A stretch of DNA of 64,000 nt from Chondrosia reniformis (Eukaryota; Porifera; Demospongiae; Chondrillida; Chondrillidae), in the NCBI GenBank assembly GCA_947172415.1, contig OX359198.1, positions 4,557,401-4,621,400 of the forward strand, in the 5' to 3' direction. A model generated the notes under the pieces. It was not told the DNA's origin. It did no database searches and worked only from the letters and a program-made list of their open reading frames with translations. Within the stretch, counting starts at the first letter, position 1. The number at the start of each line of letters is the position of its first letter. Below, piece after piece: positions 1 through 64,000 of the stretch. A program made the position numbers and the translations under genes.

Positions 1-300
1 ACCTGGATCCTGATGGCTTCTTTGATCCTTCTCCTTTGCCAGTGAATTTTCCTGCCTCTTAGGAGTATTCAAAATTAGTTTTGAAGGACGAAGTTCTTCT
101 TGCTTGTAAGCAAGCTTGTTACACTTTTAGCTTCAAATTCTCTCCATAATCTTGGCCTTGTCCAAAGCAATTGAGTGGCCAGTCAGTCTTGAGGTAGTAA
201 ACAGCTATGCCAAACCAAACCAAACTGCATTTCTAAACGCTCAAAAGTCGAAGGATGTACCATCCCAAAGAAAAGTTACACAGTTAGAAGGAATTTAAAA
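1..300 (-). mobile_element. Penelope-like element fragment, 3' part
   Basis: Read on the minus strand, this matches pieces of the Penelope-like element at 19,650-20,345: the stretch around its KEAIRIQKSQ-type coding segment and the non-coding tail that ends with the phrase about GGATGTACCATCCCAAAG. It is internally deleted. The same fragment lies at 22,997-23,290 in the right duplication copy, where it extends further left to about 22,840. Confidence 0.7.
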
Positions 301-689
301 ATAGATGTATAGATGAAGATAGTCACTATATTATAGCAAATACTGAATTCAAAATTACAGACCTTTAATGTGAGGTTTTTAAGCTCTTCTACTCCATAAG
401 TAGCCATTTTAAGACTGTTGCCAGTAACTAAAACCATTTTTTCACTTTTCTTACTCTGTAAATAGCAACAAGGTACATTGTTAGTTAATGAATTATTAAA
501 ACTATATTAAATTATAGGTCTGCAAAAACTTTTTATATAATATACTTAACATATTATATTATACCAAAAATTATACTATAGAGCTGAATTGAAGTATAGA
601 TGAATTAAACACAAATTACACAGCATATATGTATAAAGTCATGCGTTATATAGAAACACGCTTCTGTCAAGTTCTATAGTATTATTATC

Positions 690-1203
690 AAGTTAAATAA
701 AAACATTCAAAAATGAAGTTAAAAGTAGGGATGGCACTATATAACGGTGATTGGTGCATCTATAAAAAGTAACGATACAAGACCACTTCTATGTTTGGGC
801 GCATCATGGATAGTAGAAGTAGGGATTGATGCTCTCGATTATATAGTCTATTCTGCTACTTTATTTCGAGTTTTCGCCGAGAAAACTTTCAAAACAAATG
901 TTAACAAGAAAAAGGGGCAATACAAGTTAAATAAAAACATTCAAAAATGAAGTTAAAAGTGGCATAGTGAAACTTATTTAACTATACACATCACTTCTAT
1001 GTTTGGGCGCATCAATCCCTACTTCTGGTATATATCCATGATGCGCCCAAACATAGAAGTGATGTGTATGGTTATAAGTTTCAGTATAATGCCATACCAT
1101 ATGATCACTGTCTTGTTTCGTAACTTTTTCTAGATGTGCCAATCACTGTTATAGTGCCATTCCTACTTTAAACTTCATTTTTGAATGTTTTCATTTTACT
1201 TTA
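690..1203. mobile_element. Fold-back (inverted-repeat) element
   Basis: The first about 70 bases (containing ACATTCAAAAATGAAGTT and GGATGGCACTATA) reappear inverted at the right end (1,130-1,203). An inner pair of inverted segments around CTATGTTTGGGCGCATC lies at 790-810, 1,000-1,016 and 1,036-1,055. There is no coding capacity. The copy at 23,690-24,195 is part of the duplication. Partial copies of the same family lie at 3,215-3,450, 5,515-5,610 and 22,180-22,235, so it is a dispersed family. Confidence 0.7.
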
Positions 1204-1215
1204 TATCTATATCTA

Positions 1216-1249
<34 letters not shown>
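1200..1249. repeat. TA/TATC microsatellite
   Basis: A run of TATC units followed by about 17 TA dinucleotides. The duplicated copy (24,195-24,228) is shorter, as expected for slippage after duplication. The following 1,384-3,076 holds no exon I can firmly support; it contains a short palindrome and candidate exon-like open stretches described in the findings. Confidence 0.9.
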
Positions 1250-2650
1250 CATATGATATCAAACCTCAAAGTCAAATTTGCAGTTAGTCAATTTTACAAT
1301 CTGCCTGGAAGTAATTCCTCTGATGTCATAAAGAAGTAAACCAGTGATGACGGGAGGCAGAGGAAATTCTATTGTGGTCATTCCTATATATGGAATACAG
1401 ACTGAACTCAATTAGTATGAAAATAAATGCAAGTTTTGTGAACCATGTGATAGATAGAGGTATATATCATGACTGCATGTATCCATATTCAATGTGGATA
1501 TATACGTATATCATCCAATAACACCTCAAATTAAACAATTAGCGCTTTTTTAATTGTTAACGTGTTTCGATGCTCTATATATGGTTAACCAGAAATAGGC
1601 TCATTTCCTAAAGTCATATTTTCAAGTGATCCAACACTGTCAATCTTGCATTCTCCATGCAACTTTGCAGACCATGACTGTCTTCCCTCTCTCAGAGTTT
1701 TCACCTTTGCATTTCTTTCAATAAGTGAATTAATAAATTCTATTTATCTCATCAATATATACGTATATGCCCATCTGAATCTTCACTGTTTCTGTTGTAC
1801 CACCTTTGTCAATCTTCTCTGCATGGTCCACCATTGGTTTGATCACTGTCTTCAACACTGATCAACTATAGGCTTCTCTCAATTCCAGCTCCTATATACA
1901 CATGCATATGCATGGTCTGTTGGCTTCTCATGCTAGCTTCATTTCTTTCACTTATAACCTACGTTATTTTATCATATTGGCACACCATACTTGCGTACGT
2001 AAAATATAGCTCCTGGCAGTTAAAAGGTTTCAAACAGGGTTCATTACCACATAGACTATAACCTAAGATTTGATCCTGTGCTGTTTGCGTTAATTAAACA
2101 CGAGCCGAAAAGATTCCATTACCTTTTAACAATGGGCGCGAGGCATTTAAACTGTTAATTAGTGAAATCTACCCTGAATAATTTTTACCTGAATGGGGTT
2201 ATTCCTTCAACATGCATAGTGATCGAGGTCAGAGCTGGGCTGAAGAATATCGATGATGAATGTATTATTTTCTATATAGATCTATTCCATTATGTACAAA
2301 AACCCGCATCCTCACTGCTGTTCATGGTATGCTCTACATATTATAGAAACTATACTATCTAGACTACATACAACATTTTTTTACCTAAGTTGGCCAACTT
2401 GAAGTCTTTTCTTTTCGATTGTTCGTGTTTCGACATTTTGAGCATGCATCTATCAGTTTGACCAAGTTAGAAGAACTTGATCTTTATTCTTTTCTTCGTC
2501 TTGTCCACGCAGCCTTTTAACTCCTCAGGTCGTCCAAAACACCGTTTCTTTAAACCTTGTAAAAATCCTGGAATTCTAACGTGATGAGTCATTCTGTCTT
2601 AGTCATGCACGGTTTCCACGAATTACGTAGACACCTTTTTTTTAGAAATT

Positions 2651-2713
2651 AGTATGTTTATGTAGGCAGAATAAAATTTATTAATAAAGTTTATTCTGCC
2701 TACATAAACATAT
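2651..2713. repeat. Short near-perfect palindrome
   Basis: TATGTTTATGTAGGCAGAAT is followed, across a TTTATTAATAAA centre, by its reverse complement. The pair gives arms of about 28-30 bases. The copy at 25,627-25,687 pairs even better. A second small palindrome (AGAAAAGTTTATATAAACTT) follows directly. It is probably a tiny non-autonomous element. Confidence 0.8.
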
Positions 2714-3076
2714 ACGAATATTTAGAAAAGTTTATATAAACTTTTCTCGAGTACAGTGCATACAAACAGGTAAACAAATACATTAATTTAGCAGAATGCA
2801 TATGTATGTTCACAACCCTATGTACATTCGTCTAAATATGAATTTTGTTAAAGCTCATGCCTATACACCAGGCCCCACTGGCTCCCTCACGCACCGCTTA
2901 ATGCTTCAAATGACGTATGAGACATTATTAATAAACATTGCATTCCTTAAATTTGTTAGAAATACAATGTACATATTAAACTTGGGGCAAACACACATTT
3001 GTGTGTCCTATTCTTATGTAAAACAACATTAGTTTGCAGACATTCCTATAAGAGACATACACAGTTCATAATATCA

Positions 3077-5339
3077 TTAACTTTCATCTTGAGTAGACTG
3101 GGTCTGCATCTCATCATCATCTAACTTTGGAGCCAAGTAATACTTCATGCTTCCTTTCTCTTCCATAGGAAACTCCAGTATTACATAATGAGATAGAGTT
3201 TGAATATGTCCAAGTTAATAAATAAAAACATTCAGAAAATGAAGTTATAAGCATATGGATGGCAGTGCTTGCAACAGTGGCTAGCATACATGGTAAAAAT
3301 ATTGAAACGAGGCAGTATCATAGAGCAAGGCTAATGATGCAAAAGTGGCATACTGAAATTTAAGTGACTTAACCACATACATCACTTCTGTCTTTGGACA
3401 CACGAATAGGACAATGCACCCAAACATAGAAGTTATGTGTATCGTTAAGTCACTGCAAGGCCAGGCCTCAAAGGTTTATCCTTACAAAAATGCTACATAC
3501 AATCTCTAAGTCTTTCCACTGTGGCTAGCTGATTCTGGCAGTGAAAAGTCTATATTTTTGAGAATACTATGAAATGAAACAAAGCTATCTAAAATAGTGC
3601 AGTAAATACAATGACTGTGTTTACCTAAAGGAGATTCACTCTTAAGAGACAGTATCACTCTGGATGAGACAACACATGCTCTACAAAAATCTACCAGCAA
3701 ATGTGAGTATTATGGCCTCTTGTAGTTCAATCAATACCTGTAGGAAGCAAATCATTAGCACACACATTACATACGAGTACTAAGGGAAAGCTATAATTTG
3801 TATATATTTAACAACGTTAACCGTATGACTGATCTCTCATGACCTGTCCATACTCCTTGAAATTTAAGTAATACGACAAATGCATAGACATAACAAAATC
3901 CAATCATAGAAATTAAGGTAAGGATTTTTCTCACTGCGTCAAACTTATATTTTGAAGGATCATTTATCGACTTTTAGAACGTCTAAAGACACAGTTTTGT
4001 TGTCTCTTCTTGATTGTTTGACGTTTTGACCCTGAGGGTCTTCTTCAGAGAGCCACTGTCAATCACTGAAAAAGACCTTCTGGGTCTAAATGAATGACAA
4101 TCAAGAAGAGACAACAAAACTGTGTCTTTAGATGCTCTAAAAGTAGAAAGATGATCCTTACAAAAAAGAAATCAATTTAAGTTGAGTATATATATATACA
4201 TTTGGATAAACAAATAAAATATTTAAACGTAAGCTATACCATTCTAGTTAAAATTTTGCTGAAGCTGGACATCCCACTTAAAATATTTCATTGCTTACTT
4301 GACTATCTTCGTCATCAATGGAAGAGTTTTGCCTCAAGTTGACCTTTCCACTTCCAATGTCTCCGCTAGTACTGAATGTAATACCATACTTGGTACAGGC
4401 AATAGTTACAGAGTCACCAATCTGAGACAGGTCTCTGCATATCCTTTGAAATTCAGTACTTGACATCTTTACAACAGTATTATATTGTGTATCCTAAAGA
4501 GTAATAATAGTGGCAGCAGACAGAAGGCTTTCCACACACAACAACAGCCAAGTCTCAAAGGTTTACCCTTAATTACGAAAATGCTACAGTTTACAATTAC
4601 TTGTGATGCTAATTCCAGAGAATTCTGAAAGTGAAATTAATATAATTATAAAACAAACATACAGAAGAATTGTATCAGTTGGGTATTATATATAAATCAG
4701 TTATATCTTCTTTCTGTACTAGCTTGAGTTGTATTCACACCGACCATACATGTTGAGGTTCATAGATACTTTTATTATTTCACTGTGAGGATTATTTTTA
4801 ATTCTGCTATGTATTACAACATGCAGTGCTTACAAACAAATTGGTAATTATAGCAGTTTGACATTACCAAATGCCGGAAGGGGAAATAAGTCATTTAATT
4901 TCGGTTCCATTTACTTGCAGAAACACCCTACATAGGTAGGCACCTGTTACAGTGATGTAAGCTATCATTGCCTTGGACGAAAAGGAAAGTGGTTATCTTA
5001 GACATGTGACATGTACGCACCCACACAGGCACTGACAAGCAGCTATAATGATTCTTTATCCCTTAAGTATATTAAAAATGGTGCTGTTCTGATTTATCAC
5101 AAAAAGAAGCTTAAAATCATGATAAAATTGGTCAGAAAAGGTCAGAATAGGATCAAACTGCATTTTTGACAATTTCTGCAATTTATTGCCAATTTGAAGA
5201 AATATCAGCATTATATGGAATTGGAACTTTACAAATTGAAGGCCACATATATATAACTGCTAAACTTACACTGGGATGCCAAGCTGCTCATCGTCTACAT
5301 CCATCAGCTTTACTTCATATTGTGATGTTCTGTCTTCAT
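3077..5339 (-). pseudogene. PCNA pseudogene (exons 4-7 only)
   Basis: Copies of PCNA exons 4-7 lie at 5,272-5,339, 4,299-4,493, 3,625-3,737 and 3,077-3,180. Exons 1-3 are absent. Exon 4 still encodes the interdomain connector ([12 protein letters not shown]) and exon 5 is open ([13 protein letters not shown]). Exon 6 has an 11-bp deletion relative to the intact copy (113 against 124 bp), which shifts the frame and gives an immediate stop. The splice acceptor of exon 7 is changed from AG to AA (plus positions 3,181-3,182 read TT instead of CT). No clamp can be made. The upstream KH exon ends in phase 0 while exon 4 needs phase 1, so a KH-PCNA fusion would also be out of frame. Confidence 0.93.
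3960..4160. mobile_element. Inverted-repeat MITE with PLE-like tail motif
   Basis: Two arms of about 80 bases, sharing the CAAGAAGAGACAACAAAACT phrase, face each other around 4,055. Each arm carries a GAAGAC...GGGTC hairpin like that at the end of the Penelope-like element at 20,203-20,240. The minus-strand arm reads CTGAAGA-hairpin-AAAA, a decayed hammerhead-type core. The duplication partner is at 26,930-27,130. Confidence 0.7.
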
Positions 5340-5617
5340 CTTAAGAAGATAGTAAGAAGTCTATATATTATAAACTGCTCCACCTCCCTCCTCCTCCCCT
5401 TAAATGTAACCCTAATCTTGAATTATAAATTCTTTGTTTCACTATTGTTCCTATCCAATACAGTAAGAACTAGTTTGGGTAGCTAGTGAAGACTGCTAAT
5501 AACGTATCAAACTTAATCGTACACATTACTTCTATGCTTGCAATTGGGTGCACCATGCAGAAGTAGGATGATGTGCCTAAACATATACATAGAAGTAATG
5601 TAATTTTATGTACACAC

Positions 5618-6251
5618 CTTATTCGGAATTAGTTCATTTAATTCCTCTAAACTTTGTTGTCTAATAGCACTAGTCTCTCCACTGATAACAAAGCAATCAA
5701 AAGTCTATAGAGAGGGCAGATTATAGTAATATACAATAACACCATATACGTACATCAATCAATCAATCAACCAAATCAATCAATCAATTTTTAATTTTAA
5801 TCACGAATGTCCCTTCAACTCTAAGCTGATCTACCAGGGTGTCCTGTAATTACAAACATTATACTATAATGTTTGCAATTACAGGATTACATTATTCACA
5901 AATTCTAAATCAGTTAAATCAGTCAACCATCAGTCTGGGTAGGTGTTGATGGAAAGGGATGTCACTTTTCCTTCTTTTTCTTTACTGCCCTGGAGAGGTG
6001 AGCCCTGTCCATCCCATTGCTTTAATTTGTAATCTGTACCTTCATACTTGGCTACCAGGCCACCAGAACCCCAATACATTCATCATATACACTGCAATTT
6101 ATACCATGCATGAATAAATTTTAAATTACTTTATCATAATGTATTCTGGCAGCAGTGGTTTTCTCTATTCTCTTAAATTTTTTTTCATTGCCTCCAATAA
6201 TGAATCCAACTTTACTTTTATCAGTGAAACTGTAATAGAAGTGTTCTTCAT
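5618..6251 (-). pseudogene. KH-domain exon pair (gene C, truncated paralogue)
   Basis: Exon 6,130-6,251 (122 bp, entered in phase 1) encodes KVGFIIGGNEKKFKRIEKTT, the first half of a KH domain with its GxxG loop (GGNE). Exon 5,618-5,704 (87 bp, phase 0) encodes the second half (CFVISGETSAIRQQSLEEL). Both have good AG and GT signals. The intron position matches that in genes A and B. Downstream, where the conserved C-terminal exons should follow, the duplicated block with the PCNA pseudogene begins. Upstream coding exons were not found. Probably a gene broken by the duplication; transcripts ending in the block cannot be excluded. Confidence 0.7.
5750..5795. repeat. ATCA tetranucleotide repeat
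   Basis: About nine interrupted copies of ATCA. It lies in the intron between the two KH exons of gene C, near the gene's broken end. Confidence 0.85.
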
Positions 6252-6498
6252 CTGAAATATATAGGAGAAGCTGTTTCCTACAGTAATAATAGTAAATATT
6301 GATTATAACTGAATGATGACTCATATGACAAGCTGATCATGAATGGATTCAAAAATAATATACCTATAGTGGACTAGCTTCTCAATAGTTTTACATTTGA
6401 ACTTACTTTAAGTAATTTCCTCTGATCCTGTGCACACACATGTACATGTGAAACGCCTTAGCGTTATTATGACTGTTATATAGACTATACTAATAGGT

Positions 6499-7400
6499 TT
6501 ACTTTTGAAACTTTCTTATCCCCAGGCTACACCCTCTCTTGAAATCCATAGTGTGTAAAAGATGTAAAGTAGCACACTTTTTAACACCCCAGTCACTCCC
6601 CAAGAAGAGAGTGAGATTGGCAAAAAATTTGCTTGGGTACATTTTCAAAAATTTGGTGCATTCATGTGGCATTAACGATCTTTTTTTCTCATATTCATGC
6701 AAGTCTTGTGTAGTGATTCGATCTTGGAAATTTGGTAGGACTGTGCATGGGATGAAATATCCTATAGCTGATGTTGAAAAAGGCATGCACATTTTGTCAC
6801 CTTCTCCAGAATTCTTTCTTGCAGTTGGCACCTCATCGAGGATAAAGATTCACCATCTATTTCCTTCAGTTGGCTCCGATTCTACATCCTTATTTGCATG
6901 TACTTCTTGTAAAAGTATGCAGATGAGATCTTTATATATGTCTCTGTATAAAAATGCCTCTATATCTGCAGATCATACTATAATCTATCGAATAGGAGTC
7001 TTGGAATGTTTTGCCAAGATGAAGTGCCTTCCTGTTAATTCAAGTTCATCAGTCGTTGATTTTGGGGAAAGAATGCTAAAAGCTATCCAGCTTTGCATTC
7101 AGCTGTGTGTTGTGTTTCTTTGTGGATGTCTTTAATTAGGATATGGAGTGTGGTCTCAGTTGCTTTGCATGTTGAGCAGGGTAATGAATCGTGATAATAA
7201 AACAACTGAATCAGTGAGTTTAAAACTGCAGAGTGGTCAACTGCCATCATGCTGAGTCACACCCTTGCTTGTATTATACGATTCATGCACAGCTAATGTT
7301 TCACTGTGTAATGTCCTTTCTTGTTTCTGTACCTTTTGTGCCATCCCTACATCTTGGCCATTTTTTGTATATAGAATATTTCTATATAGTATTCTAGTTT
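6499..7400. other. Unassigned open frames in a repeat-like stretch
   Basis: The plus strand has a 198-codon open frame (6,539-7,135) and the minus strand a 110-codon one (6,499-6,831). Neither shows a domain I recognise. The following 7,255-7,360 (CCTTTCTTGTTTCTGT, then GCCATCCCTACATCTT) is related to 13,200-13,290, so the region probably belongs to a dispersed element. I do not call a gene here. Confidence 0.3.
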
Positions 7401-7614
7401 AATGGCACTCTTTAACAATATATAAGCTATAGAGAAGGTGTGGTGTGTACATTTTACAACCAGCCAAACAAAACATTATATGCAAGCAATTGAAGAACCG
7501 ACAGTTAGCTATTATTTTCAGAATAAATTGAACTCTTGGACATATCGTATATACAGTAGTATATAAAGTAAATTTAAGTAACAGTTAACAAGTGGTATTA
7601 TATAATAATCGTAA

Positions 7615-10600
7615 TTATTGGGTGCTGTTGATTGATAAGAATAAAGCACACCCCATGAAGTGATCCAGTTCTTCCAGTACAGACTCTACAGTGGGTATCT
7701 TTGGCTTCATTAGAAATCCCTCAGGTGGTCTGCAACTGCTCCATAAAAACACTTCCTCCACACTGGCATTAAATTGAGACTTGGTTAACTGAGCAAAATC
7801 TATTAGCCATTGTGGATTATCCAACTGGGTACAATGTATAGGAAAAAGATGATGGAATGCTTAATACATACTGTATACAGTGTATATTAAGGTCTTTACA
7901 AAATGATAAATATAATTGAAGCTATATACGTAGCTATCACAGGATCAAATTACAGGTTTCAGATGGAATGAAACCTATTTGAAACTTCTTGAACGGCCAG
8001 GTTTCAAAGGGTGGACAAGTATGCACTAGGAGATTAATTTCACAAGTTTCAAGTTTTTCCCAGATCCTTTTCCAAGTTTATCATGCTTTCATGTCTTTTG
8101 AAACCTGGCAGTTCCCAAGAGTTTCAAATAGGTTTCATTCCATATGAAACCTGTAATTTGATCCTGTGATATATAGATCTTGGGACTAAACAATAACATT
8201 AACATGCAAATATAAAAAGGCAGTGAATTACATTACATCATCACTCAACTCATGTCTCAATTTTTCTACTTAAAGGGCTTGTAATCCCCTCTTCCTCATT
8301 ATGCTGATGAAGACCGAGTCGAAATGTTCAATTTTGTTTTTACAATTGTTGCTGAATCTCGATACTTATTATAAACGCAACAAAAAACCCTTATCATTTC
8401 ATCGACGGCTACAAGCAAACCTATATTATACATAGCTACCTTATAAAAACCAAAATTAGCAAGTGATTGTAAGATTTGCTATAGCAAAATTGCAAAATTA
8501 ATATTGACAGTTTAGTAAAAGTTTCTACCATATTTTCTTTATTGTAAAGTGAGAAAATTGACACAGGTCTCACTATTAACATCTACATGTATATATCTAT
8601 ATATAGGTATATGCCACATGTACATTGACGGGAAGGTTTGTCATATATAATTCACTGTATGTACGTATATACAGTATATACTTGCATTGGTATACATTTT
8701 CATATGACTATATATCTATATTTATGTACATCAAATATACGTAATTTGCACAGGCATTTATATGTAAATTAACTTTTCTTTTTCCCAATTTTCATGGTAT
8801 ATATATATTGTCCAAAAGTGACTGATCATGATGTATTACAAACTAACAATTATAGCTTTTTTACTCTTCATTTCCAATATATTTCTCTGATACTTAGTGT
8901 CTGGTTTCAGTACTTTAAGGATGTCTGGGCATTCATCACTGTCAACTAGAGTGAGCAGATAAGGTCGACCGTTGTAGTTGTACTGGTATACAGTCTTCTT
9001 TCTCCTAGTGACATAAACAACTGCAGCATCTTTTTGTCTTAGCACTAGTTCTAGTTCTCCATTCTCTCTAAGTATATATATATATATATATCATTGTGTA
9101 TCAAAGTTAAACCAATTGATATAATATTTACATGTCTGTATATATGCTAAGATTCCATTCTTATCCTTTACTAACTTTTCAAAGAGACTATCAGTAACCA
9201 TTTTCCCAATTTCTTGATACTTCTGTACAACTGCTATGTCTTTTTGAGTAGAGAAGTTACATATTATCCGTATGTCTAAAGATCTATTTAATATGACCAT
9301 CAATAAATGTGCATATATAACGTATATACAAAATAAGCATTGACATGACTAACCCTTCCAAGATAATATTATCAAGAGTGCAATCCCTCCTTTTCTTGGG
9401 TATAACTTCAACCAACTCATACGTTTTCCCTTTCTTTTTACATTTGACATTGATTATAGGATATTCTGTGTCCACAGGGTTTTGATCCTTCAGAATAACC
9501 ACTTGAATATTTAGAATTGTTTCACTTCCGAGAATTTCCAGGTGTCGCAAGCTTATAGTTTCAGCACTAATCCTGGATGGTTGAGAAGAAGCATACATAC
9601 GTTTGTCAATCTACTTGCAAAACAAAATTAACAATTGCAACTGTACAGGCATTAAACTTACAATGAATCAAAAGTGTGACGATACGGAGGCACAAGGCCA
9701 AAGTTAGCGAGTTTCACTTTACCTCCACATTCAATCTCAGCAAAGGGGACCACCATATTTCTTCCAGGATTAGGTAGATCCCAAAACACTTTACCAAACC
9801 TTTGTAATATAAGCCAAATTATGTACATGTGTGTAGCTATATAAATTACAGTAAAAGTTGGTTAATCAGAAAAAGAGGGAGAATCCTTATATCCGAGGTT
9901 CTTCTTCAGTGATTGAAGAAGACTCCCGGGGTCAAAATGTCTAACAATCAAGAAAGACAACAAAACTGCTCTAAAGGTCGAAAGATGATCCTTTCAAAAG
10001 ATAAGTTTGACACAGTTAGAAAAATCCTTACTCAATAGTATTGGGGAGAATCCACATTAACTAGCTGTCCTATTTATCCTGATAATGGTTTACATATATA
10101 TAGGGGTTTGCTTTTTTGACAAACGTGACACCTGTGACTTTGAAATGCCAAACCTCGTTGCTATTGATGCTTGAGTTAGACCAGGCAACTCCAACTAGTA
10201 CTCCTACACTAGTTTAACCTTTTTCAACTAATTTACATGCTTTGCAATATATATATTATATAATTAGCCTGACTTTTATAGCTACACACTCAGTGGGATT
10301 GTAACAGTATATATAAATTTCCACTGGCACTAGTCAGTCAAAATGTGTGGTATAGACCAGTTAAAACCACTTTGTACCAAAATATATACACTACCAATAG
10401 ACTTCCGTATATAAGATAAATGTTTATGTATACTACAGGATTGAGGTGCATATTTTATGGGCATGCAATTAAGATCTAAGACGAGCTATATTATCAAATT
10501 CATATATACCTTAACACCATGGTACTAGTTGATTATATTATTTTCTATAAAACTAATACTTTCTACAATAATTCTAGTAGACTTGTTGAATGTCTCTGGA

Positions 10601-12411
10601 TGCTCAAAAAATCAAAGGATGAACCATCTAAGAGATAAGTTTGACATAGTTGGAAACAATCTTTATTTTATCAATTAATTCTAGTACTTAGAGATGTATA
10701 AAGTATACATTTAATCATGAATGTCCATCGAGTCAGAGCAATTTTTACAAAGTCATATCCATACAAAAAGGGAGCAGTTGTCATGTGAATAAAGAAAAAG
10801 GAAATTTTGGAAAAGACCTTAAATTAGCTGTTTAACTATATACCTATAGCTACAGTTAATGTTATAGTGTACTGAATTTCTTTTGACAGTTCTAAAAGCA
10901 TACATACGTGCCAAGGATTCACAGAAGATCAAGGTAAAGAAAAAGACAAAGACTCTTAACATCACTGATGATGGGTGGAATTCCCAGAAATGGCTGTCTG
11001 ACCCAGTGGAGAAGAAGATGAAAGAAGGGAAAAGAAGAAAGAAAAGACTCCTGTATCTTCATCCAAAGCTCTCTTCAGGTTTAGTTCCCCTACAGGCTCT
11101 TTTACAGAATAGGCATAGCATGTAGGAAAATGGCATCTTAGATGTTTCATATATATAGACTTCTAAATGTTGACTGTTTCCAATAGAAAATACATTGAAA
11201 GACATCCAGGGTGGCCATGCATGTTTGTTAGACCATCCATAAGAGAGAGTGTATTATATACCATGCCTTGACATATGTAGAGCCACAGTATAACAGGATT
11301 TAAGAGTTAAAATCCAATTGATGATATATATTTTTCCCATTTTGTGGAGTTTATATAATTATAGAACAGGTTGTGGTTAACGTTGTTCCAAAAGTGGAAT
11401 ATATGTATATTGATATCTAATTATTATATACGTATATTGGCATTCAAATCAATGCTAACCTTCCTTCTAACTTTAAGCTTGCAGGGGACTCCACACTTAA
11501 GAGGGTAAGCAACACTTTCCCTAAATGATCCTTCAACAAATCGGTACACCTGAAATGTATTGCATCTTCTTTGGAGAACCCCAGCTACATAATTATTGTA
11601 TATACACACACGATGATGTTATCCTATATATCCATTTGAATATTTTAAAATCCAAAGTCTGTAGACAAAAATATGAAGAATAAGTGGAGTCATTATGTCA
11701 AACCAGCGAAGCAATCATATACACCTAAAACTTTTATTCTGACTAGAAGTTTTACCATCTGGGATGACTGACAATGGGAAATGGTTACCACATGCATGAA
11801 TTCCCATCCAATTAAGAGATATGTATGACTTTATATAGGACTTCCATATGTACACATACACATATATACACGTTTTGATTAAAGTATAAAAGAAAATAGA
11901 TATATATACCCTCACTTCTTGAGTCTGCAAAACATAATGATTAGATCCCCAGCTCTGACTATATGGAACCATTTCAACTAGCTGTCTGTCTCTCAATTTG
12001 GTCAGGAAGTAAGCTGTCTTTTCCATTTCAGGTGATGTAATGCCTGCAATCTAGCCACAAACACACATAATATGCATATGAATACTGACATTTATGTACG
12101 TATATGTACACATTTTACCTTTGAGATGAATATTTTGACCTCCTTCATCCCCTCTATAATATTTTCTTCAAATGTAGATGAAATGCTAATTATGTTCTGC
12201 ATAAACATTATACACAGTATATTATACTGTGTCTAATGTATATGAGTGAGGGGTAATGCAATTGATATTAAGAACATTTGGTTTAAAAATTACTCACCCT
12301 ATTCGTATCCACTTTTATTGTACAGTTGGTGAACTGTTCGAGATTCTTTATATTTTTTCCATTTTTCCCAAACATGAATCCCAATGGTATAGATCCTGGT
12401 ATGTCAACACT
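7615..12411 (-). CDS. Gene B: KH-domain protein of unknown function, 9 visible exons
   Basis: Exons 12,298-12,411; 12,119-12,196; 11,910-12,050; 11,460-11,584; 9,662-9,799; 9,354-9,572; 9,176-9,283; 8,848-9,067; 7,615-7,824. All junctions keep phase and give about 450 codons to the stop. Exons 1-2 form a KH domain: FMFGKNGKNIKNLEQFTNCT carries the GxxG loop (GKNG), and exon 2 has the second half. The rest is shared with gene A: an LRDRQ segment, RFGxxxW, a conserved YELVEV...LDNIILEG|LDIRI stretch, VVYVTRR...YNGRPYLLTLVDSDE, and a C-terminal SCRPPEGF...KPKIPTVESVLEELDHFM end. I do not recognise that region. KH domains bind single-stranded nucleic acid, so an RNA-binding role is an inference. 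The first exon begins at an acceptor, so one or more 5' exons are missing from this model. Confidence 0.8.
7936..8170. mobile_element. MITE with about 50-bp terminal inverted repeats
   Basis: Starts ATCACAGGATCAAATTACAG and ends with the exact reverse complement. The inverted ends run on through the TTTCA and ATGGAATGAAACC part. It is about 235 bp, non-coding, and lies in the last intron of gene B. A decayed relative, GGTTTCAAACAGGGTTCATT then TTTGATCCTGTG, is at 2,020-2,085. Confidence 0.8.
8304..8330 (+). ncRNA. Hammerhead-ribozyme-like core, minimal
   Basis: CTGATGA (8,304-8,310), a small hairpin GAC-CGA-GTC preceded by A, then GAAA (8,321-8,324) and TGTTC. This has the two invariant boxes of a hammerhead and a 3-bp stem II. 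Stem I pairing is weak, so it may be a decayed member of the Penelope-type family seen at 20,203-20,239. Confidence 0.4.
9895..10040 (+). repeat. Penelope-type 3' tail remnant
   Basis: Carries the GAAGAAGACTCCCGGGGTC hairpin region and then the tail (GTCGAAAGATGATCC, AGATAAGTTTGACACAGTTA). The same tail is at 200-300, 10,600-10,670, 15,395-15,530, 20,205-20,345, 23,210-23,300 and 46,735-46,795. The hammerhead-type core here is degenerate. Confidence 0.6.
10895..11150 (+). mobile_element. SINE-like dispersed repeat with hammerhead-like motif
   Basis: Shares about 240 bases with 44,455-44,670, and parts with 35,590-35,712 (minus), 36,655-36,750 (minus), 38,795-38,905 and 53,965-54,115 (minus). 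The middle holds CTGATGA (10,965-10,971), stem II TGGG/CCCA, GAAA (10,987-10,990), then TGGCTGTC. It lies in the long intron between exons 4 and 5 of gene B. The open reading frames across it are not conserved genes. Confidence 0.7.
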
Positions 12412-14118
12412 CTATATACAATTATATTATTTCCACCTTTATTTATAGCCTTACATTCAATGCAGACTCCAATTATATACGTATACATGTATTTGCAGAG
12501 CCTATTCCAATTATAATTTTATAATTATTATATTTTATATTATATATCAAGAGCATTAGGAAATTTCTCGTTTGTGATGAGACGTGAAAATGTTGTGACA
12601 CATCTCTGTAGATCCTCAGTGTTAGATATTAATGTATGCATGGGACCTCAAAGAATATAAATACTTAGAGCAGGTATATACTAAAAGATCATTTTTAGGA
12701 CTGGGAAGCTATTGCAAGTTGTTAAGGAGAAATGAACCTGAAGTCCTTACACTATATTATACCAAACATATTTTACCTACATCATGTCTATATAGATCTA
12801 CAATCACATAGCTATCACTAAGCCTAGGCCTTATTTTATATAGACAAGTAAGTTAGTATCCAGCCCCTTTGAAGTACTGGAACAGCACAATTAAACATTA
12901 ATTCTGTCTAATCCTTCCATTGATTATACATGTGTCCCTTTTAATAGTAGAGAGGCCTCTTTATAGTTTTCTATGAGAAAATTAATATATATGGCTCAGA
13001 AATATAAATAGGATAGGAAGTGATAAGTGAGTCTAAGGCAGATTGGCCAACATAGGCTCATGAAAGGGTGGTCATCTGATGAGGAGTATGAGCTGACAGC
13101 TATAGGGGGGCAGGATAAGAGAATTCGAAGAGGCTTGGCTTTCCTGAGGTTCCTGAAGAATTATTTATGCATGAATCATACAACACCCTTGATTGTAGGA
13201 TTCATGCATAAATAATGCTTCCCTGTGTAACATCCCTTTCTTGTTTCTGTGCATTTTATGCCATCCCTACATCTTTTACTATTTTTGTAGAAAATGTTCA
13301 TTGTTCTCTAGAATGGAGCATAAGCTAGGAATTAGATTTTTGTACCATTTTGGTTTCGTAATCTTCGACTTATTATAAGCCATTTTCCGACAAAATAGAA
13401 TTAACTAAACCTTGCATGCCACATACACAAAATAATCGATAAGAGTTCATAGTTGCTACGCAGCCGACAGCAGAGATGCAGTAGAATCCTGGGTACTGCA
13501 CTTGTCACTATGTCGTTACATCCAGGCCTATATATACCGATGTATGGGAAAAACGAAAAAAACGCGTCATCCTTACATAGGGAGATATCTGTCAAAATGG
13601 CGAACGTTCGGTTGGCTTTCGTTTTCTAGCTTAAAATTAATTAGCTTTCTCTTCCTTAGCGTAGAACACTGAACGAACGAAAAGGATCTTAAAACCAACC
13701 TTACTAATACTATGTAACGTAAAGCTTATACGCATAAACGTTTTCTGCAAGATATGGCCTTAAAATTGATGGCAATATAGCAACGTCCGGAATCGGTTAA
13801 CCTGACATATAAGAACCAGCAAGTAGTTCGAGTATTGACTGGCGCCCCACGAGTTTTTTAAACTCTAAATACTTGTTTCTCTAGCAATGTACAGAAGTGT
13901 GTCTATCTCATCTCCTACCCTAATAGACAAATCACCAATTGTTTTTATATATCTTATGTACTTACACCAAATCGGTCACTTAGTCTTTAAATAACACGAT
14001 GTAGTTTTATCTATACAATTCACTTTCCCCCTCATTCCAATTCAAACTATCCAATTGCAAGCTGCTTTATAAGGATGAACTCTTTAGTGGGTCTTTACTG
14101 ATATCAGTTTGTATATTC
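12412..14118. other. Intergenic stretch of repeats
   Basis: No supported gene. 13,020-13,290 has the tail shared with 7,255-7,360. 13,390-13,540 is an inverted relative of the retrotransposon end at 16,530-16,680. 13,600-13,880 is a dispersed repeat (ending GAGTTTTTTAAACT) whose relative is 38,995-39,252, with a short tail copy at 15,255-15,290. On the minus strand 12,543-12,650 has 35 open codons after a possible acceptor and could be a last exon, but nothing joins to it. Confidence 0.6.
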
Positions 14119-14132
14119 ATTATTTAGATATA

Positions 14133-15028
14133 TAATTAGTTATATATCAAATTGAAATTTTTAATTTCCAAAGTTCCAATAATGTTTATATTGTTAATTG
14201 TTAAAGAAATATGAAACAATAATACAATTAATACGGCAGTGCCTCAAAACACTGCTCTAAATAGGAAATTAAATAAATACATTGTCCATTGAGGATGAGA
14301 TCCCCAGAAATGCTGCAGCATTGCCTCGCTGAATGGCAACTGCCATGCCCTGCAGCAGGAACTGAAGGGAGCGTGGCTTCCCAGTCACCGCTCTGACCCG
14401 GTGCTCCAGCTCCCTGACAAAGGTTATGGCCTCCAGCCCAAAGACCCCTGTAGCTTCAACAGCCACTGGGACAAAGTGATGGGTGGAGTTGAGGTGTGCA
14501 TGCTTCAGGGGTCTTTGGCCGCTCAGCTTGGCTAGCCACCAAACCTGCTTCCCTTGCTGCAAGGGCCACTTGTGATGGAGCAAAGGTGTTAGGACACATG
14601 GCATCCCAAACCAATGTCTGTCCACTTTTCCTGGGCGTAACAGAAGTCCCATCTGGTCTCTTTCCATCTGAACGTGCCATGCCTGTGGGCTCCAGGATGG
14701 AAGGAATCTTTGCAGAGGCCAGTGACCTTTTAAGGAGGTCATTCATTGCTGCATGTCTGGAGTGCCGTTCCTGGCTCTTTCTGCAGCTGAGGCCGTGCAG
14801 AGCCAGGTGGTCTACATCAGTACCACACTGGTTGCACTTGTGTGGCCTGCACAGAGAAGCCCCAAGGCGAAGTCCTACAGCTACACGCAATACCTCATCA
14901 TCCATACACAGACCACATTGGAGGTGCTTGCAGCCATTCGCCAGACTCCTCTGAGAGGCTAGCAGACGTGCACGTACAGTCTCATCTGAAGCTGCCCTCA
15001 CCAGGGCTTCTGCTGTAGCCGTCATTAG
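14133..15028 (-). mobile_element. Non-LTR retrotransposon 3' fragment with nuclease-like C terminus
   Basis: Minus-strand coding from about 15,026 to 14,269. It contains a zinc-knuckle-like region (HKCNQCG, HLALHGLSC) followed by GKRPDG and LVWDAMCPNTFAPS. The spaced D...D pattern resembles restriction-like endonucleases of R2-type elements. The reading frame shifts once near 14,500: the frame with AACTPQLHPS ends and HHFVPVAVEATGVFG continues in another. It is 5'-truncated with no reverse transcriptase domain. The same 14 bases, ATTATTTAGATATA, flank it at 14,119-14,132 and 15,029-15,042, a likely target-site duplication. Composition is clearly more GC-rich than its surroundings. Confidence 0.8.
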
Positions 15029-15389
15029 ATTATTTAGATATAGATATCTATTTATAATACGAGTCCATACGCAACTATACGTCAAAACATCGTTTTTGCA
15101 AATGGTGGCGTTTAAGTTAACGAAGTTTTTCCATCGTTATTTATAATTATAAAGTTCAGGACACTTATAAGCGTCCTCAATCGTTAAGATTATGAATATT
15201 TATATTAAATCTCAACGAAGTGGCCAAATAGTTCGAGTTAATTCGGGGGGGGGGGCAGCCCCACGAGTTTTTTAAACTCGAAATCCTTGTTTTTATTTTT
15301 ATTATAATTATGAGTCATCCAAAGATAGGTAAGGAAAATGTCGAAGTCCCTGAAGGCGTCAATGTTGGAGCTACAATTGGATCCAATTA

Positions 15390-15545
15390 TATATAACTGA
15401 AGAAGATCCCCAGGGTCGATACGTTTGACCAAGAAACGAAACCAAACTGCGTTTCTGCGCTCAAAAGTCGAAGGATGTACCAACCCAAAGATAAGTTGGA
15501 CGCAGTTAGAAGGAATCCTAATTCTATTAAATTTCCTTACCTGTT
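15390..15545 (+). repeat. Penelope-type 3' tail remnant
   Basis: CTGAAGA (15,397-15,403), hairpin GATCCCCAGGGTC, GATA in place of GAAA, ACGTTTGACC, then the family tail with GTCGAAGGATGTACC. The core is damaged at one invariant base. The rest of 15,546-16,075 shows no gene or repeat that I can name. Confidence 0.65.
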
Positions 15546-16079
15546 GCCAAGAATATAGAAAAGTAAATAACTATCCTATCCATAGTAAATTCACATTCAC
15601 ATTACCTATAAATAACTAAACCTCGAGCGTACGTAAGCATTAGAACAAATTACGAACGTAAATCTACATTAGTATGTATATTATTAAATCGTACTTACAT
15701 TACCAAGTCCCGGTTGGAAGTAAGCCATTATGTCGATATCTAACTGTTTGATCACGCTACCGGTCACTGTACTGTATCTCAGAGCAAATTAAAGGATATA
15801 CATCTTTACAGTCACACTGGCGTGGAGTGAACAGTTTAGAATAATAACAGTGGGCATATTCGATCCCTCCCACCAGTTGCGGTGCATGTATGGAATGCGA
15901 TAGTTATTCTTCTGCCATTTGCATATACGTGTGTTTAGTGCTATATATTATACTATTCCAAAGTTTTCCCTGTTAGGGTTAGCTATTCAAAGCCAGGATA
16001 CATAATACGAATTGCTATTGGTTATTATAGAAACAGCTGTGTATATATGTAGCTATATATACTCTATACCTACCGGTCA

Positions 16080-16795
16080 AGTGGCTGGCGAGGATGCAAT
16101 GTGTGCTATTTTGGGGTAAGGTCCTGACCAGTAGAAAATATGATGGACGGTTGCTAAGGTGGATAGCAGTGGAAGCAGTGAGGAGTTGTCGACTGTGGAA
16201 GCGAGAGAGATGCTGGAGGCCATTGCTTGGAGGACACACGGGAGGAATGGGGCCAGGAGATGGAGACAGAGCCTAAGTGGGAGATACTGAAGAGGATTGT
16301 GAAGTTGGGAGAGTGGTCAGAGTGTGCGAGAGTGGGGAGAAGGGCGGACAGGAGGACAATGATAAAACTAAGAGGAGGCATGGCAGGATTTCAAATCGAT
16401 ATGGGAAGATGGAGGGGAGTGAGTGACCAGACAGGAGAGAATATGCAAGGAATGTGACAGGGGTGAAGTGGAAGACGTGGAACATTGGTTGATGAGGTGT
16501 GAAACATGGAATTCGAAATCCCAATGCGTACAATTGGAGGCCTGGATGCAATAGCATAGTGACAAGTGCAGTACCCAGGATTCTACTGCATCTCTGCTGT
16601 CGGCTGCATGTAGCAATGAACTCTTGTCAATTATTTTGTGTATGTGGCATGCAAGGTTCAGTTAGCTCTATTTTGCATGTTCATATTATTTATTTTGTCT
16701 TGTTGTAAGTGCTGCATGGGGCCAATCCGTGCCCTAGTGCCAATGGGCACGGTGCACTCTAATAATATTGATTGATTGATTTATTGATATACTCA
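16080..16795 (+). mobile_element. Non-LTR retrotransposon 3' end
   Basis: Broken coding sequence ends in ERICKECDRGEVEDVEHWLM, then RCETWN. This is the C-x2-C...H...C knuckle typical of the C terminus of many LINE reverse transcriptases. A non-coding 3' part follows (CAATCCGTGCCCTAGTGCCA) and a tail of ATTG/ATTT tetranucleotides at 16,770-16,790. Several frame changes are needed, so it is dead. Part of its 3' end is repeated inverted at 13,390-13,540. Confidence 0.75.
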
Positions 16796-17052
16796 TCGGG
16801 CCCTAATTATATATAGGTATGTAAAACCATATAGGAAAACCTTTACACTATGTATAATGAACAATGTCATGCAAGTATCATATTTAAAATTTTATATAAT
16901 ATACTGTATATAAGAAGTTAAGATGCTATGCATGTACAACAATTAATTTACATTTTCCGTTAATGTTTATCCAAAATATATACAAAACTCCGATCCATTG
17001 TCTATCATAATATTGAAAAACTTAAACCTTAAAGTAGCCTTCAGTATTGTAT

Positions 17053-20000
17053 CTATTGAGCAGACACACTCAAAGCACAATTCATGAAATGATCCAGTTC
17101 TTCCAGAACAGACTCTACAGTGGGTATCTTTGGCTTCATTTGAAATCCTTTGGGTGGTCTGCAACTATTTCTTTCAAACAACTTTTCAACACTTGCTTCG
17201 GTATCCTTCATATAAGCAAAATCTAAAAGCCACTGTGGATTCTGCAACTATTTACAAAAAAATATATAAAGCTGCATTCAACAAAATCTGTAAATGTATA
17301 TGTGCATGTTTATATAGATTAAAATGAATTTTGAATCCTTGATTAAGTACTTATATATAGGGGTTACCTGAGTAAATACTGCATTAGTACATATACATGT
17401 CACTTTATTTACAACATTAATGTATTAACGTACGTATATTACACACTGCATATGCTTAGCAACCATTATACAATTGGCATGTATAATTTATTCACTATTA
17501 TATATATCCAAAATTTAATATTTCAAAAGACTGAACATGTACTTACATATGAATTCAAACAGAGACTAAAAGTTTTATGCAGCACTTACTGTCATGTAAG
17601 AGTTCTGTTTCAGCCTTAAAGTGATTTTTTCCTTCCGATTATCTGGATTAACCTGCATAAGTTGATCCAGTAAGTCAACCTCACTACCCTCTTCTGAGTC
17701 AATCAGAGTGATGAAGTACGGCCTTTCATCAAAATTGTGCTGGTAGACAACTCTATGTCTTCTGCTCACATACATAACAGCAAATTTGTCATGTCGAAGG
17801 GGCATCCTTAATTCACCATCTTTACTACAAATATAATATGAATTTTATACCTTGCATGCATGAGTATTGCAATTACTTATAGAAAAATTAATATTATAAC
17901 TGTTCTGTATACTGTGATTAATTAAATATATATTACCTGATCATCAGCAACATGCACCTACTGATTAACTAAATCACTTCTATTAATTCGGCACAATTTT
18001 TTGACATCACCAACTGTCACACTTTTTCTCTATATATACTTAAAACTGGCTTGTATATGTCCACCTCGTTACATTGCTGATGCTTGGGGTCGATACATCT
18101 TGCTGATGCTCAAGTAATAATAATCTCATAATTAATATAATTATATATTATACATTTTTATATGTATATATTTGTGATGATTATATGGTTAGGTATGTGT
18201 GCATATATACTGTATGTATACCTTTCTTCTATCAAATCCACTAGTACTCTTGCAGAATCTTTACTTTTGCTAAAGTCTTCTGGATAGTCCAGTGAAGAAT
18301 AGAATAAGGCTATTCTCATATCAAGAATCCTATATATTCAAATGCAACATGCATGTATATATACGTATTTACAATATATATATATAACTAACCCTTCAAA
18401 TCTGATGCAATCAATAACAGCCTTGCGTCCTAACTTTGCACTAACATCCACAAATTGATACCTGTTTCCTAACCTTTCACAGGTCAAAGTTGCAACAGGG
18501 TAAGCACCATCTTTGATTGGCATATCCAATAATAAGATCTGAATTGTCAATAAAGTTCCTCTACCAAGCTCAATGCCTTGAACTTGCTTCAAATCAATCA
18601 CCTTTTTGTACACATCCGTCAAGAAGGTATGCTTGATGTTATCAGCCAATTCACATTTTCTACTAAAATATTCTTTTTTAGCTGTTGCTGCAGCTGCAGA
18701 TCCGTAGCCAGATAGCCTCTTTAGAGATACAGCATTTCCAACCCTCAGTTCCATAATAGTCAAATGAGTACTATGGTAAGCTTCTTCCACATTTTCATGT
18801 GCCAGCCTTAAATGCCAAAGAATCCAACCAAATCTATTACATATAAATACATGGACAGTATCACCAGAACATGTACATCTGACCTATATATATGTGCATG
18901 CAAGTCATGTCAGCAAATAACTGTTAAAACAAATAAATGTTAAAATAAGTCACATTTGTAAATGCACAGGGCCAGAGTTTGACAGGCAACTATAACAGTA
19001 CATACGTATATACATGCAATCTATCATATTTGAGTGTTGCATATACATATAATATCTTCTCTTTTCTTTTCTTTCTTCTCTGCTCTGTTTACCTTCTTCT
19101 ATGTGATTTTCTTTACTTTGTTTTGTTTATATATTTGTTTGCTGACTCATGTACCTATGTCCACATATTATGCCAGTGTACTCTGATTTACTGCCTTTTT
19201 GAGGCCATCACATTTAAAAGCAGAAGTTATGGCATCCTTTAAGCTAACTTTAATATGCTCTACATAATCCTTGCATTTTGTAATATGAGAGCCAAATTTC
19301 TGAAGACTCTGGGTTTAAATGAATATAAAATGATAGGGAAGTTTTATTTTACATTTAAACTTGAGCTTAATTGTATCAATATATACATATTGCATGTTGA
19401 TTTATACATGTGTATATACATATCATTGTGTACATCAGAGATGTGCATTTATATTACTTACTGCGCATGCTGCAGTTTCAATCTCAAAGCGATAGCTGTT
19501 TGAAATTGGGTGTTCTCCTTTTCCTTCATATTTTATAAATGGTATTAGCTGTATTGCCTGTCTATCATGTAACTGTGTCAATAATGAGACAGTTTTAACC
19601 CAATTTGGTGCTCGATTTGAAGCTGCAAACTGTGTAAGTGAAAATTCAATGGAATGAATAAAGGGACTCAGTGAGATGATCGATAAAAGCTGTAGAAAAA
19701 TGGGTATCCAGACCATTTTCTCCAAGCAGAGATCACTGAGAACCGTTTTATCCAACCCAAAACAGCCACAACCACCTATGGATATCAAGGGTGTAGTTTA
19801 CCTAATTCCTTGCTCTGAGTGTTCTGCAGTCTACATTGGTGAAACTGGAAGGACCCTGAAAGTGAGATTGGCAGAACACAAGCGAGCAGTCAGGATGGGG
19901 GATGTGAACAACGGTATAGCTGTTCACTCCCTCAAGACTGGCCACTCAATTGCTTGGGACAAGGCCAAGATTACAGACAGGGAAACCCACTGGCAAAGGA

Positions 20001-23000
20001 GAAAGGTCAAAGAAGCCATCAGGATCCAGAAGAGTCAGGTGAGAATGAATTTAGATCAAGGCATTGTGTTACATCAAGCCTGGAGACGATTTAATATTCA
20101 TACTTCCTGTTTTTCTCATTCTGCTGAGGGTCACATGACAGGAAGTGGAAATGGCGGGAAAAATCCTCTATAAATAGAGGCAATTCTTGCACTCAACCAT
20201 CAGTCACTGAGGAAGACCCCCAGGGTCGAAACGTTTGACCAAGAATTGAAAAAACCAACTGCGTTTTTAAACGCTCAAAAGTGGAAGGATGTACCATCCC
20301 AAAGATAAGTTCGACGCAGTTATAAGGAATCCTTATTCTATTACTCTAGAATTGTTCACTTGGATGGAGCTAGCCTATAGCCTCACGCTAAAGGAGGACC
20401 AAGAGCTAGAGAGATGATGTCAAAGCTGACTTAGGAGTTTGACATTAAAGTGCCACAGAGTCAATGCCATTGGCTTAAAGCAAGCTAGGGTGTCAAGAGA
20501 GAGAGATGTATGGTGTGCATGTTTTTATGATCACCTTTGTATGTGTCAGCCTTGGAGGAGAGAAGGACTATATATATATACATGTACTATAATATTTAAC
20601 ATATATGATTTCAGAGTCATGGCAGACTTTAATCACAAGTGTATATAGACCAGACCACCACTGAGGTCTAGAAACTAAGAGTTGCTATCTAAAACGTGTT
20701 TCGCATTTTTTGGGGACCTCATAGCAGAGCAAGAAAGAAGAAGTAAGCAGTTTATATACAGTACAAGTTACAATATACTAAGGTAATCTAATATAAATAA
20801 ATAAATAAATAAATAAATAATTCATATGGCTCCAAGAAAGGACCTAGAAACAAAATGGGCATATCATCATAAGGTTTAGGGTATAAAACTCATTTTAAAT
20901 TAAGGGATTTTTCATTTAGGCCTCCGTTTGTTAGAAAACGGAGGACAAAGTCTGCATATAAAATGCCATAGGACTATAGAAAACCTATAGGAAATTTATA
21001 TTGAAACCAAGTGTTATATTCATAAAAATTTTCAATTGGTCAGATCACTTTGAAACTAACATATATCATGGTACATGTCTATGACAAACATCTGGCGAAA
21101 TTTTGTTTAATTAAAATTGCAAAATAATCGAGATATAATGAAGAATTCAAGGTTATGATTGTGCAATCTGGTGATGTATTATGATGTAACTTGTACACAA
21201 GGGACATAAAAGGCCAAGGCCTTTATATACGTATATGATGTCCCTTGTGTACAAGTTACAAAATGGTCTCTAACCCTGTTGATTATGCCAATGCATGCAA
21301 CCAATCGTCGGCGTTCTTAGCTCCCTCACAAGGCAAATCAAATCTGCTGTGGTTATTAGCTGAGACCCCTTTAATACTGGAGCCTTTGTTGATATATGGC
21401 ATGCAGATGCATCATCTTCAGTCTATACTAAGGTGTGAAAAGGTAATTGGTAGGCCATGTGTTCTACCTTGCAATTGGATGATCTGTATCAACTACTACT
21501 CTCTATGCAGTAGTTGAGGATTTCAAAGCCTGCAACAGTACTAGTGTGACTAAAGTCTTGTACTGTTTAAAATACTGATTATCCTAGGGGTCACTTGAAT
21601 CTCTTTAAATTTGTAACTTGCACTGTGTAGCTAGTACTTGATTGTAATTTTAATATTACATAGTCACTTGGATCTCTTAAATTTGTAACTTGTACTGTGT
21701 AGTACTATATATATATATAGGTCCAAGTGACTATCAAGTACTAGCTACACATGCAGTACAAGTTACAAATTTTCCAAGTGACCCATAGGATAATCAGTAT
21801 TTTAAACAGTACAAGACTGTAGTCACACTGTTGCAGGCTTTGAAATCCTCAACTACTGCATAGAGAGTAGTAGTTGATACAGATCATCCAAGGTAGAACA
21901 CATGGCCTACCAATTACCTTTTCACACCTTAGTATAGACTGAAGATGATGCATCTGCATGCCATGTATCAACAAAGGTTCCAGTCTTAAAGGGGTCTAAG
22001 CTAATAACCACAGCAGATTTGATTTGCCTTGTGAGGGAGCTAAGAATACCGATGGTTGGTTGCATGCATTGGCATAATCAACAGGGTTAGAGACCATTTT
22101 GTAACTTGCACACAAGGGACATCATTTTGCATATGTATATAAAGGCCTTGGCCTTTTATGTCCTTTTTGGCCTTTTATGACATTCAAAAATGAAGTTAAA
22201 AGTAGGGATGGCACTATAACAGTGATTGGCGCATCTATATCATGTGTTCTACCTTGCAATTGGATGATCTGTATCAACTACTTCTCTCTATAGTTGAGAA
22301 TTTCAAAGCCTGCAACAGTGTGACTAAAGTCTTGTACTGTATAAAATACTGATTATACTATGGTTCACTTGGATCTCTTTAATTAAATTTGTAACTTGCA
22401 CTGCTAGTACTTGATTTGTAATTTTAATATTTTAAGTATTTGCTAGTAACTTTCACTGGGTAGTGTACTTTAGTGTAATTAGCCAGAAAAATTTAGACAT
22501 TCACTATGAGCAATTTTGTCATGAGATTCTACTGTATGTACACATGGAAAACGTACACACATGGATAAGAATAAAGCCTTGTTGAACGTCAGTAACATAA
22601 ATGTACTATTTCTGGACATTTCAACCTGGAGGTCTTCATCAGTAATACAGGAATGAGAATATCAAGTAGGAAATTAGTACATTCATGTTGCTGATGCTCA
22701 ACAAGGCCTTATTCTCATAATGATTGCAACAAACACTCCTAATTCCTACACATGGACAAGTAAAAATATGAACAATATACATATATGTACCTCATATTCA
22801 TCTTTGGGATGGTATATAAATCCTTTGACTTTTGAACATATAGAAACACAGTTTGGTTTGGTTTTTGGTCAAACGTTGCGACACTGGGTGTCTTCCTCAG
22901 TGACTGCAGGAAGAGAAAGACAGGAAGTATGAATATTAAATCGCCTCCAGGCTTGGTGTAGCACAATACCTTCATCTAATCTATACATCCATCCTTACCT

Positions 23001-24362
23001 GGATCCTGATGGCTTCTTTGATCCTTCTCCTTTGCCAGTGAATTTTCCTGTCTGTTAGGAGTATTCAAAATTAGTTTTGAAGGACGAAGTTCTTCTTGCT
23101 TGTAAGCAAGCTTGTTACACTTTTAGCTTCAAATTCTCTCCATAATCTTGGCCTTTTCCAAAGCAATTGAGTGGCCAGTCAGTCTTGAGGTAGTAAACAG
23201 CTATATATACCAAACCAAACCAAACTGCATTTCTAAACACTCCAAAGTCGAAGGATGTACCATCCCAAAGAAAAGTTTGACACAGTTAGAAGGAATTTAA
23301 AAATAAATGTATAGATGCATGAAGATAGTCACTATATTATAGCAAATACTGAATTCAAAATTACAGACCTTTAATGTGAGGTTTTTAAGCTCTTCTACTC
23401 CATAATTAGCCATTTTAAGACTGTTGCCAGTAACTAAAACAATTTTCTCACTTTTCTTACTCTGTAAATAGCAACAAGGTACATTGTTAGTTAATGAATT
23501 ATTAAAACTATATTAAATTATAGGTCTGCAAAAACTTTTTATATAATATACTTAACATATTATACCAAAAATTATACTATAGAGCTGAATTGAAGTATAT
23601 ATATATAAATTAAACACAAATTACACAGCATATATGTATAAAGTCATGCGTTATATAGAAACACGCTTCTGTCAAGTTCTATAGTATTATTATCAAGTTA
23701 AATAAAAACATTCAAAAATGAAGTTAAAAGTAGGGATGGCACTATATAACGGTGATACGATTCAAGACCACTTCTATGTTTGGGCGCATCATGGATATAT
23801 ATATAGTAGAAGTAGGGATCGATTCTCTCGATTATTTAGTCTATTCTGCTACTTTATTTCGAGTTTTCGCCGAGAAAACTTTCAAAACAAATGTTAACAA
23901 GAAAAAAGGGCAATACAAGTTAAATAAAAACATTCAAAAATGAAGTTAAAAGTGGCATAGTGAAACTTATTTAACTATACACATCACTTCTATGTTTTGG
24001 CGCATCGATCCCTACTTCTGGTATATATATCCATGATGCGCCCAAACATAGAAGTGATGTGTATGGTTATAAGTTTCAGTATAATGCCATACCATATGAT
24101 CACTGTCTTGATTCGTAACTTTTTCTAGATGTGCCAATCACTGTTATAGTGCCATTCCTACTTTAAACTTCATTTTTGAATGTTTTCATTTTACTTTATA
24201 TCTATATCTATCTATATATATATATAATCATATGATATCAAACCTCAAAGTCAAATTTGCAGTTAGTCAATTTTACAATCTGCCTGGAAGTAATTCCTCT
24301 GATGTCATAAAGAAGTAAACCAGTGATGACGGGAGGCAGAGGAAATTCTATTGTGGTCATTC
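17053..24362 (-). CDS. Gene A: KH-domain protein of unknown function, paralogue of gene B
   Basis: Exons 24,244-24,362; 23,369-23,461; 19,462-19,629; about 19,192-19,299; 18,393-18,833; 18,222-18,329; 17,590-17,824; 17,053-17,247, about 490 codons. Exons 1-2 form a KH-like domain whose GxxG loop is altered (YDIRG). Exons 3-8 align with gene B: LHDRQAIQLIPF, RFGWILW, RYQFVDV...CIRFEG|ILDMRI, VMYVSRRHRVVYQ...ERPYFITLIDSEE, SCRPPKGF...KPKIPTVESVLEELDHFM. Exon 18,222-18,329 has exactly the length and phase of its gene B partner (108 bp). The 3.7-kb intron 2 holds Penelope pieces and a 1-kb palindrome, but phases on both sides agree. The exon 4 to exon 5 junction is unresolved: my exon 4 ends in phase 0 while exon 5 needs two bases, so a microexon or a defect is possible. 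A 5' exon ending in phase 1 is missing from the model. Confidence 0.72.
19650..20345 (+). mobile_element. Penelope-like element, GIY-YIG end and 3' tail
   Basis: An open frame (19,676-20,173) encodes a GIY-YIG endonuclease domain: GVVYLIPCSECSAVYIGETG, then R...RLAEHKRA, and a C-terminal HWQRRKVKEAIRI region. This is the arrangement at the end of Penelope-like reverse transcriptases. The reverse transcriptase part itself is missing. The frame ends at 20,173 and is followed by a hammerhead-like motif and the dispersed tail. The insertion lies within about 30 bp of the acceptor of gene A exon 3. Confidence 0.85.
20203..20239 (+). ncRNA. Hammerhead-ribozyme-like motif at Penelope 3' end
   Basis: GTCA (20,203-20,206) pairs with TGAC (20,236-20,239) as stem I. 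Between them are CTGAGGA (20,207-20,213), a stem II hairpin GACCC-CCA-GGGTC, GAAA, a minimal CG stem III and TT before the predicted cut. Minimal type-I hammerheads with a tiny stem III are established features of Penelope-like elements, and this matches in place and form. Activity is inferred. Confidence 0.65.
20346..21179. other. Intronic stretch without genes
   Basis: AT-rich sequence inside intron 2 of gene A. It contains an AAAT microsatellite (about 20,790-20,822) and a small hairpin around GGCCTCCGTTTG...CGGAGG at 20,920-20,945. I see no exon. Confidence 0.6.
21185..22165. repeat. Large inverted repeat, arms about 450-480 bp
   Basis: The left arm starts near GGACATAAAAGGCCAAGGCC. The right arm ends with the reverse complement, and the turn is near 21,710. 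Long matching blocks include the segments with CAACTACTACTCTCTATGCA and GATGATGCATCTGCATGCCA. The arms differ by small substitutions and indels. A third, partial copy in direct orientation with the left arm lies at 22,235-22,450. It has no coding capacity. It is either a fold-back element or two inverted copies of one about 480-bp element. Confidence 0.85.
22616..22642 (-). ncRNA. Hammerhead-ribozyme-like core (minus strand)
   Basis: Minus strand: CTGATGA, stem II hairpin around ACCTCCAGGTT, GAAA, then TGTCC. The two invariant boxes are intact. Distal pairing TGTATTA with TAGTACA (one G-U pair) could extend stem I. The flanks carry the GTTGCTGATGCTCAA phrase also found near 18,100 and at the 54,920-55,040 inverted repeat. 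Confidence 0.45.
22840..23300 (-). mobile_element. Penelope-like element fragment, inverted
   Basis: On the minus strand it carries the Penelope tail, part of the GIY-YIG coding end and, at 22,866-22,895, a decayed hammerhead core (GCAA instead of GAAA). It faces the element at 19,650-20,345, so gene A intron 2 is bracketed by inverted Penelope pieces. The left duplication boundary (22,997) falls inside it. Confidence 0.7.
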
Positions 24363-27300
24363 CTATATATGGAATACAGACTGAACTCAATTAGTATGAA
24401 AATAAATGCAAGTTTTGTGAACCATGTGATAGATAGAGGTATATATCATGACTGCATGTATCCATATTCAATGTGGATATATATATACGTATATCATCCA
24501 ATAACACCTCAAAATAAACAATTAGCGCTTTTTTAATTGTTAACGTGTTTCGATGCTCTATATGGTTAACCAGAAATAGGCTCATTTCCTAAAGCCATAT
24601 TTTCAAGTGATCCAACACTGTCAATCTTGCATTCTCCATGCAACTTTGTAGACCATGACTGTCTTCCCTCTCTCAGAGTTTTCACCTTTGCATTTCTTTC
24701 AATAAGTGAATTAATAAATTCTATTTATCTCATCAATATATACGTATATGCCCATCTGAATCTTCACTGTTTCTGTTGTACCACCTTTGTCAATCTTCTC
24801 TGCATGGTCCACCATTGGTTTGATCACTGTCTTCAACACTGATCAACTATAGGCTTCTCTCAATTCCAGCTCCTATATACACATGCATATGCATGGTCTG
24901 TTGGCTTCTCATGCTAGCTTCATTTCTTTCACTTATAACCTACGTTATTTTATCATATTGGCACACCATACTTGCGTACGTATAATATAGCTCCTGGCAG
25001 TTAAAAGGTTTCAAACAGGGTTCATTACCACATAGACTATAACCTAAGATTTGATCCTGTGCTGTTTGCATTAATTAAACACGAGCCGAAAAGATTACAT
25101 TACCTTTTAACAATGGGCGCGAGGCATTTAAACTGTTAATTAGTGAAATCTACCTTGAATAATTTTTACCTGAATGGGGTTATTCCTTCAACATGCATAG
25201 TGATCGAGGTCAGAGCTGGGCTGAAGAATATCGATGATGAATGTATTATTATCTATTCCATTATGTACAAAAACCCGCATCCTCACTGCTGTTCATGGTA
25301 TGCTCTACATATTATAGAAACTATACTATCTAGACTACATACAACATTTTTTTACCTAAGTTGGCCAACTTGAAGTCTTTTCTTTTCGATTGTTCGTGTT
25401 TCGACATTTTGAGCATGCATCTATCAGTTTGACGAAGTTAGAAGAACTTGATCTATATTCTTTTCTTCGTCTTGTCCACGCAGCCTTTTAACTCCTCAGG
25501 TCGTCCAAAACACCGTTTCTTTAAACCTTGTAAAAATCCTGGAATTCTAACGTGATGAGTCATTCTGTCTTAGTCATGCACGGTTTCCACGAATTACGTA
25601 GACACCTTTTTTTTTAGAAATTAGTATGTTTATGTAGGCAGAATAAACTTTATTAATAAAGTTTATTCTGCCTACATAAACATATACGAATATTTAGAAA
25701 AGTTTATATAAACTTTACTCGAGTATAGTGCATACAAACAGGTAAACAAATACATTAATTTAGCAGAATGCATATGTATGTTCACAACCCTATGTACATT
25801 CGTCTAAATATGAATTTTGTTAAAGCTCATACCTATACACCAGGCCCTACTGGCTCCCTCACGCACCGCTTAATGCTTCAAATGACTTATGAGACACTAT
25901 TAATAAACATTGCATTCCTTAAATTTGTTAGAAGTACAATGTACATATTAAACTTGGGGCAAACACACATTTGTGTGTCCTATTCTTATGTAAAACAACA
26001 CTAGTTTGCAGACATTCCTATAAGAGACATACACAGTTCATAATATCATTAACTTTCATCTTGAGTAGACTGGGTCTGCATCTCATCATCATCTAACTTT
26101 GGAGCCAAGTAATACTTCATGCTTCCTTTCTCTTCCATAGGAAACTCCAGTACTACATAATTAGATACAGTTTGAATATGTCCAAGTTAATAAATAAAAA
26201 CATTCAGAAAATGAAGTTATAAGCATATGGATGGCAGTGCTTGCAACAGTGGCTAGCATACATGGTAAAAATATTGAAACGAGGCAGTATCATAGAGCAA
26301 GGCTAATGATGCAAAAGTGGCATACTGAAATTTAAGTGACTTAACCACATACATCACTTCTGTCTTTGGACACACGAAGTAGGACAATGCCCCCAAACAT
26401 AGAAGTTATGTGTATCGTTAAGTCACTGCAAGGCCAGGCCTCAAAGGTTTACCCTTACGAAAATGCTACATACAATCTCTAAGGGCTAGCTGATTCTGGC
26501 AGTAAAAAGTCTATATTTTTGAGAATACTATGTAATGAAACAAAGCTATCTAAAATAGTGCAGTAAATACAATGACTGTGTTTACCTAAAGGAGATTCAC
26601 TCTTAAGAGACAGTATCACTCTGGATGAGACAGCACAGGCTCTACAAAATATGTTTAGAAATCTACCAGCAAATGTCAGCATTATGGCCTCTTGCAGTTC
26701 AATCAATACCTGTAGGAAGCAAATCAGTAGCACACACATTACAAACGTAGTATTAAGGGAAAGCTACAATTTGTATATATGCAACAACATATATGACTGA
26801 TCTCTCATGACCTGTCCATACTCCTTGAAATTTAAGTAATACGAAAAATGCATAGACATAACAAAATCCAATCATAGAAATTAAGGTAAGGATTTTTTCT
26901 CAATGTGTCGAACTTATCGTTTGAAAGGATCATTTATTGACTTTTAGAGCGTCTAAAGATGCAGTTTTGTTGTCTGACGTTTTGACCCTGAGGGTCTTCT
27001 TCAGTGAGCCACTGTCAATCACTGAAGAAGACCTTCTGGGTCTAAATGAATGACAAACAAGAAGAGACAACAAAACTGTGTCTCTAGACACTCTAAAAGT
27101 AGAAAGATGATCCTTTCAAAAAAGAAATTAAGTTGAGAATACATTTGGATAAATAAGTAAAATGTTTCAACATAAAGCTGTACCATTCTAGTTTACACTG
27201 CAGGAAATTTGCTGAAGCTGGACATCCCATTTAAAATATTTCATTGCTTACTTGACTATCTTCGTCATCAATGGAAGAGTTTTGCCTCAAGTTGACCTTT

Positions 27301-28465
27301 CCACTTCCAATGTCTCCGCTAGTACTGAATGTAACACCATTCTTGGTGCAGGCAATAGTCACAGAGTCACCAATCTGAGACAGGTCTCTGCATATCCTTT
27401 GAAATTCAGTACTTGACATCTTTATAACGGCATTATATTGTGTATCCTAAAGAGTAATAATAGTGACAGTACGAACAGCAGACAGAAGGCTTTATAAGAG
27501 GTTTCCACACACAATGACAGCCAAGTCTCAAAGGTTTACCCTTAATTACGAAAATGCTACATTTTACCATTACTTGTGATGCCAATTCCAGAGAATTTTG
27601 AAAGTGAAATTAATATCAAACATACAGAAGAATTGTATCAGTTGGATATTATAAATCAGTTATATCTTCTCTCTGTATTAGCTTGAGTTGTATTTACACT
27701 GACCATACATGTTTGAGGTTCATAGATACTTTTATTATTTCACTGTGAGGATTATTTTTGATTCTGCTATGTATTACAACATGCAGTGCTTACAAACAAA
27801 TTGGTAATTGTAGCAGTTTGACATTACCAAATGCCAGAAGGGGAAATAAGTCATTTAATTTCGGTTCCATTTACTTGCAAAAACACCCTACATAGGCAGG
27901 CACCTGTTACAGTGATGTAAGCTATCATTGCCTTGGACGAAAAGGAAAGTGGTTATCTTAGACATGTGACATGTACACATCTACACAGGCACTGACAGCA
28001 GCTATAATGATTCTTTATCCCTTACGTATATTAAAATGGTGCTATTCTGATTTATCACACAAAGAAGCTTAAAATCATGATAAAATTGGTCAGAAAAGGT
28101 CAGAATAGGCATAGAATAGTATCAAACTGCATTTTTGACAATTTCTGCAATTTATTGCCAATTATCAGTATTATGGAATTGGAGCTTTACTAATTGAAGG
28201 CCACATATAACTGATAAACTTAACACTCACTGGGATGCCAAGCTGCTCATCGTCTACATCCATCAGCTTAACTTCATATTGTGATGTTCTGTCTTCATCT
28301 TAAGAAGAAAATAAGAAGTCTATATATTATAAACTGCTCCACCTCTCTCCTCCTCCCCCTAAATGTAACCCTAATCTTGAATTATAAATTCTTTGTTCCA
28401 CTATTGTTCCTATCCAATACAGTAAGAACTAGTTTGAGTAGCTAGTGAAGACTACTCATAACGTA
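22997..28465. repeat. Segmental duplication, right copy
   Basis: Partner of 1-5,506. This copy holds the working PCNA exons 4-7 and the gene A KH exons. Its similarity to the left copy ends exactly where a TA-flanked MITE begins (28,466). It contains the fold-back element (23,690-24,195), the palindrome (25,627-25,687) and the inverted-repeat MITE (26,930-27,130) described for the left copy. Confidence 0.93.
24363..26048. other. Stretch between gene A and PCNA with possible extra exons
   Basis: On the minus strand three open stretches could be coding: 25,166-25,215 (SITMHVEGITPF, good AG and GT borders), 24,740-24,841 (VIKPMVDHAEKIDKGGTTET) and 24,590-24,730 (IERNAKVKTLREGRQSW). Their phases do not join cleanly to each other or to the KH exon. 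They may be 5' exons of gene A. The same stretches exist in the left duplication copy. Confidence 0.35.
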
Positions 28466-31400
28466 CTGTAAAACCATTAATATTAGTGCACCATTAGTGT
28501 TAGTGAAATTAGTGATGCAATATCATTCGCTAACATTTATGGTCGCTAAAATGTTTATTATTACGCATATGCAGTAGTGTGCCACATTGTGAGTGTGAGT
28601 GAAGTGCAAAATGGTGTCCTCCCTGTACAGCAGGTTGCAGAAAGGAAAACACTTGTCCCCTTTTGCTGCCAAGTTGAGGTGACCCATGTACTAGTACTTC
28701 TGCGACTAATCGGAGTGTGGAGCAAGTACACAAGAAAACACTAAATTTAATGGACGCTAATAAGTCCTATATGGTAAAAACACTAAATATAATGAACGTC
28801 TATATTAATGATTTTACAGTAAGTTCAATAATACAGTCAGTATATCGGGAATTGAATGTATGTGTCAAAAGAATGCGAATGGCGACTATTCATCAAAATG
28901 GCCGTCGTGCGCGTGCGGGGAAGGTGGGTCAGCTGACCGCATAATAGTCATGGCGGAATCCCTTTGTTTAGAAGTAAAATGCCTTCACACGCGAATTGTG
29001 TAGTCCCTGGCTATCCGAACAGGAAAGATCATTGCAAGTGGGGCTTGTTTCCTAGCAAAGAACATGTTCAGGGATGTAAAGTGTACGTCAAGCAACGTTT
29101 ATGTGGATCCACGTTGGATAAGGTTGGCTGCGGCAACAACTCACCTTCTTGCAAGTCAGTCTCGTTCACCGGCTACCAAAAGACGTGGGAGCCCGAGCTG
29201 TGTTGAGGAAAAAGTGGCTGGCTAGAATGCCAACGCCTTTGACCCACAACAGTTACATCTGTGGTATTCATTTTCCAGCTGATCACCCAGATGCAGAAAG
29301 CGACAGTCCTTCGATCTTCCTTGGTAAGCCTGTTATCAGCAAACGCTATAGTTATGCCTCAACCAAGGGCGATTTTCACACAACCACCTCCATACAAAAG
29401 CCACATTCAACAGCAGATTTGAGCAGCAAAGAAGATTGGTCTGCTGTCTTTAGTGCCATGTTGACTCGTCCTATCGACCTAGAAGGTGCAAGAGATGAGA
29501 AGATTAAAGAGCTGGAGAGTACTATCAAGGATTGGGAGAAGGTTATAACAGGATTAGAGAATCTGCTGTCAGACTCTTGTACAGAGGTACGTGGAAAGGC
29601 TCAAGTTTTCTGTTGCCAAACTTCGAGCTGCCCCTGCAAGTTTCATGTTCTACACAGATTGGTCAGTAGAATCATTTGATGATGTTCTTTATCTGGTGGG
29701 GGATGCAGCTACTACTTTGATGTACAGTGGAACTAATCTTCCCAAGAAGTGCACGGGAAACTGATCGCTCCGCCCTCAAGCGCTAGACAAGTGATTACAA
29801 AATTGTTACAATTAAGTGATTACAATTATGCATTTACAAGGTATGGAAGCATGTGAGAAAAATAAAAACTACATAGTGTATCTATGTTTTGCATGTACAA
29901 ACTGTCTGGGAAAATGCGTTCAATGTGCAATTGTGGAGGCAACCAAACAACAAAGTCACAATACTCTGCTTTAGTAACAAAGAGCTGCACCTGGACCTGA
30001 TGGTAATACTGATGCTTAGTACTCAGACGAAGTCCTTTCTGAGTCTTCTGCAAACAAAATGTGTGCTTTGTAGCAGCTGCTTCTTCAAACGAGCACTCAC
30101 GGCAGACAAAGGGGCGCTTTACCTCGACGATGCCTGACCCAACTATCCCATCCGGAGTGGCTCCCAACTATGGCTCCTCAACACAAATAACAAATCCTGA
30201 TGGAGACACCACGTCCATAGTCAATGGCTTCAGTATGCAGGGCTTGAGTTGAAGTTAAGCATGAGAGGAGGCGAGCAGGGTCAGTTGTTGGCTTATGGCA
30301 GATTATCTCCTTTGCCACTGATGCAGTGATACATTTTGCACGCTCATTGTATAATAGGGGAGACAGTGATTGGCGAATGGTACAGACAAACACTTCCGTT
30401 GCTTTAGCTTTGTCAACAACCACATGTTCTTCATACCATAACAGGTCACCTCCCTCTGTATCCATCCATTCACAGTCAGATGGTATTGGGGTCAACTCGT
30501 GTGCACTGTCATCATGTATATCCTCCATACTAGATTCTGTTGAGCCCAATACCGTGTCCAAATGTGCAGCTCTCCACTCCTCTTGCTTTTGCCGCTGTCT
30601 AGCCTGGCACTCAAGAGCAGCGTGCAGTGGATCAATTGTTACTAAGAATAGTCTATTACGCTTACTCTCAAGATCCTCTAACCGGCCATGCAATCTAGCA
30701 GTAACATGTCCTCTCTCTGGCAACGGCCTTGGATCTTGATGCTATCCAGTCCAGTCGGTGACGATCTTGGGTGTATCCCAATCGGCTGAACTCCTCCTTG
30801 GCATACAGAAAGGCAGCGAGGTGTTTGCATGATACAAATGGTCCTTTACCCGCTGGACAAGAGCACTCAGCATACACAACTTGGGTCACATTTTTCGCCT
30901 CCTCACCACCCCCCAACTACTTCCACTCCTAGCTTCATCTGATATGATACGGTGCTTTTCATCTATGGTTCACAGTGAGCCACAATGTCGTTGTTGGCAG
31001 CCACCTGAATGTTCTGAACGAATCCTCGCTGGAATAAGCGCAATGCACTGTTGTCAGTGGCTGCAATTGCCTTGAAATTGCAGCAGCTCTTGCCATCACC
31101 TGCTATGGTATCGAGGAAGTAGCTCAGCATCGTCTGTATGGTTAATGTTGCCGAAAGCAAACGACCAGTGACGAGTTTATTCCAGCCAGGGGTCGGGAAA
31201 GAATGAGCACCCGTACGGTGTGGGGTTCCAGTGGTACGTGATGCTGACAATTCTTAATGTGATGTGATGGCTCGGATGGCTCAGGATGTGCTTCTTGAAA
31301 AGCTACCACCCTGTGTATGTTAAGCAAAGGATACGGTAAATAACCTATTATTTATTGTATCCTTTGCTTCTGCAGGAGTTACATTGTGCCAGGTTTACCG

Positions 31401-32909
31401 TTCTAGGAGATCAGATTTCTTGCCTGACCGCTTAAGCTGATGGAGCTTGCAGAACTCTTGCAGAAGATTGAACGTCTAAGTTGTGGGCTTAGCCGACACT
31501 GCTATACCTTCAAAATTGCTGAACGAATGACGTTCTCTATGCCTACCACGTGCGTGCAGGAATTGCATTGTGAATTGTCACCTTCCCCGCACGAAGGGAA
31601 TCCCTGCCGCCATTTTCAATGAATAGTTGCCATTGTGAGTTTTGACTATATGCACAATCTTTTGACGCATATAGATCTGACATCTCAGTAATTTCATATA
31701 CACGTCCCGTACACCTAAGCTTTATCTCGCATTCTTTTAATTACAATGTATACTTAAACCCGTAATTCACAATCTTTTACTCTCGCATTCATATCCCAAT
31801 ATACTGTATTAAATTTCATACAATAATGCAGTTAATGGACAACATACTTGAGCTTTCAAATATAAATATCACAGTATCAGACTTTTCTTCAGCTCGCAGC
31901 GTAATAGAGTCATCATTACTGGCACACTTCATGATTTTGAGCATGCTAATTAGAAATGGTTATATATAATGTATTACACTGAAAGTATGCACAATAATTA
32001 TACTGTATATACATCTATCTACATATATTAATATATTACGTATAATACTGTGCAGTTACTTTGAATCTCTGTGGAGCATAGAAATTTGTGAGTAATAAAG
32101 TCTCAAAGAGCATGTGCAATAATAAAAATGGACACGTCTATGATATTATGCCTTTTGCCTTAAGTATGTATGCCTACACTAAGGGACACTGATTATGCAA
32201 TAGCTGCAGAAAGCCATTGAAAAAGAGCAGCATTAATAACTACTTTCCAAATCAGTTATCTATTGCTCATCCACCCTTTAGTGGTCTCCTAGTGAATCCC
32301 AATGTGAGTAAGCACCCACACAAGATTTTGGAAGCCATATTTAGCCATTACAACTCTTGATTTGATGGCAAGTAAGACCAACCAATCAAACAACAAGCAA
32401 AGAAGAATGAAGAAGAAGAAAGTAGAAAAAATCCTTTTATTCTATTAACAAGCATAGAAATTGGGATACTTTTAGACATGGTACTTGTTATGCAATGTCA
32501 ACGAGTTTACTTGGCCTAAATTGCTAGCCACACTGACAGCTTAGAGCTACAAAAATGGGTGAATAGGTTAATTGAAGGGTACAGAGCACTTAAACCAACT
32601 CACGTGGATACATCCAAACCGAGAACAATGTTTCTGTCACAACGAAAGGATTCGAAGGCATCGGCATTCAATTTTACGCTGACTAGAGCGACATGACTCT
32701 CATCCATAGCCTAAAAGACAAAGACAATTGTGGCAAATTCTACAACCAGAACAATCATCAAGCTACAGTAAAGATTGCCATGATATAATCATTACCTGAA
32801 GCGAGATACCATCTGATGTACAATTCCAGTTGACCTGCTTCACAATGTCCTTCAAGCCTTCCACAATTTTCTTTAAAGTGGCTCCCTTCACAAATTTCGC
32901 CTCAAACAT
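26049..32909 (-). CDS. PCNA: PCNA, DNA polymerase sliding clamp, 7 exons
   Basis: Exons 32,796-32,909; 32,604-32,710; 31,848-31,945; 28,231-28,298; 27,252-27,446; 26,586-26,709; 26,049-26,152. They join in phase into 269 codons plus stop, against 261 residues in human PCNA. The protein forms the trimeric ring that tethers replicative polymerases and repair factors to DNA in the nucleus. Recognisable parts are [20 protein letters not shown] at the start, [10 protein letters not shown], the SFRCDRN segment, [15 protein letters not shown], the interdomain connector [24 protein letters not shown] and the C-terminal [12 protein letters not shown]. The tail is a few residues longer than usual (ends STQDES). 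Intron 3 is about 3.5 kb because of two DNA-element insertions. The 5' end faces POLR3D. Confidence 0.96.
28466..28819. mobile_element. MITE with CTGTAAAA ends and TA target duplication
   Basis: Starts CTGTAAAACCATTAATAT and ends with the inverted ATTAATGATTTTACAG, flanked by TA on both sides (28,464-28,465 and 28,820-28,821). It is about 354 bp and non-coding. The TA duplication suggests a Tc1/mariner or pogo-type transposase in trans. It sits exactly at the limit of the segmental duplication. Confidence 0.8.
28979..29679 (+). pseudogene. THAP-like zinc-finger protein, frameshifted
   Basis: Begins [20 protein letters not shown] with a start at 28,979. After a frame change near 29,150-29,210 it continues YICGIHF...SPSIF, which fits the C-x2-H and terminal P/F of a THAP DNA-binding domain. 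The second expected cysteine is a tyrosine (VVPGY). A helical stretch follows ([19 protein letters not shown]). In transposons THAP domains bind the element ends. This copy cannot make a full protein. Confidence 0.6.
29826..31250 (-). pseudogene. SWIM zinc finger plus YqaJ-type nuclease, frameshifted
   Basis: Minus-strand blocks in order: 31,250-30,963 ([16 protein letters not shown]); 30,916-30,695 with a SWIM finger [15 protein letters not shown] (CxC...CxH); 30,723-30,178, ending in [17 protein letters not shown], the usual start of the YqaJ fold; and 30,167-29,826 with GATPDG, VEVKRPF and YYHQVQVQL. The D, ExK and Q residues of the lambda-exonuclease-like active site are all present. The blocks lie in different frames, so at least two shifts have broken it. 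The enzyme family degrades or processes DNA ends. Its role in a transposon is unknown. Confidence 0.75.
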
Positions 32910-33239
32910 TTTCAGATACAATCTCTTCTACAAATAAAGTAAAATCGCTACTTAATTCAGAGGGAGAACATTCTTAAACATATATTTATGAGTTTTTAGC
33001 ACTATGCTTACAAAGCAGCTCTTCACCAGTTTATAGGTCTGTCACAGTTGCCCGCCCTTTCCCGCCAAAAATTGTTTCCCTTTTATAGGGTAGGCTGGTC
33101 TCGAATATCCAGACCACCTGTATACGTATAAGGAATGAGGATAATCCAATTGTCTCTCATTGAATATTTTAGGTAACGCCTATTTATAGGCACCCGCCGT
33201 ATTAGATATTTCATGTTTTTTATTTTTTTCCTTCTTAAT
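32910..33239. promoter_or_regulatory. Shared promoter region between PCNA and POLR3D
   Basis: 330 bp separate the two start codons, which point away from each other. Both genes serve basic nucleic-acid synthesis, so shared control is plausible. I see no clear TATA box placed for either gene. Confidence 0.6.
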
Positions 33240-36200
33240 ATGGCGTCCAATAACAATCTTTTAGGATTTCAAGATGGGAAATCAAAAAGTAATAAGTAAT
33301 AGCTGGTCCTTCCAACGCTCTGGCTTCATATATACGTGCTAATTAAAAAGAAACTATTTGTTTTTGTGTATTTAATTTCAAAGTGTTTGTTTTTGTTATT
33401 GTAGGCATTTCTCCAGGTGGTTCGACTGGATTGACGACTGCTGCGCGGCAACCATCGACAGGAATTACAAGGTGTAACGACATAGTACAATTATTATATC
33501 CCATGCAAACGATGATGTTATCATGTCTTCCCATGGAATGAAGTTGCATAACACTGGTAATCCCTTTTGTGCTTAACTTTAGTTATCAGGTCGTGACCCA
33601 GACTGGAATTTTCTGTTTGCGTTAAAAATGAAAGTCTGAATGCATAAGAATATAAGTGTAGATATAATACATTCAGAATGTTCTGTTTATTGTAATACCC
33701 TTGCTTCATTATACACCATTATATAGTGAAAGACTGCCCTCAATTAAGAAGCGAGATCTAACACTGGGAGCTCATAATTCCAAGGTATGGTTTGCGTGGT
33801 GAAATGTTCTATAGCTTGTAACCCATTGTGGTCAATACGTATATGGCAGTTAGATGTTACTTTGCTTACTGTATCATCCATATAAAAAGTGAGTAGTGCC
33901 ATGTTATTGATCTACTAAAAATTGCACAGTTTGGCTATGTTCTGGTAGTAGTGTCTGTAGTATTTGGAGCAATCTTGTACTATTCAATTTTGAACTGTCC
34001 TTCCCTGAGATTTGCGGTATTAGTTACCAGATATAGTAGGGCTAGCAAGTGGCACACCCTTTAGGCCTTTGTTACCAAACGTCATACTAAATTACCTGAC
34101 TGGTTTTTGGAGACTCTTTTATAGACTTTATTTGAAATATCTCCTTTCTCTTTTAATTTCATTACAATATGAATATTATCATATAGCCTATTCTTTTATA
34201 TAATTTATATTAGCTTGAGGTGTATGATATAGAAATATTTTTGATGTCTTATTTCTCCGAAACAGAAAATATTTATGCCCAACGTTTCAGCTCCAAGAAG
34301 GGTCAAGAAAGATGAAAGCAACACTATAGCATCAAAGGAACCTCCTTTGTAAGTACATAAGTTAGCATGGGAACATACATCTGTTAGGCATAAGCCAATT
34401 GTGGTATCTGTGCCAAATACATATTTCAATTATTCAAAGTTGTTTCCTACAGTAATAATAGCATGTAGCGGCTGGTTATATATATACAAACAGTCTATTC
34501 TTATTTTATTAGTAGCTATAGAGAAGAGGGCTATCCCTAAACCTAAATCATGAGATGCCCGACTTATTAAGTAACTTGTGAAGGAAATTTTAACACTGTC
34601 ATGATAGCAATCACGCTATATGTATGTATGTGTGTTTAACACGTGTCACAGTCAAGAGTCGAACGGAAGCTAAGATCATATAATGACAAATCAATATTTT
34701 CCTAAAATTAATCCCAAATTCAGTGTCCCTACCTAATTTCACCCCTGCCAATACACTCTGTATTTTTAACTTCAGTTAAAAATTTTGTGCGAAATGCTGC
34801 TAGTGAATTTGGTACATAAGAGTAAACATATATACTGGTATTCGACCATTTTTATAAATGGCATTCAGTTCCTTAAGATTAGTGTAAATAACTGTCATCC
34901 TTTATGGGGAAGCCCATCTTTACAAGAGTTCTATGTACATACAGTGCAAGTTACAATATATGACAGAAATCTAAAGTAAATGAACATTACAGTAATTGTA
35001 TACCAAATGTCATGTTTTAAAATGTTTAGAAGTTGTTTTCTGGACATAGAAATTATGCATAATCTTTCATTTCTGTACTTGACTGTCTGATGTATTATGC
35101 ACGTTGTTTGTCTCGTTCAGTAGTGATAGATTGCTTAAGCAGTCACCTAGACCAGGTGGAGTAGGTAAGGAACATGGTCGTGGAAGTGGTGGAGGGAGAG
35201 CTCGTGAGGTAATCACATCCGCATCCATCTTTTCAATGGGGCCAGGACTGAAAAACACTGGAAGAAGTGAAAGTGGGTCTTACTGTACAGGATGAACGCA
35301 CAATATGCCAAATTGAGCCCTTTTTAAATCGGACCTAATTTTTCTATTAGCTTACGTATAGCCATCTTTCTGTAGATGTATTCTCAAGTGGTCAAAGAAG
35401 TGGAATTGTTGAAAATGTAATGCGATCCGAAGCAAAGACTGGTCACAGCAAGGTTGAGTCGTTTTCTGGTAACAGACTCTTGAGCAATCAAGCTAAAGCA
35501 GAAGTATTACATTTGCCTGAGGTACGTATCTGAATAATCTCACTCATTTTTCAACATGCTACATCTACTTTAGAGTAAAGGCCTATAGGGAGGTAAACCT
35601 AGTGAGAGCATTGGATGAGGATACAAAGAATGTTCTACTTCTTCTCCACTGGGACAGACAGCTGTTTCTGGGAATTTCACCCTTCATCAGTGACTTTGTA
35701 TTATGCTCATGCCAAATAGTATAGAGGCGCCTTGATAGGCTGTTTAACATCTAGGAATGTAGGCATAAAGTATTCAAATATAGGATTATTGCAGATCAGC
35801 TATAGTATGAACTTCATTTAAGGTTGATATTAAGTGCACTTTTAATATCAAATCAGGATCACCTCTTACCATCTAACATCTGTTTATTAGCACTTTTGTA
35901 AGTTTTCCTTGTCCTTAATTGCTAATGAAGCCCTCCAGTTTGAAGTGTTTTACCTTTAGAGGCACGTCATCATAATGATATCTATAATCTATTGAGAAGT
36001 AACTACGTAAGTATGTTCTGTGAACGTCTTACCTTTAAGTTTATGCAGGGAAAGCTTTTTGCTGTAAATTCATGAATTTCACTGTTTGGTTATTAATTAG
36101 AATGATATGGATACAGAAGAAGCTGGTGAAAATGATGTTTTTAATTTTTCACAAACCCCGCCCATCCGTCTACCCCTGGACTACACCACTGTATCTAGCA

Positions 36201-37825
36201 GGAAGAAAGAACAACAAAAATCTATAAACAAAATAATGCCTAATTCTAATAGTGAACCAGCTTTAGTAATGGATGGCAAAGGTGTTAAAGTAGCTAGTGA
36301 GATTGTCACAGAAATTAAAGATGAATTAAAATTGGATGAAATGGAAACTTCAACCACTCAGCCAACAGTCACTAAACCTGCCACTAGGTCAGTTACAGAA
36401 CCAAAAGGCAGGTCTCCCTCCGTGTCAAATATCTTAACCAAAAAAGACGATCCTAAAGTGTATATGATTGTGATGCAGCTTCCTGACACACTACCAGGAG
36501 AAAAAGGAGAAACACTTGAAAGTGAAAGCCCAGAGATTCATGTAAGCCTTGTGAAATTTTTCATCCCACAATTTAAGTACTGAAATTAACATTTCATATA
36601 TAATGATCTATTTATATCTACGTATATAGCAATATATATAATAAACCATTTTCCTACATGCTATGGGGGGCTGAAGAGAGCTTTGGATGAAGATACAGGA
36701 GTCTTTTCTTTCTTCTTTTCCTTTCTTTCATCTTCATCTTCTTCTCCTTATGTACAGAAAAGCGGCCATTTTTTGCTAAAAGATGTTACTGAGTCTGGTC
36801 GTATTGGAAAGCTAAAGATCCATAAATCTGGCAAAGTGAAGTACGTTTGTGTATATATAGCAAAGTAGTTGTGAATTGTTTTCTTCAAATGTTTGAGTTG
36901 TTCATCGCAAGATGTAGCTACGTATGTGTGTTTTCAAATACTCAGCATTCTATGCTCCGGCTAATAGAAATATTGATTCTGAAGTTTAGTAATACCTATA
37001 ATTAGAAGGATTGTCTTGTTAGCTTATTCCAGATGCAGTACTTGACACTTAGAGAATAATCTGATCTATAATGAATAAAGCAATAGTATATTTATTTTGT
37101 ACAAAAGATCTTTAATTTTTAATTCAGAATGGCAAAGTGGCTACGTTTCTGAAATCTTTTACTTGGGAATGAAATTTTGTGATTGCTTTCTCGAGGGTGG
37201 TCACCATACCCATATATGGTCATAAGCAAGATTCAAAGTTATATGTATACGTTTATAATGTAAGGATGCAAGTTATGCCCCTCCCCCCCCCTAGATAACC
37301 TCCTATAGAGAACATGAACGCCCTAAACACCTTCGACACCCTCATACCATTGTTGCCCTCCTAAATTTGAAAATTTTTGATTTGTCTCCCTTGGTCTCAA
37401 GTTCTGCTTACCAAATCTGCTCCTTGATGTATTGAGTGTTACATTGCAGTACATAGGTACTTACTCAAGAATGGTGGTCCGTTGTGTTAGGTGCATACGT
37501 ACGTATGTGTATGTACTGTTTATTGTACTAAGTTGCATGATTTCTTACAAGTCCTGTCATCTCCTAATTTTGTAATATTTTGAACATGTATATATTTATG
37601 TATTGACGAGTTCTAGGCTTCCTATTACAATTGTGTTTTACATATATATTTGCCTCAATATTTAGATTTCATATTGGAAATGTTGCTATGGATGTTGAAA
37701 TGGGAATGCCTTCTTGCTTCAGACAAGATGTTGTTTCCATGGATACAGAGGAAGGAGACTTGGTTCACTTGGGAGTAGTGTCTCACAAACTTATTGGTAT
37801 TCCAAATTTTGAACAATTTTTATGA
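33240..37825 (+). CDS. POLR3D: POLR3D (RPC4), RNA polymerase III subunit, 9 exons
   Basis: Exons 33,240-33,288; 33,405-33,471; 33,733-33,784; 34,266-34,348; 35,121-35,272; 35,376-35,521; 36,101-36,541; 36,758-36,840; 37,666-37,825. They keep phase throughout and give about 410 residues, near the 398 of human POLR3D. Family marks are RLPSIKKRDLTLG and KIFMPN near the N terminus, a glycine/arginine stretch followed by REVITSASIFSMGPG, MQLPDTLPGE, and the C-terminal domain GRIGKLKIHKSGKVK...GNVAMDVEMGMPSCF...HLGVVSHKLIGIPNFEQFL. RPC4 pairs with RPC5 in a subcomplex of RNA polymerase III that acts in initiation and termination in the nucleus. The long low-complexity middle is poorly conserved, as usual. 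Repeats lie in introns at 35,590-35,712 and 36,655-36,750. Confidence 0.95.
35590..35712 (-). mobile_element. SINE-like repeat copy with hammerhead-like motif
   Basis: Minus-strand copy of the 10,895-11,150 family in POLR3D intron 6. It keeps CTGATGA (complement of 35,684-35,690), a GGG/CCC stem II, GAAA, CAGCTG and TC. Stem I pairing is weak. A shorter neighbour of the same family without the core is at 36,655-36,750, running up to the acceptor of exon 8. Confidence 0.6.
37255..37400. repeat. Dispersed repeat in POLR3D intron 8
   Basis: Contains ATGCCCCTCCCC, TATAGAGAACATGA and CACCCTCATA. It is matched by 62,860-62,995 in a kinesin intron (TGCCCCCTAGACAAC, TATAGAGAACATGATCCCCC, GCACCCTCATA). 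Family unknown. Confidence 0.6.
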
Positions 37826-38540
37826 CTCTTTACTTTGAATATAATAGAATAAGGATTTCTTATTTCTTCTTCAGCACATTTGCTTTGAAACTTGATATGG
37901 GTATAATAATATGTAAGTACATATAAACTATGTATATACAACTATAAGCTGTAGAGTGGTATCTGTTGTGCTGCTACATTTGTTGCCTGAGAAACTGTAA
38001 AATAGCAATTAAATAATCATATTCATTATCCACTATAACTGTATTTATTTGGAAATTATATATTTATAAGATGTTTTTCTTCAAAGCTCTTAAAAGGTCA
38101 AAGTTTGAACCACAGCCAGCTGCAGCTGTGTGCACTAATTTGTCATGGAATTGGGCATGGTAGTTTAAGAATTATATATGGTTGATCCCACACATGTACG
38201 CTGTTATGATGGATTCCTTTTAAATATAATACACAATATACTGTAGGTGAAAATAACTTGATCGAACATCAGGAAAACATTAATATTAAATCTCTGGTAT
38301 GTATATAATACAGTACAACCATAACTACACAAATGTACAGGATTGCAACAGTTGTTAAAAATGAAGGAAATGAATGTTGTCAAATTAGCATACAAGTAAA
38401 GAATTAAAAGCGGATCCACTGACATATAGATAGAAATTACTTTAAGAAGTGTAATTAGCTGCAAAAACTGCTACTAAAGATTAGAGATCAAGCTTGCAAA
38501 GCCATTGGAAACAACACACAGCCATTCAATCCATTACACT

Positions 38541-41500
38541 TTAGTTCAGTACCCTACAGATGGGACAGCATTGATCTGGGGGGTAATGTATCTCTTCATC
38601 TGAGGAACAATCTAGGTGGCCACATGACAGAGACCTACAGTTCATATTTCCATCCTTACATGTGCTACAAAGAAAAAGAAAAACTTTTACAGGCAGCTAT
38701 GAATGTACACATGAATGTTTATCACAACATACAAATCGACTTCAGGTTAGCAAGCACGTAATATAAGACCCCTAGATTTAGCATGGAGGGCCAAGGATTC
38801 ACAAAGATCAAGAAGACAAAGACACCCAGACCTTGGATCACTGATTAATGGTGGAATTCCCAGCTGTCTGCCCCAGTGGAATAAAAGAAGAATGAGAAGA
38901 CTCCTGTATTCTTATCCCAAATCTTACCACTATATAGAAATTAATATGGCTTTATGTTTGTAACCTTGTATACATATATATCTGTCAGTGGATGATCTGA
39001 CTGGTTTTCGCTTTCTACGTAAGCTTAAAATTAGTTTTCTCTTCCTTTGTGCCAAACATTGAACCAATGAAAAGGATTTAGAAACCACCTTTACTAATAA
39101 TATGCCTGCACAAAAGGTTTTCTACAAGATATGGTCTTAAAATTGATGGTATCAAACAACGACAGAAATTGGTGAATTGGACATCTAAGAAATGGCAGGT
39201 ATAGTTCAAGTTTGGGGCACCTGGCACCCATGAGTTTTTTAAACTTGAAAGATTTATTACGGATTAGACATACGTAGCATGTAGGAAAATGATTATTTAT
39301 GTAAGTAACTTACCAATTTGTACATGGAGTATCTTTAATTGAGTGCCCATTCTCTACTATAAAAACATCATTTTTTGTGTGATAAAAACACTTGCTATTT
39401 TGCCTTTGGCAAATGGGACAACACTGCCCAGGAGGAGTGGTGACAATGTCTCCATAGCGACAGATAGTTATGTCACATTGATTAGATGTACATCTTAAGT
39501 GACCATCTACGCAAGTGCTGTAATATATATAAAAAGAGCAAAGCTTTAAGAAAGGATACTTGATTCTATTCCATGCAATCTGATATGTACTTACAGTACG
39601 TATACTTATATACAAGAGCATAGCATATAGCAGAGTATATGTACTTACAGTACGTATACTTATATACAAGAGCATAGCATATAGCAGAGTATATATACTT
39701 ACAGTACGTATACTTATATACAAGAGCATAGCATATAGCAGAGTATATGTACTTACAGTACGTATACTTATATACAAGAGCATAGCATATAGCAGAGTAT
39801 ATGTACTTACAGTACGTATACTTATATACAAGAGCATAGCATATAGCAGAGTATATGTACTTACAGTACGTATACTTATATACAAGAGCATAGCATATAG
39901 CAGAGTATATGTACTTACAGTACGTATACTTATATACAAGAGCATAGCATATAGCAGAGTATATGTACTTACAGTACGTATACTTATATACAAGAGCATA
40001 GCATATAGCAGAGTATATATACTTACAGTACGTATACTTATATACAAGAGCATAGCATATAGCAGAGTATATGTACTTACAGTACGTATACTTATATACA
40101 AGAGCATAGCATATAGCAGAGTATATATACTTACAGTACGTATACTTATATACAAGAGCATAGCATATAGCAGAGTATATGTACTTACAGTACGTATACT
40201 TATATACAAGAGCATAGCATATAGCAGAGTATATGTACTTACAGTACGTATACTTATATACAAGAGCATAGCATATAGCAGAGTATATGTACTTACAGTA
40301 CGTATACTTATATACAAGAGCATAGCATATAGCAGAGTATATGTATACTTACACACCATTTTTCTCACTATATATTTTAGAGAGTAAATGCCATAAATAT
40401 GTAGGGAACTATAAATTAGTTTGAAAATACTTTTTTTAAAATATCCAACTACAATTAAATAAAATTCCTGAGCTAAACAATACCGTATTTAAAAATTTCT
40501 TTAGAATACAGATGTATCATGTTAACATTATCCATATCAAGAGAAATTTACCTTGCAGATAATTAAAGCTATAAGTCATATAATGTGTTTTACACCACTG
40601 AATGTACATACGTATGTACTTTAATGGTTATATATACTACAGTCTCCTGGACTATAGATGAATAAATTTAATTATGTTTATAGGAATAAAGTTGTACTAT
40701 ATACAGTGGAATCTCATTATAGTGAAGCTCAAAGGGGACCAAAATTAGTTCCTTATATATATCAAATATTCATTATATTGAATGTATATAATAGTATACA
40801 ACTTTTGCTGGGGCTAGCAAAGTACTTCACTATATACTGAGACATTCACTATAAGTGATTTCGTTATAATGATATTCTACTATATACATATAAATTCACT
40901 AGTAAGTGACAATTGACTATACCATTCAGTGCATGGATCAGGTCTATAAGAGTCTCCCGGAAACAGGAGGTCTTCCCCAGCAAAGCACACTGCAGGAACT
41001 GGCTCTGTGATGATCACCTCTTCAATATCACAAATAGGGCAGCATTCACCTTGAGGTGGAGTTCTGTTCTTTGGAGGGCAGGACAGAGTCGGACAGGTAA
41101 GTGCAGCACAAATCAGCTTTCCCCCTACGCAGGTACTAAACAAGAAGTGAGCACTGTAATTAAGTACAACTTCAATCTAAATATATGTATTATTGGAAAA
41201 TGTATGCATAAGTAGTATTGTTTTTATGTAAACTAATGTTTAAATATCAACCAGTTTAGTGAGGGGAAATGACCATATAGCAGGAAAACGTTAAATTATA
41301 ATCCCCACCAAATTTTCCAGCTATACCATATCTGGGGAAACTATGGCATTACCATCTCTAAAGGCTACCAGACTGCTCTGACATACATAGCACTGCTGAC
41401 TGTGAGCAACCCTTCACTCCAGCCAGTAGACCAAGCTACCCGTCCAGCACTGGCTCAGTGAACACACAAAGGAACACAAAGGCCACCTATAAACACTTGG

Positions 41501-42913
41501 CTTTGTGGACATTGGGTGAACATCAGTCTAAACTGGTGAATAAGACCGAGCATGGCTGTGCATGTGCATGAAGCATGGCATGGGTTTAGTATATGGGACA
41601 TGACTAAAAACTAAAAGTTGTTACAGAATGAAAAGAACTTAGTACAGCACATACGTACAGTATGTATTAGAAATGGTATTCATTCAGTATTCACATACAT
41701 ACCAAGTAGTGCACTTATTAGTGCTATTGGTATAAAAGGTTGTGGATTCATCCTCCTTCAATACATCTCCATTTTCAAGCACACATTCCAAAGCTGTAAA
41801 TGATAGCATGAATGTCATTGAAATCTTTAATATAAATTAATAGAATATGAAACATAAACAACTTAATGGGTAAGGAGTGCAAGCAGACAAAATATCTCAC
41901 TGAGGTCTTGTTTAGACTAAATAGTATCCTATTTAACTGATGGCTGGGACCAACCCGAGTCATCAAGCTATCGTGTTACATGCTGCTAGAAAATTTAGTG
42001 AAAACAGTCAGCTTGGGGCCAGCTGGTATTGGCCTTACTAGAGAGTCGGCTGCATTATAGAAAGGTAGGTTAGGGTCCACTATATATACAATTTTTACTG
42101 GGACCTTGAGAGCTAATGTAACTCGGATCGGACTTGAGGTGACTACTCTATTCGGGTAACTGTTTACGTAGCTTTACTGTAGATGAAATATACCACATGA
42201 CAACCTTTAAGTGCATGAAGATGTACCATCTCATAGATGGGCTTAAGCATGTCTTGCAATATCACGTAAAACCAGCTAAGAAACTCACTATGCTTGCATT
42301 TTGAAAGGCTGATGCACGTGTTTCTCTCTGCATCATAGACTTTCCCAAAGGGACAGCCGCACCCACTCATACATTCAGATATGTCACAGACTGGAAAAGG
42401 CTTTCCACAAGTTGATACACAAGGCAGGCATTCTCCCAGCGAGCTGTTAAAGTATCTCGCTCCTTTTATAACACAGACATCATCTATAGAATCAAATGAT
42501 GATTATCTAATAATTATGGATACTTGAGAGTACATGAGTAATTAAAGTGAATTAAATCACTAGTATTCATTTTCAAACATCAAGAATAGGGAAAGCACGA
42601 AAGAAGCAATATCTGGGAGTCGAACTCAGGACAGCTGGTTATGACCCACCAGTACTCGCCACTGAGCTACAATATTGCAGTGCACAGGTAATAAAGACTT
42701 CAGCTTGGACGCTCTCTGTATGTCTATCTATACTAGGTATGCTTATAGCCTCATTAAACGTGTCTCAAACGTTGGTCAATCTACTACAAAGAGAGGCGCA
42801 CAAACTGTACCTGGCCTTCCAGCCTGCTTAGGGTCCGATGACGGTGTCACGTTTGCAAAGGCCACCACGAACAGTGCTGCGGTAATAAATGTTCCTTGAT
42901 AAGTCGAGGTCAT
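38541..42913 (-). CDS. Secreted protein with TIL-like and three VWC domains, 6 exons
   Basis: Exons 42,811-42,913; 42,289-42,483; 41,703-41,793; 40,923-41,135; 39,314-39,517; 38,541-38,664. They join in phase into 309 residues. Residues 1-20 or so are a signal peptide (GTFITAALFVVAFA). Next comes a cysteine-rich TIL-like domain (CLPCVSTCGKPFPVC, then CMSGCGCPFGKVYD...CISLSKC). Three von Willebrand factor type C domains follow, each split by an intron in the same codon, the first C of the C-T-C motif, and each closing with a CCPIC motif (GECCPICD, GQCCPICQ, DQCCPICR). VWC proteins act outside the cell and often bind BMP/TGF-beta ligands or matrix; here that is only a family inference. No membrane segment follows. 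The intron before the fifth exon holds a 54-bp minisatellite. The gene converges on POLR3D. Confidence 0.9.
38790..39252 (+). repeat. Two dispersed repeats in the last VWC intron
   Basis: 38,795-38,905 is a decayed copy of the SINE-like repeat of 10,895-11,150 (GAAA of the hammerhead core is lost). 38,995-39,252 matches 13,600-13,880 (AAGATATGG...TTAAAATTGATGG, then GAGTTTTTTAAACTTG). Confidence 0.65.
39583..40342. repeat. Minisatellite, 54-bp unit, 14 copies
   Basis: Near-identical 54-bp units (with ATATGTACTTACAGTACGTA and AAGAGCATAGCATATAGCAG), the main variation being ATATAT for ATATGT in a few units. It lies in the intron between the fourth and fifth exons of the VWC gene. Because 54 is a multiple of 3 and one frame lacks stops, it gives a long open frame on the minus strand, with an 18-residue period, reading into the fifth exon. 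That frame is a by-product. On the gene's sense strand each unit holds a strong splice-donor sequence, GTAAGTATA. Confidence 0.95.
40703..40882. mobile_element. Pogo/Tigger-like MITE
   Basis: The left end CAGTGGAATCTCATTATAGT faces the inverted right end (TTCGTTATAATGATATTCTAC), next to TA-rich flanks. It is about 180 bp and non-coding, in the same VWC intron as the minisatellite. A right-end relative is at 22,500-22,555 and a possible left-end relative at 47,153-47,190. Confidence 0.65.
42588..42682 (-). mobile_element. tRNA-derived SINE head (tRNA-Met-like)
   Basis: Minus strand: acceptor arms GCAATAT and ATATTGC pair over 7 bp. There is an A-box-like TAGCTCAGTGG, a 5-bp anticodon stem CTGGT/ACCAG with CAT in the loop, and a B box GTTCGACTCCC. 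The anticodon loop is 8 nt and the T stem has one mismatch, so a working tRNA is doubtful. Related copies lie at 44,085-44,175, 46,165-46,280, 55,625-55,730 and 62,370-62,450 and continue into a shared TTGCTTCTTTC tail, which marks a SINE family. It lies in the first VWC intron. Confidence 0.7.
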
Positions 42914-43877
42914 CTTAAGTCCTGACTGTCTTTGGAGTTCTTTTAGAGCTTTCCTAAGTTGAACGAGTCAACAACTGTCAAACTGGATGTTTGCTGTCTG
43001 GAAGAGTACAAATCGCTTCTTTTATACACGTTTACGTTGTTTCATCTCTATTTCCTTCTTCCGGTTAACGTGTTTCAAGATCGTTATCACTTCCTATTAA
43101 GCAGTTACCTTATTAGGGTACGTATAAATCTATTATGCAAGTGTGAAATTACGTGGTGTCTCCCAAAAAGCCCTTCCTCATTCCATTCAAATTTATAGAG
43201 CTCATCCGTATAGTATAGTACTACTCATAGGACACACACATCAATTAAAAGCCAGTTGGCAGAAATGAATTTCCTTATTTAGTATGGAAACAGACTGTCT
43301 AGTTTATATCACAAGGACAGTCACCTGCATTGTTCAGTATTCCTTAAGACAGAATGGGTACTATTGTTAAAACAATACCGCTTAGCAACCATAACACCCA
43401 CCGCTTAGCAACCATAATCCCCACTTAGCAACCATAATCCACACTTAGCAACCATAAAAACCCACCGCTTAGCAACCATAAAACCCACCGCTTAGCAACC
43501 ATAATAATCCCCACTTAGCAACAATAACACTGCTTACCAATCATAATACTGCTTAGCAACCAAAAAAGTCAAAGCCGTCTGTTTATTTGTAATAAGTATA
43601 AGTTTGTACACATCTATCCATTATATGTGGCTCTCTTGAAACTATATATATGATCAGTTATGCAAGTCACACTAAATTATCGGAACTACTGATAATTCTA
43701 AATGAGTACTTCTACAAGCTATTGAAGGTGGCTCTGGCAGACTTTCCATCATGGACTAACTTGGCCAATTGCTATTGGCTTATTTAGATTTTAAGGAAAT
43801 TAGAAAAACTATCAAGTTATAATCATATCACAGTTCACTAATCAAAAGTCTTTAATTTCACATTTTTAATTCCTAAT
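42914..43877. other. Stretch upstream of the VWC gene with a short tandem repeat
   Basis: 43,375-43,565 holds about nine copies of a core TTAGCAACCATAA separated by 4-10 C/A-rich bases, so a degenerate minisatellite of about 20 bp. The rest is unique AT-rich sequence. The VWC gene's promoter should lie just above 42,913; I see no clear TATA box. Confidence 0.75.
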
Positions 43878-45430
43878 TTAGCCTCCATGCAGAGTTGAAA
43901 TGAAAATAATGTTGTCATTATCTTGTATTTTATAGTCTAACTGTCCCAGCAGCTCCCAGTCAGCATCATTGACCAACACCAGAATGCCAGGACGAACAGT
44001 GTCTCCCTAATAGACAGAAAAAGTACATGTTACAGATCTTAAAGTCCCCTATATTTCATAATCAGCTATTGCATAGTTGATATGAGTAGAGCCATGCTGT
44101 GGGAAATGGCACAACCAGCTGTGTATCTTTGGTTCAAATCCCAGCAGTTGTTTCTTTTTTATTTTTCTCTCTTCACAATATTCTTATTGGAATACTTGTG
44201 GTTTGATTATCATAAATGATGCAGTGTACATCACTAAAGTTGTTTAACACATTACTAGCATGAGAGGAGGTATTTAGATAGTCAGGTCATTTTACACTTT
44301 GAATCGACTTATTGCATATCCTGTCCATCCCAAAGGATAAACACTACAGGAATGTATTGACAGGTGGCCAAGCTTGTACACGTGCACTGGACCTGGTGGA
44401 GCAACAACTGGAAGGGTACACCAAAATCCATTTTGGCCTTACTAAATGTAATCTGTGACATGTGACAGAAAAAGACAAAGACTCCCAGGATCACTGATGA
44501 AGGGTGGGATTCCCAGAAACAGCTGTCTGACCCAGTGGAGAAGAAGATGAAAGAAGGGAAAAGAAGGAAGAAAAGACTCCTGTATCTCATCCAAAGCTCT
44601 CCTCAGGTTTAGTTCCCCAATAGGCTCTTTTACAAAATAGGCATAGCATGTAGGAAAATGGTATCTTAGATTTTTCATTCACCAGACAGAAGTACATATA
44701 AATAATAAGATCTCAGCTATAAGTGGTTTATAAAGACAATAACATATAGATCAAAAAAGTATTTAATTTTTCAATTAACAATTACATTCTGCAAAGACTC
44801 TTATTAATGTGATAGGCATTGAATCCTTTGAATTTCCTTACAACTATAATTTGTCTCTTTGTCCTACAGGTAGATTAACTCCTTAATTTAAACTGGCTGT
44901 AACGAAACTGTTTTTACATTAATTCATTACAAAGTAATGAATTCATGTAAAAACAGTAATACAAAGTAATATTCAAGGTCTATAAATAATGTACATTCAC
45001 ATTCGCACTTAAGTGTCAATTTAAACAAAAGGAAACGCAAAGGTGAATAGTATATATTTCTCATCAAGCAAAACCTATGTCCCGCCACCAGGGGCCATAT
45101 TATTTCATACAATTGTATTATTTTCAGTGGTACGATCACGGTCTTTGTATTCATTCGCTAAACAATGGAAATTCATTTTAATTATCCTCTCATGTTTCAT
45201 TAATCAGACTACTTGTATCTAGCAATTGGCCCGGCTTAATTTCCACCCACTTGCACGAATAACTCTGGTCTCTCTTTCAAGAGGTTAACTTTAATCCACA
45301 CAATCAGTTCCCTGATTGTCCACGTGCCGCCACTACTATCCTCCTGTTTCAGTAACACTTCATGCTTTTTTATCTTATCGAATAGAAGCTCAGCCCCACC
45401 ACTAAATTCAAGAGTTACCTTCAAACTCAT
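43878..45430 (-). CDS. URM1: URM1, ubiquitin-related modifier and sulfur carrier
   Basis: Exon 1 is 45,251-45,430 (60 codons), exon 2 is 43,878-44,006 (42 codons and stop), joined in phase 0 into 102 residues; human URM1 has 101. Exon 1 has [12 protein letters not shown] and [10 protein letters not shown]. Exon 2 continues [20 protein letters not shown] and ends in ISTLHGG, with the C-terminal Gly-Gly that is activated as an acyl-adenylate and thiocarboxylate by MOCS3. URM1 supplies sulfur for the 2-thiolation of wobble uridine in tRNAs (with CTU1/CTU2) in the cytosol and can also be joined to proteins under oxidative stress. The start is 81 bp from the divergent kinesin start. Confidence 0.96.
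44085..44175 (+). mobile_element. tRNA-derived SINE copy
   Basis: Decayed head with AACCAGCTGTGTATC and a B-box-like GGTTCAAATCCC, followed by the family tail (GCAGTTGTTTCTTTTTT). In the URM1 intron. Confidence 0.5.
44455..44670 (+). mobile_element. SINE-like repeat with well-kept hammerhead-like motif
   Basis: Closest relative of 10,895-11,150, in the URM1 intron. At 44,488-44,533: GGATCA and TGACCC form stem I (5 of 6 pairs), with CTGATGA (44,494-44,500), a GGG/CCC stem II with a TGGGATT loop, GAAA (44,516-44,519), palindromic CAGCTG stem III and TC at the predicted cut. The two bases closing stem II (A and A) do not pair. Confidence 0.6.
44905..44960. repeat. Perfect palindrome
   Basis: CTGTTTTTACATTAATTCATTAC, about 23-25 bases, is mirrored after a short AAA centre by its reverse complement. 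It is in the URM1 intron. No coding or known signal is attached to it. Confidence 0.75.
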
Positions 45431-45511
45431 CTTACACGTTTTTTATTACCGTATCCGTTCTTCAGTTCTCCGAAACCGTTGAGATTTCGTGTGGACAAAT
45501 TTAAGCTTGCA
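45431..45511. promoter_or_regulatory. Compact bidirectional promoter, URM1 / kinesin
   Basis: Only 81 bp separate the ATG codons of the divergent URM1 and kinesin genes, so the 5' leaders and the promoter must overlap here. No TATA box is evident in either direction. Confidence 0.7.
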
Positions 45512-48500
45512 ATGGCTCATGCTCTAGGGAAGGTGAAACTCGACTTGAGTCAGACTTCTTATTCGGGAGCAGGATTCCATGCTAAACAGCAGAAGCCTCT
45601 CAAGGAACAAACCTGGTATGTGCTCTAATTAGTGAGGGAACCGCTCTCTCTCTGTAGCTTGTTGTGGGTGGGGCCATTCGGCACTTGTAAGGATGCCCTT
45701 GTCAAATTGGAACACTGCCTCGAAACACTAAACTCTTGATGATTCTTAAAGTTATGTGTTTGTGTGTTCAGCCATGTACTTAGGTCATGCAACTGTAGCA
45801 GGTGATTCGATTGAAAAATTTATCAATGTGGTATTGTAACGAGATAGTCCTTTTCTCTATGAAACACAAAGTTCATTCCGACCTCCCCTTCCAACCTAAT
45901 AAGCTTTCACAGTTTAACACTTTTGGTCAGGCATTCAGGTGTTTTTGTTCTCCTAGCTGAAACCTGGGAAGCATGTATGATACATTAACACCTTTCCAGT
46001 TGCTTCCTTTACAGAATCTTTCTGTGTTTTCAATAGTTTGATCACTAGGTCTCATTCAACTATTCCTTTGAAGGATGATATTATCAGCTCACTCTGATAT
46101 AGAGAAAGACCATATATTAGATTAGTGAATGGAAATCAATTTTTTGTAGGTAGTATGAGGGATGAATAGGCATTGTAGTTACAGCTCAGTGGCAGAGCAC
46201 TGGTAGTCATTACTAGATGTCCTAGGTTGAATTCCCAGCAATTGCTTCTTTCATTTTTTTCCTCTTCCTGATATTGAAAATGTTTATAAGTACTTGTGAA
46301 CACTTCAATTATTTATTCATTTGTTATAAATTTGTCTTCTAGTATTAACTTACGTACATACGTATGTATGTGTCCAAGTGTCCAAGTGTCCAAGTGTAAG
46401 GATTTATATGAACATAAATAGATGCATGTGTGAATAGGAACAGTGATTTACAATTACGTAGGTAGGAGAGTTATAGGATTACTAATTGATTAACATTTCT
46501 GGTGATGCCAGTTTGTGTACAACCTTCTTAGTCAGTTAATCTGTTACTTAGCAATTAATAATGCTACCTCAAATACTTAAAAGCATGATATCTCTTTATC
46601 ATCTGCAGTGTTTCTATAGTAACATGGTTTGCAAATAATACATTTTGACGATATTTTAGATTGGAACTTTACTTCAGATAGGTTGCTGCTATGAATTAAA
46701 GATCTAATTAATACAAATACCTACTACTTTACCTACAACAGACGCTCTAGATGCTCCCAAAGTCGAAAGATGACCCTTTCCAAAGATACTTTACCTACGT
46801 ATGTAAAATGGTGTTAATATCCACCCTAAAAAGTACCATTTCCATTCTATGCACTATTGAGTGTTCATTTTGGGAGATAAATTAGTAGATGTGTATTAGT
46901 AGATGGTTATGTTACTTCCATTTTCTCTGTTACATTGTGTGCATTGATGAGATTCCTAAAGTTTAAATTGGGATGTACTTATCTAATTACCTTAACTGAG
47001 GTATGCATTAATACAATTCCAGTAGAATGAGAGGAATTCCTTATGATTACTAGCTGTTAGTGAACAACAAAGGGATTGGCATGCTCCATTATACAAGCCT
47101 ATGGTCACATTTACAACATTTTCTATCAAAAGTTATTAGTAGTACTACAGTGAAACCTGTTTAAAGGTCCTAACTAGAGCGTTTGATCAACCTAGTTAAA
47201 CTTAACTTACAGTTGGATCTTAAAGTCCCACAAAATTCATATACGTATGTATATGGTAATGGCCAGCAGTACATCAGGCTTTCTATAATGCAGCCGCCAA
47301 TGTGAAATGGCCAGGTTTAGCTGGCCCCAAGCTGACTGCATTAGACAAAGTTTTAGTGCAGTTGGTCAATTGGACTTAATCTACGTAAATTGGCTTACTA
47401 TAATTTAAATGTTCTGAATATGTGTTTATATTACTAAATGCTATGGATACATTACAAGTCTATATCAAACTTATGATTGTGAATGCACCCACTATTACAT
47501 ACATACATGTTTACTCACATGTAAGACTTACGTATTTGTATTAAGTGAATAAGTATGATGTGTTATTCTATGACTTTAGCCTAATAGCCTTTGATGGGGT
47601 GATAATGAACAGTTTTGTATGTATATATGTACAGTGTCATGATATATATCAGATCTAGTGTTGTTATTTCCTAGATTGGGTTTAAATTATCTTATTATTA
47701 CTGTGTATAAAGTAATAGATAGACGTGCTTTTCAATTGCTAAATTCCCAGTAAGAAGACATCCTAATAAGGAATAGTATTTTAAGTATCTGAAAAGAGTA
47801 TCCTCCAACTAACTTGGAATCTGTAAACACCTTGAATAAATAAGAACACTATGTACATAGGAACGTAATCTGTATTGTAGCAATGTGGGTTATGGCTAGT
47901 TGCTATGCAGTTTTTACAACACTTGCCATAAAATCTATTCAGTTTAAAGGCTACAGTTGCAAAGTGGGTGTAGCTAATGACAGTAAGCTATATTTGGGTG
48001 GCTAAAGACAGCTGTTGAGCATGCTCATACTAGATCATACATTATCAGCAATGTATACAACAATGTGTCCAAATCCTTTGTGCTATGTATTTGTACATAT
48101 TTTGAATACCAAGGTGCTTAGGACCATTTGGATCCCACCCACAGTCATAACTCCGATATGATAGGCATACTTTTGATTAATCAATGTATATACATACGTA
48201 CATGTGACTACGTACGTACAAAGTATGGTTTATCTTAATGTAATTTAGTGACAAGCTATTCAAAAAAGGTGTTTTTTGTTAAATATTTCTGTGCTGTAGT
48301 AAGATTGCTGAGCAACGTAGAGGTTATATGATTGTATTGTTCCCTTTTAATGTAATGTATCCATTTAGTGTATTTGGATTGTTCTTCTTAGAGTTAGCAT
48401 TTATGTTTGTACATATATCATTTAGCAATGGGCACCCTGAAAAGTATAGTGACCACACCAGACTAAGAAGTGCCATGTTACAATGACATCAGTGGAGTGA

Positions 48501-51500
48501 AGTAGTGGATTGTTGTGTCTCTATATACAGATAATGTCTAATGTTGTCATCATCATTGAGCTCTGGATATTACCCCTGCCCACTCATGTCTCCTGAGGAG
48601 CACAATGAGCTAATGGGCGGAACTGAAGTTCGCTTGATGGCAACCAGAGTCTCCCCAAGCCACTCAAAAGGATGGTCAAGCCTAATGTTGTCTTAAGTAA
48701 TTGGCCTATACCTTTAAGTTAGCAACGTATGTATCATCACATGCCCATCACATGACTTGTGGTTTTCCAGGACAACTCACTAATTTTGGTTTAAAGCATA
48801 ATTGTGGCTTTAGTTCTCTCTTTGGCAACTTTATCTCACCAGTGATCTACGTATGCATGGCATACACCACATTCATTGTTTCTTGTATCACATTTATTAA
48901 GCCTACAAACAGCTGGATATATACATTTCAAATTAGGGTTCAAATTAGGGATTGAATCACATTTCAAAACCGTGATTCATAGTATTATATCTGTGTAGAT
49001 ACGTAGTAGTAATTATAGAATAATTATAAAAGTGAACCGTGTGAGTTGTGATGTAATTACGTATATTACATCAATTAATGTGTTTTGTAAGCCTTATCTA
49101 AAAGTTTTTAATGACTGTATTTTCCATAATTTGTTTTGCTACATGTTTCTTTGATCTCTTTTGGTCACATTTAAGCTTCCTTTTTGTATGAAAGGAATGA
49201 TATACAGTTTTTCAGGCGATCGAGATATCATGCATCGATATGTACGTAGACAATATGTGTTATTTGTACTTGTGTAAACTGTATAGTTATTATTCAAGCA
49301 TCACTCTCCTAGTTACGTTGTCTTAGTGTAGAGTTATGTATACCATGTACCTATGTATGTACATACATACATACTGTGCAGTCAATAGAGGAACCACTGA
49401 ACAGCTGTTCTGAGCTGTGAGCACTTGTTTTCAAAGAAATACTTTTTCTGCTGACATGAACTGTATGTTTATCTAAAGCACCTCATTACCAGTCTTGAGG
49501 TAGACATTAAGTGTAAACTGTAGAGCTTTAAATGAAGATGCAGCTCTTTAAATGAGGATACAGAACATACTCTCTCCTGATTTTTCCCTGTTGGAGCGAG
49601 CAAATCTGATAATGATCTCTCTCTTTTCAGTGACCCTGTGAAAGTTTTAAGTTTTGTGCATCAAATTATTATTGGAACTTAATATATCGCTTGCACACTA
49701 TTGTAGGTATTGAAAATCAAATCAAATAGATTGTATATAGTTTGGTCTGTAGTTAAGGCAAGCTAGTCCGGACTGTACACCCTACGGTAAGACAGGGAAC
49801 TCATGACTGTATATTGAGGACTATTTTAATAAAGTATGAAATTATCATATGATCAAAGTGGAAAGTATACTTATATACAGTACTGTACTTATGATTTGGG
49901 CCTGTGTGTATAGCACAGTTATTTTCATGCAGTGATGTTCCTTATTAATGAATATTAATCGTCACTTTGCTTTCTGATATCACCTGAATTACCTTAAGTG
50001 GTGATGTAAAACATTTAATTGAAGCTAATTGCTAATTCATTATATCCTGCTATATTAGGGTATACCTGATTCACTTGTATAGCTACAGGATAATTGAGGC
50101 AGCATACAGTTTATAATTTAACAAATGTTAAACCTTGGCCAGTCTAGTTAATCTACTAAGTGCATGTTCACACCTGTGATCTCTTGTTTGCAAATTAGCG
50201 ATTGGCAAATTTTCCCAAAATCAACCTCTTTTTGGCAGTATACACAAGAGCTCTACTTATGACTTGAACATCCTTTCCCACAGATATCAAGACTCTTGTT
50301 TCCCACTTTCTATATTGCAATCTATTAGTAGGCATTTCTTTCTTTTGTTCTATGAATTCCAGAACACAAGCTGTTTGTAATTCTATATGATTGAGGTATA
50401 TACCACTTCTTAATGTAGTTCTATGTGTCAGCTAAAGCTCACATGCTGTCACTACCTCATTAGCTCTACATCAAAAGGTAGTAGACCGATGGTTATAGTA
50501 TGGGCTGGCTCCTTCCCTTACTTGCCAAGCCAAGTCCTGGTGTCACAGTGTTTATACTATATATACGTATGTACATATGTATGTGATAGAAATAATCACT
50601 GAGAGATAAAACGTCTGAGCAACCAAGGAACAGACCAAAATCTGATCTTGGTTGAGAGACCAGAGTCCTATAAAATGGCAACCAGTCATCCAAGATGACA
50701 AATACCATCAAAAGAACCACAGATAGCTGTTTCACCCTCTTTAGGGCTCATCAGTGTGGTATACTTCTGGTGGTGAGTTTGAATAACTGCCTGCAACCTC
50801 CATCACAAGTGAGACACTTGTGGTTTCAAAAATAAGTGAAGTTGGAGGTTGTAGTTTATAAACAAGGCTGAGCACTCACATTGAAAAGGAAGTTAATTGC
50901 ACTTAACCCCTGCAATAGAAATAATTAGTGAGAGTTATTAGCGTATTATCTGTCCATTGATTGGTCAGGTGTAATAACTTATATCTGTCCCATTATAGCC
51001 TTTGCACAGGCTAAGTGCATTTATCTCCCTTTTTCATGTATACGTATATATGTTAAAAAGGGGAGTTTATTGCACTTGAGCCTGTGCTAGGCTATTGTTG
51101 CAAATAATAAATATCACTGGATAATTACGCCAACCAACCAAGTGACAATGGTCTACTTGGCTGGGGGACCGAAGTCCTATTTGTGGCAACCAGTGATGAC
51201 CTCTCAGTCATCCAATGATGGCAAAAAATCATCAATGAACCACAGACAGCTGTTTAGCTCTCTTTAGGGCTCATCAGTGTGGTATACATCGGTAGCTGAA
51301 AATGGATGACTGTTCTCTGCTTATCAATCCACCCCAAGTGAAACACTTGTGGTTTCATAATAAGAGAGAATGGAGGCTGTAGTCAAGGTGTGAGCACCTT
51401 TGCACATATATATGTATACATATATATGTTTATGTGTATGTTCATTTTTAGCCTATCTGTTTAATTAATATATTAACACTTATATGTATATACGTAGGTT

Positions 51501-54500
51501 AGTATGTACGTACGTAGGTACATAGGGTCATTGTGTATAATGTTTCAGGTCATCAGTGATGATATGCCTACACACCCTAATATGTCTAAGTGTCAGTGTC
51601 TAATTAATATTACAGCTTTTTATGATGTAATATACTTGCATGATTTTAGGTTAGTGTTAATCTAGAAATTATGTTTTCAATTGCTATAGTAATGCATCTC
51701 TAGTAAGTTAATTAAGTTTTATTTCATTGATTTATTGTCATTTTAGTGATGATGTTCCAGTGATGGTTGACACTAAGGAAGAATCAATCTTTGGAGACAA
51801 GCAATCTTCTAAGTCGTCCAAAAATTTCAAAGTAGTTGTCAGAGTGAGGCCTCTTATCAAAAGGGAATTATCTAGTAAGTCTAAAGAATGCCAAGCAAAA
51901 TTTACCTGGGAAAATAGCAGACTTTATAATAAGAAGGTGATCTTAAGCTCAAATGTTCATCAGTAGACTTTGGATTTACCCCACCAACTCATGTCTCCTG
52001 AGGAGCTTAATGAGCTAATGGGTGACTTGATGGGAACCAGAGTCTCCCCTTAGCCACTCAAAGAGATAGTTCAGCCCTCTGTTTCCTCCTTATTAGGACT
52101 CATGAGCATGTCATACGATGAAAGTCTGAACTACTCTGCTAATGCCTACTCCCAAAAGCTTAGCTAAGGGAGGTGTCTATAGAGAGGGTGGTTACATTGG
52201 CTACAGGGAGGTGTCTATAGAGAGGGTGGTTACATTGGCTACAGGTAGGTGCCTATAGAGAGGGTTACATTGGCTACAGGGAGGTGTCTATAGAGAGGGT
52301 TACACTGGCTACAGAGAGGTGTCTATAGCGAGGGTAACATTGGCTACAGGGAGGTGTCTATAGCGAGGGTAACATTGGCTACAGGGAGGTGTCTATAGAG
52401 AGGGTTACACTGGCTACAGAGAGGTGCCTATAGCGAGGGTAACATTGGCTACAGGGAGGTGTCTATAGTGAGGGTAACATTGGCTACAGGGAGGTGTCTA
52501 TAGAGAGGGTTACACTGGCTACAGAGAGGTGTCTACAGCGAGGATCATGCACATTGGGCTACAGGGCTGTCCATGTACTTGAGTATATTCTTGCTCTTTC
52601 CGTACTTTTGAGGGCTTCCTTTAGGCACAAATCACAAGACGCTTCAACAGATCTTATAAGTTCAGATGTCCTTTTAGATAAGACAGGGTGTTTGTATTTA
52701 TATGAATGTATTAGTTTTTATGCCAAACATTTGATATCAAAATGTATAACTTAATACGTACCTCTACATTGATAGGGTAATTTTATTAATTAAACGAATA
52801 AAATGGCTGCATTCCCTGTAGTTACGTATGTATATTTATCATGTTTAGTTGATTAGTTGATTCATTAATATTTGATGTGTAAAACAAAGCACAATTACTC
52901 ATCAAATACCATTACCATGGTAACCAAATTGCATTTTAGATTGGCTGTTAGACAGTGCAGAATAAATTTAATCTACTCCAACAAAATGATTACAATAAAT
53001 TATCATAAAAGTTTACAGTTTACAAGGTGTACACAACAAACGTAATCACTTGTAATTAAAGCAGTGATCCCTGATTGGATCTATGGACCTGTACGTAATT
53101 GCTAGAGTAAAATCATGTCTATTGCTATATTTTGGACTAGTTGAATCATTGTAAGTACATTATGTAGTCTTTAGAGCTAGCAGGTATATCATTTTAGTGT
53201 GTATCATTTTTGTATTGAGTGGGTGTCTGTATTTATTAGCATTAATGTTATTAGGTAAGTTGTCTCTATCTACAATATCAAATGTTGGGTCCAATTATTA
53301 AGAGAATCCAGAATATGTTAGGCATGCTACAAGGTGCATGTTTGTGTCTCACTTAGACGCTGTGATGTCTAGGATATGAGATAATTTTGTAGACCATAAA
53401 TGTCTTCTTGTAAAATAGACTGTTCTAATATTACATTTCCCAGAGAATTGGAATGAGAATACAACTAAATGTATGACCCCACAATTTAGCATTTGATTCC
53501 CTAAATGTAAGACAAGATACTTGTGGATATGTATGTATGTATACAGGTGGCATATACTATAGTAATATGTAATATATGTTAGTTATCTGATCTGATTGTG
53601 CTGTAGATATGATTAATATGCATAGGAGGTTAACGAAGCGTACAAATAGAATAAACTTAAACACTACATTATGTAGTCCAGGGAAGCCTGTTTGAACAAA
53701 CCCAACCAGATTATTAGAAATATGTACAGCAAGGAATTAAGTAACACCTACCAATCATTCAAAAACTATATCCTCACATAGCCTTTTAGTGTGTAATATA
53801 TTCCTATGGACACTATGCGATGTCACTGATAAGTTATTCAGATATACTGTAGTTTAATTTGGAAATCAAATATGCTCAATGTGCATGTTTAGTCACTATG
53901 TGTGTATTCTTGTCTATTGGGACTGCATGTGTAATAAGTATATACATATGAAAAATCTACGATACCATTTTCCTACATGCTATATGCCTATTCTGTCAAA
54001 GAGCCTATAGGGGAACTAAACCTGAAGAGAGCTTTGGATGAAGATACAGGAGTCTTTTCTTCCTTCTTTTCCCTTCTTTCATCTTCTTTTCCACTGGGTC
54101 AGACAGCCATTTCTGTATGTATGCAGGGATTAATATACTCTTAATACTGCTAGTTGTTTGTGAAAGAGTAAATGTTTAGTGAAATCTTCTTCAAAAATAT
54201 TTCCTAACAGTTTACATTCAAATACTTTGTAATTGTATATTGTACATATTTCCACTGCATGACCTGCATACGTATATGATTAGCTCATCATCATATGAAA
54301 TTATAGGCTGCAAAAACTTATTTCAACAATTTATGACAGCTGCAGAGTGCAGTCCATATGTCTCTGAACGTGCATAATTGTGGGTCATATTAAGTGTGTG
54401 GTATGGAGAATCTATTTGTAGAAAAAGTCCTTTAATTACTCTATGAATGTGGCAGCGTCCAATTAGTGTAGAAGCTATTTAGAAGGATTAACTACCGGTA

Positions 54501-57500
54501 AGATACGAGCTTACTTGACTATATATGGTTACTGCTCAGAGCTTATATGTGTGAATTGGGATTGTTTAGGAGGCAAAAATTTGTTTTATTCAAGGTATTA
54601 TAACACTAAACTTTGATAAGGTTAAAGATATTTTGTGTATTTTTAGATGTTCGTAACTGTTAACAACAAAGTGTCACTGGTCATGTTTTACCATCTGCTA
54701 ACACGAATGGCTAACATAGGTCTCTTGTGTAACTGAACTGCATTTCCCATTCCATTCATTTGAATGGTAGACGCCCCACTTAGTGTATTCCCTTTTGTCT
54801 TTATTTAAACCTGACCTACAGTATGCATGTGGTATATGTAGTTCATAGTTATGGAATTGTACTATGCATACATAGCTAATGAATGGTATGTACTGTATAT
54901 GTACTAGAGAATTGATTATCTTTGAGCATCAGCAACACTGCCTGGAGACAAAAGTTTACTGCTTCAATTTGCAGGTCTTAATCAGCAATGAATGAGAGAT
55001 GCAACCTGTATCCAAGTATTGTTGCTGATGCTCAAAGATAAACCATTTTCTACTGTAAATGCAATGAGGCCCAATACTAGTGTGATGTGGTGATATGGTG
55101 TAATCTTTGTTGCGTATATACATTATGGAAGCCTTTATCTGGTGAGCCTCAGCAACATTCATTCTTTCACCATCACTCCCTGTCAACTTTTCTATTTAAA
55201 CTAGCAGTTGTAGCAATCCCTCAATATTGCTGATGAATTTAGGTAGTGTACCTATGTGTGGATACTTATATTCACTACTACAATTGAAAGAGCCTTGCAT
55301 TTATTCACACAGACATGTACTACTGTTAACTAATTAATTCTGGTTACATACATAGCTCGATTACTTCTTGTGTGATCTAGCATAATGAAAGGTGTTGCCC
55401 ATAAATATGAAGAAATGCTGTAAGCTTGCCATTAATTAAACATATGTTCCTTGCTGTAGTTGAAGTGTACCCATATCTGAGCACATTCTCCTACACTTCT
55501 TAATAGAGAGATAGGCTAACAAATGAGAATTTGATCTCAACAACTATGTATATTTATGAAAAAATAGTTTGTACATGAATGAAAATGAATATAATTACAA
55601 GTAATCACAGCCAGATATCAGGATGATGCAAGGAGGTGAAAAAGGCTGTGTTGGGAGTTGAACTCAGGACAGCTTATTATGACCACCAGTGCTACTGAGC
55701 TACTGAGCTACAGTTACCACGGCAACACTCCCCATTTACGTATGACTCCCTCTTAACTGTAACTAAGTACATTGTTAGTCTCCATTCTCACCAGTTAGTG
55801 ATTTTTATAACACATTGGCAATCAAACTCTCCTCTTTCTTGTGGGAGGGACCTTCTTAGCTAATCAAAGACCCCGCCTCTTTCTTGTGGGAGGGACCTTC
55901 TTAGCTAATCAAAGACCCCGCCTCTTTCTTGTGGGAGGGACCTTCTTAGCTAATCAAAGACCCCGCCTCTTTCTTGTGGGAGGGACCTTCTTAGCTAATC
56001 AAAGACCCCGCCTCTTTCTTGTGGGAGGGACCTTCTTACCTCTGGGAGACTCTATATGTGTAATTGAAGTGGTAACCAAACTAATTGTAATCACACTGTA
56101 TAACATCACATGCAGGGGAACACATAACTCTATACTATTACATGTGTACATACGTTGTACTACGTATATACAGATACAGTCATTTCTAGTAGTCCAAGTG
56201 AGAGACTACTTACAGAGCGGTAATGTAATTATTATCATATGTACACATTATCACACACTTAGTCCATCTACTATTACGTATGTACGTACGTACGTATATA
56301 TTCACTAACGGCTTACTGTGATACCAGCAGCAACATGGCAATCCCTATTACATGTTTGTTAATTAGTGTATATGTAACAGCTAATCTGTGGTTAACTGTG
56401 AAATATGCTAACATTTCATCCTATCCTGTCCTGCTGTGTATATACGTATATCTACATACACATGTACACACATTAACTATTACATATGTAAGGTCATATA
56501 ATGAAGTAAGTATTGTTCTTCTTCATGTACACCTAGATGATGCACTACACATTTGTATACACTATGCACTCCCATATCTGTTTAATGTGATATGTACTGT
56601 TTTATTTTTAGTGAGTAATGCATTGTGCTTGAAAATAGAATCTAAACATGCGATTCAGATATTCCCTGAAGTTAAAAGAGATCAGGAGGTGAGAATGTTG
56701 ACTTAGCCGATATAATATAAAGTGTCAGCATCAAGGAATGTGCTGTAAGTGGAAAGGCAATTCCTTTAAAACCAATGCTGACCATGAAAGGAAGCTACTT
56801 TGTAGTAGAACAAATAAAAGGATTAGAGAAGAGAATATTTCCTGCTTTAAACTACATTACGCACTGTACATATGCATGTACTCCATTAATGGTTTATGTG
56901 TTAGCTGTATGAGAACATACTCTTATAAAGAGTGTGATGGTATGGTTTGTTTGAAGTACCTATATGCCATTATCATTTTCATGCACATACGTATGTATCT
57001 GATATTTAATTTAATCTTTAACACAAATAGCAATCAGCCAGTGTCCATGCATTTGGATTTGATCGTGTGTATGACAAGAACTCTACACAAGAATCACTAT
57101 ATACAACAGCAGTCAAGGTATGTCCGTGTATAAAACCACATTTGATTTGTTCTTGAGAAGCTAGTACCTACGTACGTACATTTCATTTATACCCAGAATT
57201 ATGGTTCCTACAAAGGAATGTATGTATACATATTTTACTGATTGCATTAATGTAAGCTTTATTGTCTAGATTTGACTTAATGTATTCTTTGCATTCACTT
57301 CATTTAGCCAATTGTCCATTCTCTTTTGAAGGTGGGTTGCATTGTATTAGCTCTCACACGTAGTACTTATATAGTTATATAATTGTAGGTAATCCTGTTA
57401 AAGTAGTACATTGGCATTTTAAACTAATCATCTCAGGACTCTGCACTTGTTATTGTCATAGGCCATCTTGCATTCCTATCCTTTATTAGGAAGCCTGACT

Positions 57501-60500
57501 GTAGTTAAAGTGTTAAAACATGTCGTTAGATGAATGTATAATCATTAATTGACAATTTAACTAGCCATAACTAAATTAATATGCTCTACGTACTTCAGGT
57601 GCATGATCTTTGTTTATGTATCTCCTGTTCTCCCTTCATTGAAACTCTATAGGGATACAATGGCAGCATCATTGCTTATGGACAGACTGGCACTGGAAAG
57701 ACATATACTATAGAGGGACTAGAGACTGAAAACAGGGGAGTCATACCTAGAGTTGCTGAAGAGATATTTAACTGTATCCTGCTTTTTAACTCAATTAGAC
57801 ATACTGAAAACATGTAATATAGATAATGTATGTTCTTGGCTGTCTGGGGCTCATACATGCATTGCTTGGTCTCTGTGTACAAACTGTGCTCATGCTACAT
57901 GCGTACAGTGGAATTGTGGTCTATTTGATGGAAGTCAGGACAGAAGAGAATGAAGCCTGCACTAATATTCCAATTGAGGATGATGACATATTTGAAGGGG
58001 ATGAGTACTCTGATTAGATTTACCTTTTTCCATGGATATTTAGCACAGTTAATGAAATGCATGGTATACAATATTATGATCTTTGCTTTAAATACTCTTA
58101 TATGAAATATACGTATATATGTAAAGCCTACTAAATGAAGGCCATTATAAAGCAGTCACTTTCCTTATCGTTAAAAAGATATTGAAAAATCAACTGACGC
58201 CAAGTCAAAGTTTCTTGTAAGAGCTTCTTTTCTCCAAATTTACAATGAAAAGATAATGGACCTTTTTGTAAGATTAAACTTCAGTTACTTAATGTGTTTA
58301 ATTTTCAAAGTATTCTGCCTATGCTTTAGCAACTAGATTACAGGAGAGAATTTCCAAATGACAAAGTAGAATATTTGAAGATAAGAGAATCGTCTACAGG
58401 TGGTGTGTATGTGGTTAGTTCTGTTGGCACCTGCACTATTATTATGTAACCAAAGTATGAAGTAATGGTTTAACATACAAATGGTAACCTTAAAGCTGTT
58501 AGAGACATTTTTCTCAGTCAAGATTCTACACCCATTGCTAATATGTAAATGTACTAACAGGTACACTGGGTGGATATGATTGTATTAACTATTTTGATGT
58601 TCACTTTTCTGTTTTAGGAAAACCTTTCTGAACACATTGTCAAGACACCAGGAGACTTGCAGAATTTGTTGCAGAAAGGAAGTCAGAATCGTGCAACTGC
58701 TGCTACTAAAATGAATAGAGAAAGCTCTCGATCTCACGCTGTATTTTCCATTATTGTGGAACACTCAGAGCTAAACTTTCAAAGTATGCAGAACTTTACC
58801 TGCTTGTCATGTCAATCCTACTGTAAATCTACCACTAATTAAAGAGAAATCTTTAAGTAGCCTTTCTGTTTGCTGTGGTTTGGAGCTGTGTATGATTTCA
58901 TGAGATTATACATTTTAACATTGAATGTTGATTGTATGTATTTATGTGTCTTTTGAATGATACAGCTCAACAGAAACATGTGACAATTGGAAAGTTAAAT
59001 CTTGTGGATTTAGCTGGATCTGAGAGAGTAAGAAAGCAGGCTAGATTAGTTACACTCCAAACAGTTATTTATTAAGGATAAGACTGAATAGAAAATACGT
59101 AGGCCTTTTTACAGATATTAGTTATGTATATTAATGTGCATATTTTTGAGCCTCAACCCTATGAATAATTATTAAAGTTTTCCTAAAAGGCATGATTGAA
59201 GTCCATGAGAGTCAAAGTAAAATTGACTGTTTTCCTAGACCTACGTATGTATCAGTTGGGAAACCTACTTATGGATCTTTGAATGAGGATACAGTTTCAT
59301 ACAAAGTTTCTTCTTTTTTGTTAATGGTGCAAGCGAATGTTTCTGGAAATTTAATACTACCATTTTCCACCTGAAGGTTATCAACAGCAAGTGCTTTACT
59401 GATGAAGAGTAATTCTGTTTTACATATGTAAAAGCTCTGTGAAGTGTATTTTTGCTTTGAATTGCTTTTGACATTTAGGGGTCATTAATGTGCAATTTGA
59501 TACCTAAATTAGGTTGCACATTTTATATGAACCATATATCCTATTACAGACACACACATATCACGTTTAATGAACATGTCTATATGTGAACCTGTTTATC
59601 AGACAGTCTACTTGGAAATGTTGTGATGTCTCATTTTAGTTGAAGGAGTCGGGTGCCCATGGAATGAGAATGGAGGAGACTATAAAAATCAATGTGTCTT
59701 TGACAGCTTTTGGGAAAGGTACGGCTTTATATATAATGTGGAGTGATTATTAAATTATAGTGTCATATGAAGTGGCATGTACGTACATAGGTACGTATAT
59801 CTGCAGTGTTTGTAGTTTATGTGTATGTCTGCATTTAATTCTCTTGTCATGTCTGACTAATTACTTAGTTACATATGTACTGCCTCCTTTTGTTGCACAG
59901 TGATACTGGCATTAACCACACCTGGAACACCACATATTCCTTACAGGGACTCAAAACTGACTAGACTACTTCAGGACAGGTATGGCTAGCTATCTGTTAC
60001 TTGAACACAATTAACTATTATGGCCAACTATAATATGTTGTACTCATAAAGAAATGTCTATAATGCAGCTAACCTTTGGTTATATGTATTTGTATTTCCT
60101 GTATTGTTTGTGTAGTCTTGGTGGAAACTGTAAGACAGTATTGATAACTACCATCACACCAGCAGTGGGATCTTATGGGGAATCACTGAGAAGTCTCACA
60201 TTTGCCAACAAGTAAAATCTTCTGTTTGGTATTCAATTAGGTTATGCAAAAGTACTTGTGTATGCATGGAGTCATATACTTCGATTACTCTTTATGTTGT
60301 ACCTGCATCATTGAGCTAGTGGAAAGTAGACACTGTACCAGGAGTATGTAGATTCAATGCTTTGAGAGATTTGTGTTCATTTCATGTACAATCCATGTCC
60401 TTTAATAGATTTGTTTCAGGTATTTCATTTCATTTCTACTATTACAGGGCAAAGAGTGTAAAGAACTTTGCTGTTATCAATGAGGATGTTGGAGAGCAAG

Positions 60501-63500
60501 CTTTACTTTCAACTTATGAAAAGGAGATAAAAAGATTAAGGAGGTATATAATGTCTTGTTACGTTAGTTAAACCAGCAACATACGTACATACCTACATAA
60601 CTATAATCTCACAATGTGTAATATCTTTTTAATCAAATTTGTGACTATTAATTGGACAATAATATGTTAAGTGTGACTTACGTAATTCTTGTAACTACCA
60701 TTTGAAAAGTTGCAACTGTTTGAAGCATCTTGTTCCTACTCAGTAGACCAATTGAAGTTTGTACATAGGCAACTGTATACTGAATGTTAGTTTGCATGTT
60801 TCTTTCTCTATAATTATCTCCATTAGTTCATAATATTCTTCCTGTTTTTCTAGTTTACTGCAGGAACAGCAGGGTGGTAAAGTGTCTGCTAAAAACTCAA
60901 TGCAGATACTTGGAATGGAGAGTCATCTCCAGGAAGCCATCCGGGAAAAGGTTTTTATTTAACTATGGAAAAGCTCCATAACACTTGTATATGTATGTAT
61001 ACCCCTATATGTATATATACTGTACATATAGGGGTATATGTATACACATATAGGGGCATATATGTATACCCCTAAGAGTCTCCGTCTTAAAGCTGTACTG
61101 TGGGTATTTATAAAGCACTTGTTCTCTTTGATGATTAGGCTGAAGTGATGACTGAACTGGAGAAGAGGTCTCTAGAGATAGCCCAAGCTAATGCTGATAA
61201 AGAGCAACTGGAAGATAAAATCAAAAATTTGGAAGAGCAATTGGTTAGTACTTACATATCTCCATCTCTGTACACCTTTTAAGTGTGCTGTTGTCATACT
61301 AGTTTGCTAAACATACTTACGTATGCAATAAAGTGTAAGCACACATTACACAATGTACTTTACATACATACTTTATAGCACTTGTGTGCTGATGTGCTGT
61401 TTGTATTAAATTTTGTATTCTTGTTTTGAATTTAACACTAAATTGCTGAGTGGCTATATTTATGTAAAATGACCTCCCTAGTATTTTATCATGTTGTCAC
61501 ATTGTAATAAACACTCCTGATCCCCTCTCGAGTTGAAGGGTATTATTGCTATACGTACATGCATATACCAGGACCACTAAAGTCCAATTTCACTATCCTA
61601 ACAATTTTGTAGTTAACTGGTGGAACTAAATCTGAAAATTCCATTGAATTTAAAGAAGCAGTTAAGAAGCTTCAAACAGAATATGATGAAAAGTGAGTGC
61701 TCTAGACAAAACCCAGAGTTGACAGTTTAGCTTACAGTAAAACCTGGAGAACAGGAGGCACTGGGATTAATAGATTTTGCACATTTTATACATGGAATGC
61801 AGATACGTAGCATATTCTTCTTTTTATAACATGTTTCAAATGCAAAAACCACTAATTCAAAGTCAATATGATAGCTAATCTCCTAATCAGATGAATGGAA
61901 CTTATGCCTGCATTTGGACTCCTATAAACGTATAGTATTCGCATCATTGCTACATAGTATCGGTATTACTAAAAGTAAAGTAAGAATGTTTCGACTAGAC
62001 CTGTTTGAAATCTTAATCACCTCTCAATACCACAAGTGTTTTACCTAGCTATTGTTTCTTTGCTCTTAAGTGTAGTCATTCACTGAAGTTACAATTTAAG
62101 TGATTGTTGTAGTATTCACTAATCACTTTTAATTGTAACAGTTTGAATTTAAGGCTACTTTATGGAACATGTTGTTTACAAAAGTGTACTTCAGGTATTA
62201 TCTTTGGGCCTTCACTTTGAAAGCTTTAGTAGCATAGTACAGTAGTATGTACTTCAAAGTTAGTCTATTTACCTTTAATATATTGTGTACATGGAAAATT
62301 GGTTATATATGTGAATAATCATAGTAATAATTGAAATTGTAATAATTGTAATCATTGTCAAACATTATAAAGAGGGAAAGCATTACATATTACGGGAATT
62401 GAGTTTAGGATCCACCAGTTCTCAGTCCCTGAACTACAATTTTGTACAGAAATGCTCCATTCATGATTCTCTCTTAAATAACCTCCCAACTAGTGTAGTT
62501 TCCATTTAATATGCTCATCAGTGGTGATTCAACTGCAGCTTATTTCATTTATATATTTGTCTACATGAAGATAGAAATAGTAATTTTGTCCTGATTGTAT
62601 TTTAATATGGCTACTCAATGAATCAAATTTCCTGGTTTAGATTTCAACAATTGGAGATGGAGAGGCTTGCACTTGCAAAGGAAAAGGAATATCTAAAGAA
62701 GCAACAAGAGGATATTCAGAAAGGGTTGAGCAACTTGGGTGAGAACAACTTGTGTTTTTATGATAACTGTTGCTGCAGCAAGATGTGAATCTTATTTATC
62801 CACAAGATACATGAAGTCTCTTATTGTCTGAAGATACTACCTATTCAGGGCTGCATAAAGGGGGGCAAGGGGGGAAATGCCCCCTAGACAACTTACTATA
62901 GAGAACATGATCCCCCTAAACTTTTTCAGCACCCTCATATATACCATCCACCCTAAATTTTAAGAATGTTTATTTTGCTCAACCCCTGGACCCAAGTTCT
63001 GCATGCAGCTATTAGCTATTTCTAATTAATGTTTAATATCTTCCTACTAACTCTACAGCCTTTTTATGATATTCCCTCAATAATGACTGATTACATATGT
63101 ATTACATACTTCTTTTCTTATAGATTTATCTGATAATTCTGGAAAAGGATCTGCTGATTCTGCTACAAGTATACACATGTCACTATCCGAGCGTTTCAAT
63201 AGGTAACATATTGTGTATTATATTATTTTTAGGAAATAGAATCAATTCTGCTGCAAGTATGTCTTCAGTAAGTACATATGTACGTTACTTATGTCTTATT
63301 TGTCTTTGGATTGACTGAAGTTAAGCTGCTGAGGCTACATGTCTTCTTGTGTATATACGTACATTTATCATCATTTTAACTTTGAAATTGCCCCACCCAC
63401 TCTGTGAGTCATGAACTCTCTAATAGACAGAATAAGCATTCTTAATGGAACTGAAGTAAAATGATGATTTGCCCCAGATATAGGGTTTGCTTTAGATATA

Positions 63501-64000
63501 AAGTCTCTATTATGTCAATAGCTTTATCATATGGTCCATAAGTGTTTGTTACTTATGTCTACTAGATAAATCAGGAGGAGGTACAGACAGTTATTATGCA
63601 GACTAATGGTATGTACGTATGTAATTGGTACATATTATCAATCAGATAGACTGTTTGCTAAGTGCATTGTTATGCATACACATATACCAAAGTATATTAG
63701 TTTCTATCTGAGATGTTAATATTCAAAGTTTACAGTATTACTCTCTTATATTTGGAGAGATGTCATGGTAAACACGGTAGTCCTATGCCATAGTCTTTTT
63801 CACTCTTATTCTACTATGGAAATTATTACATCAGGCTACAATATGGCTCCATTCATGATAATGGTTTACTAAATCTGTCTGTGTAGATAAATTTAGTTTT
63901 ACGTACACTTTATTAGTGTACTTTTGTCATCACATGGTAAACAAGTAGCTTAAAAGACGAGAATGATAGAACTAATACGTACTGAAATATACGAGGAGAA
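45512..64000 (+). CDS. Kinesin with N-terminal motor, first 21 exons (3' end outside window)
   Basis: Exons 45,512-45,615; 51,747-51,874; 56,612-56,688; 57,031-57,117; 57,308-57,331; 57,653-57,773; 58,179-58,267; 58,330-58,413; 58,618-58,783; 58,966-59,027; 59,640-59,718; 59,901-59,979; 60,116-60,211; 60,448-60,543; 60,854-60,950; 61,139-61,243; 61,613-61,692; 62,641-62,738; 63,124-63,202; 63,240-63,267; 63,566-63,608; all phases agree. After about 65 residues of non-motor leader comes [10 protein letters not shown], then the P-loop [14 protein letters not shown], switch I NRESSRSH, switch [28 protein letters not shown] and a neck ([15 protein letters not shown]). Coiled-coil follows ([20 protein letters not shown] and onward). 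It is an ATP-driven microtubule motor of plus-end type by layout. The loop after switch II ([20 protein letters not shown]) departs from the usual form. I cannot place the subfamily. Exon 2 uses an internal GTAAGT donor at 51,875, chosen because only it keeps phase with exon 3. Confidence 0.9.
50590..50840 (-). mobile_element. Dispersed repeat carrying a full hammerhead-like motif
   Basis: Shares long segments with 51,105-51,395 (GGGCTCATCAGTGTGGTATAC, TGAGACACTTGTGGTTTC against TGAAACACTTGTGGTTTC, and the CAACC...CAGTCAT part). There is no coding capacity. The minus strand carries the ribozyme-like motif described separately. The second copy keeps stem I and CTGATGA but has TAAA in place of GAAA. 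Confidence 0.7.
50716..50760 (-). ncRNA. Hammerhead-ribozyme-like motif, best in window
   Basis: Minus strand, 5' to 3': ACCACA; CTGATGA; stem II GCCCT-AAAG-AGGGT (four Watson-Crick pairs and a G-U); GAAA; short CAGCTA; TC; TGTGGT. ACCACA and TGTGGT form a perfect 6-bp stem I and both invariant boxes are exact. The order is that of a type-I hammerhead with a minimal stem III, predicted to cut after ATC. Activity is inferred. Confidence 0.7.
52150..52560. repeat. Minisatellite, about 35-bp unit, about 11 copies
   Basis: Units of the form GGCTACAGGGAGGTGTCTAT followed by AG(A/C)GAGGGTTACATT, some with a GGT insertion. It lies in kinesin intron 2. The open frame that runs out of it (52,494-52,754) has no sign of being a gene. 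Confidence 0.9.
52561..55830. other. Kinesin intron 2, central part
   Basis: No exon found. 53,965-54,115 is a minus-strand copy of the SINE-like repeat of 10,895-11,150, cut before the hammerhead core. 54,920-55,040 is an inverted repeat with ends TTATCTTTGAGCATCAGCAA and its complement (two further GTTGCTGATG-like phrases follow to 55,240). 55,625-55,730 is a minus-strand tRNA-derived SINE. Confidence 0.65.
55832..56040. repeat. Minisatellite, 45-bp unit, about 4.6 copies
   Basis: Units start CCTCTTTCTTGTGGGAGGGA and end ATCAAAGACCCCG, practically identical to one another. 45 is a multiple of 3, so the plus strand stays open with a 15-residue period ([15 protein letters not shown]). It lies in kinesin intron 2; the open frame is not an exon of the motor. 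Confidence 0.92.
60990..61080. repeat. Cluster of small palindromes (CCCCTATATG type)
   Basis: TATACCCCTATATGTATATA, CATATAGGGGTATATGTATA, CATATAGGGGCATATATG and TATACCCCTAAG alternate in orientation, forming stacked hairpins in kinesin intron 15. Probably slippage of a small inverted repeat. Confidence 0.7.
62370..62450 (-). mobile_element. tRNA-derived SINE copy, decayed
   Basis: Minus strand has GTAGTTCAGGGACTGAGAAC and GAATTCAATTCCCGTAATAT-like A and B box remnants, weaker than the 42,588-42,682 copy. In kinesin intron 17. A further dispersed repeat, partner of 37,255-37,400, lies at 62,850-62,995. Confidence 0.45.

Follow-up and report, generated by a model that had tools for sequence, protein, structure and literature searches.

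Metazoan non-LTR retrozymes, as described by Cervera and de la Pena (2020, PMC7229834), carry a canonical type I hammerhead with a 2-bp stem III and a tetraloop in tandem units of 150 to 450 bp that have a low GC content and no long open reading frame (ORF); they show target site duplications (TSDs) of more than 4 bp and share their genomes with Penelope elements. The available part of that paper calls Penelope a "strong candidate" for moving retrozymes, on the grounds that the two coexist, that tandem copies occur, and that both have hammerheads. With a purified Penelope-like protein of the green anole, both strands of the target are cut and extended, and synthesis begins at two neighboring internal positions of the RNA; the authors identify this pair of start sites with the genomic tail of 30 to 40 bp (Frangieh 2024, PMC11167929), and the word "retrozyme" is absent from the paper. 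The typical rotifer Penelope insert has an inverted head-to-head pLTR arrangement with a tail on one pLTR and a 9-bp TSD (Arkhipova 2013, PMC3846280).

We analyzed a 64,000-nucleotide stretch (the window) of the genome of the sponge Chondrosia reniformis, in which a sequence-only reading had noted a hammerhead motif within a repeat. From sequence comparisons, we consider it very likely that this repeat is a decayed metazoan retrozyme whose family is mobilized by a Penelope-like reverse transcriptase (RT) with a GIY-YIG endonuclease, through two-site priming on both target strands. In the open PMC papers that we consulted, we found no earlier report of a retrozyme family in a sponge or of Penelope-type ends on retrozymes.

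Hammerhead motifs and retrozyme copies in the window

The hammerhead motifs and retrozyme stretches of the window are as follows, with the unit, families A and B, and end sites 1 and 2 as described below.

48547 to 48682, minus strand: family B retrozyme fragment, unit positions 87 to 223, without hammerhead; 91% identity; 5' limit 3 to 4 nt from the hammerhead cut
50584 to 50948, minus strand: minus arm of retrozyme insertion 1; 72 to 73% identity to the genomic tandem unit by blastn; outer 3' end near site 1 (unit position about 235)
50716 to 50760, minus strand: hammerhead copy 1 of family A, the noted feature, in which stem III has a C-A mismatch and stem II a G-U pair at its base
50979 to 51037, plus strand: short plus arm of retrozyme insertion 1; 83 to 85% identity; outer 3' end near site 2 (unit position about 280)
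51058 to 51393, minus strand: retrozyme insertion 2, a near-monomer covering 341 of 359 unit positions; 79% identity; 3' end at site 2 (unit position 275)
51239 to 51283, minus strand: hammerhead copy 2, family A; TAAA for GAAA (G12 replaced), one stem II mismatch
51911 to 52160, minus strand: decayed family B retrozyme copy; 72 to 76% identity

Read on the minus strand from 50760 to 50716, copy 1 is ACCACA CTGATGA GCCCT AAAG AGGGT GAAA CAGCTATC TGTGGT. These letters bear out the hammerhead order that the sequence-only reading had reported, with a 6-bp stem I, a correct core, and a 5-bp stem II that includes one G-U pair. What was taken for a minimal stem III is in fact a mutated canonical one, with a C-A mismatch as its closing pair and ATC where most relatives have GTC; the parent motif is a canonical type I hammerhead with a 2-bp stem III and an AGCU cap, not the minimal Penelope type. 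Against the Rfam hammerhead model RF00163, copy 1 aligned over its full length (positions 1 to 45 of 45), but in a search of 701 bases its score of 25.5 bits (E = 0.00079) fell below the gathering score of 34 bits, which relatives elsewhere in the genome pass. A search of the whole window with RF00163 gave nothing at or above the gathering score, and copy 1 was absent from its list of matches with E values up to 0.5.

Copy 2, 523 bp from copy 1, reached 33.7 bits in the whole-window RF00163 search (E = 0.00014). The G12 that it has lost is the catalytic general base of the hammerhead. A 17-base probe with up to three mismatches allowed found two matches, both exact, against 0.11 expected, and none of 100 shuffles gave two. 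Because a second copy lies nearby and the probe matches exceed expectation, copy 1 is not a chance occurrence. In isolated folding, copy 1 and the two dominant motifs of the family gave the same hammerhead-like fold, and copy 2 was less clear. Since copies 1 and 2 each carry one damaging change, self-cleavage at the noted spot is doubtful, and catalytic activity of copy 1 appears unlikely; the two look like fossils of an abundant hammerhead repeat family.

We interpret positions 50584 to 51037 as most probably a single inverted pair, its left end (50584) belonging to site 1 and its right end (51037) to site 2, and positions 51058 to 51393 as a separate insertion. The inverted-pair copy is probably inactive, and the long-arm identity of 72 to 79% to the genomic unit makes the family A insertions of the window look old. 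The only flank that these insertions share is 9 to 10 bp of microsatellite repeats, in which a TSD is not distinguishable. The family B fragment at 48547 to 48682 could derive from a cleaved linear RNA. MicroRNA-like Rfam matches at about 50995 to 51097 more likely reflect the junction at which the two insertions converge.

The noted repeat had been placed in a kinesin intron, with its hammerhead opposite in sense to the kinesin transcript. Two kinesin motor stretches lie on the plus strand, at 58618 to 58839 (55.1 bits, above the Pfam cutoff) and at 60015 to 60212 (26.4 bits, just below the cutoff of 29.3; E = 4.3 × 10−6), and the minus-strand motif is indeed antisense to these exons. The ORF at 51712 to 51966 gave a weak kinesin match, with no Pfam family and with kinesins as the best PDB matches at an E value of 0.09. 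The intronic position is plausible: the motor stretches lie downstream of the repeat, but no exon was identified upstream of it. The window also contains a 5.5-kb direct duplication (1 to 5506 and 22997 to 28465, 93.8% identical), a tandem repeat at 55811 to 56041 that would encode a repeated 15-letter amino acid sequence, and tandem arrays at 52160 to 52566 and 39583 to 40353 with periods of about 35 and 54 bp.

A genome-wide hammerhead family and its unit

We searched the 117.4-Mb assembly (15 contigs) with one pattern for families A and B, allowing up to three mismatches, and found 585 sites (294 + 291); the reversed pattern found none in the whole genome. Separate family patterns gave 421 and 440 sites, which overlap and are not additive, the B motif being two mismatches from the A pattern. 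With RF00163, 51 of the 65 listed matches in the genome, themselves from 73 scored among 11,921 candidates, passed the cutoff, and most were of family B; none of 14 control genomes gave such matches. The commonest family A motif scored 34.6 bits on this model (four of four such copies, tested in locus L028). A chance hammerhead-like match in a kinesin intron might be argued from copy 1 alone, which is below the Rfam gathering score and missing from the whole-window list, but the hundreds of relatives with near-perfect motifs and the empty reversed-pattern controls refute this reading and leave its probability close to nil.

The 58 stretches that we fetched, together with the window, held 95 motif copies, 29 of them distinct. 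The core is intact in the two commonest motifs (40 and 22 copies), and stem II of the A motif is 4 bp long. Core and stem III were intact in 87 of the 95 copies, and stems I and II as well in 77 of 95, proportions that are biased upward because the loci were chosen by good matches. One motif comparison used 28 of the 29 distinct motifs, omitting one with a broken core (ATGATGA). Support for the stems came from 3 of 13 pairs that were changed on both sides and from a covariation score of 0.250 versus 0.141 after shuffling (0 of 500), both mostly reflecting a single A/B split. The claim that the repeat family encodes a self-cleaving RNA is thus partly supported: many family copies have an intact motif, but self-cleavage of the two damaged local copies is doubtful.

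Family A units measure 359 nt and family B units 354 nt; the two are about 60% identical to each other across most of their length and often stand in tandem, in arrays of up to about five units. They are ORF-less, with longest stop-to-stop stretches of 65 (A) and 57 (B) codons, and their GC contents are 42.9% (A) and 45.2% (B). The hammerhead cut site follows unit position 83 in both. One A unit folded with a z score of −5.87, and none of 100 shuffles was equally stable. Median divergence was 1.1% within arrays (12 comparisons) and 2.5% between A arrays (79 comparisons), a difference that copying of each array from a single RNA would produce but that homogenization can also give. In locus L028, positions 2662 to 2732 (minus strand) gave a subthreshold match to the hammerhead model RF02275 (27.5 of 52 bits); the unit that holds it is degraded, and its neighbors are intact.

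These features are those of the published animal retrozymes. The family has the canonical type I hammerhead, both window copies scoring below the cutoff; its units fall within 150 to 450 bp and form direct repeats from dimers to multimers; they are noncoding and low in GC; and TSDs, when present, exceed 4 bp (10 bp or more). Judged by these sequence traits, the noted repeat belongs to a metazoan-type retrozyme family and not to Penelope, a SINE, or a simple satellite. A Penelope pLTR was ruled out by the canonical hammerhead and by the lack of an RT/endonuclease ORF, the retrozyme unit having no ORF with the RT and GIY-YIG domains of an autonomous Penelope element.

Ends, orientation, and target site duplications

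The 3' ends of the insertions, in the ribozyme sense, cluster at two unit positions far from the hammerhead cut. Site 1 lies at about position 236 in A, after CTGATCAT, and 223 in B, after ATGATGATGA; site 2 lies at about 275 to 284 in A, after CTCCCTTTnTCAT, and 278 to 288 in B, after CCCCTATTTTTTCCAT. The sites are about 43 nt (A) and 55 to 59 nt (B) apart, with a hairpin-forming stretch between them (in the fold for A and by eye for B). We assigned end classes with broad ranges, 215 to 250 (A) and 215 to 240 (B) for site 1 and 262 to 290 (A) and 262 to 292 (B) for site 2.

Minus-then-plus pairs, in which the 5' ends meet inside and the 3' ends face outward, made up 35 of 62 clusters, a figure biased upward by six loci (L082 to L087) that were picked for inverted hammerhead pairs; without those six, it was 29 of 56. 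The remaining loci were picked from the best-scoring DNA and RF00163 matches. The other 27 of 62 clusters had one orientation only, which counts against the mechanism proposed below; one of them carries a 19-nt inverted arm (16 of 19 matching), and the others with TSDs show none. Clusters were split at every plus-to-minus change, so plus/minus pairs are uncountable among them, and the count of neighbors serves as the test of orientation. Among 200 listed hammerhead sites (100 listed for each family pattern), opposite-strand neighbors within 1 kb were minus/plus in 20 cases and plus/minus in none (P = 1.9 × 10−6), or 18 versus 0 after two duplicate loci were dropped. The head-to-head orientation of Penelope insertions is therefore found in all 20 of these neighbor pairs, but not in the 27 single-orientation clusters.

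We dropped four duplicates (C10:125284, C1:6441324, C1:6466913, and C8:2969148) from the pair count. Of the 31 nonduplicate pairs, 25 had one site 1 and one site 2 end (mixed ends), 1 had two site 1 ends, 2 had two site 2 ends, and 3 were unclassified. The C13 pair with two site 2 ends, when reread by eye, was mixed, with a 9-bp TSD, which gives 26 of 28 classified pairs. Seven later loci, one of which (L093) repeats an earlier locus, were picked by hammerhead positions only as a test, and five of their six independent pairs were clearly mixed; the sixth, in L092, was counted as a miss because its left end falls short of the site 2 cluster by about 20 nt. Mixed ends were thus present in 31 of 34 scored independent pairs, a total that leaves out the three unclassified ones, and they correspond to the two start sites and single tailed arm of a Penelope insertion. 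Three pairs break the pattern: C12:3553603, with both ends at site 1; C2:636228, with both at site 2; and L092, with one end outside the sites. In C10:5003781, too, the site 2 end, at 267, does not reach the main cluster.

Twin priming gives 5'-inverted copies and TSDs, and its second strand starts at variable internal positions. If another RT, that of a LINE, mobilized the retrozymes, L1-like twin priming could likewise yield head-to-head pairs with TSDs, and LINEs or Penelope-like elements are proposed for metazoan retrozymes in the available part of PMC7229834. We consider this unlikely, however, since both outer ends lie near fixed sites that are usually different and no poly(A) or other LINE-like tail was seen among the listed retrozyme 3' ends.

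In all 31 nonduplicate pairs, both arms come from one family. The junction shows an overlap of at least 2 bases in 16 of the 31, which fits joining through short homology. A few junctions have near-equal inner coordinates (differences of 4, 5, 10, and 13), as they would if the cDNA snapped back and primed itself to form the inverted arm, an idea prompted for rotifer Penelope palindromes by their palindromic head-to-head junctions (PMC3846280, available part). Yet the junction positions differ by at least 21 in 27 of the 31 pairs and the second outer end lies near a fixed position, so we regard self-priming as distinctly improbable.

Pairs are often flanked by TSDs of about 9 to 15 bp. An exact TSD of at least 10 bp was found at 30 of 60 insertions (two of the 62 clusters lacked enough flank), or at 27 of 56 without the four duplicate loci, compared to about 2.5% of shuffled flank pairs; in the later loci, six of seven had TSDs of 12 to 15 bp. 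The same retrozyme insertion with its flanks occurs at C8:2499233, at C8:2969148, and on C12 (L093, where the flank was matched by eye), in both orientations, and at all three the flank is duplicated together with the insertion.

If the repeats were satellite or foldback DNA spreading through recombination at the DNA level, with the hammerhead incidental, tandem arrays and inverted pairs would also be seen, and some copies are segmental duplicates (C10:101974 with C10:125284 and C8:2499233 with C8:2969148). Against this speak the dispersal of TSD-flanked copies over different chromosomes, the clustering of their ends, the low divergence of A arrays between and within arrays, and the many intact catalytic motifs; we rejected a satellite identity on these grounds and hold such a spread to be very improbable.

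Of 90 arms, 72 cross the hammerhead cut, none stops there, and 18 are too short to reach it; 9 arms cross it at least twice. The family B fragment of the window at 48547 to 48682 lies outside this count. Because 72 of the 90 arms run through the cut, the template of the crossing arms is, on this evidence, a circular or uncut RNA and not a linear cleaved unit.

Penelope elements and a proposed route of mobilization

The window contains the 3' part of a Penelope-like element.

19658 to 20170, plus strand: C-terminal ORF with a GIY-YIG endonuclease domain
20203 to 20239, plus strand: minimal Penelope-type hammerhead motif of the same element (19658 to 20343), 30 kb from the noted feature
20307 to 20343, plus strand: 37-nt tail of the element, between its two 3' end positions

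Elsewhere in the genome, L081 has a Penelope ORF with RT and GIY-YIG domains. The sponge Penelope elements carry the minimal hammerhead motif and have two 3' end positions 37 nt apart. In the inverted pair of L070, which has an 11-bp TSD, a tail is present at one end and absent from the other, and the two ends of L069 differ in the same way; L081, where neither end has a tail, is a counterexample. The tailed ends in L069 and L074 carry a one-base variant. No sequence common to retrozyme and Penelope termini was found, and the sole retrozyme match in the Penelope loci was 71 nt of unit A in L068. The window also has, at 26999 and 4043 (both minus strand), hammerhead-like motifs of the Penelope type from a more diverged subfamily, one in each half of the 5.5-kb duplication and both with a tail-like stretch after them.

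Satellite arrays resembling TACTAGTTGTATG lie beside Penelope or retrozyme ends in L071, L072, L077, L078, L081, and several retrozyme loci; this satellite may be favored as a target or may have arisen through repeated insertion. CTAGTTG satellite was present within 200 bp of 16 of 54 retrozyme insertions, at a density of 1.10 versus 0.83 per 200 bp at least 600 bp away in the same loci (0.028 in the window). The case for a target preference common to retrozymes and Penelope is modest, as satellite density stays high farther off.

We propose that tandem retrozyme copies would be transcribed, that the hammerhead would cut the concatemer RNA into units, and that the units would probably be ligated into circles. 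Retrozyme RNA circles are known in other animals. A Penelope-like RT with a GIY-YIG endonuclease would pick up this RNA, the endonuclease would cut both target strands, and the 3' end of each strand would prime cDNA that starts near two fixed internal RNA positions flanking a hairpin, normally near site 1 for one target strand and near site 2 for the other. From there the cDNAs would converge past the hammerhead site, sometimes for several rounds, and be joined at their meeting point, leaving arms in head-to-head orientation, a one-sided tail, and a TSD. We infer the cleavage, the circles, the action of the Penelope protein in trans, and the use of one start per strand on the same RNA. The footprint supports the published proposal that Penelope enzymes mobilize animal retrozymes; for this mode of movement, the insertion footprints are more specific evidence than the earlier grounds, and they make Penelope mobilization testable by a single in vitro reaction.

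More tentatively, the two sites might divide the labor at every insertion, site 1 serving one target strand and site 2 the other, probably on one circular RNA held by an RT dimer, a possibility that we would not yet favor, the more so as one end of L092 is off-site. If the sites share the labor in this way, a single paired-priming reaction underlies both the one-sided tail and the head-to-head pair. The one-start-per-strand rule would then also account for the one-sided tail and inverted arms of Penelope, and small ORF-less retrozymes would expose it more clearly than Penelope elements do.

L1 insertions have one fixed end, and twin priming on both target strands makes an inverted arm. The sponge retrozymes are like L1 in having an inverted arm attributable to priming of both strands; they differ in that both ends lie near fixed positions, usually different ones. 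Compared to the metazoan retrozymes of PMC7229834, which match the sponge family in hammerhead type, unit, TSDs, and the presence of Penelope in the same genome, the family differs in its sponge host and in its many head-to-head pairs ending near two positions, which are unmentioned in the available part of that paper. The likeness is to endonuclease-bearing Penelope elements (PMC3846280 and PMC11167929, available parts), with two internal RT starts about 30 to 40 nt apart, priming of both target strands, head-to-head arms, short TSDs, and tandem or partial-tandem copies. The sponge retrozymes depart from Penelope in encoding no RT or endonuclease, in having a canonical rather than a minimal hammerhead, and in the spacing of their sites (43 or 55 to 59 nt). 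The end features in the available published accounts of Penelope are nonetheless all found in the sponge retrozymes and, in part, in the Penelope elements of the sponge itself.
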